From Bacteroidales bacterium (GTDB lineage Bacteria; Bacteroidota; Bacteroidia; Bacteroidales; JAAYJT01): a stretch of DNA of 51,596 nt. The notes below the pieces were generated by a model. The model was not told the DNA's origin. It saw only the letters and a list, made by a program, of their open reading frames with translations, and did no database searches. The DNA lies in the NCBI GenBank assembly GCA_012522795.1, contig JAAYJT010000071.1:1-51596 (forward strand), given 5' to 3'. Of this stretch, positions 1 through 51,596 are shown one piece after another. The position numbers were made by a program, and so were the translations under genes. How positions within the stretch are numbered: the first letter of the stretch is position 1; each line of letters opens with the position of its first letter.

Positions 1-372
1 AAACTATTCAATTTAAAATATTGAAGATAACCACAAGAGTAAAAATATTAAAGACAAAAGTAAAAATTGAGTTTCCTATTGAATTTCCTGAAATACAAGT
101 ATTTAAAAACCTGCTATTGATGTTTCAGATTCTCAGAATTTAAACAAGACACTATGATCTCACGTTCTATCACATTTAACAAAAAATAAATTCACACCTT
201 AAGAGAAAAGGTGAATGGGAGATGTATGTGTAAAGCTATAAAAAACAAATGTTTAACCTTGATTTCAGTCATATCCGGTACTAAATCCAGAATCCAGAAG
301 AGTGAAATGAGGTAATTTTAAAGTTAATTGTATGTTTGTGAAATAAACAGATTAACAATCTTTGATTTTTAT
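1..372. other. Intergenic/left edge, no gene seen
   Basis: A/T-rich stretch at the window edge. A small inverted repeat (CACCTT/AAGGTG near 195-213) is visible but has no T-run, so I do not call it a terminator. An in-frame TTG at 328 could extend nadD upstream, but the ATG at 373 fits the protein family much better. Confidence 0.5.
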
Positions 373-960
373 ATGCCAAAAAATATTCAAACCGGACTTT
401 TATTTGGGTCATTCAATCCAATACATAAAGGGCATTTGAAGATTGCCACTTACATGCTTGATTATGAGAAATTGAATGAGGTATGGTTCGTGGTATCACC
501 TCATAATCCTTTAAAAGATAAGGGAATGCTTGTAAGCAAGGAGCAGCGACTTGAAATGACCAGACTTGCAGTGAACAGGAATCGAAGGTTTAAAACTTGT
601 GATATTGAATTTACAATGCCTGAACCCTCATTTACTATTGATACACTCAGGCTGCTCAGATTAAAATTTCCGCAAAATGATTTTTATCTTATGATAGGTT
701 CCGATAATTTACAGGAATTCGATAAGTGGAAGGATTATAAAAGCATAATAAATGAATTTAAGATACTTGTTTATCCTCGTGGTATTAATGTTCAAACCAA
801 TTTTGATAATTATCCGAATATTAAAATTACCGATGCTCCGCTAATCAATATATCATCTACTGAAGTACGGCAAAAAATAATGCTTGGAAAATCAATTGAA
901 AGGTTGGTTCCAGCAAGCGTTAACCGATACATTATTAATATGGGTTTGTATAGGGCATGA
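373..960 (+). CDS. nadD: Nicotinate-nucleotide adenylyltransferase
   Basis: NadD joins nicotinate mononucleotide and ATP to form deamido-NAD in cytoplasmic NAD synthesis. The 195-residue product opens with the nucleotidyltransferase signature GSFNPIHKGHL, which contains the HxGH ATP-binding motif, and ends with the ISSTEVR motif that binds the triphosphate. Both motifs and the length are normal for NadD. I chose the ATG at 373 because the protein then begins only a few residues before the first beta strand; the upstream TTG would add 15 unconserved residues. It stands alone on the plus strand and converges with mntP, with about 60 bp between the stops. I see no clear terminator between them. 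Confidence 0.93.
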   Translation: MPKNIQTGLLFGSFNPIHKGHLKIATYMLDYEKLNEVWFVVSPHNPLKDKGMLVSKEQRLEMTRLAVNRNRRFKTCDIEFTMPEPSFTIDTLRLLRLKFPQNDFYLMIGSDNLQEFDKWKDYKSIINEFKILVYPRGINVQTNFDNYPNIKITDAPLINISSTEVRQKIMLGKSIERLVPASVNRYIINMGLYRA

Positions 961-1022
961 ATTTATGAAGGATTCTTGTCAGAACCATTAAAAAATTGAA
1001 TATTTAGCTTACTTAAACTTTT

Positions 1023-1580
1023 TCAGCCTGCCAGGTGCTCTATTAATATTCTTATCCCGATTGCTATAATCATTATGCCGCCAATAATTTCGGCACGTTT
1101 TCCTAAAAGCTTGTAACCATTGCGGCTGCCAATCAGAAAACCGGAAAATGAAAAGAAGACAGTTACCAGTCCAATCACGATCATAACCGGAACTATGTGC
1201 ATGTTAAGAAATCCAAAACCCATACCTGCAATAAGTGCATCAATACTGGTGGCAACTGATAAACCAAGTAATACCAGATAGCTTTCAATATTGAATGATT
1301 TTTGCGCAGGATCTGACCTGATAGCTCCAAGAATTAATTTCCCGCCAATTAAAAGCAGCAAAACAAAGGCCACCCAATGGTCAATCTGCTCGATAAGATG
1401 CTTGACAGTATTGCTTAATAACCATCCCATGCCTGCAAAAGCCCCCTGAAATACACCAAAAAAGATTGCAACACGTAATGCAAGTATCCAGCAGTTCTTT
1501 TTATGACAAATCCCGCTGGCAAGAGATACAGCAAATGAATCCATTGAAAGTCCAATGGCAATTATTATTATTTCAATCAA
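1023..1580 (-). CDS. mntP: Manganese efflux pump MntP
   Basis: The 185-residue protein is almost entirely hydrophobic and fits six transmembrane helices. It carries the duplicated MntP signature: GLSMDSFAVSLASG near the N-terminus and GLSVATSIDALIAGMGFG in the second half. The two conserved aspartates (the D of MDS and the D of IDA) are the membrane-embedded metal-site residues of this family. MntP exports excess Mn(II) across the inner membrane. The gene is monocistronic on the minus strand, with a candidate -7 element just upstream. I did not recognise a yybP-ykoY manganese riboswitch in the short leader. Confidence 0.92.
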   Translation of the reverse strand: MIEIIIIAIGLSMDSFAVSLASGICHKKNCWILALRVAIFFGVFQGAFAGMGWLLSNTVKHLIEQIDHWVAFVLLLLIGGKLILGAIRSDPAQKSFNIESYLVLLGLSVATSIDALIAGMGFGFLNMHIVPVMIVIGLVTVFFSFSGFLIGSRNGYKLLGKRAEIIGGIMIIAIGIRILIEHLAG

Positions 1581-1600
1581 AACAACATAATTTGGGACTG

Positions 1601-1608
1601 CAAAAATA
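1601..1608 (-). promoter_or_regulatory. Candidate -7 element for mntP
   Basis: On the minus strand this reads TATTTTTG, an exact match to the Bacteroidota consensus TAnnTTTG, about 20 nt upstream of the mntP start. I could not find a convincing -33 TTG at the expected distance, so confidence is modest. The rest of the gap from 1609 to 1853 shows no gene. Confidence 0.4.
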
Positions 1609-1853
1609 ATGCTTTCATGTTTTGCCTGCCATAAAATGGTTGTGGAATATCATCATTTTGCTAACTGTCAGGAAATAATACCGGTTGAAAAAATATAACA
1701 GACCAATTATCGCTCCGCTCAATTATTCTGAATATTTTAACCACCGGCATTAACGATTGTAATTCACAAAACAACTTGGACTATTTTGTAAATACAAATC
1801 GTATAAATTGCTTTCTGACTGTAAAATAAATCTGGAAAGCCACCAAATCCGCT

Positions 1854-2213
1854 TTAATCAAACATTATTTTATACGGACGTGCTATTTGAGATTGAAATT
1901 CATCCATTGAAATCATACCATTCGACCGGAATATCTCCTTACCATCCATGAACAGTATGATCCCAGGTACGCTTAACATTCGTAGTTGCCCGGCTAATTC
2001 ACGGTTTGTGTCAGTATTTATGTGAATAAGCAATATTTCAGGAAATTCAGTTTCAATTAGGCTTTTTACCCTTGGCAACAAGGTTTTACAAACACCACAA
2101 ATGTCATTGTAAAAATAGAGCATAAAAGCTGGTTTGGAATTGAGTATATCTTCAAAATCCGGCAGGCTCAATTTGTGGTTTAGATGATGAATTTTCTCGT
2201 TTATATTGACCAT
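1854..2213 (-). CDS. Thioredoxin-family protein
   Basis: A 119-residue protein with a thioredoxin fold. It has a beta strand (AFMLYFYND) followed by the redox motif CGVC (around residues 39-42), a helix, then HINTDTNRELAGQLRMLSVPGIILFMDG, which contains the cis-proline (SVPG) expected in thioredoxins. No signal peptide is visible, so it is probably a cytoplasmic thiol-disulfide oxidoreductase. CGVC differs from the usual CGPC of housekeeping thioredoxin, so the substrate cannot be named. It starts 10 nt after the methyltransferase stop and is very likely co-transcribed with it. Confidence 0.8.
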   Translation of the reverse strand: MVNINEKIHHLNHKLSLPDFEDILNSKPAFMLYFYNDICGVCKTLLPRVKSLIETEFPEILLIHINTDTNRELAGQLRMLSVPGIILFMDGKEIFRSNGMISMDEFQSQIARPYKIMFD

Positions 2214-2223
2214 AGCAGGATCA

Positions 2224-2820
2224 TTATGTTTTCATACCAAGGAATCTGACCACTTCTGCCAGTCCTGAATGATGAGTACCTTTAGTAAAATTGATCTGTA
2301 TTTCCTTGTTTTCGAGTATTGACAGTTTATTGAAATCAGTAGCAAGAATTTCGCCTGTGACAAGCATATCAGAGTTTTTCGGTCCACCCGAATTATTTGC
2401 AATTTGATTTTTGTGAAAAGCTTCTATTAGTATTAAACCCCCCGGTGTTAAGCATTTTACAAGTTCATTGTGAAAGCAGATTCTTAAATTCGATTCAAAA
2501 TGCATGAAAACAATTGCTATCAGATCATATTTCTGCCCGGTACAGGTAAAATCGGCAGCATTCAGGGTTTCATATTTAATATTTACATTATTCTTTTCAG
2601 CAAGCATCAAGGCTTTACGCTGACCTTCGCTACTTTGATCGAAAGCATGAACTTCCCAGCCTAAAGATGCAGCATAAACGGCATCGCGACCTTCGCCGGC
2701 ACCTGGTACAAGAAGTTTTCCGGATTTGAGGTTATTTATTACCTGTTTAAAATAAATGCTTGGCTCGGTGCCATAAACATATTCATCCACAGCATAACGC
2801 TGATCCCAGAAATTCGACAT
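2224..2820 (-). CDS. Class I SAM-dependent methyltransferase
   Basis: A 198-residue Rossmann-fold methyltransferase. The SAM-binding motif I is LLVPGAGEGRDAVYAA (about residues 36-51), followed by VHAFDQS at the end of strand beta2 and by YDLIAIVFMHF, the strand-4 region. The N-terminal WDQRYAVDEYVYGTEPS is typical of the TehB/thiopurine-methyltransferase-like group common in Bacteroidota. The methylated substrate cannot be told from sequence. It is the first gene of a two-gene minus-strand unit with the thioredoxin-like protein. Confidence 0.85.
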   Translation of the reverse strand: MSNFWDQRYAVDEYVYGTEPSIYFKQVINNLKSGKLLVPGAGEGRDAVYAASLGWEVHAFDQSSEGQRKALMLAEKNNVNIKYETLNAADFTCTGQKYDLIAIVFMHFESNLRICFHNELVKCLTPGGLILIEAFHKNQIANNSGGPKNSDMLVTGEILATDFNKLSILENKEIQINFTKGTHHSGLAEVVRFLGMKT

Positions 2821-2905
2821 TTTAAAACTTCAGATTAAATAGTTCCTTTTTTTAGCGATGCTTTTTGAATACAAAATACTTCAAAAACTCTATTAAGTCA
2901 GGTTC

Positions 2906-3475
2906 TTAAAATTTGAATGCCACACCCAGATTAAGATAGGATATTCCATATCCTAGTTCTGCCATCAGTGCAAGATTATCAGTGAAGTAATAGCGTCCAC
3001 CCAAAAACCATGAATAGGCAATTCCGCTACCGGAAGCAGAAGCAGATGATTCGGGGGTTCCGAATGACTGGCTGCTGTTAATTCTGGCACCCAACATTAA
3101 ACCGGTATAAGTATCAAGATTGTCAACCAAGGGATAATGCAGTAGTGCCCTGCCTCCCAGGATGAAATATGTGTATTCATACCCATAGAGACCTATTGAG
3201 GGATTTGTCCATTCCTGTTTGGCTTTTGAGAAAGCAAGATAGCCACCCAATCCTAATGTTAGATCTGTAATATCAAGCACATCATCAATATATCCTAATT
3301 CAAAAGAAGCAGATATAGGAGGAAGTTGGGTTGTATAAAAACCGCCGCTGTAAAAAGTGCTTCCCAATCCAATACCTAAGTTCACTACTTTATCATCTTT
3401 TCTCAAAAGAACTTCCTGTGCCATGAGCGTGCTTGCTGTAATTAAAGTTGCTAAAATCAAAAGAGTCCGTTTCAT
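2906..3475 (-). CDS. Outer-membrane beta-barrel protein
   Basis: A 189-residue protein with a clear N-terminal signal peptide (MKRTLLILATLITASTLMAQ, cleavage after the AQ). Alternating short amphipathic strands follow (LGIGLGSTFYSGG, FELGYID, LTLGLGGYLAF, LGGRALLHY, GLMLGARI), and the protein ends in a terminal strand with a C-terminal phenylalanine (GVAFKF). This is the pattern of a small eight-stranded outer-membrane barrel of the OmpW/opacity-like kind. No ligand or partner can be inferred. It points away from the peptidase cluster and is probably transcribed alone. Confidence 0.8.
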   Translation of the reverse strand: MKRTLLILATLITASTLMAQEVLLRKDDKVVNLGIGLGSTFYSGGFYTTQLPPISASFELGYIDDVLDITDLTLGLGGYLAFSKAKQEWTNPSIGLYGYEYTYFILGGRALLHYPLVDNLDTYTGLMLGARINSSQSFGTPESSASASGSGIAYSWFLGGRYYFTDNLALMAELGYGISYLNLGVAFKF

Positions 3476-3775
3476 AATTTGATTATTTAATAGTTTTGTT
3501 TTCAGAAGTTAATTTAAAAATCCGGATATATAACGATTATCTGTATAATATTGTTCTGTAAAAGTATTATCTCAAAAACGACAGTCAGGCGAAATTATTC
3601 CGGATCATAAGAATTAATTTATACAAATCATGAAAATGAGCAATATAGCTTAATTCAATTGTTTTCTTTTTGGCAGGATGCTATTTCTTTTTGCAGTAAT
3701 ATTATAAAAACCATAATTCCTATATAATCAAACAATTAAATGAGTTTATTATAAATTTATGTTAATGAAATGTTA

Positions 3776-3802
3776 TTGTTTCAATTATTATTTGTATTTT
3801 TG
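3776..3802 (+). promoter_or_regulatory. Promoter of the C25 peptidase gene
   Basis: TTG at 3776-3778, 16 nt, then TATTTTTG at 3795-3802, matching the Bacteroidota -33/-7 pattern (TTG...TAnnTTTG). Transcription should begin near 3808-3810, about 50 nt before the ATG at 3859. An in-frame TTG at 3808 would lie at the transcript's first base, which argues against it as the start. The same TTG-N16-TAnnTTTG layout recurs before the second M14 gene. Confidence 0.6.
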
Positions 3803-3858
3803 CGGTATTGTTTATCAAGCTGATTCTCAGCATTTTATTCACCCTCAAATTTTATTTT

Positions 3859-6800
3859 ATGCGAATTGCTACTTTATTGAACAGAACATTAGCATTAATA
3901 CTAATGTTTTTAATGTTATCGCCAGTTTTTGGCCAACGCGTTGAGTACAATTTCCCCGATGCGTGGGGGAATAATGGATTTAACCTTACACGGCATGATA
4001 ATTCCGGAGTAAGGGTAGTACACTCAATTACTCATCTATCACTCTTCGACTTTGAAACTGATGGAAATGTATTGAAAGCCATCGAAATGGAAGGTGTAAT
4101 TCTTCCGGGTCAGGAAGGTGCACCTAGTTTACCAGGTAATGGTAGATATATTGCTATTCCTCAGGGGGCTTCTGCTACATTAAAAGTAAATGCAGTAAGA
4201 AAAGAAATTGTGAAAAATATTGATTTGCTTCCGTCTTCCAATATACCTGTTGCGAGTGATGATTCTCCTTTAAGGTATGAAAAAGACATGTCAATATATG
4301 GTCTCAATGCCTTTTATCCAGCTGAACCATTTAGTTTGTCAGAGTCTACTACTATTCGCGGAGTTGATGTGGTAATGCTTGGCATTACACCATTTCAGTA
4401 CAACCCTGTAACCAAGGAGCTTATTATTTATCATGATATTGATATTGAGGTTAACTTTAAAGGCGGAAATAGCCAATATGGTGATAACCGGCTTCGTAAC
4501 CGCTGGTGGGATCCTATTTTGAAAGATATGATACTGAACAGCGATGCACTACCGGAAATTGATTATTCAGCACGCTATAACAACATGATTAACAACCGTA
4601 CTACCGGTTACGAATACATTGTTGTGGTGCCTAATGATCCTGTTTTTATTGCATGGGGCGACTCAATCAAGCAATTCCGTAACAGACAGGGAATCAGAAC
4701 GCAGGTCGTTACAACTGCAGAAATTGGTGGGAACAATCATGTACAAATAAAAAACTATATCAGCAATGCTTATAACAACTGGGATATAGCACCAGCTGCT
4801 GTTTTGTTAATGGCTGACTATGGAACTACAGGAAGTACCATTACCAGCGAAACAAGAAACGACCATCCTTATGGTCCGGCATATATATCAGATGTGTATT
4901 TTGGTGATATGAACAATAATCATCTGCCTGATATAACTCTTGCACGTATTACAGCTCGTCATGCTGCCGATTTACAGATCATGGTGCCCAAGTTCTTGAA
5001 TTATGAAAGAACTCCCTCAACCAATGCTAATTATTATAATGTACCTATTACTGCTATGGGCTGGCAAACTGAGCGTTGGTTCCAGCTCTGTTCTGAGATA
5101 GTTAATGGTTTCTGGGAATATGAACTCGGAAAACAACCATTGCGTCAAAATAATATTTATAGTGGTTCTCCAGGATCATCCTGGTCGTCAAATCCAAACA
5201 CAAGTATGATTGTGAATTATTTTGGACCTAATGGTTTAAATTATATTCCGGCAACACCTGCTCATCTCAATAACTTTGGCTGGGGTGCTAATGCTACAAC
5301 TATTAATCAGGCTATTAATGCCGGGGCTTATATGATCATGCACCGTGACCATGGCTATGAATATGGATGGGGAGAGCCCGATTATGGAAATACACATTTA
5401 TCAGGACTCAATAATGATGATTTGACACACGTGTTTTCAATCAACTGTCTTACTGGAAAATTCAATATTTCAGGAGAATGTTTTACAGAAGCTTTCCACA
5501 GACATCAAAAAGGTGCTTTAAGTGTTACCGCTGCCAGCGAGACTTCTTATTCATTTGTTAACGACGTTTATGTTTGGGGACTTATGGATAATATGTGGCC
5601 TGATTTTATGCCTGCTTATGGGACCACGCCTCCTTCGCGTGACATTTTACCGGCTTTTGGTAACACTGCAGGTAAATATTTCCTACAACAGTCAAACTGG
5701 CCATACAACCCAGAACATAAACAAATTACTTATTATTTGTTCCACCATCATGGTGATGCTTTCAGTACAGTTTATACCGAAATGCCTCAGCAACTTACTG
5801 TGAACCACATGCCTGTTTTACTCAGTGGTTTGGACGTATTTGAAGTTACTGCCAATCCGGGAGCTTTGATAGGCCTGACAGTTAATGGTGAGTTGATTGG
5901 TGTTGGAGAAGGAACAGGAATGCCGGTTTCTATTCCAATTCCACCGCAGGTTCCCGGAAACAATCTGCTTGTAACAATTACTCTTCAAAATTATTACCGT
6001 TACGAAGCCCTTCTCGAAATAATTCCTCCCGATGGACCATATGTTATTTATAATCAAAGCGTCATTAATGATTCGCAGGGTAATAACAATGGATTAATTG
6101 ATTATGGCGAATCAATCATTCTTGATATGTCATTGAAAAATGTTGGTCTTGATCCGGCTGTCGATGTAACGGCAACTTTGAGCACCACATCACAATATGT
6201 TACTATTACTGATAATTCACATGCCTTTGGTACTATTCAGCCTGATGAGATAGTGAGTATGCAAAATGCTTTTGCATTTGATGTTAGCGATGAAATTCCC
6301 GATAATTTTGTTATCCCATTTGTAGTAACAATGACAAGTGGAACAGAAACCTGGGAGAGCAATTTCAGTCTGATGGCTTATGCACCTTCCTTTGTTATTG
6401 GTAATCTCACTGTTTCTGATCCTCTTGGTAATAATAATGGTCAGCCAGATCCGGGAGAAACAATTGATTTAATAATTCCTACTTTAAATGAAGGGCATAG
6501 CCAGGCTACTAATGTCTCAGGTGTTATTACATGTTCAAGCCCGTATGTTACCATAGATGTTGGACAGGTAAGTTTTGCCACTCTTGATCCAAATCAGTCG
6601 GAGGACGCTGTGTTTACAGTAACCATTTCTGATGATGCTCCTATAGGTACTCCTATTACAATCAATTATAATGTAGGCTCCGGAGTTTATACAGCAAACA
6701 AGAGTTTTGTCATTAAGGTAGGTTTGATTATTGAAGATTTTGAAACCGGTGACTTTTCATCATTTACATGGATGTCAGGTGGGAATTTGCCATGGACAAT

Positions 6801-8733
6801 AACTAATACCGGTGCATTTGAAGGTACTTATGCTGCTAAATCGGGCGCAATCTCTCATAACCAGTCTACTCAGCTTATACTTGAATATGACGTTGGAGCA
6901 GATGATACTATTTCATTTTATCGTAGAGTGTCCTCTGAAAATAATTATGACCACCTTAAGTTTTATATAAATAATCAGGTTGCTGCACAGTGGTCAGGCA
7001 CTCAGGAATGGGCCAGGGTAGCTTTCCCGGTTACACCTGGATTTAAAGTTTTTAAATGGGAATATATGAAAGACGGATCAGTTTCTTCAGGAAGCGACTG
7101 TGCATGGATTGATTATATTGTGTTCCCTACTCCTGCTGCTTGTCCTTCTCCCAGGAACCTCCAGGTTGTTTCAACTTCATCAACTACTGCTCTGTTAAAC
7201 TGGTCGCCCGGAGGTACTGAAGACGAATGGGATCTTATATGGGGACCTAAAGGGTTTAATCCCGCCACTTCCGGAACATTAGTTTCAAATATTACTGAGG
7301 TTCCGTATCTTTTAACCGGATTGCAGGCTATAACTGAGTATGATTTTTATGTAAGAAGTTATTGCGATCCTACAACTACCAGTGCATGGAATGGTCCGGT
7401 TACGATTCAAACACAGTGTGATACATTTACATTGCCGTTTACCGAAGGTTTTGGAGGTCCGTCAGTAAGCTGTTGGACATTCCCTGATGGACAGGGTAAC
7501 TGGGGCTTCGGTTCTTCATATACACCACCATCAGGTAGTGCACCTAATGCATATTTTGGCTGGAGTCCGTCAATAACAAATTATTCACATTCATTGGTCA
7601 GCCCTCTTATGAGTGCTACTGGATTTACGGATATCAAACTGGATTTCAAATTATATATCAATAACTACAGCACTTCTACTGTTGAGCAGATGACAGTTGA
7701 ATATAAAGAATTCGATAGTACTGAATGGACTTTGGTAGAAAATTTCACCAATAGTGGTGGTACAGCTTCATTTAATCGTACAAACCTTCCTCTTGATGGA
7801 GTTGCCGGACAACTATTCCAGGTGCGCTTCCGCGCTCATGGCGGAAATAGTTATAATATAAACGGATGGGGACTTGATGATGTGGTTGTTCACGGTACTG
7901 AAGCACCATCAGTATTGCCGGGCGATGCAAACTGCGATGGAGTAGTAAACGTGCTTGATGGTATAACCATTGTTAGTTTTGTAACCGGAGGAGATCCTCA
8001 GCCATTCTGTTTTGATAATGCCGATGTAAATGAGGATGGAACTATTAATCTGCTTGATTTTATTGCTACAATTAACATAGTATTGAATGGCAAGAAAACC
8101 TCTCCTTACAGAGTGGATTCGGAAACAGCTCATATTTATTTGAATAGCAATGGAATAGAGCTCAGAAGTGATGGAACACTGGCAGGTCTGCAATTTGAGA
8201 TTTCAGGATTGAATGCTGAAAATCTGAAATTCTTACCCAAAGGCCTTGAGTATGCTACTTCAATGAAAGATAATAAGCTTCTTTGTATGATATTCAGTTT
8301 TGACAACACACCTATCCCTGCCGGAAAAATCCAGCTTTTCAGCTTTGAAAAAGAAACTTCCGACACTGAGTGGATTTCAGTGCTTGCCGGCAACCTGAAT
8401 GCTGAAGAAGTTAAGGTTATTAAACATATTGAAGGAAACACTGATCTATTTGCCGGAGAATATACTCTGAATGCATATCCAAATCCTTCACAAGGTAAGT
8501 TTCGTATTGAAGCTTATATACCATGTGCTTCTGAAACTGTAATTAAAATTACTGACATTATGGGCAGAGAAGTTACAAGGATTCATGAAGGCTATTTGAA
8601 GGAAGGAACTTTTACCTTTGATATTAACAGTAACCTCAGTAATGGTATTTATTTTCTGACTGTTCAGGCTTCACCAAAAAATGAAGCTGAGACTATAATT
8701 ATAAAACGTCAGAAACTGGTTGTTACTAATTAA
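3859..8733 (+). CDS. Gingipain-type C25 cysteine peptidase with dockerin, cohesin-like module and T9SS sorting domain
   Basis: A 1624-residue secreted endopeptidase. Domain order: signal peptide (to about 26, ending VFGQ); propeptide to about 240; C25 catalytic domain about 250-640; two Ig-like repeats, each opening with a GNNNG-plus-DYGE or DPGE motif; a jelly-roll domain (958-1095); fibronectin type III; a second jelly-roll (about 1188-1350); type I dockerin (1355-1410); a cohesin-like beta module; and a T9SS type A sorting domain from about 1537 (YPNPSQGK). The probable catalytic pair is His498 (in RDHGYEYGW) and Cys530 (in SINCLTGKF). Their 32-residue spacing is close to that of gingipain R as I recall it. 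By family, it should cross the outer membrane by T9SS and be anchored or released at the surface. Start chosen from the signal peptide and promoter position. Confidence 0.9.
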   Translation: MRIATLLNRTLALILMFLMLSPVFGQRVEYNFPDAWGNNGFNLTRHDNSGVRVVHSITHLSLFDFETDGNVLKAIEMEGVILPGQEGAPSLPGNGRYIAIPQGASATLKVNAVRKEIVKNIDLLPSSNIPVASDDSPLRYEKDMSIYGLNAFYPAEPFSLSESTTIRGVDVVMLGITPFQYNPVTKELIIYHDIDIEVNFKGGNSQYGDNRLRNRWWDPILKDMILNSDALPEIDYSARYNNMINNRTTGYEYIVVVPNDPVFIAWGDSIKQFRNRQGIRTQVVTTAEIGGNNHVQIKNYISNAYNNWDIAPAAVLLMADYGTTGSTITSETRNDHPYGPAYISDVYFGDMNNNHLPDITLARITARHAADLQIMVPKFLNYERTPSTNANYYNVPITAMGWQTERWFQLCSEIVNGFWEYELGKQPLRQNNIYSGSPGSSWSSNPNTSMIVNYFGPNGLNYIPATPAHLNNFGWGANATTINQAINAGAYMIMHRDHGYEYGWGEPDYGNTHLSGLNNDDLTHVFSINCLTGKFNISGECFTEAFHRHQKGALSVTAASETSYSFVNDVYVWGLMDNMWPDFMPAYGTTPPSRDILPAFGNTAGKYFLQQSNWPYNPEHKQITYYLFHHHGDAFSTVYTEMPQQLTVNHMPVLLSGLDVFEVTANPGALIGLTVNGELIGVGEGTGMPVSIPIPPQVPGNNLLVTITLQNYYRYEALLEIIPPDGPYVIYNQSVINDSQGNNNGLIDYGESIILDMSLKNVGLDPAVDVTATLSTTSQYVTITDNSHAFGTIQPDEIVSMQNAFAFDVSDEIPDNFVIPFVVTMTSGTETWESNFSLMAYAPSFVIGNLTVSDPLGNNNGQPDPGETIDLIIPTLNEGHSQATNVSGVITCSSPYVTIDVGQVSFATLDPNQSEDAVFTVTISDDAPIGTPITINYNVGSGVYTANKSFVIKVGLIIEDFETGDFSSFTWMSGGNLPWTITNTGAFEGTYAAKSGAISHNQSTQLILEYDVGADDTISFYRRVSSENNYDHLKFYINNQVAAQWSGTQEWARVAFPVTPGFKVFKWEYMKDGSVSSGSDCAWIDYIVFPTPAACPSPRNLQVVSTSSTTALLNWSPGGTEDEWDLIWGPKGFNPATSGTLVSNITEVPYLLTGLQAITEYDFYVRSYCDPTTTSAWNGPVTIQTQCDTFTLPFTEGFGGPSVSCWTFPDGQGNWGFGSSYTPPSGSAPNAYFGWSPSITNYSHSLVSPLMSATGFTDIKLDFKLYINNYSTSTVEQMTVEYKEFDSTEWTLVENFTNSGGTASFNRTNLPLDGVAGQLFQVRFRAHGGNSYNINGWGLDDVVVHGTEAPSVLPGDANCDGVVNVLDGITIVSFVTGGDPQPFCFDNADVNEDGTINLLDFIATINIVLNGKKTSPYRVDSETAHIYLNSNGIELRSDGTLAGLQFEISGLNAENLKFLPKGLEYATSMKDNKLLCMIFSFDNTPIPAGKIQLFSFEKETSDTEWISVLAGNLNAEEVKVIKHIEGNTDLFAGEYTLNAYPNPSQGKFRIEAYIPCASETVIKITDIMGREVTRIHEGYLKEGTFTFDINSNLSNGIYFLTVQASPKNEAETIIIKRQKLVVTN
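6730..8088 (+). repeat. Shared jelly-roll/FN3/jelly-roll/dockerin block, copy 1
   Basis: The 3' part of the C25 gene is homologous to the blocks in the two M14 genes: same domain order and long conserved stretches such as GSSYTPPSGSAPNA, WSPSITNYS and SYNINGWGLDD. This copy is the most divergent of the three. The dockerin occupies 7921-8088. Confidence 0.8.
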
Positions 8734-8755
8734 TAGTTTACTTTAGAATATATTG

Positions 8756-8802
8756 AATCGTCGGGTAGATGTTTTTTAGCAACTACCCGACGATTATTTA
8801 TT
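8756..8802 (+). terminator. Rho-independent terminator after the C25 gene
   Basis: A perfect 13-bp stem (AATCGTCGGGTAG at 8756-8768 with CTACCCGACGATT at 8783-8795), a 14-nt loop and then an A/T-rich tail, 22 bp after the stop. It separates the C25 and M14 transcription units. Confidence 0.8.
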
Positions 8803-8887
8803 TGGGACTTTAGTGTGAACAAATTATGATATATTCACTTATCAGTTAATAACTTCAATTTTCATTTATCAAATTAAATTTTAAATC

Positions 8888-11800
8888 ATGAAAAAACTCA
8901 TATTATTCTTTGTTGGTTTTTTTATTGTTGTTACACTTTTTGGGCAGGATAAAGTCATTATCAGACTCGACAAACCGCTGCCTGAAGATGTGAAATATTT
9001 CTCAACAAATAATTATGATATTGCCTCTGTACGACCTGGTGAATATCTTGATCTGGTAGTAACTACCAGTGAGTTTCAGAATCTTGTATCACAAGGATAT
9101 AATTTCAGGATTTATCAGACCATAGCTGAAATGGCTGCCAATCTGCAACCTGAAAAAGGTATTCCTGGTTATCGGACTTATGCTCAGGCCCTTGCTGAGT
9201 TACAGCAAATTGAGAATACATATCCCGATATTTGTAAACTATATAATATTGGTGAAACCAGAGGAAAGCAATATTATAATGCCGGAAATAATAACTATGT
9301 GAACTATCAGCATGATATCTGGGCACTTAAAGTCTCCGATAATGTTGAACTTGACGAAGATGAGCCGGCGATTTATTATATGGGGCTGCATCATGCACGT
9401 GAGCCGCTCAGTACTGAAGTTACTTTTTATGTATTGAACCATTTATTGCAGAATTATGGTGTTGACCCTGAGATCACAGAAGCTATTAATAGTAAGGAGA
9501 TATGGTTTATCCCCATTGTTAATCCTGACGGTCACAGAATTGTTATTGAACAGATAAATACCGATTGGCGAAAAAATATTAGGGATAACGACGGCAACGG
9601 ACAAATAACGAATGGAAGTTTTTATTATCCTGATGGTGTTGACCTGAACAGAAATTATTCATGGCATTGGGGAGAAGAAGGTACAAGTACAAACCCGTCA
9701 GATATAACCTATTGTGGACCAGAACCTTTTTCAGAACCTGAATTAATTGGAATTCGCGATTTATTGGCTGCCCGTCATTTTGTTGCTGGTATATCATATC
9801 ATACTTACAGCGAACTTGTTTTATGGCCTTATGGGTATACATCAAACGCAGTAGCTCCTGATGCCACTGCATTAGCAGCCTTGGGAACTGCTATGGGGAA
9901 TGCAATTCCAAAACTTGGTTCAGGCACCTATACTCCGCAACCTATATGGGCATTGTATCCTGCTTCAGGGGGTACAGATGATTATGCCTACGGAAAACAT
10001 GGTATTTTCTGCTATACTATTGAACTTGCTACTCAGTTTATACCTCCAGCTTCTCAGGTAATACAGGTGTGTCAGGATAATTTACAGGCTGCACTTATTT
10101 TGCTGAACAGAGTGAATAAATCTACACTTACAGGGCATGTAACCAACTCAGTAACAGGTGAGCCTGTGGTAGCTGAAGTATATATACAGGGAATTGACAA
10201 TACAGGATTGTATCGTGAACCATACAAGAGTAATGAAGCATTTGGCACATATTACAGAATGTTGCCCAATGGCAATTATACAATTACATTCTCAGCATTT
10301 GGTTATATATCACAAACTTTCAATAATGTTAACATCAATAATCTGAATCAAACTATTCTTGACATGCAGTTAGTTCCGGCACAGGTTGTTACAGTAACCG
10401 GAACCGTCATTGATGCTGATACTGGCTTACCGATTGAAAACGCTACAATACAGGTAATGGGAACCCCGCTTGAACCGATTCATACAAATGCATCAGGTCA
10501 ATACATAATTCCTGAAATCTATGAAAATACCTACACTTTCCGTGTTTATGCCATGGATTATCTTACAGTAAGTCAGGAAATAGCTATTAACCCTCAGAAT
10601 AATATTGTGGATTTTGAATTACATGAAGCACATGCTGTTAGTTTTGAGGATGGACAGTTTCCTGAGGGATGGACTTTCAGTGGCAACCTTCCCTGGATAA
10701 TTGACAATACAACAGCATGGGACGGAGCTTATTCTGCCCGCTCAGGTGCTATTGGCAACAGCCAGACATCTTCATTGATATATACTATGGAAACAGATAC
10801 CGAAGGAGTTATAAGCTTTTATTGTAAGGTTTCAAGTGAGGCTAATTATGATTTTCTGAGGTTCTACATTAATGACGAGCTGCAAGCACAATGGTCAGGC
10901 AATATGGATTGGGCAGAAGTTAGTTTTCCGGTTACTCCCGGAGTGAAAACTTTCCGCTGGACTTATTCTAAGGACGTTTCAGCTTCAGGTGGAAGCGATA
11001 AAGCTTGGATTGACTTTATCATTCTGCCATTCCCGGCAGCATATTCTGCTCCTAAAAACCTGACGGCTACTGTAGTTACGGCTAACTCAGCACAGCTAAA
11101 CTGGTTACCCGGCGGCGACGAAACAATTTGGGACGTAAGCTGGGGTCCGGCAGGAACAACTCCTTCACAAGGCACAATAATTGAAAATCTTACTAGTACT
11201 CAATATCAACTTACCGGATTGACACCTATAACTGAATATGTGTTTTATGTAAGAGGCAGTTATCCTGACAATCAGATGAGTGCCTGGGCAGGTCCTGCAC
11301 CGTTTACAACCCTTTGCGATGTATTCAGTTTACCATACTTTGAGCCTTTTGGAACACCTTTAGTCAGTTGCTGGACATTCCCTGAAGGTCAGGGTAACTG
11401 GAATTTTGGATCTTCATATACACCCCCGTCAGGTTCAGCGCCCAATGCATTTTTTGGCTGGAGCCCGTCAATAACCAATTATTCCTATTCGCTTGTCAGT
11501 CCTCTGTTCAGTGCAGTAGGTTTTTCTGATATAAAACTAGACTTTAAATTGTATATCAATAATTTCAGTACTTCCACTGTAGAACAAATGGCAGTTGAGT
11601 ATAAGACAATAGGCAGTAACGACTGGATCTTACTTGAAAATTTTACTAATTCAGGTGGTACAGCACAATTTAACCGCACCAATCAATTACTTGATGGAAT
11701 GGCTGGTCAGCATTTTCAGGTACGATTCCGTGCCCATGGAGCAAACAGCTATAATATAAATGGATGGGGGCTAGATGATATTAATTTTCATGGTGAAGCA

Positions 11801-12634
11801 CTGCCATCAGTTGTTCCCGGTGATGCTAACTGTGATGGAATCGTAAATATACTGGATGCTATTGCCATTGTTGATTTTATAGCTGGTAATGATCCGCATC
11901 CTTTCTGTTTCGAAAACGCTGATGTTACTGAAGATGGAATAATTAACATACTTGATGTTATTGGAACTGTTAACATTATACTTAATGGTAAGAAATCATC
12001 GGGATATGAATTTAATTCTGCTACAGCCAATATTTATCTTGGAAGTTCGGGTATTGAACTTGAAAGCGATGGAACCCTTGCCGGACTTCAGTTTGAAATT
12101 AGTGGTCTTAGTATTGAAATTCCTGAATTTTTGTTAAAAGGATATGAGTTTGTTACTGCAATTAAAGATGACAAACTTATTGGTATGATTTTCAGTTTTG
12201 ATAATACACCGATCCCTGCCGGCAGAATAAATTTGTTGAGTTTCAATAACGAATCGCATAGCGTAGAACTTGGATCTGTTATTGCAGGCAATTTAAATGC
12301 TGAAGAAGTTAGGGTCATAAAACATTTTACAGAAGGCAAAGATTTGTTTTCCGGTGAATTTCAACTAAATGCACATCCAAATCCATCGAATGGTGTGACA
12401 AATATTTCTATTATAGTCCCGATTTCTTCATGGGTATCAATAAAGATTTATGATATGCACGGGAAAGTCGTTTCTATAATTACAGAGAAGTCATATGATA
12501 AGGGTATTTATAATTTTGTGGCTAATGAAGGACGAATATTCAAATCCGGCATTTATACCATTCAATTAATTGCCTGTCCATTGGATACTATGGAAGATGT
12601 GATTCATAAGAATATAAAATTATTGATTAATTAA
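8888..12634 (+). CDS. M14 zinc carboxypeptidase with dockerin, cohesin-like module and T9SS sorting domain
   Basis: A 1248-residue secreted metallocarboxypeptidase. Signal peptide about 1-19 (ending TLFGQ). The M14 domain spans about 90-405, with zinc ligands His169 and Glu172 (HHAREP), His305 (SYHTYSE), the substrate-binding DLNRNY (252-257, with Arg255) and catalytic Glu379 (YTIELATQ). Two carboxypeptidase-regulatory-like beta domains follow (about 413-580), then jelly-roll, FN3, jelly-roll, a dockerin (978-1033), a cohesin-like module (about 1034-1155) and a T9SS sorting domain (HPNPSNG onward). All active-site residues are present, so it should remove C-terminal residues from peptides; the specificity pocket cannot be judged. 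It likely acts outside the cell on products of the neighbouring endopeptidases. It has its own terminator; I found no good TAnnTTTG upstream. Confidence 0.92.
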   Translation: MKKLILFFVGFFIVVTLFGQDKVIIRLDKPLPEDVKYFSTNNYDIASVRPGEYLDLVVTTSEFQNLVSQGYNFRIYQTIAEMAANLQPEKGIPGYRTYAQALAELQQIENTYPDICKLYNIGETRGKQYYNAGNNNYVNYQHDIWALKVSDNVELDEDEPAIYYMGLHHAREPLSTEVTFYVLNHLLQNYGVDPEITEAINSKEIWFIPIVNPDGHRIVIEQINTDWRKNIRDNDGNGQITNGSFYYPDGVDLNRNYSWHWGEEGTSTNPSDITYCGPEPFSEPELIGIRDLLAARHFVAGISYHTYSELVLWPYGYTSNAVAPDATALAALGTAMGNAIPKLGSGTYTPQPIWALYPASGGTDDYAYGKHGIFCYTIELATQFIPPASQVIQVCQDNLQAALILLNRVNKSTLTGHVTNSVTGEPVVAEVYIQGIDNTGLYREPYKSNEAFGTYYRMLPNGNYTITFSAFGYISQTFNNVNINNLNQTILDMQLVPAQVVTVTGTVIDADTGLPIENATIQVMGTPLEPIHTNASGQYIIPEIYENTYTFRVYAMDYLTVSQEIAINPQNNIVDFELHEAHAVSFEDGQFPEGWTFSGNLPWIIDNTTAWDGAYSARSGAIGNSQTSSLIYTMETDTEGVISFYCKVSSEANYDFLRFYINDELQAQWSGNMDWAEVSFPVTPGVKTFRWTYSKDVSASGGSDKAWIDFIILPFPAAYSAPKNLTATVVTANSAQLNWLPGGDETIWDVSWGPAGTTPSQGTIIENLTSTQYQLTGLTPITEYVFYVRGSYPDNQMSAWAGPAPFTTLCDVFSLPYFEPFGTPLVSCWTFPEGQGNWNFGSSYTPPSGSAPNAFFGWSPSITNYSYSLVSPLFSAVGFSDIKLDFKLYINNFSTSTVEQMAVEYKTIGSNDWILLENFTNSGGTAQFNRTNQLLDGMAGQHFQVRFRAHGANSYNINGWGLDDINFHGEALPSVVPGDANCDGIVNILDAIAIVDFIAGNDPHPFCFENADVTEDGIINILDVIGTVNIILNGKKSSGYEFNSATANIYLGSSGIELESDGTLAGLQFEISGLSIEIPEFLLKGYEFVTAIKDDKLIGMIFSFDNTPIPAGRINLLSFNNESHSVELGSVIAGNLNAEEVRVIKHFTEGKDLFSGEFQLNAHPNPSNGVTNISIIVPISSWVSIKIYDMHGKVVSIITEKSYDKGIYNFVANEGRIFKSGIYTIQLIACPLDTMEDVIHKNIKLLIN
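10631..11986 (+). repeat. Shared 1356-bp module block, copy 2
   Basis: From the HAVSFEDGQ motif to the end of the dockerin. It has exactly the same length as copy 3 in the next gene and is highly similar to it in DNA and protein. The dockerin occupies 11819-11986. Confidence 0.85.
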
Positions 12635-12651
12635 TTTTTAATAAACTGATA

Positions 12652-12710
12652 AAAATGTTGAAAACAGGCTAAAAAGAATTAAAAGCTTGTTTTCAACATT
12701 TTGCTTTTAT
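12652..12710 (+). terminator. Rho-independent terminator after the first M14 gene
   Basis: A long A/T-rich stem: AAAATGTTGAAAACA (12652-12666) pairs perfectly with TGTTTTCAACATTTT (12688-12702), extended inward by GGCT/AGCT pairing. A T-rich tail follows. It starts 18 bp after the stop codon. Confidence 0.75.
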
Positions 12711-12850
12711 TGAGTTTTGGATATTAGTAAGGATTGAAATTTATTTTCAATTCCGAATCATTTGTCATTAATTTAGCGTGATAAAACTGATCCTTGTTTA
12801 TTAAACAATTTCTTGTATAACGGTTTGTAATTAATTTGTTTTTTGCGAAC

Positions 12851-12877
12851 TTGTTAATTCAATAACATATACTTTTG
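12851..12877 (+). promoter_or_regulatory. Promoter of the second M14 gene
   Basis: TTG at 12851-12853, 16 nt, then TACTTTTG at 12870-12877, a match to TAnnTTTG. The spacing is identical to that before the C25 gene. The predicted leader is about 95 nt. Confidence 0.55.
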
Positions 12878-12975
12878 TGAAATATCTTATTTTGGTTTTA
12901 ATTATTAGAAGATATAAGCTTGCTTAAACCTTTTTAATATCTCATAAATCTCGTATAATCAATTAATTAAAAGTT

Positions 12976-15900
12976 ATGAAAAGATTTTTTGCTCTTCTGA
13001 CAATGTTGTTTTTTGTCTCAATCGCTTATCCACAGGATAAGGTGATTATCAGGCTTGAGGATCCAAAGCCTGAACAGGTAAAATATTTTGCAACCAATAA
13101 TTACGATATCGCATCGTACCGCCCTGCCGAATATCTTGATCTTGTGGTTAGTAAAAATGAATTTTCTGATCTGCTGGCACAGGGTTATCGGTTTAGATTA
13201 TTTCAAACCGAAGCTGAAATGGCTGCCAATCTGGTTTCTGCCGATGGTTTACCGGGTTACCGGACATATGCTGAATCTCTTGCCGAACTTCAGCAAATGG
13301 TAATTGATCATCCAACTATATGTAAATTATATGATATCGGAGATACGCGCGGGAAGGAATACTATAATGCCGGAAACAATAATTATGTAAACTATCAGCA
13401 TGATATCTGGGCTTTAAAAGTAACCTCGAATGTTGAGCTTGACGAAGATAAACCGGCTGTATTTTACATGGGCTTGCATCATGCACGCGAGCCACTAAGT
13501 GTTGAAGTTACATTTCATGTTTTAAATCATTTGTTACAGAATTATGGTGTGAACCCGGAAATCACAAATCATATCAATACCAAAGAAATCTGGTTCATAC
13601 CAAATGTAAACCCTGACGGTCATAAAATAGTAATAGATCAGATAAATACAAGCTGGCGAAAAAATATCAGGGATAACGATGGTAATGGACAAATAACATT
13701 GAATGGCTATGATGGAGTTGATTTGAACCGTAATTACGATTGGCAATGGGGTGTTAATGCAAGTCATTCGCCAAGTGATGAAACCTATTGTGGTCCGGCA
13801 GCATGGTCAGAACCTGAAATAGTGGCTTTGCGTGATTTAATTGATTCTCGTCATTTTGTTTCTGGTATTTCATATCATACTTATGGTGAACTGGTATTAT
13901 GGCCTTATGGTTATGAAAGCAATGCCATTGTACCTGATAATATTGCAATGGCAGCACTTGGCACCGCATTGGCACAGGCAATTCCAAGCCAGGGATCAGG
14001 AACGTATTATCCCGAGCCTTCATGGCAGCTTTATCCTCATGGTGGAGTTTTAAATGATTACGCCTATGGAAAGCATGGAATTTTTTGCTATACAGTAGAA
14101 TTGGCAACTCAGTTTATACCTCCTGCTGCGCAGGTTCCAGTAATATGCCAGAATAATCTGCAGGCTGCATTACTATTACTTGCCCGAACCGATAAATCAA
14201 CGCTTACAGGGCATGTGACCAATTCAGTAACTGGTGAACCGGTAGTGGCTGAAATACATATTCCGGTAATTGACAATACCGGAATGTATCGCGATCCATA
14301 CAAAAGCGATGAAGCATTTGGCAGATATTACAGGTTATTGTCCAATGGTAATTATACGGTTACTTTCTCAGCCTTTGGGTATATTTCACAAACATTTACC
14401 AATGTTAACATCAATAATCTGGGTCAAACTGTTCTTAACGTAGAATTAGTTCCAAGCCAGGTTATTACTGTAACCGGAACAGTTACTGATGCCGATACCG
14501 GTTTACCTATTGAGAATGCCACAATCCAGGTTATGGGAACCCCACTTGAACCGGTTCATACCAATGCGGCAGGTCAATATATAATACCTGAGATTTATGA
14601 AAACATTTATAATTTCCGTGTATATGCCATTGATTATCTTACTGTTATTCAAGAGGTGAGCGTAACATTACAGAATACTGTTGTGGATTTTGAGTTGCAT
14701 GAAGCACATGCTGTTAGTTTTGAGGATGGCCAGTTTCCTGAAGGATGGACATTCAGCGGAAATCTTCCGTGGATAATAGACAATACTACGGCATGGGATG
14801 GAGCCTATTCTGCCCGCTCAGGTACTATTGGCAATAGCCAGACATCTTCAATGATATATATAATGGAGACAGATACTGAAGGATTAATTAGTTTTTACCG
14901 TAAGGTTTCAAGTGAGGCTAATTATGATTTTCTGAGTTTTTATATTAATGACCAGCTGCAAGCACAGTGGTCGGGCAATATGGATTGGGCAGAAGTTAGT
15001 TTTCCGGTCACTGCGGGATATAAAACTTTTCGCTGGACATATTCCAAGGATGTTTCAGTTTCAGGTGGAAGCGACAAAGCCTGGATAGACTTTATTACAT
15101 TTCCATTCCCTGCTGCTTATTCTGCTCCTAAGAATCTCACTGCTACTTCAGTTACAGCCACCTCTGCCCAGCTAAACTGGATGCCTGGAGGCGATGAAGC
15201 AATTTGGGATGTAAGCTGGGGTCTTGCAGGATTTACTCCTTCGCAAGGCACAATAGTAGAGGATCTTACTACAATGACTTACCAACTTACCGGTTTGACA
15301 CCTGTAACCGGATATGAATTTTATGTAAGAGGTCATTATCCTGATAATCAGATAAGTGCCTGGGCAGGCCCTGCTCCGTTTACAACGCTTTGCGATATAT
15401 TCAGTTTGCCATATTTTGAGCCTTTTGGAACACCGTCAGTCAGTTGCTGGACTTTCCCTGAAGGTCAGGGTAACTGGGGCTTCGGTTCTTCATATACACC
15501 ACCCTCAGGTACTGCGCCCAATGCATTTTTTGGCTGGAGCCCGTCAATAACCAATTATTCCTATTCGCTTGTCAGTCCTCTGATCAGCGCAGTTGGTTTT
15601 TCTGATATAAAACTGGACTTTAAATTGTATATCAATAATTACAGTACTTCCACTGTAGAACAAATGGCAGTTGAATACAAGACCATAGGCAGTAACGACT
15701 GGATTTTACTTGAGAATTTGACTAATTCCGGTGGTACAGTTCAATTTGTCCGTACCAATCAGCTTTTAAATGGTATGGCCGGTCATGAATTTCAGGTACG
15801 ATTTCGCGCTAATGGAGCGAATAGTTACAATATAAATGGCTGGGGACTTGATGATATTAATTTTCATGGTGAAGCACTGCCATCAGTTGTTCCCGGTGAT

Positions 15901-16065
15901 GCAAACTGCGATGGAATAGTAAACATTATTGATGCTATTACAATAATAAATTATGTTTCCGGTCTAAATCCGCAACCTTTCTGTTTTGAAAATGCTGATG
16001 TAACCGAAGATGGAATAATCAATGTGCTGGATGTCATTGCAACCGTTAATATTGTTGTTAACTGA
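12976..16065 (+). CDS. M14 zinc carboxypeptidase ending in a dockerin (no T9SS sorting domain)
   Basis: A 1029-residue paralogue of the preceding gene. It has a signal peptide (ending SIAYPQ), an M14 domain with His169/Glu172 (HHAREP), His301 (SYHTYGE), DLNRNY and catalytic Glu375 (YTVELATQ), two regulatory-like beta domains, jelly-roll, FN3, jelly-roll and a dockerin at 974-1029. The protein stops with the last residue of the dockerin: the cohesin-like module and sorting domain of the paralogue are absent. The sequence after the TGA does not resume homology in any frame I checked, so a simple frameshift is unlikely. Without a sorting domain it cannot be a standard T9SS substrate. It may remain periplasmic, or reach the surface by binding another protein through its dockerin (inference). 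The active site looks intact. Confidence 0.9.
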   Translation: MKRFFALLTMLFFVSIAYPQDKVIIRLEDPKPEQVKYFATNNYDIASYRPAEYLDLVVSKNEFSDLLAQGYRFRLFQTEAEMAANLVSADGLPGYRTYAESLAELQQMVIDHPTICKLYDIGDTRGKEYYNAGNNNYVNYQHDIWALKVTSNVELDEDKPAVFYMGLHHAREPLSVEVTFHVLNHLLQNYGVNPEITNHINTKEIWFIPNVNPDGHKIVIDQINTSWRKNIRDNDGNGQITLNGYDGVDLNRNYDWQWGVNASHSPSDETYCGPAAWSEPEIVALRDLIDSRHFVSGISYHTYGELVLWPYGYESNAIVPDNIAMAALGTALAQAIPSQGSGTYYPEPSWQLYPHGGVLNDYAYGKHGIFCYTVELATQFIPPAAQVPVICQNNLQAALLLLARTDKSTLTGHVTNSVTGEPVVAEIHIPVIDNTGMYRDPYKSDEAFGRYYRLLSNGNYTVTFSAFGYISQTFTNVNINNLGQTVLNVELVPSQVITVTGTVTDADTGLPIENATIQVMGTPLEPVHTNAAGQYIIPEIYENIYNFRVYAIDYLTVIQEVSVTLQNTVVDFELHEAHAVSFEDGQFPEGWTFSGNLPWIIDNTTAWDGAYSARSGTIGNSQTSSMIYIMETDTEGLISFYRKVSSEANYDFLSFYINDQLQAQWSGNMDWAEVSFPVTAGYKTFRWTYSKDVSVSGGSDKAWIDFITFPFPAAYSAPKNLTATSVTATSAQLNWMPGGDEAIWDVSWGLAGFTPSQGTIVEDLTTMTYQLTGLTPVTGYEFYVRGHYPDNQISAWAGPAPFTTLCDIFSLPYFEPFGTPSVSCWTFPEGQGNWGFGSSYTPPSGTAPNAFFGWSPSITNYSYSLVSPLISAVGFSDIKLDFKLYINNYSTSTVEQMAVEYKTIGSNDWILLENLTNSGGTVQFVRTNQLLNGMAGHEFQVRFRANGANSYNINGWGLDDINFHGEALPSVVPGDANCDGIVNIIDAITIINYVSGLNPQPFCFENADVTEDGIINVLDVIATVNIVVN
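14707..16062 (+). repeat. Shared 1356-bp module block, copy 3
   Basis: Same start motif, same length and same end (last dockerin codon) as copy 2. The dockerin occupies 15895-16062, directly before the stop codon. Confidence 0.85.
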
Positions 16066-16096
16066 AAGCATGATTATTAAAATGCTTTGATCCTAA

Positions 16097-16146
16097 ACTA
16101 CCGGGAGTGGGGTTGAGAATTCTGAAATTGGCAGACTTCCGGTAGT
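16097..16146 (+). terminator. Inverted repeat between the second M14 gene and the C10 gene
   Basis: A 12-bp stem with one G-U pair (ACTACCGGGAGT at 16097-16108 with ACTTCCGGTAGT at 16135-16146) and a 26-nt loop. It follows a weaker AAAGCAT/ATGCTTT hairpin at 16065-16088. No good T-run follows, so it could be a transcript-end structure or part of the C10 leader. Confidence 0.4.
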
Positions 16147-16217
16147 GAGCATTTAACTGAAAAATCTTCAATGCATGAAAAAAACATATGTTCTTTAATT
16201 TAAATCCAATGTCACCA

Positions 16218-18902
16218 ATGAAAATTAAAAAATTATCAATTCTACTTCTTGTGATGTTTTGCTTTAGTACACAACTTAAAGCAGAAAAGATTGAACAGGA
16301 AGAAGCCCGTACTGTGGCTCTGACATTTATGGTTGAACGCCTAAATATTTTTGCTGATAATAATGATTTTAACCTTAATGTTGCCAATGTTGTCGTAAGA
16401 TATTATGAAGACCTGCCGGTATATTATGCAGTGAATTTTGCTGATGGCGGTTTTGTTATTGTTTCGGCTGATGATATTCTGAAACCGATAATTGGTTATG
16501 CATTTAAAGGAAATTACTCTACTGAGGATCACCCGGAAGCTTTTGCCGGTTTTATAAATAACATTGCTGAAGAAGCTGCAACCGGAATTCGTATGAACCT
16601 TGAAGCTTCCAGTACTGATAAGGCTGAATGGAGTTTTTTGAAAAGCGGTACAATAAGGTCTTTCGATACTGACGCTATTACAAACCTTGACCCTTTAATT
16701 ATAACACCATGGAATCAGGACTTCCCGTACAACGCACTTTGTCCTGAGGATCCTGCCGGACCAGGAGGTCATGTTTATGCGGGTTGTGTTGCCACAGCAA
16801 TGTCAATGATCATGTATTACTATCGTTATCCTGAGGTTGGACAGGGTTCAAAAACTCATTACAGTTCCTACGGACCATTGTATGCTAACTTTGGACAGAC
16901 ATATTATCAGTGGGATGCCATGCTTACTTCCCTTGGAACTGCTGGTGGAAATTCTATACATGCAATGTCAGAAATACAGTATCATTGTGGTATTGCAGTG
17001 AATATGCATTATTCACCCAACGGCTCAGGAGCGGTTAGCGATGTTGTACCTTCTGCAGCATATAATTACTTCAGGTATAATAGTCAGATAAGTGTAGCTT
17101 CACGCAGCTCGTATACTTATGATAATTGGGTAATCATGCTTAAGGGTCAGCTTGATCAGGGTTATCCTTTATATTACGCCGGACATAGTAATGATAGTGG
17201 TCATGCTTTTTTATGTGATGGTTATCAGCAGGTTGGCAATGATGTTAATTTCCATTTCAACTGGGGATGGGGTGGGGCTTACGACGGTTATTACCATCTC
17301 AATAACCTTAATCCGGGGAATTCACCTCCTTTTAGCAACTGGCAGCAAACTATACGTAATTTCTACCCACCTTCAACAAATTACCCCTACTATAATACTA
17401 ATGGAGAAACTAATATAATTCCATTTATGCGTGGAACTATTGAAGATGGAAGTGGTCCTATACATAATTATCTTAATAATGCTGATTATAGATGGCTAAT
17501 AGCTCCAACGGATTCAGTTACCTCAATTACTCTTAATTTTTTGAAATTCAATACACTCACAAATGACATTGTAACTGTTTATAATGGTTCTGACGAAACC
17601 GCACCGATATTAGGATCGTTTTCCGGTAATACTTTGCCTACATCGGTTACTACAACAGGTAGTCGTATGTTTATAAAATTTGTAACCGATGCCAATGGTA
17701 CTGCTCCGGGATGGCTGGCAGAGTTTACAAGCACCCTGCCGGTTTATTGCAGTGGACTTACAACTGTACTTGAGCCTGAAGGTGTTTTTAGTGATGGAAG
17801 TGGTGATCAGAATTATAATCATAATAGTTTTTGCAGATGGTTTATTAAACCTCCGGGTGCCGATAGTGTTACTTTGTATTTTACAGCATTGAACACAGAG
17901 CCAGAAAAAGATTATGTCCAGATAATGCAGATCCCAGGTAATCAGATACTTGGACAGTTTTCTGGGAATACTATTCCACCACCAGTAACTTCAAATACCG
18001 GCCAGATGATGGTGATTTTTCGCTCCGATGCTTTTTATAATGCTCCCGGTTGGGAAGCGGTATGGACTACCGGCGAAAGTCAGATATTACACGGCGATGC
18101 CAATTGTGATGGTATAGTTAATATATTGGACATTGTTACCATAATAGCCTACATACTTGATCAGAACCCGGCTTCGTTCTGTTTTGACAATGCTGATATT
18201 AACAATGATGGTACAATTAATATTCTGGATGCGGTAGGAACAGTTAATATCATACTTAATAATAAAACTACAACGATTTTAAATTCAAAAACATCCAGAA
18301 TATTCCTAAACAAAGATGGTATTGATTTTCAAAGTGACGGCACTGTTGCCGGATTACAGTTTGAAATAAATGGGCTTCAAACCAATAATCTGAATTTATT
18401 ACTAAGTGGATATAAATTTGCTGAGGCAATTGTGGATGGGAAACTTGTGGGTTTGGTATACAGCCTTGACAATAAGCCATTTCCATCGGGAAGGATCAGG
18501 CTATTTACCCTTAATAACCCTGCTACAGACCTTACTTGGGGAGAAATAATAGTTGCCAATTATAATGCAGAAGAAGTTAAAGTTGAGAAATTTGAATATG
18601 CTCCTTTTGTTTTAGCGGAAGATTATGTTTTGAAGACTTTTCCGAACCCTTCAAAAAGCAGGTTTTTTGTTGAAGTCGAAATACCGGTTCTTTCTGAAAC
18701 AATGATTCGTCTAACTGACATTTCAGGAAAGGAAGTGCTAAAGCTTCAGGAAAATAAGCTTAACGAAGGAACTTACCAGTTTGAGTTAAATACCGGAAAC
18801 ATCTTAAAAGCAGGAAATTATCTTCTGCATTTTAATGCCATACCTGAAGGTCAATCAGATAACCCTGTCAGTAAAAATCTGAAAATAATGATTGCTGATT
18901 AA
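16218..18902 (+). CDS. C10 (streptopain-type) cysteine peptidase with CUB-like domains, dockerin, cohesin-like module and T9SS sorting domain
   Basis: An 894-residue secreted cysteine peptidase. Signal peptide (MKIKKLSILLLVMFCFSTQL...), then a propeptide of the Spi/streptopain-inhibitor type (EEARTVALTFM... VYYAVNFADGGFVIVSADD), then the C10 domain with catalytic Cys190 (YAGCVATAMSMIMYYY) and His329 (SGHAFLCDGYQ), plus the conserved NWGWGG. Two CUB-like beta domains follow (each with YNG or QIM... then GQFSGN or GSFSGN), a dockerin (626-681), a cohesin-like module and a T9SS sorting domain (FPNPSKS onward). I chose the third in-frame ATG (16218) because the signal peptide begins there; ATGs at 16188 and 16209 are possible. 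Likely a surface or secreted protease made as a zymogen, cleaved to release the propeptide (family knowledge). Confidence 0.9.
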   Translation: MKIKKLSILLLVMFCFSTQLKAEKIEQEEARTVALTFMVERLNIFADNNDFNLNVANVVVRYYEDLPVYYAVNFADGGFVIVSADDILKPIIGYAFKGNYSTEDHPEAFAGFINNIAEEAATGIRMNLEASSTDKAEWSFLKSGTIRSFDTDAITNLDPLIITPWNQDFPYNALCPEDPAGPGGHVYAGCVATAMSMIMYYYRYPEVGQGSKTHYSSYGPLYANFGQTYYQWDAMLTSLGTAGGNSIHAMSEIQYHCGIAVNMHYSPNGSGAVSDVVPSAAYNYFRYNSQISVASRSSYTYDNWVIMLKGQLDQGYPLYYAGHSNDSGHAFLCDGYQQVGNDVNFHFNWGWGGAYDGYYHLNNLNPGNSPPFSNWQQTIRNFYPPSTNYPYYNTNGETNIIPFMRGTIEDGSGPIHNYLNNADYRWLIAPTDSVTSITLNFLKFNTLTNDIVTVYNGSDETAPILGSFSGNTLPTSVTTTGSRMFIKFVTDANGTAPGWLAEFTSTLPVYCSGLTTVLEPEGVFSDGSGDQNYNHNSFCRWFIKPPGADSVTLYFTALNTEPEKDYVQIMQIPGNQILGQFSGNTIPPPVTSNTGQMMVIFRSDAFYNAPGWEAVWTTGESQILHGDANCDGIVNILDIVTIIAYILDQNPASFCFDNADINNDGTINILDAVGTVNIILNNKTTTILNSKTSRIFLNKDGIDFQSDGTVAGLQFEINGLQTNNLNLLLSGYKFAEAIVDGKLVGLVYSLDNKPFPSGRIRLFTLNNPATDLTWGEIIVANYNAEEVKVEKFEYAPFVLAEDYVLKTFPNPSKSRFFVEVEIPVLSETMIRLTDISGKEVLKLQENKLNEGTYQFELNTGNILKAGNYLLHFNAIPEGQSDNPVSKNLKIMIAD

Positions 18903-19076
18903 AACATTCCTGCCCTTTTTACGGCTTACTGGCTACGGTATGTTTATAACTGACATGGATTTTCCTGCACTGGTCATTGATCTGTTTAGAAAATGATCAG
19001 ACTAGTGGGTCGCATTAATAATATCAAAGTGTTTTGGGTTTTATGAAGTTCGAAATATGTTAAAACCTTAAAATAA
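18903..19076. other. Intergenic region after the C10 gene
   Basis: No intact gene and no clear terminator. A short open stretch around 18930-18990 could be another scrap of a sulfatase-like gene, but it is too short to call. Confidence 0.4.
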
Positions 19077-19415
19077 TCAGATGAATACTATGCCAAACTG
19101 ACAGAGCTTGATACTTATGTTGGCAGGATCATACAGGCAATGAAAGATACCGGAATTTATGAAAACAGTATTGTTATTATTACTTCCGACCATGGAGGTG
19201 TTAATAAGGGTCATGGAGGAAAAACCATGAGTGAGATGGAAACCCCGTTTATCATTTCCAGCAATAACATCAGAAGTGGCAGTTCTTTCGTCGAAAGCAT
19301 GATGCAGTTCAATCTTGCCCGAATTTTTGATCTGGATACCCCTCAGATGTGGATCGGCAGGTCTATGGATCAGGTTTTCAATCAGGAACTGTCTGAAAAC
19401 AAAAGGCTTGTTTAA
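19077..19415 (+). pseudogene. C-terminal remnant of an alkaline phosphatase/sulfatase-superfamily enzyme
   Basis: The open frame begins right after an in-frame TAA at 19074-19076 and has no start at its true left end. It encodes a recognisable C-terminal piece: LDTYVGRIIQAMKDTG, then IVIITSDHGGVNKGHGG, which carries the metal-binding DHG and GHGG histidines and aspartate of the alkaline phosphatase superfamily, then EMETPFIIS and a C-terminal MWIGRSMDQVF. The nucleophile and the N-terminal metal site, normally over 200 residues upstream, are missing. Internal re-initiation at the ATG at 19140 could give a 91-residue peptide, but it could not be catalytic. I read this as a decayed gene; exact subfamily uncertain. 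Confidence 0.75.
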
Positions 19416-19519
19416 GCCATTCATACAAAACAAAAGATTGTGGCACTGTTGTTGTAAAAAGCGATTGCAGGTTTTTTGAAAAAATTATTGACTTTGAAAA
19501 TCAATTAAATCTTTATAAA

Positions 19520-20293
19520 ATGAAACAGATAAAAATGTTTGTAGTAATAGTGATTGTTGCCTTTACTGCATTTTCGTGTGCTAACAACAATAAATCTGCT
19601 AAATCAGATATAATTGATGAACATAGTGCTGAAATCTCTATAGACTGGCAGGGAACTTATTCCGGAATGCTCCCTTGCGCTGATTGCCAAGGTATAGAAA
19701 CCGAGCTTACTCTGAATAACGACAATACCTATATGCTTGTTTCGACTTATATGGGTGTTGAACCTGTTGTATCCGACACACTTACAGGCAAATTCCACTG
19801 GCACGGGAACAATGTTCATCTTGAGGGAATACCTGAAAATGAAAGATCTTCGACATTTAAGGTTGAAGAAAATCGAGTGAGATATCTCGATCTGGAAGGA
19901 AATGAAATAACCGGTGATCTGGCTTCATATTATGTACTTGCCAAGGAAGGCAATCAACTGGTGGAAGACAGAAAGTGGAAATTGGTTGAAATTTACGGAA
20001 AACCTGTGGAAGACGACCCGGATAACTATTACATTGTTTTCCATTCTGCTGACAGACGCGTAGAAGCCAAGGCAAACTGCAACCTGATCTCGGTTAATTA
20101 CAGAATTAAAAATGAATTCAGGGTGATTTTTGGTCAGGGTCTGTCCACCTTGATGGCATGCCCGGATCAGAATCTTGAGAAAGAACTCCTGAATGTACTT
20201 GGTGAGGCCGATAATCTTTCAACTGACGGTGAATATCTGTCGCTGAATAAGGCAAGAATGGCACCACTAGCACGTTTTGAGCTGGTTAAATAA
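19520..20293 (+). CDS. NlpE-like/META-domain lipoprotein
   Basis: A 257-residue lipoprotein. The signal peptide ends in the lipobox FSC (MKQIKMFVVIVIVAFTAFSC). The first half is an NlpE N-terminal domain: WQGTYSGMLPCADCQGIETELTLN, with the CxxC signature, then YMLVSTYMG. The second half is a META/HslJ-like domain: RKWKLVEIYG, EAKANCNLISVNY and LSTLMACPDQNLEKELLNVL. In E. coli, NlpE senses surface contact and copper and envelope stress; the Bacteroidota two-domain versions are mostly uncharacterised. It stands alone, followed by a strong terminator, between remnants of decayed genes. Confidence 0.85.
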   Translation: MKQIKMFVVIVIVAFTAFSCANNNKSAKSDIIDEHSAEISIDWQGTYSGMLPCADCQGIETELTLNNDNTYMLVSTYMGVEPVVSDTLTGKFHWHGNNVHLEGIPENERSSTFKVEENRVRYLDLEGNEITGDLASYYVLAKEGNQLVEDRKWKLVEIYGKPVEDDPDNYYIVFHSADRRVEAKANCNLISVNYRIKNEFRVIFGQGLSTLMACPDQNLEKELLNVLGEADNLSTDGEYLSLNKARMAPLARFELVK

Positions 20294-20313
20294 AAAAGAC
20301 TTTTCCCTTTCTT

Positions 20314-20356
20314 AAAACGGACAACGGACAAAATTACACCGTTGTCCGTTTTTTTA
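20314..20356 (+). terminator. Rho-independent terminator after the NlpE-like gene
   Basis: A perfect 11-bp stem (ACGGACAACGG at 20317-20327 with CCGTTGTCCGT at 20339-20349), flanked by A-run and T-run so the stem can extend, followed by seven Ts. Confidence 0.88.
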
Positions 20357-20555
20357 TTTCTGAAATCGGGGCAATAATAATCTGGAAGGGGAAAGCGTAA
20401 TGTCATTTTCTGAAAAAGTTATATTTTTGGTCTGACAGATAAATACTGCCGGCAACAAATCACTCTGAGTATTCAGGTATCTGAACTGAAAGATGCTCAA
20501 TGCTGTATATAATAATATGCTTGATACGTTGGTGAAATTTCGAAAAAGAAAGTTT

Positions 20556-21848
20556 ATGAAAATAACCTCTTTATCATTTCCAATAAACCGGATACTGGTG
20601 TTTATTTTTATTTTTTCAATCCTGCGGAGTGGTTTTGCTCAGGATGTAAGCCTCGAATTGCAAAAGCCACCGACGCTAAACGAATCCCGGATCAGTGATT
20701 TATGGATGCAACAGCCAGATGATGTTCAGATTGGTTTTGGTACGTCATCGGTGAGATATCCGCAGCAGTTGCCGCCTTCAGGTCATTTTAGCGATACCTG
20801 GAAGGTAAGGGGCTGGAAGAACGAAAAGGTTAATACTCAGTTTCTGGTTTGGTCAAAAGAAGGGGTGAAAAACTTTAACCGGTTGCTGAGCGATTTGAAG
20901 GGTGATAATGGCAGAACCATTGGCATAGATGCATTTTTTACAGGTTCTGTTCAATATGTTATTACTGATGAGTTTCGGGATGGCTGTGGTTACCGCAAAG
21001 GAGCCGATTTTGATTCATCACTGGTGGCAGATATCATACGTACTGATCTATTTAGCTCATCTGTAGCACCAATGAATACACAGCCGGTATGGCTTTGGAT
21101 CCAAATACCCGTTGATGCAGCACCGGGGCTTTATAAGGGAGAACTTACCGTTTTAGCCGATGGCAGGGATCATAAGTTGAAAATTGAACTGACCGTTATT
21201 GACAGAACGCTTCCTTTCAGCAAAAACAGGTCGTTTCAGCTGGATTTGTGACAGCATCCCGCTGCCATAGCAAGGGTGCACAATATGTCCCTATGGAGCA
21301 ATGAGCACTTCAGCCTGATGCGAAACTACTATATCATGCTTGCAGGTATTGGTCAGAAAGCCATCACTGCCAGCATTGTGGATGAACCCTGGAACCATCA
21401 GACTTATGACGATTATCCCGGGCTGGTGAAATGGACTAAAAAGCGAGACGGGAGCTAGGAGTTTGATTACAGTTTGTTTGATAGATATGTTGACTTTGTA
21501 ATGAGCTGTGGTATTACCGGAAGGATAAACTGCTACAGTTTGATCCCCTGGATAATTGAGTTCAGCTATTATGACGAAGCTTCCGGCATAGGGCAAATGT
21601 TTACCCACAGTGTCGGTACCGAAGAGTACAACGTCTTCTGGGGAACCATGCTGAAAGACAGTCGCTTTACCGCCTGGCCTGCAGGCGATACCTATCAGGT
21701 TTATCCGGGTCCTCTCCCTTCAATCCGATTTGAAAAGCTAAATGAAGGCATTCAGGATTTTGAAAAGATCAGGCTACTGAGGGAGGAATATAAAGCCAAA
21801 AGGAAATCAGAAAATTGGAAAGGCTTGAAGCTTCACGGGCAGATATAA
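20556..21848 (+). pseudogene. GH123-like glycosidase (DUF4091 type), decayed
   Basis: One continuous reading frame interrupted only by TGA at 21249 and TAG at 21456. Translating through both gives a coherent GH123/DUF4091-like protein. It has a signal peptide (MKITSLSFPINRILVFIF...), a beta-sandwich domain ending ELTVIDRTLPF, then LDL-stop-QHPAAIARVHN, AITASIVDEPWNHQTYDDYPG, KKRDGS-stop-EFDYSLFDRYV, and a C-terminal LNEGIQDFEKIRLLREE. Both stops fall where the family usually has tryptophan, so each fits a single TGG change. The join VFWGTMLKD/SRFTAWPAG also skips most of the catalytic barrel, including the acidic DE pair I recall for this family, so an internal deletion of well over 100 residues is likely. 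Intact members are thought to be beta-N-acetylgalactosaminidases. This copy should be inactive. Confidence 0.82.
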
Positions 21849-21895
21849 CAAGTTGAGGCATAATAAATTGCTATTTTCAATGTCTGAAGAAAGAA

Positions 21896-21936
21896 AAGCA
21901 TATCCGAACAATATTTCTGATAATCCGGATATGCTT
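21896..21936 (-). terminator. Rho-independent terminator of katA
   Basis: An 11-bp stem (AAGCATATCCG at 21896-21906 with CGGATATGCTT at 21926-21936), 17 bp past the katA stop. Read on the minus strand it is followed by a T-rich run (complement of AAGAAAA). Confidence 0.8.
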
Positions 21937-21952
21937 ATATGGTATTAATAGA

Positions 21953-23425
21953 TTATGATAAATCCACTTCGCTCAAATCGATTCCAAGCGCATCGGCTAC
22001 TCCTTTGCCGTAGGCAGGATCAGCTTTGTAGCAGTTGGAGATATGGCGTTTCTTAATGAATTTTTCGGCAGGACCAATATCGCAGGCAGTATTTTTAAAC
22101 AATACCTGCTGTTGTTCTTTTGTCATCAAACGGAACAGATTTCCGGGCTGGGTATAATAATCATTGTCATCTTCGCGGAAATCGTAATGGTCTGCATCGC
22201 CTTCCAATGGAAGTGGCGGTTCAACATATTCTTTTTGTTCTTCCCATTGGCCATAGCTATTTGGGAAATAATGCAATGTATCGCCTTCATTGCCGTCCAC
22301 TCGCATGGCTCCATCGCGGGATGGATTATGGAATGGGCAGCGGGGCCGATTCACTGGAATCTGGTAATGGTTCAAGCCTAAGCGGTAGCGTTGTGCATCT
22401 CCGTAGGTGAACAAACGTGCCTGAAGCATTTTGTCAGGTGAAAATCCGATGCCGGGAACAATATTTGCGGGGTTAAAGGCAGCTTGTTCTACATCGGCAA
22501 AATAGTTTTCAGGGTTTCTATTCAGCTCCAGTACTCCAACATCAATAAGAGGGAAATCCTTTTGCGACCACACTTTTGTAAGGTCGAAGGGGTTAAATGC
22601 ACAGTTTTTAGCTTGTTCTTCGGTCATAAGCTGAATTTTCAGCTTCCATCTCGGAAACTCACCCTTTTCAATGGAGTTAAAAAGGTCACGCTGATGGCTT
22701 TCTCTATCTGTTGCGATGATTGCTGCAGCTTCTTCATCCGTCAGATTTTGGATGCCTTGTTCGGTTTTAAAGTGAAATTTTACCCAAATCCGTTCGTTAT
22801 TGGCATTAATCAGACTAAAGGTATGGCTTCCGTATCCGTTCATATGACGGTATGATTTTGGGATACCGCGCTCACTCATGGTAATGGTTACCTGATGCAG
22901 TGCTTCGGGCAGTAAGGTCCAAAAGTCCCAGTTATGATTTTTGGAGCGCAGATTTGTTTTTGGATCACGCTTTACGGCTTTATTCAAATCGGGGAAGCGA
23001 TATGGGTCGCGTAAAAAGAATACCGGGGTATTATTTCCTGCTAAATCCCAATTCCCTTCTTCGGTATAAAATTTCATAGCAAAGCCACGAATATCACGTT
23101 CGGCATCTGCAGCGCCACGCTCGCCGGCAACAGTAGAAAAGCGTACAAACACTTCTGTTTCCTTCCCAATTTCTGAAAACATTTTTGCCTTCGTATACTT
23201 GGTAATATCGTGAGTAACGGTAAATTTTCCAAAAGCACCTGATCCCTTGGCATGCATACGCCTTTCGGGTATTACCTCTCTGTCGAAATGTGCCAATTTT
23301 TCTAAAAACCAAAAGTCTTCCATCAGCATTGGTCCTCTTTTACCGGCTGTTTTCACATTTTGGTTTTCAGCAATAGGTCGTCCTGAAACAGAAAAAAGTT
23401 TCTTTTTGTTTTTTTGATTGCCCAT
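21953..23425 (-). CDS. katA: Monofunctional heme catalase
   Basis: A 490-residue small-subunit catalase, which breaks down hydrogen peroxide to water and oxygen in the cytoplasm. Catalytic landmarks are present: the distal-histidine region ([20 protein letters not shown]), [20 protein letters not shown], the distal asparagine in [11 protein letters not shown], and the proximal heme ligand tyrosine in [14 protein letters not shown]. Length and C-terminus are normal for the family. It is a single-gene unit with its own -7 element and terminator. It sits between two decayed carbohydrate-enzyme remnants, but nothing suggests it is itself damaged. Confidence 0.96.
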
Positions 23426-23717
23426 AAATTTTAAAGATTAATTGTTAGTAATTGATGGTACAAAAATAGTGATTTTAGTAGAAAAATGATACCAGGAAGA
23501 GTTCGGGATTGTTATTATGAATAATTACTATTTGATTGGACGGATTACTTATATTGTAACTTCAGTGTTTATTAAGTTGAAAGATCATGAAATTTTTTAG
23601 TCTTACTGGATCCTAAACTGCGATCTTATGTTGTTCTAAAAAATATTTTTGATATTATTAAAAACTCATCCTCACAGGTGTTAAAAGATCAGGTATTACC
23701 GGTGGTTTTCAGAATAG
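23426..23717. other. katA upstream region
   Basis: Contains the katA promoter candidate and otherwise no recognisable gene. I did not find a clear OxyR or PerR operator by eye. Confidence 0.4.
23461..23468 (-). promoter_or_regulatory. Candidate -7 element for katA
   Basis: Reads TATTTTTG on the minus strand, an exact TAnnTTTG match, giving a leader of about 30 nt. No convincing -33 TTG was found. Confidence 0.45.
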
Positions 23718-23891
23718 CAGACAGAAAACGATTATACAAAAATAAAAGCTGACTCTGGTTTTAGAAGGCTCGCGATGCGTACCGGACAGCTTCTTGATAT
23801 GCAGCTTGTCGACAATTGGGTGGGAGCAATTAATCCCGATCATCTTCCGGTGGAAATGGAAATTGATTGGGTCAGGTTTTATAAGTTTTAG
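23718..23891 (+). pseudogene. C-terminal remnant, possibly of a GH16-like enzyme
   Basis: A 57-residue open stretch that starts after an in-frame TAG and lacks a convincing start. Its end, DHLPVEMEIDWVRFYKF, resembles the final strand of concanavalin-like GH16 enzymes, where a motif like M.IDYVRVY closes the fold. No catalytic motif remains. It could be the tail of a lost glycosidase, or chance similarity. Confidence 0.4.
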
Positions 23892-23936
23892 GAAAATGGC
23901 TGTTACAAATAGCGTTGCTCATATTTTTCCTGAGTT

Positions 23937-25139
23937 TTATTCCCAGTCAAGCAAGCGGCGTTCTCCTTCAAGAGAGCGAATTTCAGTAACATCCTGACTG
24001 ACTTCAATTATGCCCCTATATGTTCCGTCACTGTCCCTGAGCGCAAAATATCGGATATGGATAAATTTTCCCCTGAGATTGATCCAGAAAGCGGCATTGT
24101 CTTTTTCTCCTTTTCTGAACGCTTCCACGATGCGGGTTACCATATGAACGCTTTCAGGCGGATGACAGTTTTGCACCTTTCGCCCGATAATGGCTTTAGA
24201 GCGCGGAAAGATGCGGTGGGCGCTACCTGAGAAATAGCGGACGGTATCGTTTTCATCTACAAAAGTTACATCAATAGGCATGGTTTCGAGCAGCAGTATG
24301 ATTTGCTCCCGTGTAAGAACACCGGTGAACAGGTCAATAAATCCGTTTGAAAGGGCAGAGGCATCACCGGCAGGCGCTTGCTGTGCCGGCGGCTGAATAT
24401 AGCACCACCCTGTTTCATGCGATTGCTGCATCATTTCATGCCAGGCAGATTGTGGAATTGAGCGGTATGCAACCGGAAAAACGATTTTCTCCTCTCTGAA
24501 CATAATGGGTAGGACCACAAAGAATAGATCTGCGGTAACCCTGTTCAGTTGTTTTAGATCGGGTGACGAGTGTTTCAAAAGCTCTTCAAGCTGCTTTATC
24601 AGACTACGGAAATCGTCGTGGAATGACCACATAAGCTGAATGCAACGGTATTTTGCAAAGGTAGCCTCGAGGTAGGGAAAAAGGATATTCTCCTTTTTTA
24701 TATAGTGCAGCTCATACGATTTCAGTTCGGCGATCAGCCTGCCCATTTCGGTAAAAAGGCGGGTACGTTCCGCTTCAGGAAGCAGAGTGTTCAACTTTTT
24801 TATAATGTCGCGGATCCCCTCGATCAGCTCTTTTGCTTTTTCGTTCTCTAATATCAGGTAGTAGAGGAAATGGCCCTCCTTTGGCTTCTCCCACTTCTGG
24901 CTGTTCAGCGATTTGTAAAAGATGTTGATCAGTTTGGCGACTATTTTCTTGATCCGTGCAAAATCGTATTTCTGCAGGAGGTCGTCAAGTAGGAGCATGG
25001 TGTCTTCAGGGCTAACCGATTCAATATTTGTACGATACTTGTCGTAAAGCGCCCTGCCTTCACTGCCTTCGGCAATACCGCAACAATAGTTGTAAAGGTT
25101 TTGATAATGCTCCAGATGGTTGGCAATAAATTCCGACAT
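23937..25139 (-). CDS. DUF438/hemerythrin-like/PAS domain protein
   Basis: A 400-residue cytoplasmic protein with three parts. An N-terminal DUF438-like helical domain (about 1-85) comes first. A hemerythrin-like four-helix domain follows (about 90-230), with candidate iron ligands in EGHFLYYLILENE, LHYIKKENILFPYLE and WSFHDDFR. The C-terminal PAS domain spans about 275-390 (LETMPIDVTFVDENDTVRYFS... GRKVQNCHPPES... IRYFALRDSDGTYRGIIEVSQDVTEIR). Relatives are thought to sense oxygen, nitric oxide or redox state, with no enzymatic output domain. The start lies 14 nt downstream of the CYTH gene stop, so the two are probably co-transcribed. Confidence 0.88.
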   Translation of the reverse strand: MSEFIANHLEHYQNLYNYCCGIAEGSEGRALYDKYRTNIESVSPEDTMLLLDDLLQKYDFARIKKIVAKLINIFYKSLNSQKWEKPKEGHFLYYLILENEKAKELIEGIRDIIKKLNTLLPEAERTRLFTEMGRLIAELKSYELHYIKKENILFPYLEATFAKYRCIQLMWSFHDDFRSLIKQLEELLKHSSPDLKQLNRVTADLFFVVLPIMFREEKIVFPVAYRSIPQSAWHEMMQQSHETGWCYIQPPAQQAPAGDASALSNGFIDLFTGVLTREQIILLLETMPIDVTFVDENDTVRYFSGSAHRIFPRSKAIIGRKVQNCHPPESVHMVTRIVEAFRKGEKDNAAFWINLRGKFIHIRYFALRDSDGTYRGIIEVSQDVTEIRSLEGERRLLDWE

Positions 25140-25153
25140 AAATTCTGTTTATA

Positions 25154-25681
25154 TTAAATGGTGCTATTGATCTCCATGATCATATCGCTGTATGATTTAT
25201 CAATGATATTCTCTTTTTTCAGTCCAAAGAAATAAAAAAATCTGTTACACTGCTCCTTTAGTTCATTTGTGGTGAATTTCCCCGTTTCATCAATTGCCTC
25301 CACTTCAATAAAGCTGCCAAGATGTTCAACCCAGTCGAAATGGATTTTTATGTTCTTAACAAAATATATTTTCCTCTTTTTCTTCACTACAACTTTAACT
25401 CCGAGCTGTTTTGTAAGGATTTCCTTCAGAGCCGCATCGGGCGTGTGCCTGTATAGAATCACCCTCGACTCCTTTGCACCGACATAATCTTCCCTTTTGT
25501 AGTTTATCAGCGAATTTTTAATGTTGCCTTCCCTTAGCTTCAGCCTTCCATGCTCAACATTGAAGTAGGTATCCGTCTGATGATCAATTCCCTTGAATTC
25601 CGGGTTAAGCGTAAGTAAAAGGTTTTCAGATTTTTCGACATTATCAAATCTGGCTTTAAATTCTAAATTTCTCTTATTCAT
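25154..25681 (-). CDS. CYTH-domain protein (class IV adenylate cyclase-like), copy 1
   Basis: A 175-residue triphosphate-tunnel protein. It has the N-terminal acidic/basic strand RNLEFKAR (family consensus ExExK, here weakened to E-F-K), DTYF, GRLKLREG, LINYKRED, a basic run VVVKKKRKIYF, and the acidic strand HLGSFIEVEA near the C-terminus. These residues line the metal- and triphosphate-binding tunnel. Class IV adenylate cyclase and inorganic triphosphatase activities both occur in the family, and I cannot decide between them. It is upstream of the DUF438 gene in the same unit. A second copy about 85% identical lies at 46740-47273. Confidence 0.85.
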   Translation of the reverse strand: MNKRNLEFKARFDNVEKSENLLLTLNPEFKGIDHQTDTYFNVEHGRLKLREGNIKNSLINYKREDYVGAKESRVILYRHTPDAALKEILTKQLGVKVVVKKKRKIYFVKNIKIHFDWVEHLGSFIEVEAIDETGKFTTNELKEQCNRFFYFFGLKKENIIDKSYSDMIMEINSTI

Positions 25682-25933
25682 GGAGTCATGGTATTGTTGA
25701 AAGTCATTGTTTGGTTTATTATCTATTCAAAAAGATCTTTAGCCGAAAATCAATAATTCCCATTTTGATTCTGTAGTGGACTTATCGTTGAAATAACCAA
25801 CAAATATAATTGTTTTGCGGCTCTGATTCCTGATTTTGATACTGGGACACCCAAAACTAAACAATTTGCAATAAACTATGAATCAGCAAAATATGAAATT
25901 TGTAAATATTTATGTCAAAGATAGGTGCAAGGC

Positions 25934-25972
25934 TGTCAAAATATTAGACAGGTGTTGTCTAATTATTAGACA
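25934..25972 (+). promoter_or_regulatory. Two tandem 17-bp palindromic sites, candidate enhancers for the NtrC-type regulator
   Basis: Site 1 at 25934-25950 is TGTCAAAATATTAGACA; site 2 at 25956-25972 is TGTCTAATTATTAGACA. Site 2 is a perfect palindrome around its central base, and site 1 differs from it at two positions. Their starts are 22 bp apart, about two helix turns, so both would face the same side of the DNA. They lie about 88 and 110 bp upstream of the start site predicted from the sigma-54-like element, the usual range for enhancer sites of sigma-54 activators. A related site is found before the regulator gene. Confidence 0.65.
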
Positions 25973-26026
25973 GTTTGATGCGAGCTGTATAAATCTAATC
26001 AATTGATAATCAGGATTCAAATATTT

Positions 26027-26041
26027 TGGCACGATTTTTCT
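26027..26041 (+). promoter_or_regulatory. Sigma-54-like promoter of the tolC operon
   Basis: TGGCACG at 26027-26033 is a perfect -24 element. Four bases later TTCT stands where the consensus has TTGC, so the -12 part is degenerate. The predicted start is near 26052, about 15 nt before the tolC ATG. I saw no TAnnTTTG close upstream, which fits sigma-54 dependence. Confidence 0.55.
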
Positions 26042-26066
26042 ACTTTTAGAAATTAAAAAGAATAGA

Positions 26067-27416
26067 ATGAAACGGATTTTTCTTTTGGGTTGCTTCTTTA
26101 TAATGGCTTTGGTAACTGGAATGGCACAAACAATGGATTTATCGCAATGTATCCGTTACGCAATGGATCATAATTTGGCTTTGGCAAACAAAATCATTGA
26201 GAGCGAAATCAGCAATGAGCAATACCGTCAGACGCAGCGGAACCTTTTACCGGTAGTAGGCACAGGCACCACAGCCTATAAGCAGTTTGGCCGTTCTATT
26301 GATCCCACTACCAATACCTTTGTAAACGAAGACTTCTTTTCAAACAATTTTTATCTTGACTCACAAATCGAACTGTTTAAAGGGTTTTCGCGTATCAATA
26401 CCATTAAATTCAGTAAGTTGCAGTATCTGATAAGCACTGAAAATGCTCGACAAAATGAGATTGACCTCGCTTTTTCCATCATGAACCGCTATTACGACGT
26501 GATCTACTTCAAAGGCCTAATAGACATTGTAAAAGAGCAAGTTAACCTGAGTGAACTGAATACAAAAAAAACCTTGAAACAAATTGAACTCGGTTTACAA
26601 GCCGAATCGGATTTATTGGAGATGAAGGCGCAGTTGGCTTCAGAAATGCATCAGCTAATACAAGCAGTAAATCAATATGAAATGGCACTGCTTTCGCTGA
26701 AACATCTGATGAACTTCCCAGAAAACAACGAATTGGAGATTAATACATCCAATATACAGCTATTGAATGTTCTAAATGTTGTTGCTGACACCGTATATAA
26801 TGCAGCGTTGCTAACCATGCCATCGGCCAGAATTGCCGATATGGATGTGGCGGCTTCTCAGAAAAGCCTCTCCATGGTGCGGGCTGAACTCTTACCGCGT
26901 TTAGTAGCCGGTGGTGGCATTAATACCAATTTTGCCGATTCCCGTATGGAAAGGCTCTTCCCCAACGACCCGACCAATACTGCAATGCGCATCATCCCTT
27001 TCAAAGAACAATGGAGGCAAAATATGTCGCAATCCCTCTATTTGAGTCTGCAAATTCCTCTTTTTGAACGATGGGACCGGATGTCGCAAGTGAAAAAAGC
27101 CAAATTGGAACGACAAATGGCAATGAATCATCAGCAGGAAGAACAACAAGCCCTTTATCAGCAAATTGTTGAGGACCTGCAACGGCTTGAGTCCTTTACA
27201 AAGGAATTTGAGCAATTGAATGCAAAAACGGAAGCTCTTGCTGCAGCATTTTCAATTGCGGAGAAGAAATTAGAGAAAGGTTTAATTAATGTAATTGAGT
27301 TTTACACTGCGAAAAATCAATTGGCACAGGCAGAAGCCGATAAAATGCGTACCCTGTTGCAACTTCAACTGACCGGAAATACCATACGGTTTTATATGGG
27401 TGAAAAGATTTACTAA
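26067..27416 (+). CDS. TolC-family outer-membrane efflux protein
   Basis: A 449-residue outer-membrane channel subunit. Signal peptide MKRIFLLGCFFIMALVTGMAQ, then the usual duplicated TolC architecture: MDLSQCIRYAMDHNLALANK opens the first repeat, long heptad-rich helices follow (about 150-215 and 345-420), and beta strands lie around 60-110 and 265-320. Bacteroidota TolC proteins often lack an obvious lipobox, as here. It should trimerise and form the exit duct for the adaptor encoded 19 bp downstream and for one or more of the permeases. It is the first gene of the operon, directly behind the sigma-54-like promoter. Confidence 0.92.
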   Translation: MKRIFLLGCFFIMALVTGMAQTMDLSQCIRYAMDHNLALANKIIESEISNEQYRQTQRNLLPVVGTGTTAYKQFGRSIDPTTNTFVNEDFFSNNFYLDSQIELFKGFSRINTIKFSKLQYLISTENARQNEIDLAFSIMNRYYDVIYFKGLIDIVKEQVNLSELNTKKTLKQIELGLQAESDLLEMKAQLASEMHQLIQAVNQYEMALLSLKHLMNFPENNELEINTSNIQLLNVLNVVADTVYNAALLTMPSARIADMDVAASQKSLSMVRAELLPRLVAGGGINTNFADSRMERLFPNDPTNTAMRIIPFKEQWRQNMSQSLYLSLQIPLFERWDRMSQVKKAKLERQMAMNHQQEEQQALYQQIVEDLQRLESFTKEFEQLNAKTEALAAAFSIAEKKLEKGLINVIEFYTAKNQLAQAEADKMRTLLQLQLTGNTIRFYMGEKIY

Positions 27417-27435
27417 AACATGAAATTGTTGAAAA

Positions 27436-28686
27436 ATGGATAGAAAAATCGAAAAAAAGAAGGGACTAAAAACCAAGCACATCATCTGGATTGTGGGAGG
27501 GTTACTGATGACCTTTATACTATATAAAGCCATTTCCACTGCCGGCACAAAAACACTGCGCGTTGACCGTGAGAAGATTACCATCAATGCTGTGCAGGAA
27601 GGGCAGTTCAACGACTATATCCGCCTCAACGGACAGGTAGAGCCTATTTCTACCATCTATTTAGATGCAGAGGAAGGCGGGCGCGTGAAAGAACGACTGA
27701 TTGAAGAAGGTGCCATGGTAAAAGCCGGTGATGTGATACTGAAATTGGAGAACCGTACGCTGTATCAAGTCATTATGTCGAGCGAGTCTGACTTGGCGCA
27801 GAAGGAGAATATGCTCCGCCAAACCCGTATCAACTTTGAAAACCAGATGATAGAGACAAGCCGCAAATTATTATCCACGCATTTCGAGATACAGAAGAAG
27901 AAACGCAACTACGAACAGCAACAAGCATTGTATGCCGACAAACTGATTGCTGCCGAACTTTACCTGCAAGCTAAAGAAGATTATGAATATGCGCAGCAGG
28001 AGCAAGAGATCAACCAGCTGAAAGCAAGGAACGACTCAATAATCATGGTTTCGGAAATGAGTCAGCTGACTGATGACTTAGCCAAGATGCGCCAAACACT
28101 GCTGTTGGTGTACGAACGCTTAGAGAATCTGAATGTGAAAGCCCCCGTTGACGGGCAGCTGGGTATGCTGGATGCGGAGATTGGCCAAAGCATTGGGCAG
28201 GGCGCACGCATTGGGCAGATAAACGTGCTTACTAACTACAAGGTGCAAGCCATGATAGACGAACACTACATTGACCGTGTGCGCCACGGGTTGTCGGGCA
28301 CGCTAAGCCGGCAAGAAAAGACCTGGGAGCTGACTGTAAAAAAGGTATATCCCGAAGTGCGGCAGGGGCAGTTTAGGATTGATATGGTATTTGCCAATGA
28401 GATGCCAGAGAATATCCGCACAGGACAAACTTATTATATCAACCTAGAGTTGGGGCAACCACAGGATGCCCTAATGATTGCACGCGGCACTTTTTTCCAA
28501 AGCACCGGCGGACAGTGGATATATGTACTTGACCCTACGGGCAGCTATGCTACCAAGCGCAATATCCGTATCGGGAGGCAGAACCCGCAGTACTACGAAG
28601 TGTTGGAGGGGCTCAATCCCGGCGAGCAGGTGATAACCTCGGGTTATGAGAGTTTTGGGGATAATGATAAGTTGGTGATCAATTAG
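27436..28686 (+). CDS. HlyD/MacA-type periplasmic adaptor
   Basis: A 416-residue membrane-fusion protein. A basic N-terminus (MDRKIEKKKGLKTK) leads into one transmembrane helix (about 14-32). Then come a first biotinyl-lipoyl half (RLNGQVEPISTIYLDAEEGGRV), a long coiled-coil hairpin (about 115-235), the second lipoyl half (VKAPVDGQLGMLDAEIG), a beta-barrel domain and a membrane-proximal domain (IARGTFFQSTGGQWIYVL). It should link the inner-membrane ABC permease to the TolC channel. Its stop codon lies at the edge of the A/T-rich repeat that fills the gap to the permease gene. Confidence 0.92.
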   Translation: MDRKIEKKKGLKTKHIIWIVGGLLMTFILYKAISTAGTKTLRVDREKITINAVQEGQFNDYIRLNGQVEPISTIYLDAEEGGRVKERLIEEGAMVKAGDVILKLENRTLYQVIMSSESDLAQKENMLRQTRINFENQMIETSRKLLSTHFEIQKKKRNYEQQQALYADKLIAAELYLQAKEDYEYAQQEQEINQLKARNDSIIMVSEMSQLTDDLAKMRQTLLLVYERLENLNVKAPVDGQLGMLDAEIGQSIGQGARIGQINVLTNYKVQAMIDEHYIDRVRHGLSGTLSRQEKTWELTVKKVYPEVRQGQFRIDMVFANEMPENIRTGQTYYINLELGQPQDALMIARGTFFQSTGGQWIYVLDPTGSYATKRNIRIGRQNPQYYEVLEGLNPGEQVITSGYESFGDNDKLVIN

Positions 28687-28745
28687 CAATTAACAATTAG
28701 CAATTAACAATTAGTAATGTACAATTAACAATTAGCAATTGATAA
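28684..28745 (+). repeat. Degenerate AATTAACAATTAGC repeat
   Basis: About four imperfect units built from CAATTAACAATTAG, filling the gap between the adaptor and the permease genes. The same words recur at 31133-31200, at 42600-42615 and at 43293-43448. Confidence 0.75.
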
Positions 28746-28793
28746 TGAGTGTCATTCACTGATATAGGTTGACCGTTTTACAACAAAAAAAAT

Positions 28794-31133
28794 ATGCGAA
28801 CACTAAAACAGATACTAAAAACCATTACCAAATATCGGTTATCATCGGCATTAAGCCTAATGAGTCTGGTAGTTGCCTTTTTGGGAATTATTGTGCTAAC
28901 GCTTTATGTTTCGTACGAGAAAAGTTTTGATAATTTCCATAAGGATGGGGATGATATTTACCTAATGTCGTTTAAACACAGTATGGGTAGTGCTCTACCT
29001 GTACCTATGCGTGATTTTATTAAAAACGAGATACCGGAAATCGAGAATAGTGCCATTTCTTGGTACTCATCCAATCTTCTGTTTGTAAAACCCGAACAAT
29101 CCAGAAAAGATGGGATAGACGCCAATGCTATGCAGGTCTCCAAAGAGTTCTTCAGCATGTTTAATTTCCCGCTACTGATTGGCGATGCCACTACAGTGCT
29201 AGACAAGCCCAACAATATGGTAATTTCAGAATCTCTGGCCAATAAAATTTTCGGAACTACGGATGTTGAGGGCGAGCAATTATTTGTTAATGGCAATACA
29301 TGCACTATTACAGGAGTAATGAAGGATATGCCTAATAACACCTCTTTCAAGAACGATGCCTACATTGCTTTTAATATAGAAGAATATGAAGAGGATTGGA
29401 CCGAATGGAGTTTTAGCATATTCTTTAAATTGAGAAAAGGTACTAAAAAGGAAATAGTCAGCGATAAGATGAGCAGCACAAGTGATGAGAGGATTGTAGA
29501 ACTCCTTGATGCTCTTGAAGAACGTCATCCACCCGAAGGCTCAAGGGTTGAATTAATACCATTGAAAACAATTCACTTTAATTCTCGAGGATTTACTTTT
29601 GCCCAGATAAATGAAAGAGTGCTTGATGTGCTAATGCTACTTATCGTAATGCTACTGATTATGAGCGCCGTTAATTTTATCAACTTCTCCACATCGCAAG
29701 CTCCATTACGGGCTAAATCGCTTTCCATTCAGCAGATATTGGGAGAGCAAAAGTGGAAATCACAAGGGCAGATTATGGGTGAAGCAATATTGCTTTCACT
29801 TGTAGCCATGGGGATTTCACTATTACTTCATCACCTAACCTATCAACGAATTGAAAATCTTTTCCAAATCAGCGGGCTTTCATTCATTGACAGAGAGTCT
29901 TTTATACCACTTTTTGTTATGGGAGCCACTCTATTTGGGATTATCGCAGCTGCTTATCCAGCCCTTTACATTACCTCTGCACCAATGGCTCAGGTTGTGA
30001 AAGGTAAGATGTATTTCTCGGCTAAGGGCAAGGGCTTTCGTAGCGTACTAATAACTATTCAGTTTATTTTCACCATCGCTCTTGTGGCATCATCGCTAAC
30101 CATAGAGAAGCAACTCAGGTTCTGGAACAACTTTGATCTGGGAATTGAAAAAGAGGGTGTACTTTATCTATCTATGAATGAAACGCTCCAGCAAAGCCAT
30201 CAGGCATTTACTAATGAACTAATAAAAAATCCGCAAATCACAGACTATTGCTATACCCAGTTCCTACCGGGTTATGTTGGTATGGTCTGGGGTCGCAATG
30301 TTGATGGGCAGCAAGTTCTACTAAAAGCATGGCCCGTGGATAACCGCTTTATTGATTTCTTTGAGATTGAAATGGCCCAAGGTAGAAACTTTAGCCAGGG
30401 TGAGTCGGATATCAATAATTTTATACTCAACGAGGAGGCTGTAAAGACCTTTAAATGGGATAACCCGTTGGAACGGAAATTTTCGAGTTTCGGTACTGTG
30501 GGAGATATAGTAGGAGTTGCCAAAAACTTCAACTTTGCATCATTACAAGAGGGTATAGAGCCAATGGTGCTATGGTTTACAGGGAGTGCATCAAGAAAAG
30601 ACAACGTCCTGATAAAAACCCAATCGACAAATATTACTCAAATTAGAGAATTCATCGAGCGTACGGCTCAAAAAATAGACTCTGAAGGAACTTTCAGCGT
30701 TCGATTTCTTGACGATGAGCTAGAGGCACTTTACGGAAAGGAAACCCGCATGGCTCGGTTTATTGAGTTTGTTGCGCTATGGACTATTCTTTTAGCTCTT
30801 ACCGGTCTGCTGGGTTTAGTCATTTTCATCTCACGCGACAGGGTGAAGGAGATTGGCATCAGGAGGGTAAATGGAGCATCTGCCCTTCAGATACTTAATA
30901 TGCTGAATAAAAGCGTGTTAATATGGGTCGGTATCGCATTCGTAATTGCCACGCCCATAGCTTATTACGCCATGAGTCGTTGGCTTGAGAACTTTGCCTA
31001 CAAAACCACGCTCAGCTGGTGGATATTTGCCCTGGCTGGCATAGTATCGCTATTAGTGGCACTGCTTACTGTAAGCTGGCAGAGCTGGCGAGCTGCAACC
31101 CGTAATCCGGTGGAGGCACTGAGGTATGAGTAA
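28794..31133 (+). CDS. FtsX/MacB-type ABC transporter permease 1
   Basis: A 779-residue inner-membrane permease of the large duplicated type. It has an N-terminal helix (about 17-40), a MacB-like periplasmic domain (about 45-270), a three-helix FtsX core (about 275-405), a fourth helix near 420-440, a second periplasmic domain (about 445-650) and a second FtsX core (about 660-775). The conserved coupling stretch VKEIGIRRVNGAS is in the second core. The C-terminus, WRAATRNPVEALRYE, is typical of MacB-like exporters. By family, it works with the ATPase encoded next and moves substrates from the periplasm through TolC by mechanotransmission. It is the most divergent of the three permeases here. 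Confidence 0.9.
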   Translation: MRTLKQILKTITKYRLSSALSLMSLVVAFLGIIVLTLYVSYEKSFDNFHKDGDDIYLMSFKHSMGSALPVPMRDFIKNEIPEIENSAISWYSSNLLFVKPEQSRKDGIDANAMQVSKEFFSMFNFPLLIGDATTVLDKPNNMVISESLANKIFGTTDVEGEQLFVNGNTCTITGVMKDMPNNTSFKNDAYIAFNIEEYEEDWTEWSFSIFFKLRKGTKKEIVSDKMSSTSDERIVELLDALEERHPPEGSRVELIPLKTIHFNSRGFTFAQINERVLDVLMLLIVMLLIMSAVNFINFSTSQAPLRAKSLSIQQILGEQKWKSQGQIMGEAILLSLVAMGISLLLHHLTYQRIENLFQISGLSFIDRESFIPLFVMGATLFGIIAAAYPALYITSAPMAQVVKGKMYFSAKGKGFRSVLITIQFIFTIALVASSLTIEKQLRFWNNFDLGIEKEGVLYLSMNETLQQSHQAFTNELIKNPQITDYCYTQFLPGYVGMVWGRNVDGQQVLLKAWPVDNRFIDFFEIEMAQGRNFSQGESDINNFILNEEAVKTFKWDNPLERKFSSFGTVGDIVGVAKNFNFASLQEGIEPMVLWFTGSASRKDNVLIKTQSTNITQIREFIERTAQKIDSEGTFSVRFLDDELEALYGKETRMARFIEFVALWTILLALTGLLGLVIFISRDRVKEIGIRRVNGASALQILNMLNKSVLIWVGIAFVIATPIAYYAMSRWLENFAYKTTLSWWIFALAGIVSLLVALLTVSWQSWRAATRNPVEALRYE

Positions 31134-31200
31134 TCAATTAACAATGAACAATTAACAATTAGCAATGAGCAATTAATAATTAAGCATTAACAATTATAAT
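31133..31200 (+). repeat. Degenerate CAATTAACAATTA repeat
   Basis: Imperfect units (CAATTAACAATGAACAATTA and similar) fill the space between permease 1 and its ATPase. Composition and wording match the repeat at 28684-28745. Confidence 0.75.
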
Positions 31201-31209
31201 TTCACAACT

Positions 31210-31911
31210 ATGATTAAGACAGAGAAACTGAACAAATCATTTCGCACCGAGGAGGTGGAGACATTAGCGCTTAGGGATGTGGATATCCACGTGCAAAAAG
31301 GCGAGTTTGTGGCCGTTATGGGGCCATCGGGCTGTGGAAAATCTACTTTGCTCAACATTTTGGGCTTGTTGGATAACCCAACGGGTGGCAAGTACCTTTT
31401 TGATAATACCGAGGTGGGCCATCTGCGCGAGAACCAGCGCACCCAGCTGCGCAAAGGGAATATCGGCTTCGTGTTCCAGAGTTTTAACCTAATTGACGAG
31501 CTGAATGTGTACGAGAACGTGGAACTACCGCTTATCTATCTGAAAATTCCTGCCTCCAAACGGCGCGAGATGGTGAAGGCGGTGCTAAAGCGTATGCACA
31601 TCGGTCATAGGGAGAAGCATTTTCCGCAACAGCTCTCGGGCGGGCAGCAGCAGCGTGTGGCCATAGCCCGTGCAGTAGTTGCCAATCCCAAGCTTATCCT
31701 TGCCGACGAGCCCACGGGTAACCTTGACTCCAAGAACGGGAACGAGGTGATGGATCTGCTCAGTGAACTGAATCGCGAGGGTACAACCATTATAATGGTA
31801 ACTCACTCGCAGCACGATGCCGGCTTTGCGCACCGCATTGTAAACTTGTTTGACGGGATGGTGGTGGATGGATTTAAGCTATACAAGGGAAGTGCTACCC
31901 TAATACCATAA
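31210..31911 (+). CDS. ABC transporter ATP-binding protein (MacB/LolD-like), copy 1
   Basis: A 233-residue nucleotide-binding subunit with Walker [11 protein letters not shown]-loop FVFQSFNL, signature [14 protein letters not shown], Walker [13 protein letters not shown] and H-loop VTHSQHD. It hydrolyses ATP to drive the FtsX-type permease upstream. It differs from the second copy (42629-43300) at roughly 11 of 223 positions and has a different tail ([10 protein letters not shown]). The near-identity suggests a recent duplication or gene conversion, and the two ATPases may be interchangeable among the three permeases. Confidence 0.95.
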
Positions 31912-31949
31912 GAACTCTTTTTATAAATTTTCTAAAATTTTATAAAAAC

Positions 31950-32594
31950 ATGAAAACAACAAGACAACTAATTTTAATTGTTTCAACTGTTTTTGTAGCT
32001 CAAAATTTGGTTGCTCAAGACAAATTATACACTAAGACGAACCAAGTACTCAATGTAGAAATTATTGAGCAAACTGATAATCTACTGAAATACCGATTAT
32101 CTGATTACAACGACGGTACAACCTTTACCATCAATAAAAGAAAGGTTGCGAAAATTGAATATGGAAACGGGCTAATTGATATGGTTGGCAATGAAAATCC
32201 CAGAAAAAAACGGCCCATTGGAATAAGTGCCTCCTTTGCTCACTTATTCTCCGATGAATCCAATTATATTGCGGCTACCATGGGTTACTTCATTATTCCT
32301 CAAATTGACCTTCAAATAAATTTAGCTACAGGATTCTGGAGGGGTACATATGTAACCGCAGGTGGTAAGTTCCATCTCAATTCAAACTATTCAAAGAATC
32401 GAACCACGCCTTTTAGTGGTTTTCTTTTGGGTTATGAAAGTGGAAACACATTTTTGGACATTCCATTCGGGGTGAATTTTATCGGTAATAAAGGGTTGAG
32501 CCTATCATTAAGTTTAAACGAAAGAATTTTCTTGACAGAAGTAAATCATACAACGTTTTTAGAATTGTCGGCAGGCTGGAAATTTGACTGGTAA
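31950..32594 (+). CDS. Outer-membrane protein with N-terminal strand-repeat domain
   Basis: A 214-residue exported protein of unknown role. Signal peptide MKTTRQLILIVSTVFVAQNLVAQ. Residues about 24-75 (DKLYTKTNQVLNVEIIEQ... KYRLSDYNDGTTFTINKRKVAKIEYGNG) match a small beta domain often seen in Bacteroidota envelope proteins. The remainder alternates amphipathic strands and ends in an aromatic strand (TFLELSAGWKFDW), consistent with a small outer-membrane barrel. It follows the ATPase by 38 nt and could be part of the exporter transcript. Confidence 0.7.
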   Translation: MKTTRQLILIVSTVFVAQNLVAQDKLYTKTNQVLNVEIIEQTDNLLKYRLSDYNDGTTFTINKRKVAKIEYGNGLIDMVGNENPRKKRPIGISASFAHLFSDESNYIAATMGYFIIPQIDLQINLATGFWRGTYVTAGGKFHLNSNYSKNRTTPFSGFLLGYESGNTFLDIPFGVNFIGNKGLSLSLSLNERIFLTEVNHTTFLELSAGWKFDW

Positions 32595-32698
32595 CCAGCC
32601 TAGTTACAGCAGTTTATATAGATGACTATAGGGTTAAACGAAGGTGAATTTGTCAACAGACAAACCAAATATTTCAGTTGCGAATAAAACATATAATT

Positions 32699-33622
32699 AT
32701 GAATCAGTTAAAAATAAGAAGTCGAATTTTATTAGTGTTTTGGGGGGTTGCAACAATATTGATATATGCAACACTACACGAATTCGGACACGTAATACCA
32801 GCAAAAATATTCGGAGCTAACATTATTGAGTTAGATTTAAATATTTTTTCACCACACTATAGGATTGATAGCAGTCATTTAAGCAGTCTTCAAAAATCAA
32901 TTGTGGCAATTGGCGGCACCCTTTTCCCTTTAATTATTGCATTAATGGTTTTAAAGTGTTCCTCCAAAAACAACTTATTTTCATTTTTTTCACTTTTATT
33001 TTTTAATACTTGTGTATCTACCCTGATACCATGGATAATACCTATAGGAAATGGTGACACTATACATTTCATAAGCGCTTCTGAGATAAGTCAAATTTAT
33101 GTTTCTCTTATTTCTGGCTTATTGTTTACAATTTGTGTTATCTACTTACTACGAAACAGAAGAAAAGTATTTGAACCATTCAAATTGTTTTATAAAGGGC
33201 ACTTTGTGATAAACACAAAAGCATATTTTAGACAATTAATTGGGTTAATTGGCTTTATAGTAATATTTTTCATTATTAATCCCCCTTCCATTTCTAAGGC
33301 TTATCCAAGTATAGGTCAAATCACAATTTGCTCCAAAAAGTTTGACAGGAATACAATCCTTCCATTTGAATTTCCTGTAATTTATCCTTCGGGAAATGAC
33401 ACATTAATTGTACAAGCAAGGATATTAACTGCAGAATATGTAAAAGTAGGATATATTCTTTCTACTAACAATGGTGAAGAAGAAATAACGATTTTTAAAG
33501 GAGGAGAAATTAACTTACTAGAAAATAGGTCTTATGGTATAGTTCCCAAAAAAGGAAAAATATATTTTATAGTCGATGGGAAAAATATAAAAGGAGAAGT
33601 TACTATTAAGAAAAAGAAATAA
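32699..33622 (+). CDS. Membrane protein with HEFGH motif, M50-like metallopeptidase
   Basis: A 307-residue protein with several transmembrane helices. HEFGH at residues 27-31, inside the first helix (ILIYATLHEFGHVIPAKIFG), is a HExxH zinc motif placed as in M50/site-2-protease relatives. A second motif around PIGNGDTIHF could supply the third ligand (Asp), though it departs from the NPxPxxxLDG consensus. Further helices follow (about 70-150 and 180-200), then a non-membrane C-terminal beta domain (ICSKKFDRNTILPFEF... to the end). Whether it cleaves proteins is unproven. The ATG at 32699 is preferred over a TTG at 32678. Codons look more A/T-rich than in the flanking ABC genes. Confidence 0.6.
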   Translation: MNQLKIRSRILLVFWGVATILIYATLHEFGHVIPAKIFGANIIELDLNIFSPHYRIDSSHLSSLQKSIVAIGGTLFPLIIALMVLKCSSKNNLFSFFSLLFFNTCVSTLIPWIIPIGNGDTIHFISASEISQIYVSLISGLLFTICVIYLLRNRRKVFEPFKLFYKGHFVINTKAYFRQLIGLIGFIVIFFIINPPSISKAYPSIGQITICSKKFDRNTILPFEFPVIYPSGNDTLIVQARILTAEYVKVGYILSTNNGEEEITIFKGGEINLLENRSYGIVPKKGKIYFIVDGKNIKGEVTIKKKK

Positions 33623-33800
33623 CCTACCGATAGCAAGCGGTTTGAACGTAAAGCGGACAACATGCCTCGAAGTGAAATTTTTGATAAGAAGAAAAGTACT
33701 GCCCCCGTATCAATGTTAGGTAGTAAAAACTGCTCTGATTCAAGCTGTCAAATCGATAATTGCTCGTTGTTTACATTGTAAAAACTCAAAATCTGAAAAA

Positions 33801-34535
33801 ATGAAGAATATGAACAGAGAACTAGTGTTTTTAAGAACCTTTGCTATTGCAGCGGTTATGGGAATGATTTTCATAGTCGCTTCGTCTATGAAAAATGGTG
33901 GCAACCAAAAATTCAGCGAAATTGATGTTGAAAGAATCAATATCGTAGAAAAAGACGGTACCATAAAAATGATCATTACCAATGTGGAGCATTTTCCTTC
34001 GGGTAATGACATGGTGAATGGTAAGCCTACCAATGCGAATCGAGAAAAAACGGCGGGTATGCTGTTTTTCAACGATGACGGTATGGAGGCTGGTGGCTTA
34101 GTCTATTCTGGAGAGAAAAATGATGACGATCATGTTGCGGGTGCAATATTTACATTTGACCAATACGATGGGGACCAGGTGGTAAACCTAATAATGCAGG
34201 ACATTAAACAAGGTGACAATAGATTTGTCTTGAATGGGATAGGCTTTAACGACCGACTACCAACAGAATCAATCTCTACGTTTCTTGAAAAACAAAAAGA
34301 GTTTGAAGGTTTGTCCCCTGAGGAGATACAGAGTAAGGTTAAAGAATATTCAGAGCAAGGAATGATAGGTGGGGTTACACGGGTGTTTTTGGGCAAAGCA
34401 GAATCTCAGCACAATGGGCTGTTCCTATTTGATGATAGAGGAATGCCCAGGGCAATGTTTTATGTGGACAAGGAGAACAACGCCGTGTTAAAGTTCTTCG
34501 ATGAAGAGCTTAACGTTATTGCCTCATTCCCTTAG
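33801..34535 (+). CDS. Hypothetical membrane-anchored protein
   Basis: I do not recognise a functional family. The 244-residue product has an N-terminal helix (VFLRTFAIAAVMGMIFIVASSM), then a soluble domain beginning FSEIDVERINIVEKDGTIKMIITN, a phrase I associate with Bacteroidota hypothetical proteins. The tail has two similar beta-turn stretches, GMLFFNDDGMEAGGLVYSG and GLFLFDDRGMPRAMFYVD, which look like repeats of one fold. The helix suggests an inner-membrane anchor with the domain outside the cytoplasm. A second, 127-bp copy of its 3' end lies at 36042-36168, beyond the hydrolase gene. Confidence 0.65.
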   Translation: MKNMNRELVFLRTFAIAAVMGMIFIVASSMKNGGNQKFSEIDVERINIVEKDGTIKMIITNVEHFPSGNDMVNGKPTNANREKTAGMLFFNDDGMEAGGLVYSGEKNDDDHVAGAIFTFDQYDGDQVVNLIMQDIKQGDNRFVLNGIGFNDRLPTESISTFLEKQKEFEGLSPEEIQSKVKEYSEQGMIGGVTRVFLGKAESQHNGLFLFDDRGMPRAMFYVDKENNAVLKFFDEELNVIASFP

Positions 34536-34579
34536 AATAAAAGGAAAATAAAATACAAACAAGTTAAGATTAGAGCTTT

Positions 34580-36031
34580 ATGAGATTATTATTCAAAGGT
34601 ATGTTAGCGTTTATATTGTCTTGTGGTTCAATACAAGCACAAGATATTGTAGGACAATGGAATGGTGTTCTAAGTGTTTCAGAAATAAATTTACGCCTCA
34701 TTTTCCATATTGAAAAAAACGATGAGAGCTATACTTCAACATTGGATAGTCCAGACCAAGGCGCAGCAGGGTTGCCTGTAAAGACAACTTCTTTCGACGG
34801 TGCTAAGTTGTTATTAGAACTTCCAACCCTTGCCGCTAAATATGAAGGCGAGTTTCTAGTTGACTCAATTGTTGGTACACTCACTCAAAACGGTATTTCG
34901 TTTCCAATGACGCTAAAAAAATCTGCTGATACTCTTCTACAGGAGCCCAAGCCACTTCATAATCTATCGGAAGATATTATTTCCGAAGTTAAAACAATAA
35001 AACTGTCAGATGGTGAAGAAACGACTGTCCGACTATGTCTTCCAAAAGATGGACAAGTTAACACTATTGTTGTAGCAGTTCACGGAACAGGTCCCCATAC
35101 TTATTTAGTCAAAAGGCAGGATTTTAATTTCTATGATGTATTAGCAGATGGCTTTTGCGGAAAAGGCGTAGGTTTTTTTACTTACAATCGCAGGGGTGTT
35201 GATTTAAGCGAAAAGACCCCTTGGTTTGACAAGGTGGACAGCACAAAATACACCAAGTATCTACCATATGCAGAAGCCGTTGATATAGAAACAATGATTG
35301 CATTTTTGAAAGACGACAAACGTTTCAAAAACTGTAAAATTATTCTTTACGGACTAAGTGAAGGGACTATTATTGCCTCTATGGTAGCCGAGAGAAAAAA
35401 AGTGAAAATAGACGCTTTGTTTTTGCACGGATATGTACACGAAAATATGTTTGATGTTATCAAATGGCAAATTACAGGCGAAGCATTTATGATTTTGATT
35501 AATTCAATATTTGACAAAAATGGGGATGAAGTGATAGATAGGGAGGAATATGAATCTGATGACCCAACAATCTCTTCTTATAGAGATTATTTGTTTCAAA
35601 ATCAGCCTTTTGACTCTATTGATGTTGTAAAAGATAATATCATAGATATTAAGGATATAAGAACACTACGGGAACCTTTTCTAGAATTTTTAATGACAAA
35701 AATTTCCGAAAACGAGGAAAATTGGATTTGGAATCATTATGTGCGTGTAACAATTGGTTGGTTTAGAGAACATTTTGCACTTGAACCAAATAAAACGCGA
35801 CTTTTAAGAGTTGACATTCCAATATATGTGTTTCACGGACAAGAAGATGCAAACGTTCCTGCCGAAAGTGTATATGACCTTGAAGTCAGGTTTAAAACTT
35901 GCAACAAACCAAACTTAAAAACTTTTGTATTTGACAAGCATAATCACGACTTAAATTTTGAAGATTGGCTTAAAACAAAGGAATGTCCAGAGGGATTAAA
36001 AAAAATTTTTGAGACTTCTGTTGAAATATAA
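34580..36031 (+). CDS. Secreted alpha/beta hydrolase with EF-hand-like loop
   Basis: A 483-residue exported hydrolase. After a signal peptide (ending IQAQ) comes a beta-rich N-terminal domain (about 25-115) often found on Bacteroidota S33-type hydrolases. The hydrolase core follows, with oxyanion strand VAVHGTGPHT, nucleophile Ser260 in GLSEG, Asp423 in GQEDANVP and a histidine at 454 or 456 (DKHNHD). The lid region holds DKNGDEVIDREE at 312-323, a match to a 12-residue EF-hand calcium loop (D-x-N-x-D-G-like spacing with a terminal Glu). The substrate could be an ester or a peptide. The gene sits between the intact hypothetical gene and a 127-bp repeat of that gene's 3' end, so it may have been inserted there. 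Confidence 0.82.
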   Translation: MRLLFKGMLAFILSCGSIQAQDIVGQWNGVLSVSEINLRLIFHIEKNDESYTSTLDSPDQGAAGLPVKTTSFDGAKLLLELPTLAAKYEGEFLVDSIVGTLTQNGISFPMTLKKSADTLLQEPKPLHNLSEDIISEVKTIKLSDGEETTVRLCLPKDGQVNTIVVAVHGTGPHTYLVKRQDFNFYDVLADGFCGKGVGFFTYNRRGVDLSEKTPWFDKVDSTKYTKYLPYAEAVDIETMIAFLKDDKRFKNCKIILYGLSEGTIIASMVAERKKVKIDALFLHGYVHENMFDVIKWQITGEAFMILINSIFDKNGDEVIDREEYESDDPTISSYRDYLFQNQPFDSIDVVKDNIIDIKDIRTLREPFLEFLMTKISENEENWIWNHYVRVTIGWFREHFALEPNKTRLLRVDIPIYVFHGQEDANVPAESVYDLEVRFKTCNKPNLKTFVFDKHNHDLNFEDWLKTKECPEGLKKIFETSVEI

Positions 36032-36041
36032 ATCGCTGAAC

Positions 36042-36168
36042 GCACAACGGGCTGTTCCTATTTGATGATAGAGGAATGCCCAGGGCAATGTTTTACGTGG
36101 ACAAGGAGAGTTACGCCGTGTTAAAGTTCTTCGATGAAGAGCTTAACGTCATAGCCACATTTCCTTAA
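36042..36168 (+). pseudogene. 3'-end fragment of a paralogue of the hypothetical gene at 33801-34535
   Basis: 127 bp, same length and no indels relative to 34409-34535, with about ten substitutions. It keeps the reading frame (HNGLFLFDDRGMPRAMFYVD ... LNVIATFP, then TAA). It has no start and no upstream portion, since the hydrolase gene ends 11 bp before it. Likely what is left of a tandem duplicate. Confidence 0.85.
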
Positions 36169-36440
36169 AATTTGGGAATATTAAGAACAAAGGATAAAGT
36201 TAAAATATGTAACAAAAATCTTAAAGCGCACAGGGGTATAGCCCTATTTACATATCATTATTGGAATTGCCTCAGCATCATGCCGTCTTTCCACATATTC
36301 CTTTATAAAAATGAATAGATGGTAGTATAAAGCAACGATAAAACAGTGTGAGATGAGCAAAAAAACAATTCCGCTTTTTGTTATTTGATGTAAGAATTTC
36401 AGTCAGCCGATAATATTAATAAATACATACTATTGTAATC
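36169..36440. other. Gap before permease 2
   Basis: No gene is visible. I looked for the 17-bp palindrome and a sigma-54-like element found before tolC and saw neither, so permease 2 may depend on upstream transcription or on a promoter I cannot recognise. Confidence 0.4.
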
Positions 36441-38846
36441 ATGTTTAAAAATACTTTAAAAACTTCGTTTCGAAATATTATCAATCAAAAATGGCATACG
36501 GTAATCAATATCGCTGGATTAGCCGTGGGCATTGCCAGTGTGCTGCTCATTATGCTTTACGTGGTAGATGAGATGAGTTATGACAGGTTTCATCCCAATG
36601 CAAAAAATATTTATAGGGTCTATCTGGATGGGAAGGTTCAGGATTCCGAACTGATTGCTCCCATAACCAGTTGTCCAATTGGCCCCACAGCAGCAAAGGA
36701 TTATCCTGACATTGAAAATTTTACACGAGTATTTAGCTTTGGTGGAGACCCTGATGTGCGATACAACGACAGGATATTTACCGAAACACGTCATATCTAC
36801 GTAGATTCCACATTTTTTCAGGTTTTCAGTGGCTTTAAAATGGTAAAGGGAAATCCTGATAGGATTCTACAAGCCGCCAATCAGGTGGTACTAACCGAAA
36901 CCGCTGCTAAAAGGTATTTTGATGATGAGGATCCCATGGGAAAAATATTGCATGCTTGGGACGACTATTTCACCTGGGAAGTGGTAGGAGTTATTGAGGA
37001 TATCCCCAAGAATAGCCATATACAATTCGATATAGCCACCTCAATTATTACCTCTGATCTTGCCAATGACCCAAATTGGATAAATAATAATTACTATACC
37101 TACATGGTGCTCAAGAAGGGCTTGGAAAAATCAAAAGCCGAAAAGCATCTCGCCGATTTGGTTGAAAAACATGTCAATGCCCAGTATGCTGAATTTGTTG
37201 GCTCATCGGTGGAAGACCTGACCCAATCGGGTTTTCGCTGGGCCTATTTTTTACAACCCCTGCTCGATATCCATTTAAAATCGAATATGCCCTACGACCT
37301 GCATCAGGGCGGTAGCATCGTGATGATTTATGTATTTATAATTGTTGCCGTTCTTATTATTGCCCTGGCTGTTATCAATTTTATAAATATTTCCACTGCC
37401 CGTTCAACAAGGAGAGCCAAAGAGGTGGGCATTCGCAAGGTAGTTGGATCTACCATAGGCAATCTCATCAGACAATTCCTTTCAGAATCATTTTTGATTA
37501 CCGCCATTTCACTCATACTGGCTGTGGGTATCGTAATGCTTGCCCTACCCCCGTTCAATTCCATTATGAACAAAGCCATAAGTCTTTCTTCAATACCTGT
37601 GGGCATAACAATCACAATTCTTCTTTCAGCAGCTCTATTGGTTGGTATCGCATCGGGTGCTTATCCTGCATTCTTTTTGTCTAGCTTTAAACCCGTTGAA
37701 GTGCTTAAAGGAAAACCAATTTGGGGGCTAAAGAGGGGAGTGCTGAGGCACGTGCTTATTGTGGTTCAGTTTAGTATAACCATAGGCCTTATTGTTGCAA
37801 CTTTGGTTGTATATAAACAAACCAATCTTATAACAAGAAAAGATTTGGGTTATGACCCTTCACAGGTAATGGTAATTGAACGGCTTTACGCTGTTAATGA
37901 GCTTCATAGTATTATTGAAGAAATAAAAAATATTCCCAATGTTGAAGAGGTGGCTCGAGCAGAATTCTTGCCAACCACAATGATGAGCAACACAACGATG
38001 CAAAAAGAGGATGATCCATCCAATGTTTTTCAGTCATACTGCATCTATGCACAGCATGGGCTTGACAAAGTCTTAAAGCTAAAGATGATTGAGGGGCGGT
38101 ACTTTGATGAGGCATTTGCAAGCGATACGGGTGCAATGGTTATCAATAGGGCAGCAGCAAAGGGCTTCGGATTTAAAGGGTCACCCATTGGAAAAACAAT
38201 TACCATCCAGGGGTGGAAAAAGAAAAGAATAATTGGCGTTATGGAGGATTTCCACTTCGAATCACTACACAATCAGATAAGCCCCCTTGTTATTGCATAT
38301 CAACCTTCTAGTGCTTTTTTAGCTATCCGTTTGAAAAATGGTGATATGGAGAGTACCATTGATATGATTAAAACGAAATGGGAACAGTTCTCTGCAGGTC
38401 AGGATTTGAAGTATTTTTTCCTCGATGATGCAGTAGCAAATCAATACAAAAGCGAAAAATACGCACGTATGTTGTTCGCCGTATTTGCTCTATTGGCTAT
38501 CTTCATCGGTGGTATAGGGACGGTGGGACTATCGTTCTACATTGCAGAGCAGCGTACACAAGAGGTGGGTGTGCGAAAGGTTATGGGGGCAACCATTACC
38601 AGTGTGGTTTGGTTGATGTTTAAAGAGATTTCCAAACTGGTAATCATATCATCACTTATCGCATGGCCCATAGCATGGTATTTTATGAGCCGCTGGCTAC
38701 AAGGGTTTGCTTATAGAATTGAACTAAATCCAATAGTATTTTTAGGTGCATCACTTTTGGCATTCATGTTAGCAGCAGTGGCAGTTAGCTACCAAACCTA
38801 TCGATTGGCAAGGGTCAATCCTGCCTTAACCCTAAACATAGAGTAG
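36441..38846 (+). CDS. FtsX/MacB-type ABC transporter permease 2
   Basis: An 801-residue inner-membrane permease of the same duplicated layout as permease 1: first helix (VINIAGLAVGIASVLLIMLYV), MacB-like periplasmic domain, FtsX core with RRAKEVGIRKVVGST, second periplasmic domain, and second core with RTQEVGVRKVMGAT and C-terminal RLARVNPALTLNIE. It is clearly paralogous to permease 3 (40186-42597), with many identical blocks such as GFKMVKGNPD and DIHLKSNMPYDLHQGGS. No ATPase gene is adjacent; the nearest are the two near-identical copies flanking this region. Confidence 0.9.
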   Translation: MFKNTLKTSFRNIINQKWHTVINIAGLAVGIASVLLIMLYVVDEMSYDRFHPNAKNIYRVYLDGKVQDSELIAPITSCPIGPTAAKDYPDIENFTRVFSFGGDPDVRYNDRIFTETRHIYVDSTFFQVFSGFKMVKGNPDRILQAANQVVLTETAAKRYFDDEDPMGKILHAWDDYFTWEVVGVIEDIPKNSHIQFDIATSIITSDLANDPNWINNNYYTYMVLKKGLEKSKAEKHLADLVEKHVNAQYAEFVGSSVEDLTQSGFRWAYFLQPLLDIHLKSNMPYDLHQGGSIVMIYVFIIVAVLIIALAVINFINISTARSTRRAKEVGIRKVVGSTIGNLIRQFLSESFLITAISLILAVGIVMLALPPFNSIMNKAISLSSIPVGITITILLSAALLVGIASGAYPAFFLSSFKPVEVLKGKPIWGLKRGVLRHVLIVVQFSITIGLIVATLVVYKQTNLITRKDLGYDPSQVMVIERLYAVNELHSIIEEIKNIPNVEEVARAEFLPTTMMSNTTMQKEDDPSNVFQSYCIYAQHGLDKVLKLKMIEGRYFDEAFASDTGAMVINRAAAKGFGFKGSPIGKTITIQGWKKKRIIGVMEDFHFESLHNQISPLVIAYQPSSAFLAIRLKNGDMESTIDMIKTKWEQFSAGQDLKYFFLDDAVANQYKSEKYARMLFAVFALLAIFIGGIGTVGLSFYIAEQRTQEVGVRKVMGATITSVVWLMFKEISKLVIISSLIAWPIAWYFMSRWLQGFAYRIELNPIVFLGASLLAFMLAAVAVSYQTYRLARVNPALTLNIE

Positions 38847-38939
38847 CAATTCAATGAATAATAAGTTATGGGAAATTCCCTATTTAAGCCCCCAGCATAT
38901 GTTAGTTTAATAAAGTGAAATTTAAAGAGGAGGTTAGCT

Positions 38940-39884
38940 ATGAAAAAATTACTTTCCATATCGTTGGTCATCACCTCGGTTTTGTCGTTTTCTTCATGTA
39001 GTAATCAGAAGAAAACATCCTTTCAAATAACTGAGACATATCGTGTTACATCTTCAAATGGGTCAGCATCGATTTTATCAGTTGACCTACCTGTTTCCTA
39101 TGGCTACCAAACCATTGGAGCTATTAAAGTCGAAAATACCCACAGCTACTCTTTTGAAGAAAAGAATGGCTACAGAACACTACATGCTATTCTTATGGGT
39201 AGCGGAAAAGAAGAGGTAGTTATTATTGAATACGAAGTGACCTTGCAAAGAGGCAATTGCACATGGCGAGAAGAAAACAGAGGGGAATATCTTGCTCCCG
39301 AACAATTTGTTGATTCAGATAATCAAAGCATTGTTGAATTGGCCAACACATTAAAAGCAAATGACGACAAATTTAATACGGCTAAAAATGTTTTTCGTTA
39401 CACAGTAAAAAATGTCAAATATGATTCATCAGACAAAATAAACCAGAAAACGCTTAAGGCATCTGAGGTTTTAAAAAATAAGAAAGGGGTGTGTCAAGAT
39501 TATGCAAACTTGATGACAGCCTTGCTCCGCTCATCTGGAATACCGGCAAAAAGTATAAGCGGACTCACTCTGAACCGGGTCAGGCTAAAAAAATCTTCCA
39601 ATTGGTCTAGTCCTGCAGTATCGCATGCATGGGTTGAATTCTGTATAGACGGCGAATGGTATATCGCAGATCCAACATGGGGTAACAGGTATTTTATATA
39701 CTCTGACGGGTATCACCTTTCCTATGGCTCACAAATTGCTAATTTGAATTCTCATAATCGAGAAACAAGTAATAATGAAGGCTTTATAACAGTGGGAGAG
39801 ATGGTGGCACCAATCAAATTTAAGGTGCAATCAGAAGATGCGAAAGCACGGGTTATACCAAGGGTTGATATAATCAAACAATAA
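38940..39884 (+). CDS. Transglutaminase-like lipoprotein
   Basis: A 314-residue lipoprotein (signal peptide with lipobox LSFSSC). The transglutaminase-like cysteine-protease fold lies at about 120-260, with a complete Cys-His-Asp triad: Cys185 (KKGVCQDYANLMTALLRSSG), His229 (SHAWVEF) and Asp244 (YIADPTWG). Such domains act as peptidases, amidases or cross-linkers, and the reaction here cannot be assigned. A strong Shine-Dalgarno sequence (AGAGGAGG) stands 7 nt before the ATG, unusual for Bacteroidota, where most genes here have none. It lies between two permease genes, so a role in processing or handling the exported substrate is possible but unproven. Confidence 0.85.
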   Translation: MKKLLSISLVITSVLSFSSCSNQKKTSFQITETYRVTSSNGSASILSVDLPVSYGYQTIGAIKVENTHSYSFEEKNGYRTLHAILMGSGKEEVVIIEYEVTLQRGNCTWREENRGEYLAPEQFVDSDNQSIVELANTLKANDDKFNTAKNVFRYTVKNVKYDSSDKINQKTLKASEVLKNKKGVCQDYANLMTALLRSSGIPAKSISGLTLNRVRLKKSSNWSSPAVSHAWVEFCIDGEWYIADPTWGNRYFIYSDGYHLSYGSQIANLNSHNRETSNNEGFITVGEMVAPIKFKVQSEDAKARVIPRVDIIKQ

Positions 39885-40185
39885 TGCATTCATTACTCAA
39901 ATAGACTTTCTGAACGAAAGGATTGATGTTGCTACACAGGGAACTAGATAAAACAATTGCTATATTCAAAAAGGATTTTATTAATGATCCTAATATTTTG
40001 CCCTGCGCAACATCTTGGGCTGCAAACAGAAAGGTTTCGCACAGTTCTCTTACTACATATAGCCATGACAGTAATACGCAATGGGCAGTAGGTAACGAAC
40101 AAAGAAATACTACTCCAGTGCACAAGTAATTTACTCGGAATCATGACATTTTAAAAAGAAATTTAAAACCATAAAACAAAAAGAT
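39885..40185. other. Gap before permease 3
   Basis: About 300 bp. A 68-codon open frame (39923-40129) has no recognisable domain and atypical composition, and I do not call it. No palindromic regulator site seen. Confidence 0.4.
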
Positions 40186-42597
40186 ATGCTTAAAAATCAC
40201 TTCAGGATTTCCATGCGAAATCTTATTTATCAAAAAGGCTATGGCCTCATCAATATTATAGGATTGGCAATAGGTATAGCCAGTACGCTGTTTATTATAC
40301 TTTTTGTGGCAGACGAATTTAGCTACGATAAGTTTCACCCCAACGCAAAGAATATCTATAGGGTTTGCTTAGATGTAAAAATACAAGACACCGAAATGGT
40401 GGCTCCCCTCTCTAATGCACCCATTGCGCCCACAGCGGTGGAGGAATACCCTGATTTTGTAAACTACACACGGGTGTTCAATATTGCTGGAAGCCCCGAT
40501 ATACGCTACAATGAAAGGGTGTTTGCTGAAAAGAATCTTATCTATGTGGACTCCACATTCTTTCAGGTCTTCAATGGCTTTAAAATGGTAAAGGGAAATC
40601 CTGATAAAATTCTACAAGCTGCAAATCAGGTGGTACTGACCGAATCAACCGCCCGAAAGTATTTTGAAGATGAAGACCCCATTGGAAAAATGCTTAAGGT
40701 TGGAAAGGGAAGTGTAATATGGGAGGTGGTTGGAATTGTTGAAGATATACCGCAGAAAAGCCACCTGCAATTTGACATAGCCGTGTCTTTTGTTACACTA
40801 CCCCAACAGGTCCAAAGTATTTCATGGATGAATAATAATTACTACGCCTATTTAGAATTGAAACATGACGTGAAAAAAACTATGGCCGACAAGTATCTTG
40901 CTGACTTAGTAACAAAATATGCTAATATCCAGTTTATTGAGTCCATGGGTTCATCAATGGAAGAATTGACCAAAACAGGTTTCCGCTGGAACTATTTTTT
41001 ACAGCCTTTACAAGACATCCATTTAAAATCTAATATGCCCTACGACTTGCATCAAGGTGGAAGCCTTACCATGGTTTACGTGTTTATGATTATTGCTGTT
41101 CTTATCCTTGCTTTGGCGGCCATCAACTTTATGAACCTAGCCACAGCCCGCTCGGCAAAAAGAGCCAAGGAGGTGGGTATTCGCAAAGTGTCAGGTTCTA
41201 CAAAGGGTAACCTTATGGCTCAATTCCTGTCAGAATCCATGCTGGTTACAATCATCTCTCTAATACTAGCATTGGGCATAGTGGTGCTTGGTATCCCATT
41301 TTTCAACATCATTACAAATAAAAGCATAGTGTTTAGCTCTTTGCCCATAAGTATTACAGTAGTTACTCTTTTGGTTATTGTGGTTGTTGTAGGTATTGTA
41401 GCGGGCAGCTACCCAGCGTTCTTCTTGGCTAGTTTTAAACCTATCGAGGTGCTAAAAGGAAAGCTGAGTACAGGTTTAAAAAGTGGCATTCTGCGGCATA
41501 TTCTTGTAGTGATTCAATTCACAATAACCATAGGGCTTATCATCGCTGCATTCACTATTCATAGACAGATCACACTAATATCCAATAAAGATTTGGGTTA
41601 CAATCCATCGCAGGTGCTGGTTATTGAACGGTTATATACTTTGGATGGAATTCAGAGTTTTATTGAGGAGGTGAAAAAAATACCGCAGGTGGAAGCGGTG
41701 GCCCGGGCAGGGTCGTTACCCACGACGCTTATTAGCAACACTGCTTTACAAAAAGAGGGAGCACTTCCTGGCGATTTCCGATCGTACTATTGTATGTATG
41801 CACAACACGGTTTCGACAAGGTGTTGGGATTCAAAATGGCAGAAGGACGATATTTCGATGAGGCTTTTGCCAGCGACACGGCGGCTATAGTTCTTAATCG
41901 TACAGCGGTGCAGGGGTTTGCCTTTGAGGGGTCGCCCATTGGTAAAACCATTACCATTGAAGACTGGAACGTAAAGAGGATAATTGGAGTTATGGAAGAC
42001 TTCTATTTCGAATCGCTTCATAATAATATTGGTCCGCTTGCCATTGCTTACGAAAAATCTTACACCTATTTGACCATACGGCTTAAGGAGGGCGATAATC
42101 AAGGTGCGGTAAAGAGCATTCAAAACCTATGGGCATCATTTTCCAATAATATGGAAATGGATTATTTCTTTTTAGAAGATACGGTGGCAAAGCAGTATGA
42201 CAACGATAAAAGGGCACAGGTTTTATTCACAGTTTTCAGCATTCTAGCCATTGTTATTGGTGGGTTGGGTATGCTGGGCTTGTCTTCATATATAGCCGAA
42301 CAGCGCACCCGTGAGGTAGGAGTTCGCAAGGTAATGGGTGCCAGTATGGGTAGCGTAGTTTGGCTTATGCTCAAAGAAATTACCAAGCTAGTGGTTATAT
42401 CATCAGCTATTGCCTGGCCCATAGCATGGTATTTTATGAACCAATGGCTTGGTGGGTTTACCATTAGAGCCTCGCTAAACCTGTGGATTTTTATTGGAGT
42501 CTCATTTTTAGGTTACTTTTTGGCCACGCTGGCGGTTAGCTATCAAATTTTACGCTTAACCAAAGTGAACCCAGCCATAACACTAAAGATGGAGTAG
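40186..42597 (+). CDS. FtsX/MacB-type ABC transporter permease 3
   Basis: An 803-residue paralogue of permease 2 with the same domain order: N-terminal helix (GLINIIGLAIGIASTLFIILFV), periplasmic domain, FtsX core with KRAKEVGIRKVSGST, second periplasmic domain, second core with RTREVGVRKVMGAS, and a C-terminal RLTKVNPAITLKME. The ATPase gene follows after 31 bp, so this is the obvious partner of ATPase copy 2. Confidence 0.9.
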   Translation: MLKNHFRISMRNLIYQKGYGLINIIGLAIGIASTLFIILFVADEFSYDKFHPNAKNIYRVCLDVKIQDTEMVAPLSNAPIAPTAVEEYPDFVNYTRVFNIAGSPDIRYNERVFAEKNLIYVDSTFFQVFNGFKMVKGNPDKILQAANQVVLTESTARKYFEDEDPIGKMLKVGKGSVIWEVVGIVEDIPQKSHLQFDIAVSFVTLPQQVQSISWMNNNYYAYLELKHDVKKTMADKYLADLVTKYANIQFIESMGSSMEELTKTGFRWNYFLQPLQDIHLKSNMPYDLHQGGSLTMVYVFMIIAVLILALAAINFMNLATARSAKRAKEVGIRKVSGSTKGNLMAQFLSESMLVTIISLILALGIVVLGIPFFNIITNKSIVFSSLPISITVVTLLVIVVVVGIVAGSYPAFFLASFKPIEVLKGKLSTGLKSGILRHILVVIQFTITIGLIIAAFTIHRQITLISNKDLGYNPSQVLVIERLYTLDGIQSFIEEVKKIPQVEAVARAGSLPTTLISNTALQKEGALPGDFRSYYCMYAQHGFDKVLGFKMAEGRYFDEAFASDTAAIVLNRTAVQGFAFEGSPIGKTITIEDWNVKRIIGVMEDFYFESLHNNIGPLAIAYEKSYTYLTIRLKEGDNQGAVKSIQNLWASFSNNMEMDYFFLEDTVAKQYDNDKRAQVLFTVFSILAIVIGGLGMLGLSSYIAEQRTREVGVRKVMGASMGSVVWLMLKEITKLVVISSAIAWPIAWYFMNQWLGGFTIRASLNLWIFIGVSFLGYFLATLAVSYQILRLTKVNPAITLKME

Positions 42598-42628
42598 GAT
42601 AAGCAATTAACAATTTAAATATCTAACT

Positions 42629-43292
<664 letters not shown>

Positions 43293-43300
<8 letters not shown>

Positions 43301-43448
43301 GCAATCTTCAATGAGCAATCTTCAATGAGCAATCTTCAATGAGCAATGAGCAATTAACAATTATCAATGAACAATGAAAAATATCATGCGGTGGTTGAGG
43401 CTCTCGAAACCACAAGCAATGAATAATGAATAATTAAAATGTACAATT
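43293..43448 (+). repeat. 14-bp tandem repeat plus degenerate AACAATTA repeat
   Basis: TTCAATGAGCAATC repeats perfectly three times from 43293, followed by a fourth unit with one change, then CAATTAACAATTA-type words as found at 28.7 and 31.1 kb. The array includes the stop codon of ATPase copy 2. An extragenic palindrome interrupts it at 43391-43413. Confidence 0.85.
43391..43413 (+). repeat. Small extragenic palindrome (GTGGTTGAG...AACCAC)
   Basis: GTGGTT pairs with AACCAC, and an inner GAG/CTC pair closes a three-base loop. Elements with the wording GTGGTTGAG...TCGAAACCAC are, from memory, a common dispersed palindrome in Bacteroidota. Confidence 0.6.
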
Positions 43449-43796
43449 ATGAAAGAGAATGTGGTTAAGGATAAATCGTTTGCGTTTGCTGTTCGCATTA
43501 TCAATCTTTACAAGATACTCACGCAGGAGAAAAAGGAGTACGTGATGAGCAAGCAACTCTTGCGTAGCGGGACCTCTGTAGGAGCGAATATAGAGGAAGC
43601 GATTGGGGGTATTTCTAAAAAAGATTTTAGGGCTAAAATGAGCATTTCTTACAAAGAAATTAGAGAAACAACCTATTGGCTACGTTTGTTACAAGCCACC
43701 GATTATCTTGAAAAACAAGATTTTGACTCGCTTTTTAATGACGCGGATGAACTGGGTAAATTGCTATACACTATAATTAAAAGTTCGAAACAATGA
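43449..43796 (+). CDS. Four-helix-bundle protein (S23/IVP-like)
   Basis: A 115-residue protein of the 23S rRNA intervening-sequence-like family. Recognised by KSFAFAVRIINLYKIL, QLLRSGTSVGANIEEAIGG, the central KDFRAKMSISYKEIRETTYWLRLL, and a C-terminal helix DADELGKLLYTIIKS. The fold is an antiparallel four-helix bundle and the function is unknown. These genes occur both inside rRNA intervening sequences and as free-standing genes, often among repeats, as here: tandem repeats flank it on both sides, which hints at a small mobile or duplicated cassette. Confidence 0.9.
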   Translation: MKENVVKDKSFAFAVRIINLYKILTQEKKEYVMSKQLLRSGTSVGANIEEAIGGISKKDFRAKMSISYKEIRETTYWLRLLQATDYLEKQDFDSLFNDADELGKLLYTIIKSSKQ

Positions 43797-43863
43797 GCAA
43801 TGAGCATCCGTCGAGGCGGTAGCAATTGACAATTTGCTGGCATAGGGTCTTGTGTAGGATGTT

Positions 43864-45210
43864 TTAGTTGGTGAAAGAAGCTTGAAGGTACACTCCAAAA
43901 GTTGTATTTCCCGGTGTGGAGCTGACTTCGATTTTTCCGCCATGGTTCCGGATGATTTGTCGTGTAAGGCTTAAGCCTATACCGGAGCCGTTTTCGCGTG
44001 TTGAAAAGAAAGGCACAAAAATTTGATCTAAAATTTCAGGGGGAATACCGTGGCCATTATCGGTGATTGACAGCCGGCAATAACCCTCATCGTCTGAAAC
44101 TGCTTTTACGATAATATGGGCTTCCTGCAGTGTTTCAACGGCTTCTATGGCGTTCTTAAACAAGTTGATAAGTGCCTGCGACAACTGCACTTCATCGCCT
44201 TCAATACAAAGTTCAGAATCTATCTGCACATCGAAATTGATAGGGTGCGCCTTGGATTCAGCTTGTAATAATGCCAGTAGTTTTTCAATAAAAGCATGAA
44301 GTCTGATCGGTTTAAAGACCGGCTTTGAGAGTTTTGTGAGTGTGCGGTAGGATTCCACAAAACGAATCAACCCCATTCCCCTTTCATGAATAACATCAAG
44401 CCCTTTTATCGTGTTTTTTGTTCTATTATCGTTTGTATTATTTTGAGTATCAGTATAATACCCCAACAGGGTTTCACTCAATGAAGTGATGGGCGCAATG
44501 GAATTCATGATTTCATGGGTCAGCACCCGGATGATTTTTTGCCACGATTCTATTTCAATGGCATCCATTTCGTTGCTGATATCATGTATGGAAATGATGC
44601 GCAACTTTTCTCCATGTCGTTGAAATGTAGTTGCATGAAGCGATAGGTTACGTGTGACCGAGTCGGCATGCAGCTTCACGAGCTGTTTTGAGCTTTGCTC
44701 TTTTAGTAGTGAGACTGCTTCATACAGGCCTGCGTCCACCCGCTTGAGCTGTTCTATATGTGTCAGAGAGTGATAGTTAAGTAGTGTTTTAGCCGGAGAA
44801 TTGGCCTGAAGTATCCTGCCACTTTCATCAACTACCATGATTCCGGTTGCAACCTGCTCTAACAGAAGTCCGTAGAACTGCTCTTGCTCATGGTTTCTAA
44901 ACTTTACCTCCTGAATTAACTGATTCATACGATTTAATCCCTGATTGAGCTCTTTGGTAGGTTTATGTCGCACATCCTCAGGGAAATACAAAGTTGAATC
45001 CTCGTTTTCAACGGCATTAAAAAAGTAAGTTACCTTCTCATGAAGTCGCCTGAACAGCTTAAAAATATGGTACGAAATCCACACCATTCCCAAAGCAGGA
45101 ATAATGGCAAACCATGATTGCATCATCAGATGATAAGCCATCCATGCCGCAAAAGTTACCAACAGCAGTATATAGATTGCCAAGCGGAGGTTTGGATTTC
45201 GATGTTTCAT
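43864..45210 (-). CDS. Sensor histidine kinase
   Basis: A 448-residue membrane kinase. Two N-terminal helices (about 8-47) are separated by only a few residues, so almost no periplasmic sensor loop exists and the signal is probably membrane or cytoplasmic. A HAMP-like linker follows, then a PAS-like domain (about 105-215: LLEQVATGIMVVDESGRILQAN). The dimerisation helix has phospho-accepting His232 in VLTHEIMNSIAPI, and the ATPase domain has the N box NLFKNAIEA, G1 DNGHGIP and G2 GSGIGLSL. It should phosphorylate the regulator encoded just upstream in the same unit (45 bp apart). Confidence 0.93.
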   Translation of the reverse strand: MKHRNPNLRLAIYILLLVTFAAWMAYHLMMQSWFAIIPALGMVWISYHIFKLFRRLHEKVTYFFNAVENEDSTLYFPEDVRHKPTKELNQGLNRMNQLIQEVKFRNHEQEQFYGLLLEQVATGIMVVDESGRILQANSPAKTLLNYHSLTHIEQLKRVDAGLYEAVSLLKEQSSKQLVKLHADSVTRNLSLHATTFQRHGEKLRIISIHDISNEMDAIEIESWQKIIRVLTHEIMNSIAPITSLSETLLGYYTDTQNNTNDNRTKNTIKGLDVIHERGMGLIRFVESYRTLTKLSKPVFKPIRLHAFIEKLLALLQAESKAHPINFDVQIDSELCIEGDEVQLSQALINLFKNAIEAVETLQEAHIIVKAVSDDEGYCRLSITDNGHGIPPEILDQIFVPFFSTRENGSGIGLSLTRQIIRNHGGKIEVSSTPGNTTFGVYLQASFTN

Positions 45211-45255
45211 CTTTATATATTGAAATTCAATGAGATATAATACATATGGATGCTT

Positions 45256-46617
45256 TTAAAGTCCGTATTTCTTTAATTTATTATACAAGGTTTGTCGTGT
45301 AATGCCTAATTGCGAAGCTACGGCGCTCATGTTTCCATTGTGTTGCCGTAAACTGGCTTCTATCAATTGCTTTTCCATCTCATCAAGGGTTTGTATTCGG
45401 GGCATGGCTTTTGGGCGTGTGCCGGAAAATAGAAAATGCTCCGGAGCAAGTGAATTCCCATCGCTAAGGATAACAGCTTTCTCAATTGTATGTTGTAATT
45501 CGCGCACATTTCCGGGCCAATCGTAGCGGATCATTCGCTCTAAAACGGCATTCCCAAATCGTAGTCCTTGCTTTTTATATTTTGAAGCGTAAATCTCTAA
45601 AAAGAAATTCGCTAAAAGCGGTATATCGTCCAATCGTTCGCGCAGCGGCGGAATTTCGATCTGTATCGTATTAATCCGATACAGCAGGTCTTCCCTGAAT
45701 TTCCCTTCAGCTACCATTGATTGCAAATCGCTGTTGGTAGCACATACCAAACGGATATCTACCGGTATTTTCTTGTTGGAACCTACTCTTACAACCTCGC
45801 GGTTTTGCAAGGCAGCCAACAGCTTGGCTTGAAGCGGCAGCGAAATATTGGCAATTTCATCCAAAAAGAGCGTACTTCCTTTGGCAACTTCAAATTTGCC
45901 GGCGCGGTCTTCCCGTGCATCGGTAAAAGCACCCTTCACATGACCAAATAGCTCACTCTCAAACAGGCTTTCCGACAAAGAACCGATGTCTACATTCACC
46001 ATCACCTCCTCGCTGCGAAGCGATTGCAGGTGAATCTCCATAGCGATAATTTCTTTTCCCGTTCCGTTTTCGCCGGTCAATAGTACATTGGCATCGGTTT
46101 TGGCAACTTTTTGTACCAAATCGAGTGCCTCCCTGAAGCGTTTCGATTGCCCTATAATTGTAGGATGCTCTTTTTTTATGGCTGCCTTCAGACTTTGTTC
46201 CCGCTCTTTCAGCGTTTTAATCTCGCACCTCGATTGTCTCAACCTTATTGCTGAATTGATAGTAGCCAAAAGCTTGCTATTTTCCCACGGCTTTAACACA
46301 AAATCTATAGCTCCCTCCTTGATCGCTCGCACAGCCAACTCCACATCGCCATAAGCGGTTATCATAATTACAGAGCAATTAGCATCATGTTCTAAAATAC
46401 GATTCAGCCAGTAAAGTCCTTCATTGCCCGTAATAGTACCTGCCGAATAATTCATATCCAACAATATGGCATCAAAGCGTTTGGTTTCTATAAGAAATGG
46501 AATTTGATTGGGGTTGGAAGAGGTCATTACTTCATTGCATAATGGCCGCAACAGAAGTTCTAAAGCACTGAGTATGCTCTTGTTGTCATCGATGATAAGT
46601 ATATTGCTGTTTTTCAT
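45256..46617 (-). CDS. NtrC-family sigma-54-dependent response regulator
   Basis: A 453-residue activator. The receiver domain (1-125) has phospho-acceptor Asp54 (ILLDMNYS), MITAYGD and LKPW. The AAA+ domain (about 150-385) has Walker A GENGTGKE, the sigma-54-contact loop GAFTDA at 229-234 (consensus GAFTGA), Walker B LFLDEI and sensor residues around LVCATNSDL. The C-terminal Fis-type helix-turn-helix is MSAVASQLGITRQTLYNKLKKYGL. It likely activates the tolC operon through the tandem palindromes at 25934-25972. A related site in its own promoter region suggests autoregulation. It is first in the unit with the histidine kinase. Confidence 0.95.
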   Translation of the reverse strand: MKNSNILIIDDNKSILSALELLLRPLCNEVMTSSNPNQIPFLIETKRFDAILLDMNYSAGTITGNEGLYWLNRILEHDANCSVIMITAYGDVELAVRAIKEGAIDFVLKPWENSKLLATINSAIRLRQSRCEIKTLKEREQSLKAAIKKEHPTIIGQSKRFREALDLVQKVAKTDANVLLTGENGTGKEIIAMEIHLQSLRSEEVMVNVDIGSLSESLFESELFGHVKGAFTDAREDRAGKFEVAKGSTLFLDEIANISLPLQAKLLAALQNREVVRVGSNKKIPVDIRLVCATNSDLQSMVAEGKFREDLLYRINTIQIEIPPLRERLDDIPLLANFFLEIYASKYKKQGLRFGNAVLERMIRYDWPGNVRELQHTIEKAVILSDGNSLAPEHFLFSGTRPKAMPRIQTLDEMEKQLIEASLRQHNGNMSAVASQLGITRQTLYNKLKKYGL

Positions 46618-46642
46618 CCGAAAGTAAAAGATAAAGCTGATG

Positions 46643-46683
46643 CAAAGTTAATCTTTAATACCGGACTGTAAAAATAATTGACA
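46643..46683 (-). promoter_or_regulatory. Promoter of the regulator/kinase unit with overlapping regulator-like site
   Basis: On the minus strand, TAACTTTG (46643-46650) matches TAnnTTTG, about 25 nt upstream of the regulator start. Just upstream, 46667-46683 reads TGTAAAAATAATTGACA on the plus strand, differing at three of 17 positions from the tolC enhancer site TGTCAAAATATTAGACA. It covers the region where the -33 element would be, the placement expected for feedback control. Confidence 0.5.
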
Positions 46684-46739
46684 GTTTTCTATGAAGCTAA
46701 TTGATATATGAATTTCAAATTGGACTTGTGTTTCTAAAA

Positions 46740-47273
46740 TTACATTAGCTTTTTGTTGTTCTTCTCCCAAATCATATCGCTGTATGATTTGGCAATTATA
46801 TCCTCTTTTTCCAGCCCAAAGAAATTAAAAAATCTGTTACACTGCTCCTTCAGTTCATCTGTGGTGAATGTCCCTTTTTCATCAATTGCCTCCACTTCAA
46901 TAAAAGTCCCAAGATGTTCAACCTGGTCGAAATGGATTTTGACATTCTCCACAAAATAGATTCTACGCTTTTTCTTCACCACAACTTTAACTCCGAGCTG
47001 TTTTGTAAGGATTTCCTTCAGAGACACATCGGGCGTGTGCCTGTAGAGAATCACCCTCGACTCCTTTGCGCCGGCATAATCTTCCCTTTCGTAGTTTATC
47101 AGCGAATTTTCGATGTTCCCCTCCCTTAACTTCAGCCTTCCATGCTCAACATTGAAGTAGGTATCTGTCTGATGGTCAATCCCCTTGAATTCCGGGTTAA
47201 GCGTAAGTAAAAGGTTTTCAGATTTTTCGATATTGTCAGCTCTGGCTTTAAATTCAAAATTTCTCAGGTTCAT
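46740..47273 (-). CDS. CYTH-domain protein (class IV adenylate cyclase-like), copy 2
   Basis: A 177-residue paralogue of the protein at 25154-25681, about 85% identical by eye, with the same key strands (RNFEFKAR, GRLKLREG, KKKRRIYF, HLGTFIEVEA). Divergence is scattered, with a different C-terminus (WEKNNKKLM). It has no DUF438 partner gene and seems to be transcribed alone from a -7 element about 90 nt upstream. As with copy 1, cyclase or triphosphatase activity is unproven. Confidence 0.85.
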   Translation of the reverse strand: MNLRNFEFKARADNIEKSENLLLTLNPEFKGIDHQTDTYFNVEHGRLKLREGNIENSLINYEREDYAGAKESRVILYRHTPDVSLKEILTKQLGVKVVVKKKRRIYFVENVKIHFDQVEHLGTFIEVEAIDEKGTFTTDELKEQCNRFFNFFGLEKEDIIAKSYSDMIWEKNNKKLM

Positions 47274-47363
47274 GGAGTAAGAGGTTTTTAACAGAAGTTG
47301 ATTTTTTATAAAGATTTTAAGAACACTTTAATTTTTATAATCAAAGTCTTTGGTTTAGTCAAA

Positions 47364-47371
47364 CAAAGATA
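47364..47371 (-). promoter_or_regulatory. Candidate -7 element for CYTH copy 2
   Basis: Reads TATCTTTG on the minus strand (TAnnTTTG). The rest of the A/T-rich gap to 47624 holds nothing I recognise. Confidence 0.35.
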
Positions 47372-47624
47372 GCTTTTAATACTTCTAATGGTTTAATTTA
47401 ATACTAAAAGTATGTAGGAGCATAGATTTGATACATTTCCAATATTAGTGATATTTAATAAGCTTGAATATTCGCTAGGTATATATGAGTTAAGTTTTGA
47501 AAAATAAAAACCAATTAGAAACTAAAAAGACAGAATTTTAATAGTGAGGTTTTACGGTTTATTTAAAAAAACATGAATAATTTTGGAAAATAAATTTACA
47601 GCCAGAAATAATCATAAGTCTGTT

Positions 47625-47674
47625 AAAAATATTATCCCGAATTGAATGTTGCTATAATTCGGGATAATATTTTT
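47625..47674 (-). terminator. Strong bidirectional terminator after the S8 gene
   Basis: A perfect 19-bp stem (arms 47625-47643 and 47656-47674, core ATTATCCCGAAT/ATTCGGGATAAT) with a 12-nt loop. The outer ends are A-run and T-run, so it has a U-tract in both directions. It lies 28 bp past the S8 stop. Confidence 0.88.
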
Positions 47675-47701
47675 ATGAAAATTGATAAAACTGTAAGGAG
47701 C

Positions 47702-50548
47702 TTAGTATTCGTTTAGAACAATATTTACAATTCCTATTACATCAAACACATTTATAATTCCGTCAGCATTTACATCGGCATTCTCGAAACAGAATGGCTG
47801 CGGGTTGTTTCCAACAACATGATTTACAACAGTAATGACATCAATCACATTGACTATTCCATCGCAATTTGCATCACCTAAAAGCAAATCGGACAGGGTA
47901 GTGAAAGATATCTGATTTCCGTATGCTGTACCCATGTCATTAACTGCATAGGCTCTTAAATAATATTGAGTATTTGGGTTAAGACCCTGGATCAGACTTA
48001 CAAAACTTCCTTCACCACTGCCATCTGTAGTGTGATCATCGCTGATAGTTGGATTCGTATCTGTACTCCAACAAACACCACGCTGACTGACTTCAGAACC
48101 TCCATCCCAGGTAACATTGCCACCTGACACCGCTGATGTGGAGGTTATTTCTGCAACTTCTGCCGTGCTTACCATTGGCGTTGTAGCGCCGGTTCCTGTA
48201 ATCGTAATGCTATCAATACAAACTCCATGTCCGAGGTTTGAAACCGCTTCAAAAGTAATATAGTAAGTAGGGCTTGCTTCGGGCAACGTAAGGATAACTT
48301 CTGTCCAGTTTGCAACATTTGAATTATACGTAGCCAAAGTTTGCCATGTGCCGTTAACTGATGTTTTATACTTTACCTTTAGTTCATCCTGATAGTTGAA
48401 AATAAACAAGGTTCGAAGCTGATTGGTATAATGGAATTTAAGTTCTGTTGATTGATAGCCTGCCAGATTAAGTTCCGGTGAAACCAGTCTTGTGGTATTG
48501 CCTCCGCCGGTAAATCCGCTAACCTTAAAATAAGCGTTTTTAGTACCCTGATAAGCATTGCCAGGATTACTTCCACCGTTGCCGGCACCAATTGCCCAGT
48601 CAGTTGAGGCGGACACATATTCCTGCGACCAGCATACGGGTATCGCAGATGATTGTTCAAAACCTTCTTCAAAAGGAAGCTGAAAAACTTCGCATCCGGT
48701 AAATGCTGATGTTGAACGTCCGCTTGAATACTGGTTCTGATCATTGTATGACCATAGCCGGTAAAAATATTGCATGGCAGGTTCCAGACCTAAATGCAGG
48801 AACTCGGTATCCCCTCCTTTATATAGGATAGTTCCGCCTTCCGGAAGTGTATTCCCTGGCTGATAAACCATTCCTGAATCAGGTATTCCGAAAACGTTAT
48901 CAGTTGACCATGCAAGCATAACATTATTCCCATCAGGATTTTTATTCCATGAAACCGAAATTTCACTTGAGCTCAGTGAAGTAGCGGAAATATTTGATGG
49001 GTTCATAATACCGGTAAGATAGTTTTGAGCATCCACTAATGCCTGATATGCATTAAGTCTGCCGCTGCCCAGCTGGCCAATATAGTTTGGATTAACTGCA
49101 TAATGATCGTCTGTTGAGTTTATCAGGATCTCAGCAAGATCTTCAGGAGTCAGTAGTCCGTATATATGAGATATTACCTGGGCTGCCACTCCCGATACGT
49201 GAGGGCATGCCATTGAAGTTCCCTGAAAGAATCCATAAGTGCTGTTATTCAGAGTACTCAGTACACCTCTATTAGACGCAGTATTAGTTTCACCGCCCGG
49301 TGCTGAAATATCAACCCAGGCTCCATAATTTGAATAATACGAGCGTACATCACTGTGATTTGTAGCTGCTACGGCAAATGTTCCTGAATAATATCCGGGA
49401 TACCATGCGCCTGTAGCATTATCGTTGCCGGCTGCAAAAATTGTTATTCCGCCGTCAATAAGCGCATCGCCTCCTCCGTTTATGTTAAAATAGTCAATGG
49501 CATCAAGAACGTTCTGGTCGTATACACCGGCGTTGCTATAACCCCAACTGTTTTGAGATATTGCAGCACCATTGTCGGCTGCCCAGATAGGAGCAAGATG
49601 AAAACCACCATTAGTCATCCCGGAGAAAACCTGACATGACATGAGTCTTACACCGTCGTTATTGCCTGTTCCTCCTGCAATCCCAGCAACACCAAGATTG
49701 TTGTTGTTTACTGCAGAAATGGTTCCTCCAACGTGGGTTCCATGATCGCCCGGATTGATATTACTGTTTCCTGAAACAAAATTATATCCTATTTCTGACC
49801 ACATATTGCCGGCCAGATCGGGATGATTGTATTGAATTCCCTCATCAATTACAGCAACTATCAGGTCGCTGCTACCTTTTTCAATATCCCATGCCTGAAA
49901 CAATTTTATGTCTGAACCCGGTGTTCCGCCTGTTTGCCCCGTATTGTTATAATGCCATTGTTCGTCGAGTCGCGGGTCGTTGGTAGTCCAGTCGGTAGAT
50001 GAATTTTCGGGATTTGAAGCAGGTTCTGTCATAACCCTTTGAGCAACACCTGTATAAAGCACTTTCTTAAATTCCGGTGCTGCATATTCAACTTCGTCAA
50101 GCGATCGATATCCGGCAACTATGGTTTTAATATCAGCACCCGATTCAAATGTAAGCCTGTACCAAAGATGAAAACCCCATGCTTTGTGTTTTTGTGTAAA
50201 AGTGTTATTAAATGCATTACTTAAGAATTCCTGTTTTACATTTTGAGCCCTGAACAGATCATTTAATCTGTCAACGGGTTCAATATTAAAACGAACGAGT
50301 CCGTTGCTTAGTCTGGTAGCAGGTTGTTGTTCAAGCTGTTCGGCATATTCAGGTTTGAATTTCAGAAGCACGACACCATCTTCGTAAGCGTCAGATGACA
50401 CACTTTGTAAATCAATAGGAGGTCGTTCGCCGCGAACTACTCTATAATTTTCGTTAATGGTTTGTGTTTGACCAGGTTTGATAAGACCAAACATGACAAT
50501 TACCAGCATAACAAATGCTGTAGTCCTGAAAAGGATCGGTTTTTTCAT
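47702..50548 (-). CDS. S8 subtilase with C-terminal dockerin (no T9SS sorting domain)
   Basis: A 948-residue exported serine peptidase. Signal peptide (MKKPILFRTTAFVMLVIVMFGLIKPGQTQ), an N-terminal propeptide (about 30-160), then the S8 domain with Asp235 (AVIDEGIQYNHPDL), His269 (GDHGTHVGGT) and Ser445 (GTSMACPHVSG). The triad and the oxyanion-region Asn (AAGNDN) are all present. Next come an FN3-like domain, a jelly-roll domain (about 630-790), another FN3-like domain (VSTAEVAEITSTSAVSGGNV...) and a dockerin at 891-946, followed only by Glu-Tyr and the stop. As with the second M14 enzyme, no cohesin-like module or sorting domain follows. A terminator 28 bp downstream shows the gene end is natural, not a recent break. 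Confidence 0.92.
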   Translation of the reverse strand: MKKPILFRTTAFVMLVIVMFGLIKPGQTQTINENYRVVRGERPPIDLQSVSSDAYEDGVVLLKFKPEYAEQLEQQPATRLSNGLVRFNIEPVDRLNDLFRAQNVKQEFLSNAFNNTFTQKHKAWGFHLWYRLTFESGADIKTIVAGYRSLDEVEYAAPEFKKVLYTGVAQRVMTEPASNPENSSTDWTTNDPRLDEQWHYNNTGQTGGTPGSDIKLFQAWDIEKGSSDLIVAVIDEGIQYNHPDLAGNMWSEIGYNFVSGNSNINPGDHGTHVGGTISAVNNNNLGVAGIAGGTGNNDGVRLMSCQVFSGMTNGGFHLAPIWAADNGAAISQNSWGYSNAGVYDQNVLDAIDYFNINGGGDALIDGGITIFAAGNDNATGAWYPGYYSGTFAVAATNHSDVRSYYSNYGAWVDISAPGGETNTASNRGVLSTLNNSTYGFFQGTSMACPHVSGVAAQVISHIYGLLTPEDLAEILINSTDDHYAVNPNYIGQLGSGRLNAYQALVDAQNYLTGIMNPSNISATSLSSSEISVSWNKNPDGNNVMLAWSTDNVFGIPDSGMVYQPGNTLPEGGTILYKGGDTEFLHLGLEPAMQYFYRLWSYNDQNQYSSGRSTSAFTGCEVFQLPFEEGFEQSSAIPVCWSQEYVSASTDWAIGAGNGGSNPGNAYQGTKNAYFKVSGFTGGGNTTRLVSPELNLAGYQSTELKFHYTNQLRTLFIFNYQDELKVKYKTSVNGTWQTLATYNSNVANWTEVILTLPEASPTYYITFEAVSNLGHGVCIDSITITGTGATTPMVSTAEVAEITSTSAVSGGNVTWDGGSEVSQRGVCWSTDTNPTISDDHTTDGSGEGSFVSLIQGLNPNTQYYLRAYAVNDMGTAYGNQISFTTLSDLLLGDANCDGIVNVIDVITVVNHVVGNNPQPFCFENADVNADGIINVFDVIGIVNIVLNEY

Positions 50549-50631
50549 AGTTTTGAAATTTATTAAGAATAAGTAAAAAAGTTGTATGCAGAGAGTATTT
50601 TAGCTTTATGTAAACGAGTTTATTTGGAGGG

Positions 50632-50639
50632 CAAAAATA
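50632..50639 (-). promoter_or_regulatory. Candidate -7 element for the S8 gene
   Basis: Reads TATTTTTG on the minus strand, about 85 nt before the S8 start. No convincing -33 TTG. Confidence 0.4.
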
Positions 50640-51079
50640 ATGAATTATTATAAACTTGCCTTTGCTTTTTGGGTTTTTATGGGAAAGATACTGAACATAT
50701 TGATCAAGGTATATATGCAACAGGCTGCTTTCCCCGGGAACTTAAAAGTATATTTGTATATCGTTGGTATTTAGTAATATAGATATAATCTCTTAAAAAA
50801 CATTATGATTTATGAACACAATAAATTATTTATTTATAATTTTGTATTTCTATATCATGATTGAACTGCTCATAAGCAAGCATACCGAAAAATCAGAAAA
50901 GAACTGCCTCGATCGCATTCTTTTTTCCAAATCATTAATTCTTAGGATTATGAGCATGGCGTTTGTTATATTTGATAAGGAACCACCATAGTTATTGAGT
51001 CGAATTTGTTAAAAATTAATTAATAATATATAAATCCCGAATTTTATTTCTTTTTAAATGTTTCACAAAAATTAGAATT
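50640..51079. other. Intergenic region before the last gene
   Basis: No gene seen. Two TATATTTG words (50749-50756 and 50967-50974) fit TAnnTTTG on the plus strand; the second, about 105 nt before the ATG at 51080, is the better promoter candidate for the last gene. Confidence 0.4.
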
Positions 51080-51596
51080 ATGAAAAAGTTAATTACTTTG
51101 TTAATGGCATTAGCTTTTGTAATGCCTGATCTGCTGGGAGAAACCGGAACGGTTACTTTGGGTAACGGAACTACTACAAATACTACAACCGGACATCCAA
51201 CTCCCTATGGTACGTATTATAAGAACCACCGTGTTCAGTATCTTGTGCTGGCCGGCGAACTTGCTTCACTGGGTTTGGCGCCCGGCGATATTACCGCAAT
51301 TGGTTTTGATGTTGCCAATGTTAATAATTGCAACGCCATGCCAAATTATACCATGATGGTAAAATTCACGGATGCAAATGAATTAACCACTGCTTTTGAT
51401 AATGAAGGTTATACCACAGTATGGACCAGTGATGAATTCCTACCGGAAAATGGATGGAATACGCATACTTTCAGTACTCCCATGAATTGGGATGGAGAAT
51501 CAAATCTGTTAATTGACGTTTGTTTTGATCTGGTTGAAACTTATTCACAAAATGCTTCGGTTTATTATACAGCTACTGCAACGAATCTTACAAATT
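51080..51596 (+). CDS. Secreted surface protein, N-terminal part (runs off the window)
   Basis: An open frame of 172 codons with no stop before the window ends. It starts with a signal peptide (MKKLITLLMALAFVMPDLLG). The next part, GTVTLGNGTTTNTTTGHPTPYG and then LGLAPGDITAIGFDVANVN, NYTMMVKFTDANELT, ENGWNTHTFSTPMNWDGESN and LLIDVCFDL, is an N-terminal beta domain I know from many large T9SS-exported Bacteroidota proteins. The rest of the protein, including any catalytic or sorting domain, lies outside the window. Confidence 0.75.
   Translation, partial: MKKLITLLMALAFVMPDLLGETGTVTLGNGTTTNTTTGHPTPYGTYYKNHRVQYLVLAGELASLGLAPGDITAIGFDVANVNNCNAMPNYTMMVKFTDANELTTAFDNEGYTTVWTSDEFLPENGWNTHTFSTPMNWDGESNLLIDVCFDLVETYSQNASVYYTATATNLTN

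Follow-up and report, generated by a model that had tools for sequence, protein, structure and literature searches.

The five dockerin-bearing peptidases encoded in a window of 51,596 nucleotides from a Bacteroidales bacterium are likely to be part of a multi-enzyme system on the cell surface that is built on cohesins and dockerins, is centred on proteolysis and is encoded in several gene groups, of which the window holds one. Scaffoldins with tandem cohesins, sorted by the T9SS, would be set on the cell surface. Their cohesins would receive the enzymes that bear a dockerin, among which peptidases are numerous (C25, M14, C10, S8 and M28). Small Cohesin-Dockerin proteins would act as adaptors between the levels, while enzymes of the Dockerin-module-T9SS kind would carry a divergent cohesin beside their dockerin and would themselves be sorted to the surface. 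Such a system would work like a cellulosome, but we do not class it as a plant-fibre-degrading cellulosome.

Dockerin-bearing peptidases and the T9SS

The window is contig C47 of a genome of 2.88 Mb (G000, here the own genome; 100 contigs, 97% complete). The initial annotation had assigned the five proteins to the peptidase families C25, M14, M14, C10 and S8 and had given each a type I dockerin. Both assignments hold up in Pfam, with 137 to 219 bits for the peptidase domains (Table 1) and 26.6-35.0 bits for Dockerin_1 against a cut-off of 22.9, so that all five proteins lie above the score required for PF00404. Against a profile built from the dockerins of the own genome each of the five also reaches 96-100 bits. 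The translations contain the catalytic motifs HxxE in both M14 proteins, HGTHVGG and GTSMACPHVSG in S8, GCVAT in C10 and NCLTG in C25. For the C25 gene the ATG at 3859, chosen before, is a likelier start than the TTG at 3808.

In three of the proteins (C25, first M14 and C10) the dockerin is followed, as had been described, first by a conserved module and then by a type A sorting tail of the T9SS. NCBIfam TIGR04183 passes in all three; Pfam passes in C25 and C10 and stays just below its cut-off in the first M14 protein (24.0 against 27). The second M14 and the S8 proteins end at the dockerin, 9 and 11 residues past the Pfam match, and neither Pfam nor TIGR04183 finds a type A sorting domain in them.

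Table 1. Positions of the peptidase genes and their C-terminal parts in the window
Feature	Position	Strand	Evidence
C25 (gingipain-type) peptidase with Dockerin-module-T9SS tail	3859..8733	+	Pfam C25 139.7 bits, propeptide C25 71.7 bits, translation
Dockerin of C25 protein	7918..8097	+	Pfam; own profile 97 bits
Post-dockerin module of C25 protein, divergent cohesin fold	8104..8433	+	AF2 pLDDT 92.3, Foldseek, VIA-align, profile
T9SS type A sorting domain of C25 protein	8464..8730	+	Pfam, TIGR04183
First M14 carboxypeptidase with Dockerin-module-T9SS tail	8888..12634	+	Pfam M14 218.8 bits
Dockerin of first M14 protein	11816..11995	+	Pfam, own profile
Post-dockerin module of first M14 protein	12005..12331	+	Module profile
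T9SS sorting domain of first M14 protein	12362..12631	+	TIGR04183 25.2 bits against 23
Second M14 carboxypeptidase, ends at dockerin	12976..16065	+	Pfam M14 191.7 bits
C-terminal dockerin of second M14 protein	15892..16062	+	Pfam, own profile
C10 (streptopain-type) peptidase with Dockerin-module-T9SS tail	16188..18902	+	Pfam C10 187.8 bits
Dockerin of C10 protein	18090..18269	+	Pfam, own profile
Post-dockerin module of C10 protein	18270..18599	+	Module profile
T9SS sorting domain of C10 protein	18627..18899	+	Pfam, TIGR04183
S8 subtilase, ends at dockerin	47702..50548	-	Pfam S8 137 bits
C-terminal dockerin of S8 protein	47705..47881	-	Pfam, own profile

Elsewhere in the window, positions 20493-21251 hold an ORF of 252 aa that matches only the N-terminal domain of GH123 and is perhaps a piece of a longer enzyme gene. 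Efflux genes occupy the stretch 26067-46617, namely those for an outer-membrane efflux protein and three MacB/FtsX-type permeases; a histidine kinase and a sigma-54 response regulator are encoded there on the opposite strand.

The own genome contains 52 dockerin matches at E <=5e-4, which correspond to about 51 dockerin proteins. Both calcium-binding loops are kept across these 51 dockerins. The dockerin is the last domain in 27 of the proteins and is followed by a cohesin-type module in 15; six are Cohesin-Dockerin proteins and three have the dockerin at the N-terminus. In the latter three (on C48, C21 and C79) Fib_succ_major-like domains follow the dockerin, the reverse of the usual order, and Pfam confirms this for C21. 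An extra conserved cysteine pair (NCDG ... PFCF), possibly a disulfide, is present in the dockerin at 7918-8097 of the window and in most dockerins of the genome. One dockerin consensus is common to sorted and tail-less proteins. Helix 1 has N at column 20 in 29 of 42 enzyme-type dockerins and in none of the six adaptors (p 0.002, with related copies included), a difference that hints at a second specificity of the adaptor dockerins.

Peptidases make up 13 of the about 51 dockerin proteins and come from five families (four C25, four S8, three M14, one C10 and one M28), so that the earlier view of a protease-centred set is supported by Pfam scans across the own genome, where the dockerin-bearing proteins are rich in peptidases. 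The majority are non-peptidases, which counts against a complex centred on proteolysis; they include a peptidyl-arginine deiminase, a PNGase-F-type C-terminal domain and GH18, CotH, FG-GAP and LRR proteins. When the Pfam-scanned dockerin proteins (all except a few small ones) were screened for cellulases and hemicellulases, just one GH18 was seen. The substrate of the system is presumably protein.

T9SS machinery is encoded in the own genome, with SprA (2659 bits) and two complete PorU proteins. The genes of these two PorU-type sortases lie in tandem (C80:18454-21753, 1354 bits, and C80:22318-25584, 1173 bits). The 27 dockerin proteins that lack a T9SS tail count against a surface complex; under the model that we favour, these tail-less enzymes would reach the surface as well.

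The post-dockerin module is a divergent cohesin

The module has about 110 aa and is present in 13 copies in the own genome, always in the order dockerin, module, T9SS tail. Relatives from other MAGs, including Cock-type sediment bins (CSSed), have the same order in every case in which enough of the sequence is present. No Pfam model covers the module, and none of the 13 copies gives a Cohesin match at E <=1. It does not reach the PF00963 gathering score, and we therefore do not class it as a member of PF00963.

The initial annotation had called the module cohesin-like, and this is borne out both by its predicted fold and by its homology to scaffold-type cohesins. AlphaFold2, run on an alignment of 12 sequences, predicts a cohesin fold of nine strands with a pLDDT of 92.3. 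When this model was compared with the PDB by Foldseek, the best 29 rows were all cohesins (best 4dh2, E 8e-5). The best 34 rows of VIA-align were likewise all cohesins, with 6kgf_C at Z 11.3 over 104 of 113 residues and 2.3 A, while the first entry unrelated to cohesins followed at Z 8.0. When three domains were modelled together, the matches of the middle one were again cohesins, and those of the tail were PorU and various Ig-like domains.

For the sequence comparison a broader module alignment was made from the 13 own-genome copies (A1) and divergent copies from G005 and G053. Against scaffold-type cohesins, of which the C41 members (above the cut-off) and the C54 members (below it) are themselves matched by Pfam Cohesin, hhalign gives a probability of 93.2% and E 2.9e-7. 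One cohesin of a G023 protein bridges the two groups and fits both profiles (47.6 and 33.3 bits). The narrow profile A1 was set aside: against a mixed cohesin set (A2) it reached a probability of 5%, and it found nothing in Pfam and PDB profile searches. The sequence evidence for homology thus varies with the alignment chosen, whereas the evidence from the fold does not. The module is a shortened, divergent cohesin.

Putative scaffoldins and adaptors, and conservation in the order

A search of the genome for a scaffoldin with several cohesins had been suggested, and multi-cohesin proteins are indeed encoded on contigs C85, C80 and C62 of the own genome. Pfam Cohesin gives nine matches above its cut-off; a scaffold-type cohesin profile (A5) gives 30. 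A search by Pfam Cohesin alone was discarded, as it led to C62 and mostly missed C85 and C80. The first repeat of the C85 protein and the C54 cohesin are among those below the Pfam cut-off. The C85 protein has at least 1716 aa and ten cohesins with carboxypeptidase-regulatory-like spacers. Its gene runs off the contig, so that the anchor is out of view, a point against a surface complex, and it is immediately preceded by a row of six genes of the Dockerin-module-T9SS kind (two C25, one S8, one Omp28-like and two others). The C80 protein has four full cohesins, one partial cohesin and a T9SS-like tail; the C62 protein has three cohesins. A single-cohesin protein of 384 aa has a tail and would be an anchor, and a further protein of 157 aa is a free cohesin. 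Six proteins of about 230 aa, two each on C53 and C59 and one each on C78 and C56, consist of a cohesin with a dockerin behind it. The contig ends C54/C83, C55/C36, C85, C80 and C74 interrupt cohesin genes, and two pairs have a short overlapping protein sequence. Since the breaks fall in cohesin repeats, the true number of cohesins is probably higher than counted here, where the halves C85/C80, C54/C83 and C55/C36 were kept separate. We infer from these sequences that the dockerins of the own genome bind its cohesins.

Of 60 relatives, five have scaffold-type cohesins, namely the own genome (30), G005 (24), G059 (4), G023 (3) and G001 (2), and dockerin and cohesin counts are correlated across the 60 (Spearman 0.47, p 1.6e-4). 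The cohesins of G041 and G053 were set aside, as they are paired with a different dockerin type (GGVNSTDAL...). Across 393 genomes of the order, scaffold-type cohesins occur in 24 and the module in 20; both are present in 16, where about 1.2 would be expected (Fisher p 3e-19, a statistic that ignores phylogeny). Fourteen genomes, which fall into ten families as numbered in the genome set, have a module gene and a scaffold-type cohesin gene on the same strand, the module gene being upstream at a distance of 20-276 bp, as calculated from gene coordinates. Outside the own genome the protein upstream of the cohesin gene is a peptidase in five of the eight cases scanned (S8 in G457, G577, G427 and G059, M6 in G382). 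The other three (G511, G005 and G023) lack a recognisable peptidase domain, which counts against the proposal. Genes for S8-dockerin-module proteins are also present in G025 and G614, where no cohesin gene was seen. A contig filed under a Thioalkalivibrio MAG (L086, SKOF01000500.1) encodes a typical Dockerin-module-T9SS protein and is probably mis-binned Bacteroidales DNA.

A minimal version of the system is that of G023, in which a single Pfam-detected dockerin protein, of the Dockerin-module-T9SS kind, is encoded beside a protein with three cohesins. Recruitment of tail-less enzymes via the module is thus unnecessary for the core system, and the pair suggests that the core contact is that between dockerin and scaffoldin.

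Role of the module and relation to known systems

Judged from these gene sets, the role of main receptor probably falls to the separate scaffoldins with their several cohesins and not to the module inside the enzymes. It is possible but doubtful that the module in the sorted enzymes is a working receptor for tail-less dockerin enzymes, by which Dockerin-module-T9SS proteins would form surface pairs or chains. Its nine-strand cohesin fold, the beta-3 motif [AG]-x-Q-F-[DE] that it has in common with scaffold cohesins in the profile alignment, and the identical dockerin consensus of sorted and tail-less proteins would all fit such a receptor. With the tail removed, the module would moreover adjoin the membrane anchor and so resemble OlpA and OlpC, single anchored cohesins with structures that rank among its best matches in Foldseek and VIA-align. 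However, the minimal genomes G023 and G059 have the module and a multi-cohesin protein with few or no other dockerins, and the module, which falls about 20 residues short of the length of scaffold cohesins, always stands beside its own dockerin, so that a role in cis fits too. That it packs on this dockerin or spaces it from the sorting domain, with no binding in trans and with the rest of the system at work, is a serious possibility, if short of likely. X-modules beside dockerins are a known parallel, and wherever both ends are sequenced the module sits directly between the dockerin and, nearly always, the T9SS tail; but a cohesin fold with conserved beta-3 positions exceeds the needs of a spacer.

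We regard as improbable a further role, in which the cohesin of the module is a real receptor, so that tail-less dockerin enzymes are captured by sorted ones while still in the periplasm and are taken along by them across the type IX translocon. If true, Dockerin-cohesin-T9SS proteins would be carriers for secretion in addition to building blocks of the surface. It would also surprise us if there were no complex at all and the dockerins and cohesin-like domains served only as spacers, stabilised by calcium, on ordinary secreted proteins of Bacteroidota. In favour of this, many relatives without the system have scattered Pfam-type cohesins and single dockerins, but spacers would hardly account for the co-occurrence and gene adjacency in ten families, for proteins with 3-10 tandem cohesins, or for Cohesin-Dockerin proteins that resemble cellulosome adaptors. 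A surface system built on scaffoldins remains the reading that we prefer.

Bacteroidetes genomes have been described as having no cohesins and dockerins (PMC5831590). The system would largely escape standard annotation because its cohesins fall mostly below the Pfam cut-off. Our literature search for similar systems found one case, that of Ca. Stygibacter (Cloacimonadota), with dockerins on S8, C25, GH18 and GH57 enzymes and a cohesin scaffoldin of 3,755 aa with a CTD (PMC8542988). Both this putative cellulosome-like complex and the system described here are inferred from MAGs only and have dockerins on S8 and C25 peptidases and on GH18, together with a scaffoldin of repeated cohesins, which in Ca. 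Stygibacter has a C-terminal surface-attachment domain (PMC8542988). Ca. Stygibacter, however, belongs to another phylum and has one scaffoldin, bearing CBM2/CBM3 domains, and the accessible part of its description makes no mention of a Dockerin-cohesin-T9SS cassette, of Cohesin-Dockerin adaptors or of a conserved gene pair (PMC8542988). As far as the literature searched goes, this system in Bacteroidales is new, and so are its cassette, the scaffoldins that annotation hides and the gene pair that is conserved.

With the clostridial and ruminococcal cellulosomes the system shares type I dockerins, tandem-cohesin scaffoldins, Cohesin-Dockerin adaptors and single anchored cohesins, and by sequence the closest PDB cohesin is 5n5p, R. 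flavefaciens ScaB (E 3e-6). In contrast to those complexes it has the T9SS in place of SLH or sortase anchoring and peptidases in place of cellulases, and no CBM-bearing scaffoldin was seen. The dockerin peptidases of R. flavefaciens sit inside a plant-fibre complex, a true cellulosome (PMC2930009). Catalytic domains, propeptides and the type A sorting domain are as in the gingipain-type T9SS cargo of Porphyromonas (C25, C10), the difference being that here a dockerin and a cohesin module stand between enzyme and sorting domain. The non-cellulosomal cohesin 2xdh of Archaeoglobus fulgidus has the same fold (Foldseek rank 2; VIA-align rank 3, Z 10.8), but the module is shorter, is fused behind a dockerin and is followed by a T9SS tail.

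If our reading is right, ten family-level lineages of one order would have a cohesin-dockerin system displayed by the T9SS, in which the conserved enzyme is often a secreted peptidase. The system supplies new candidate cohesin-dockerin pairs and raises the question by which route enzymes with a dockerin but no T9SS tail get out of the cell. It also suggests a way in which an uncultured proteolytic bacterium may concentrate many proteases on its surface.
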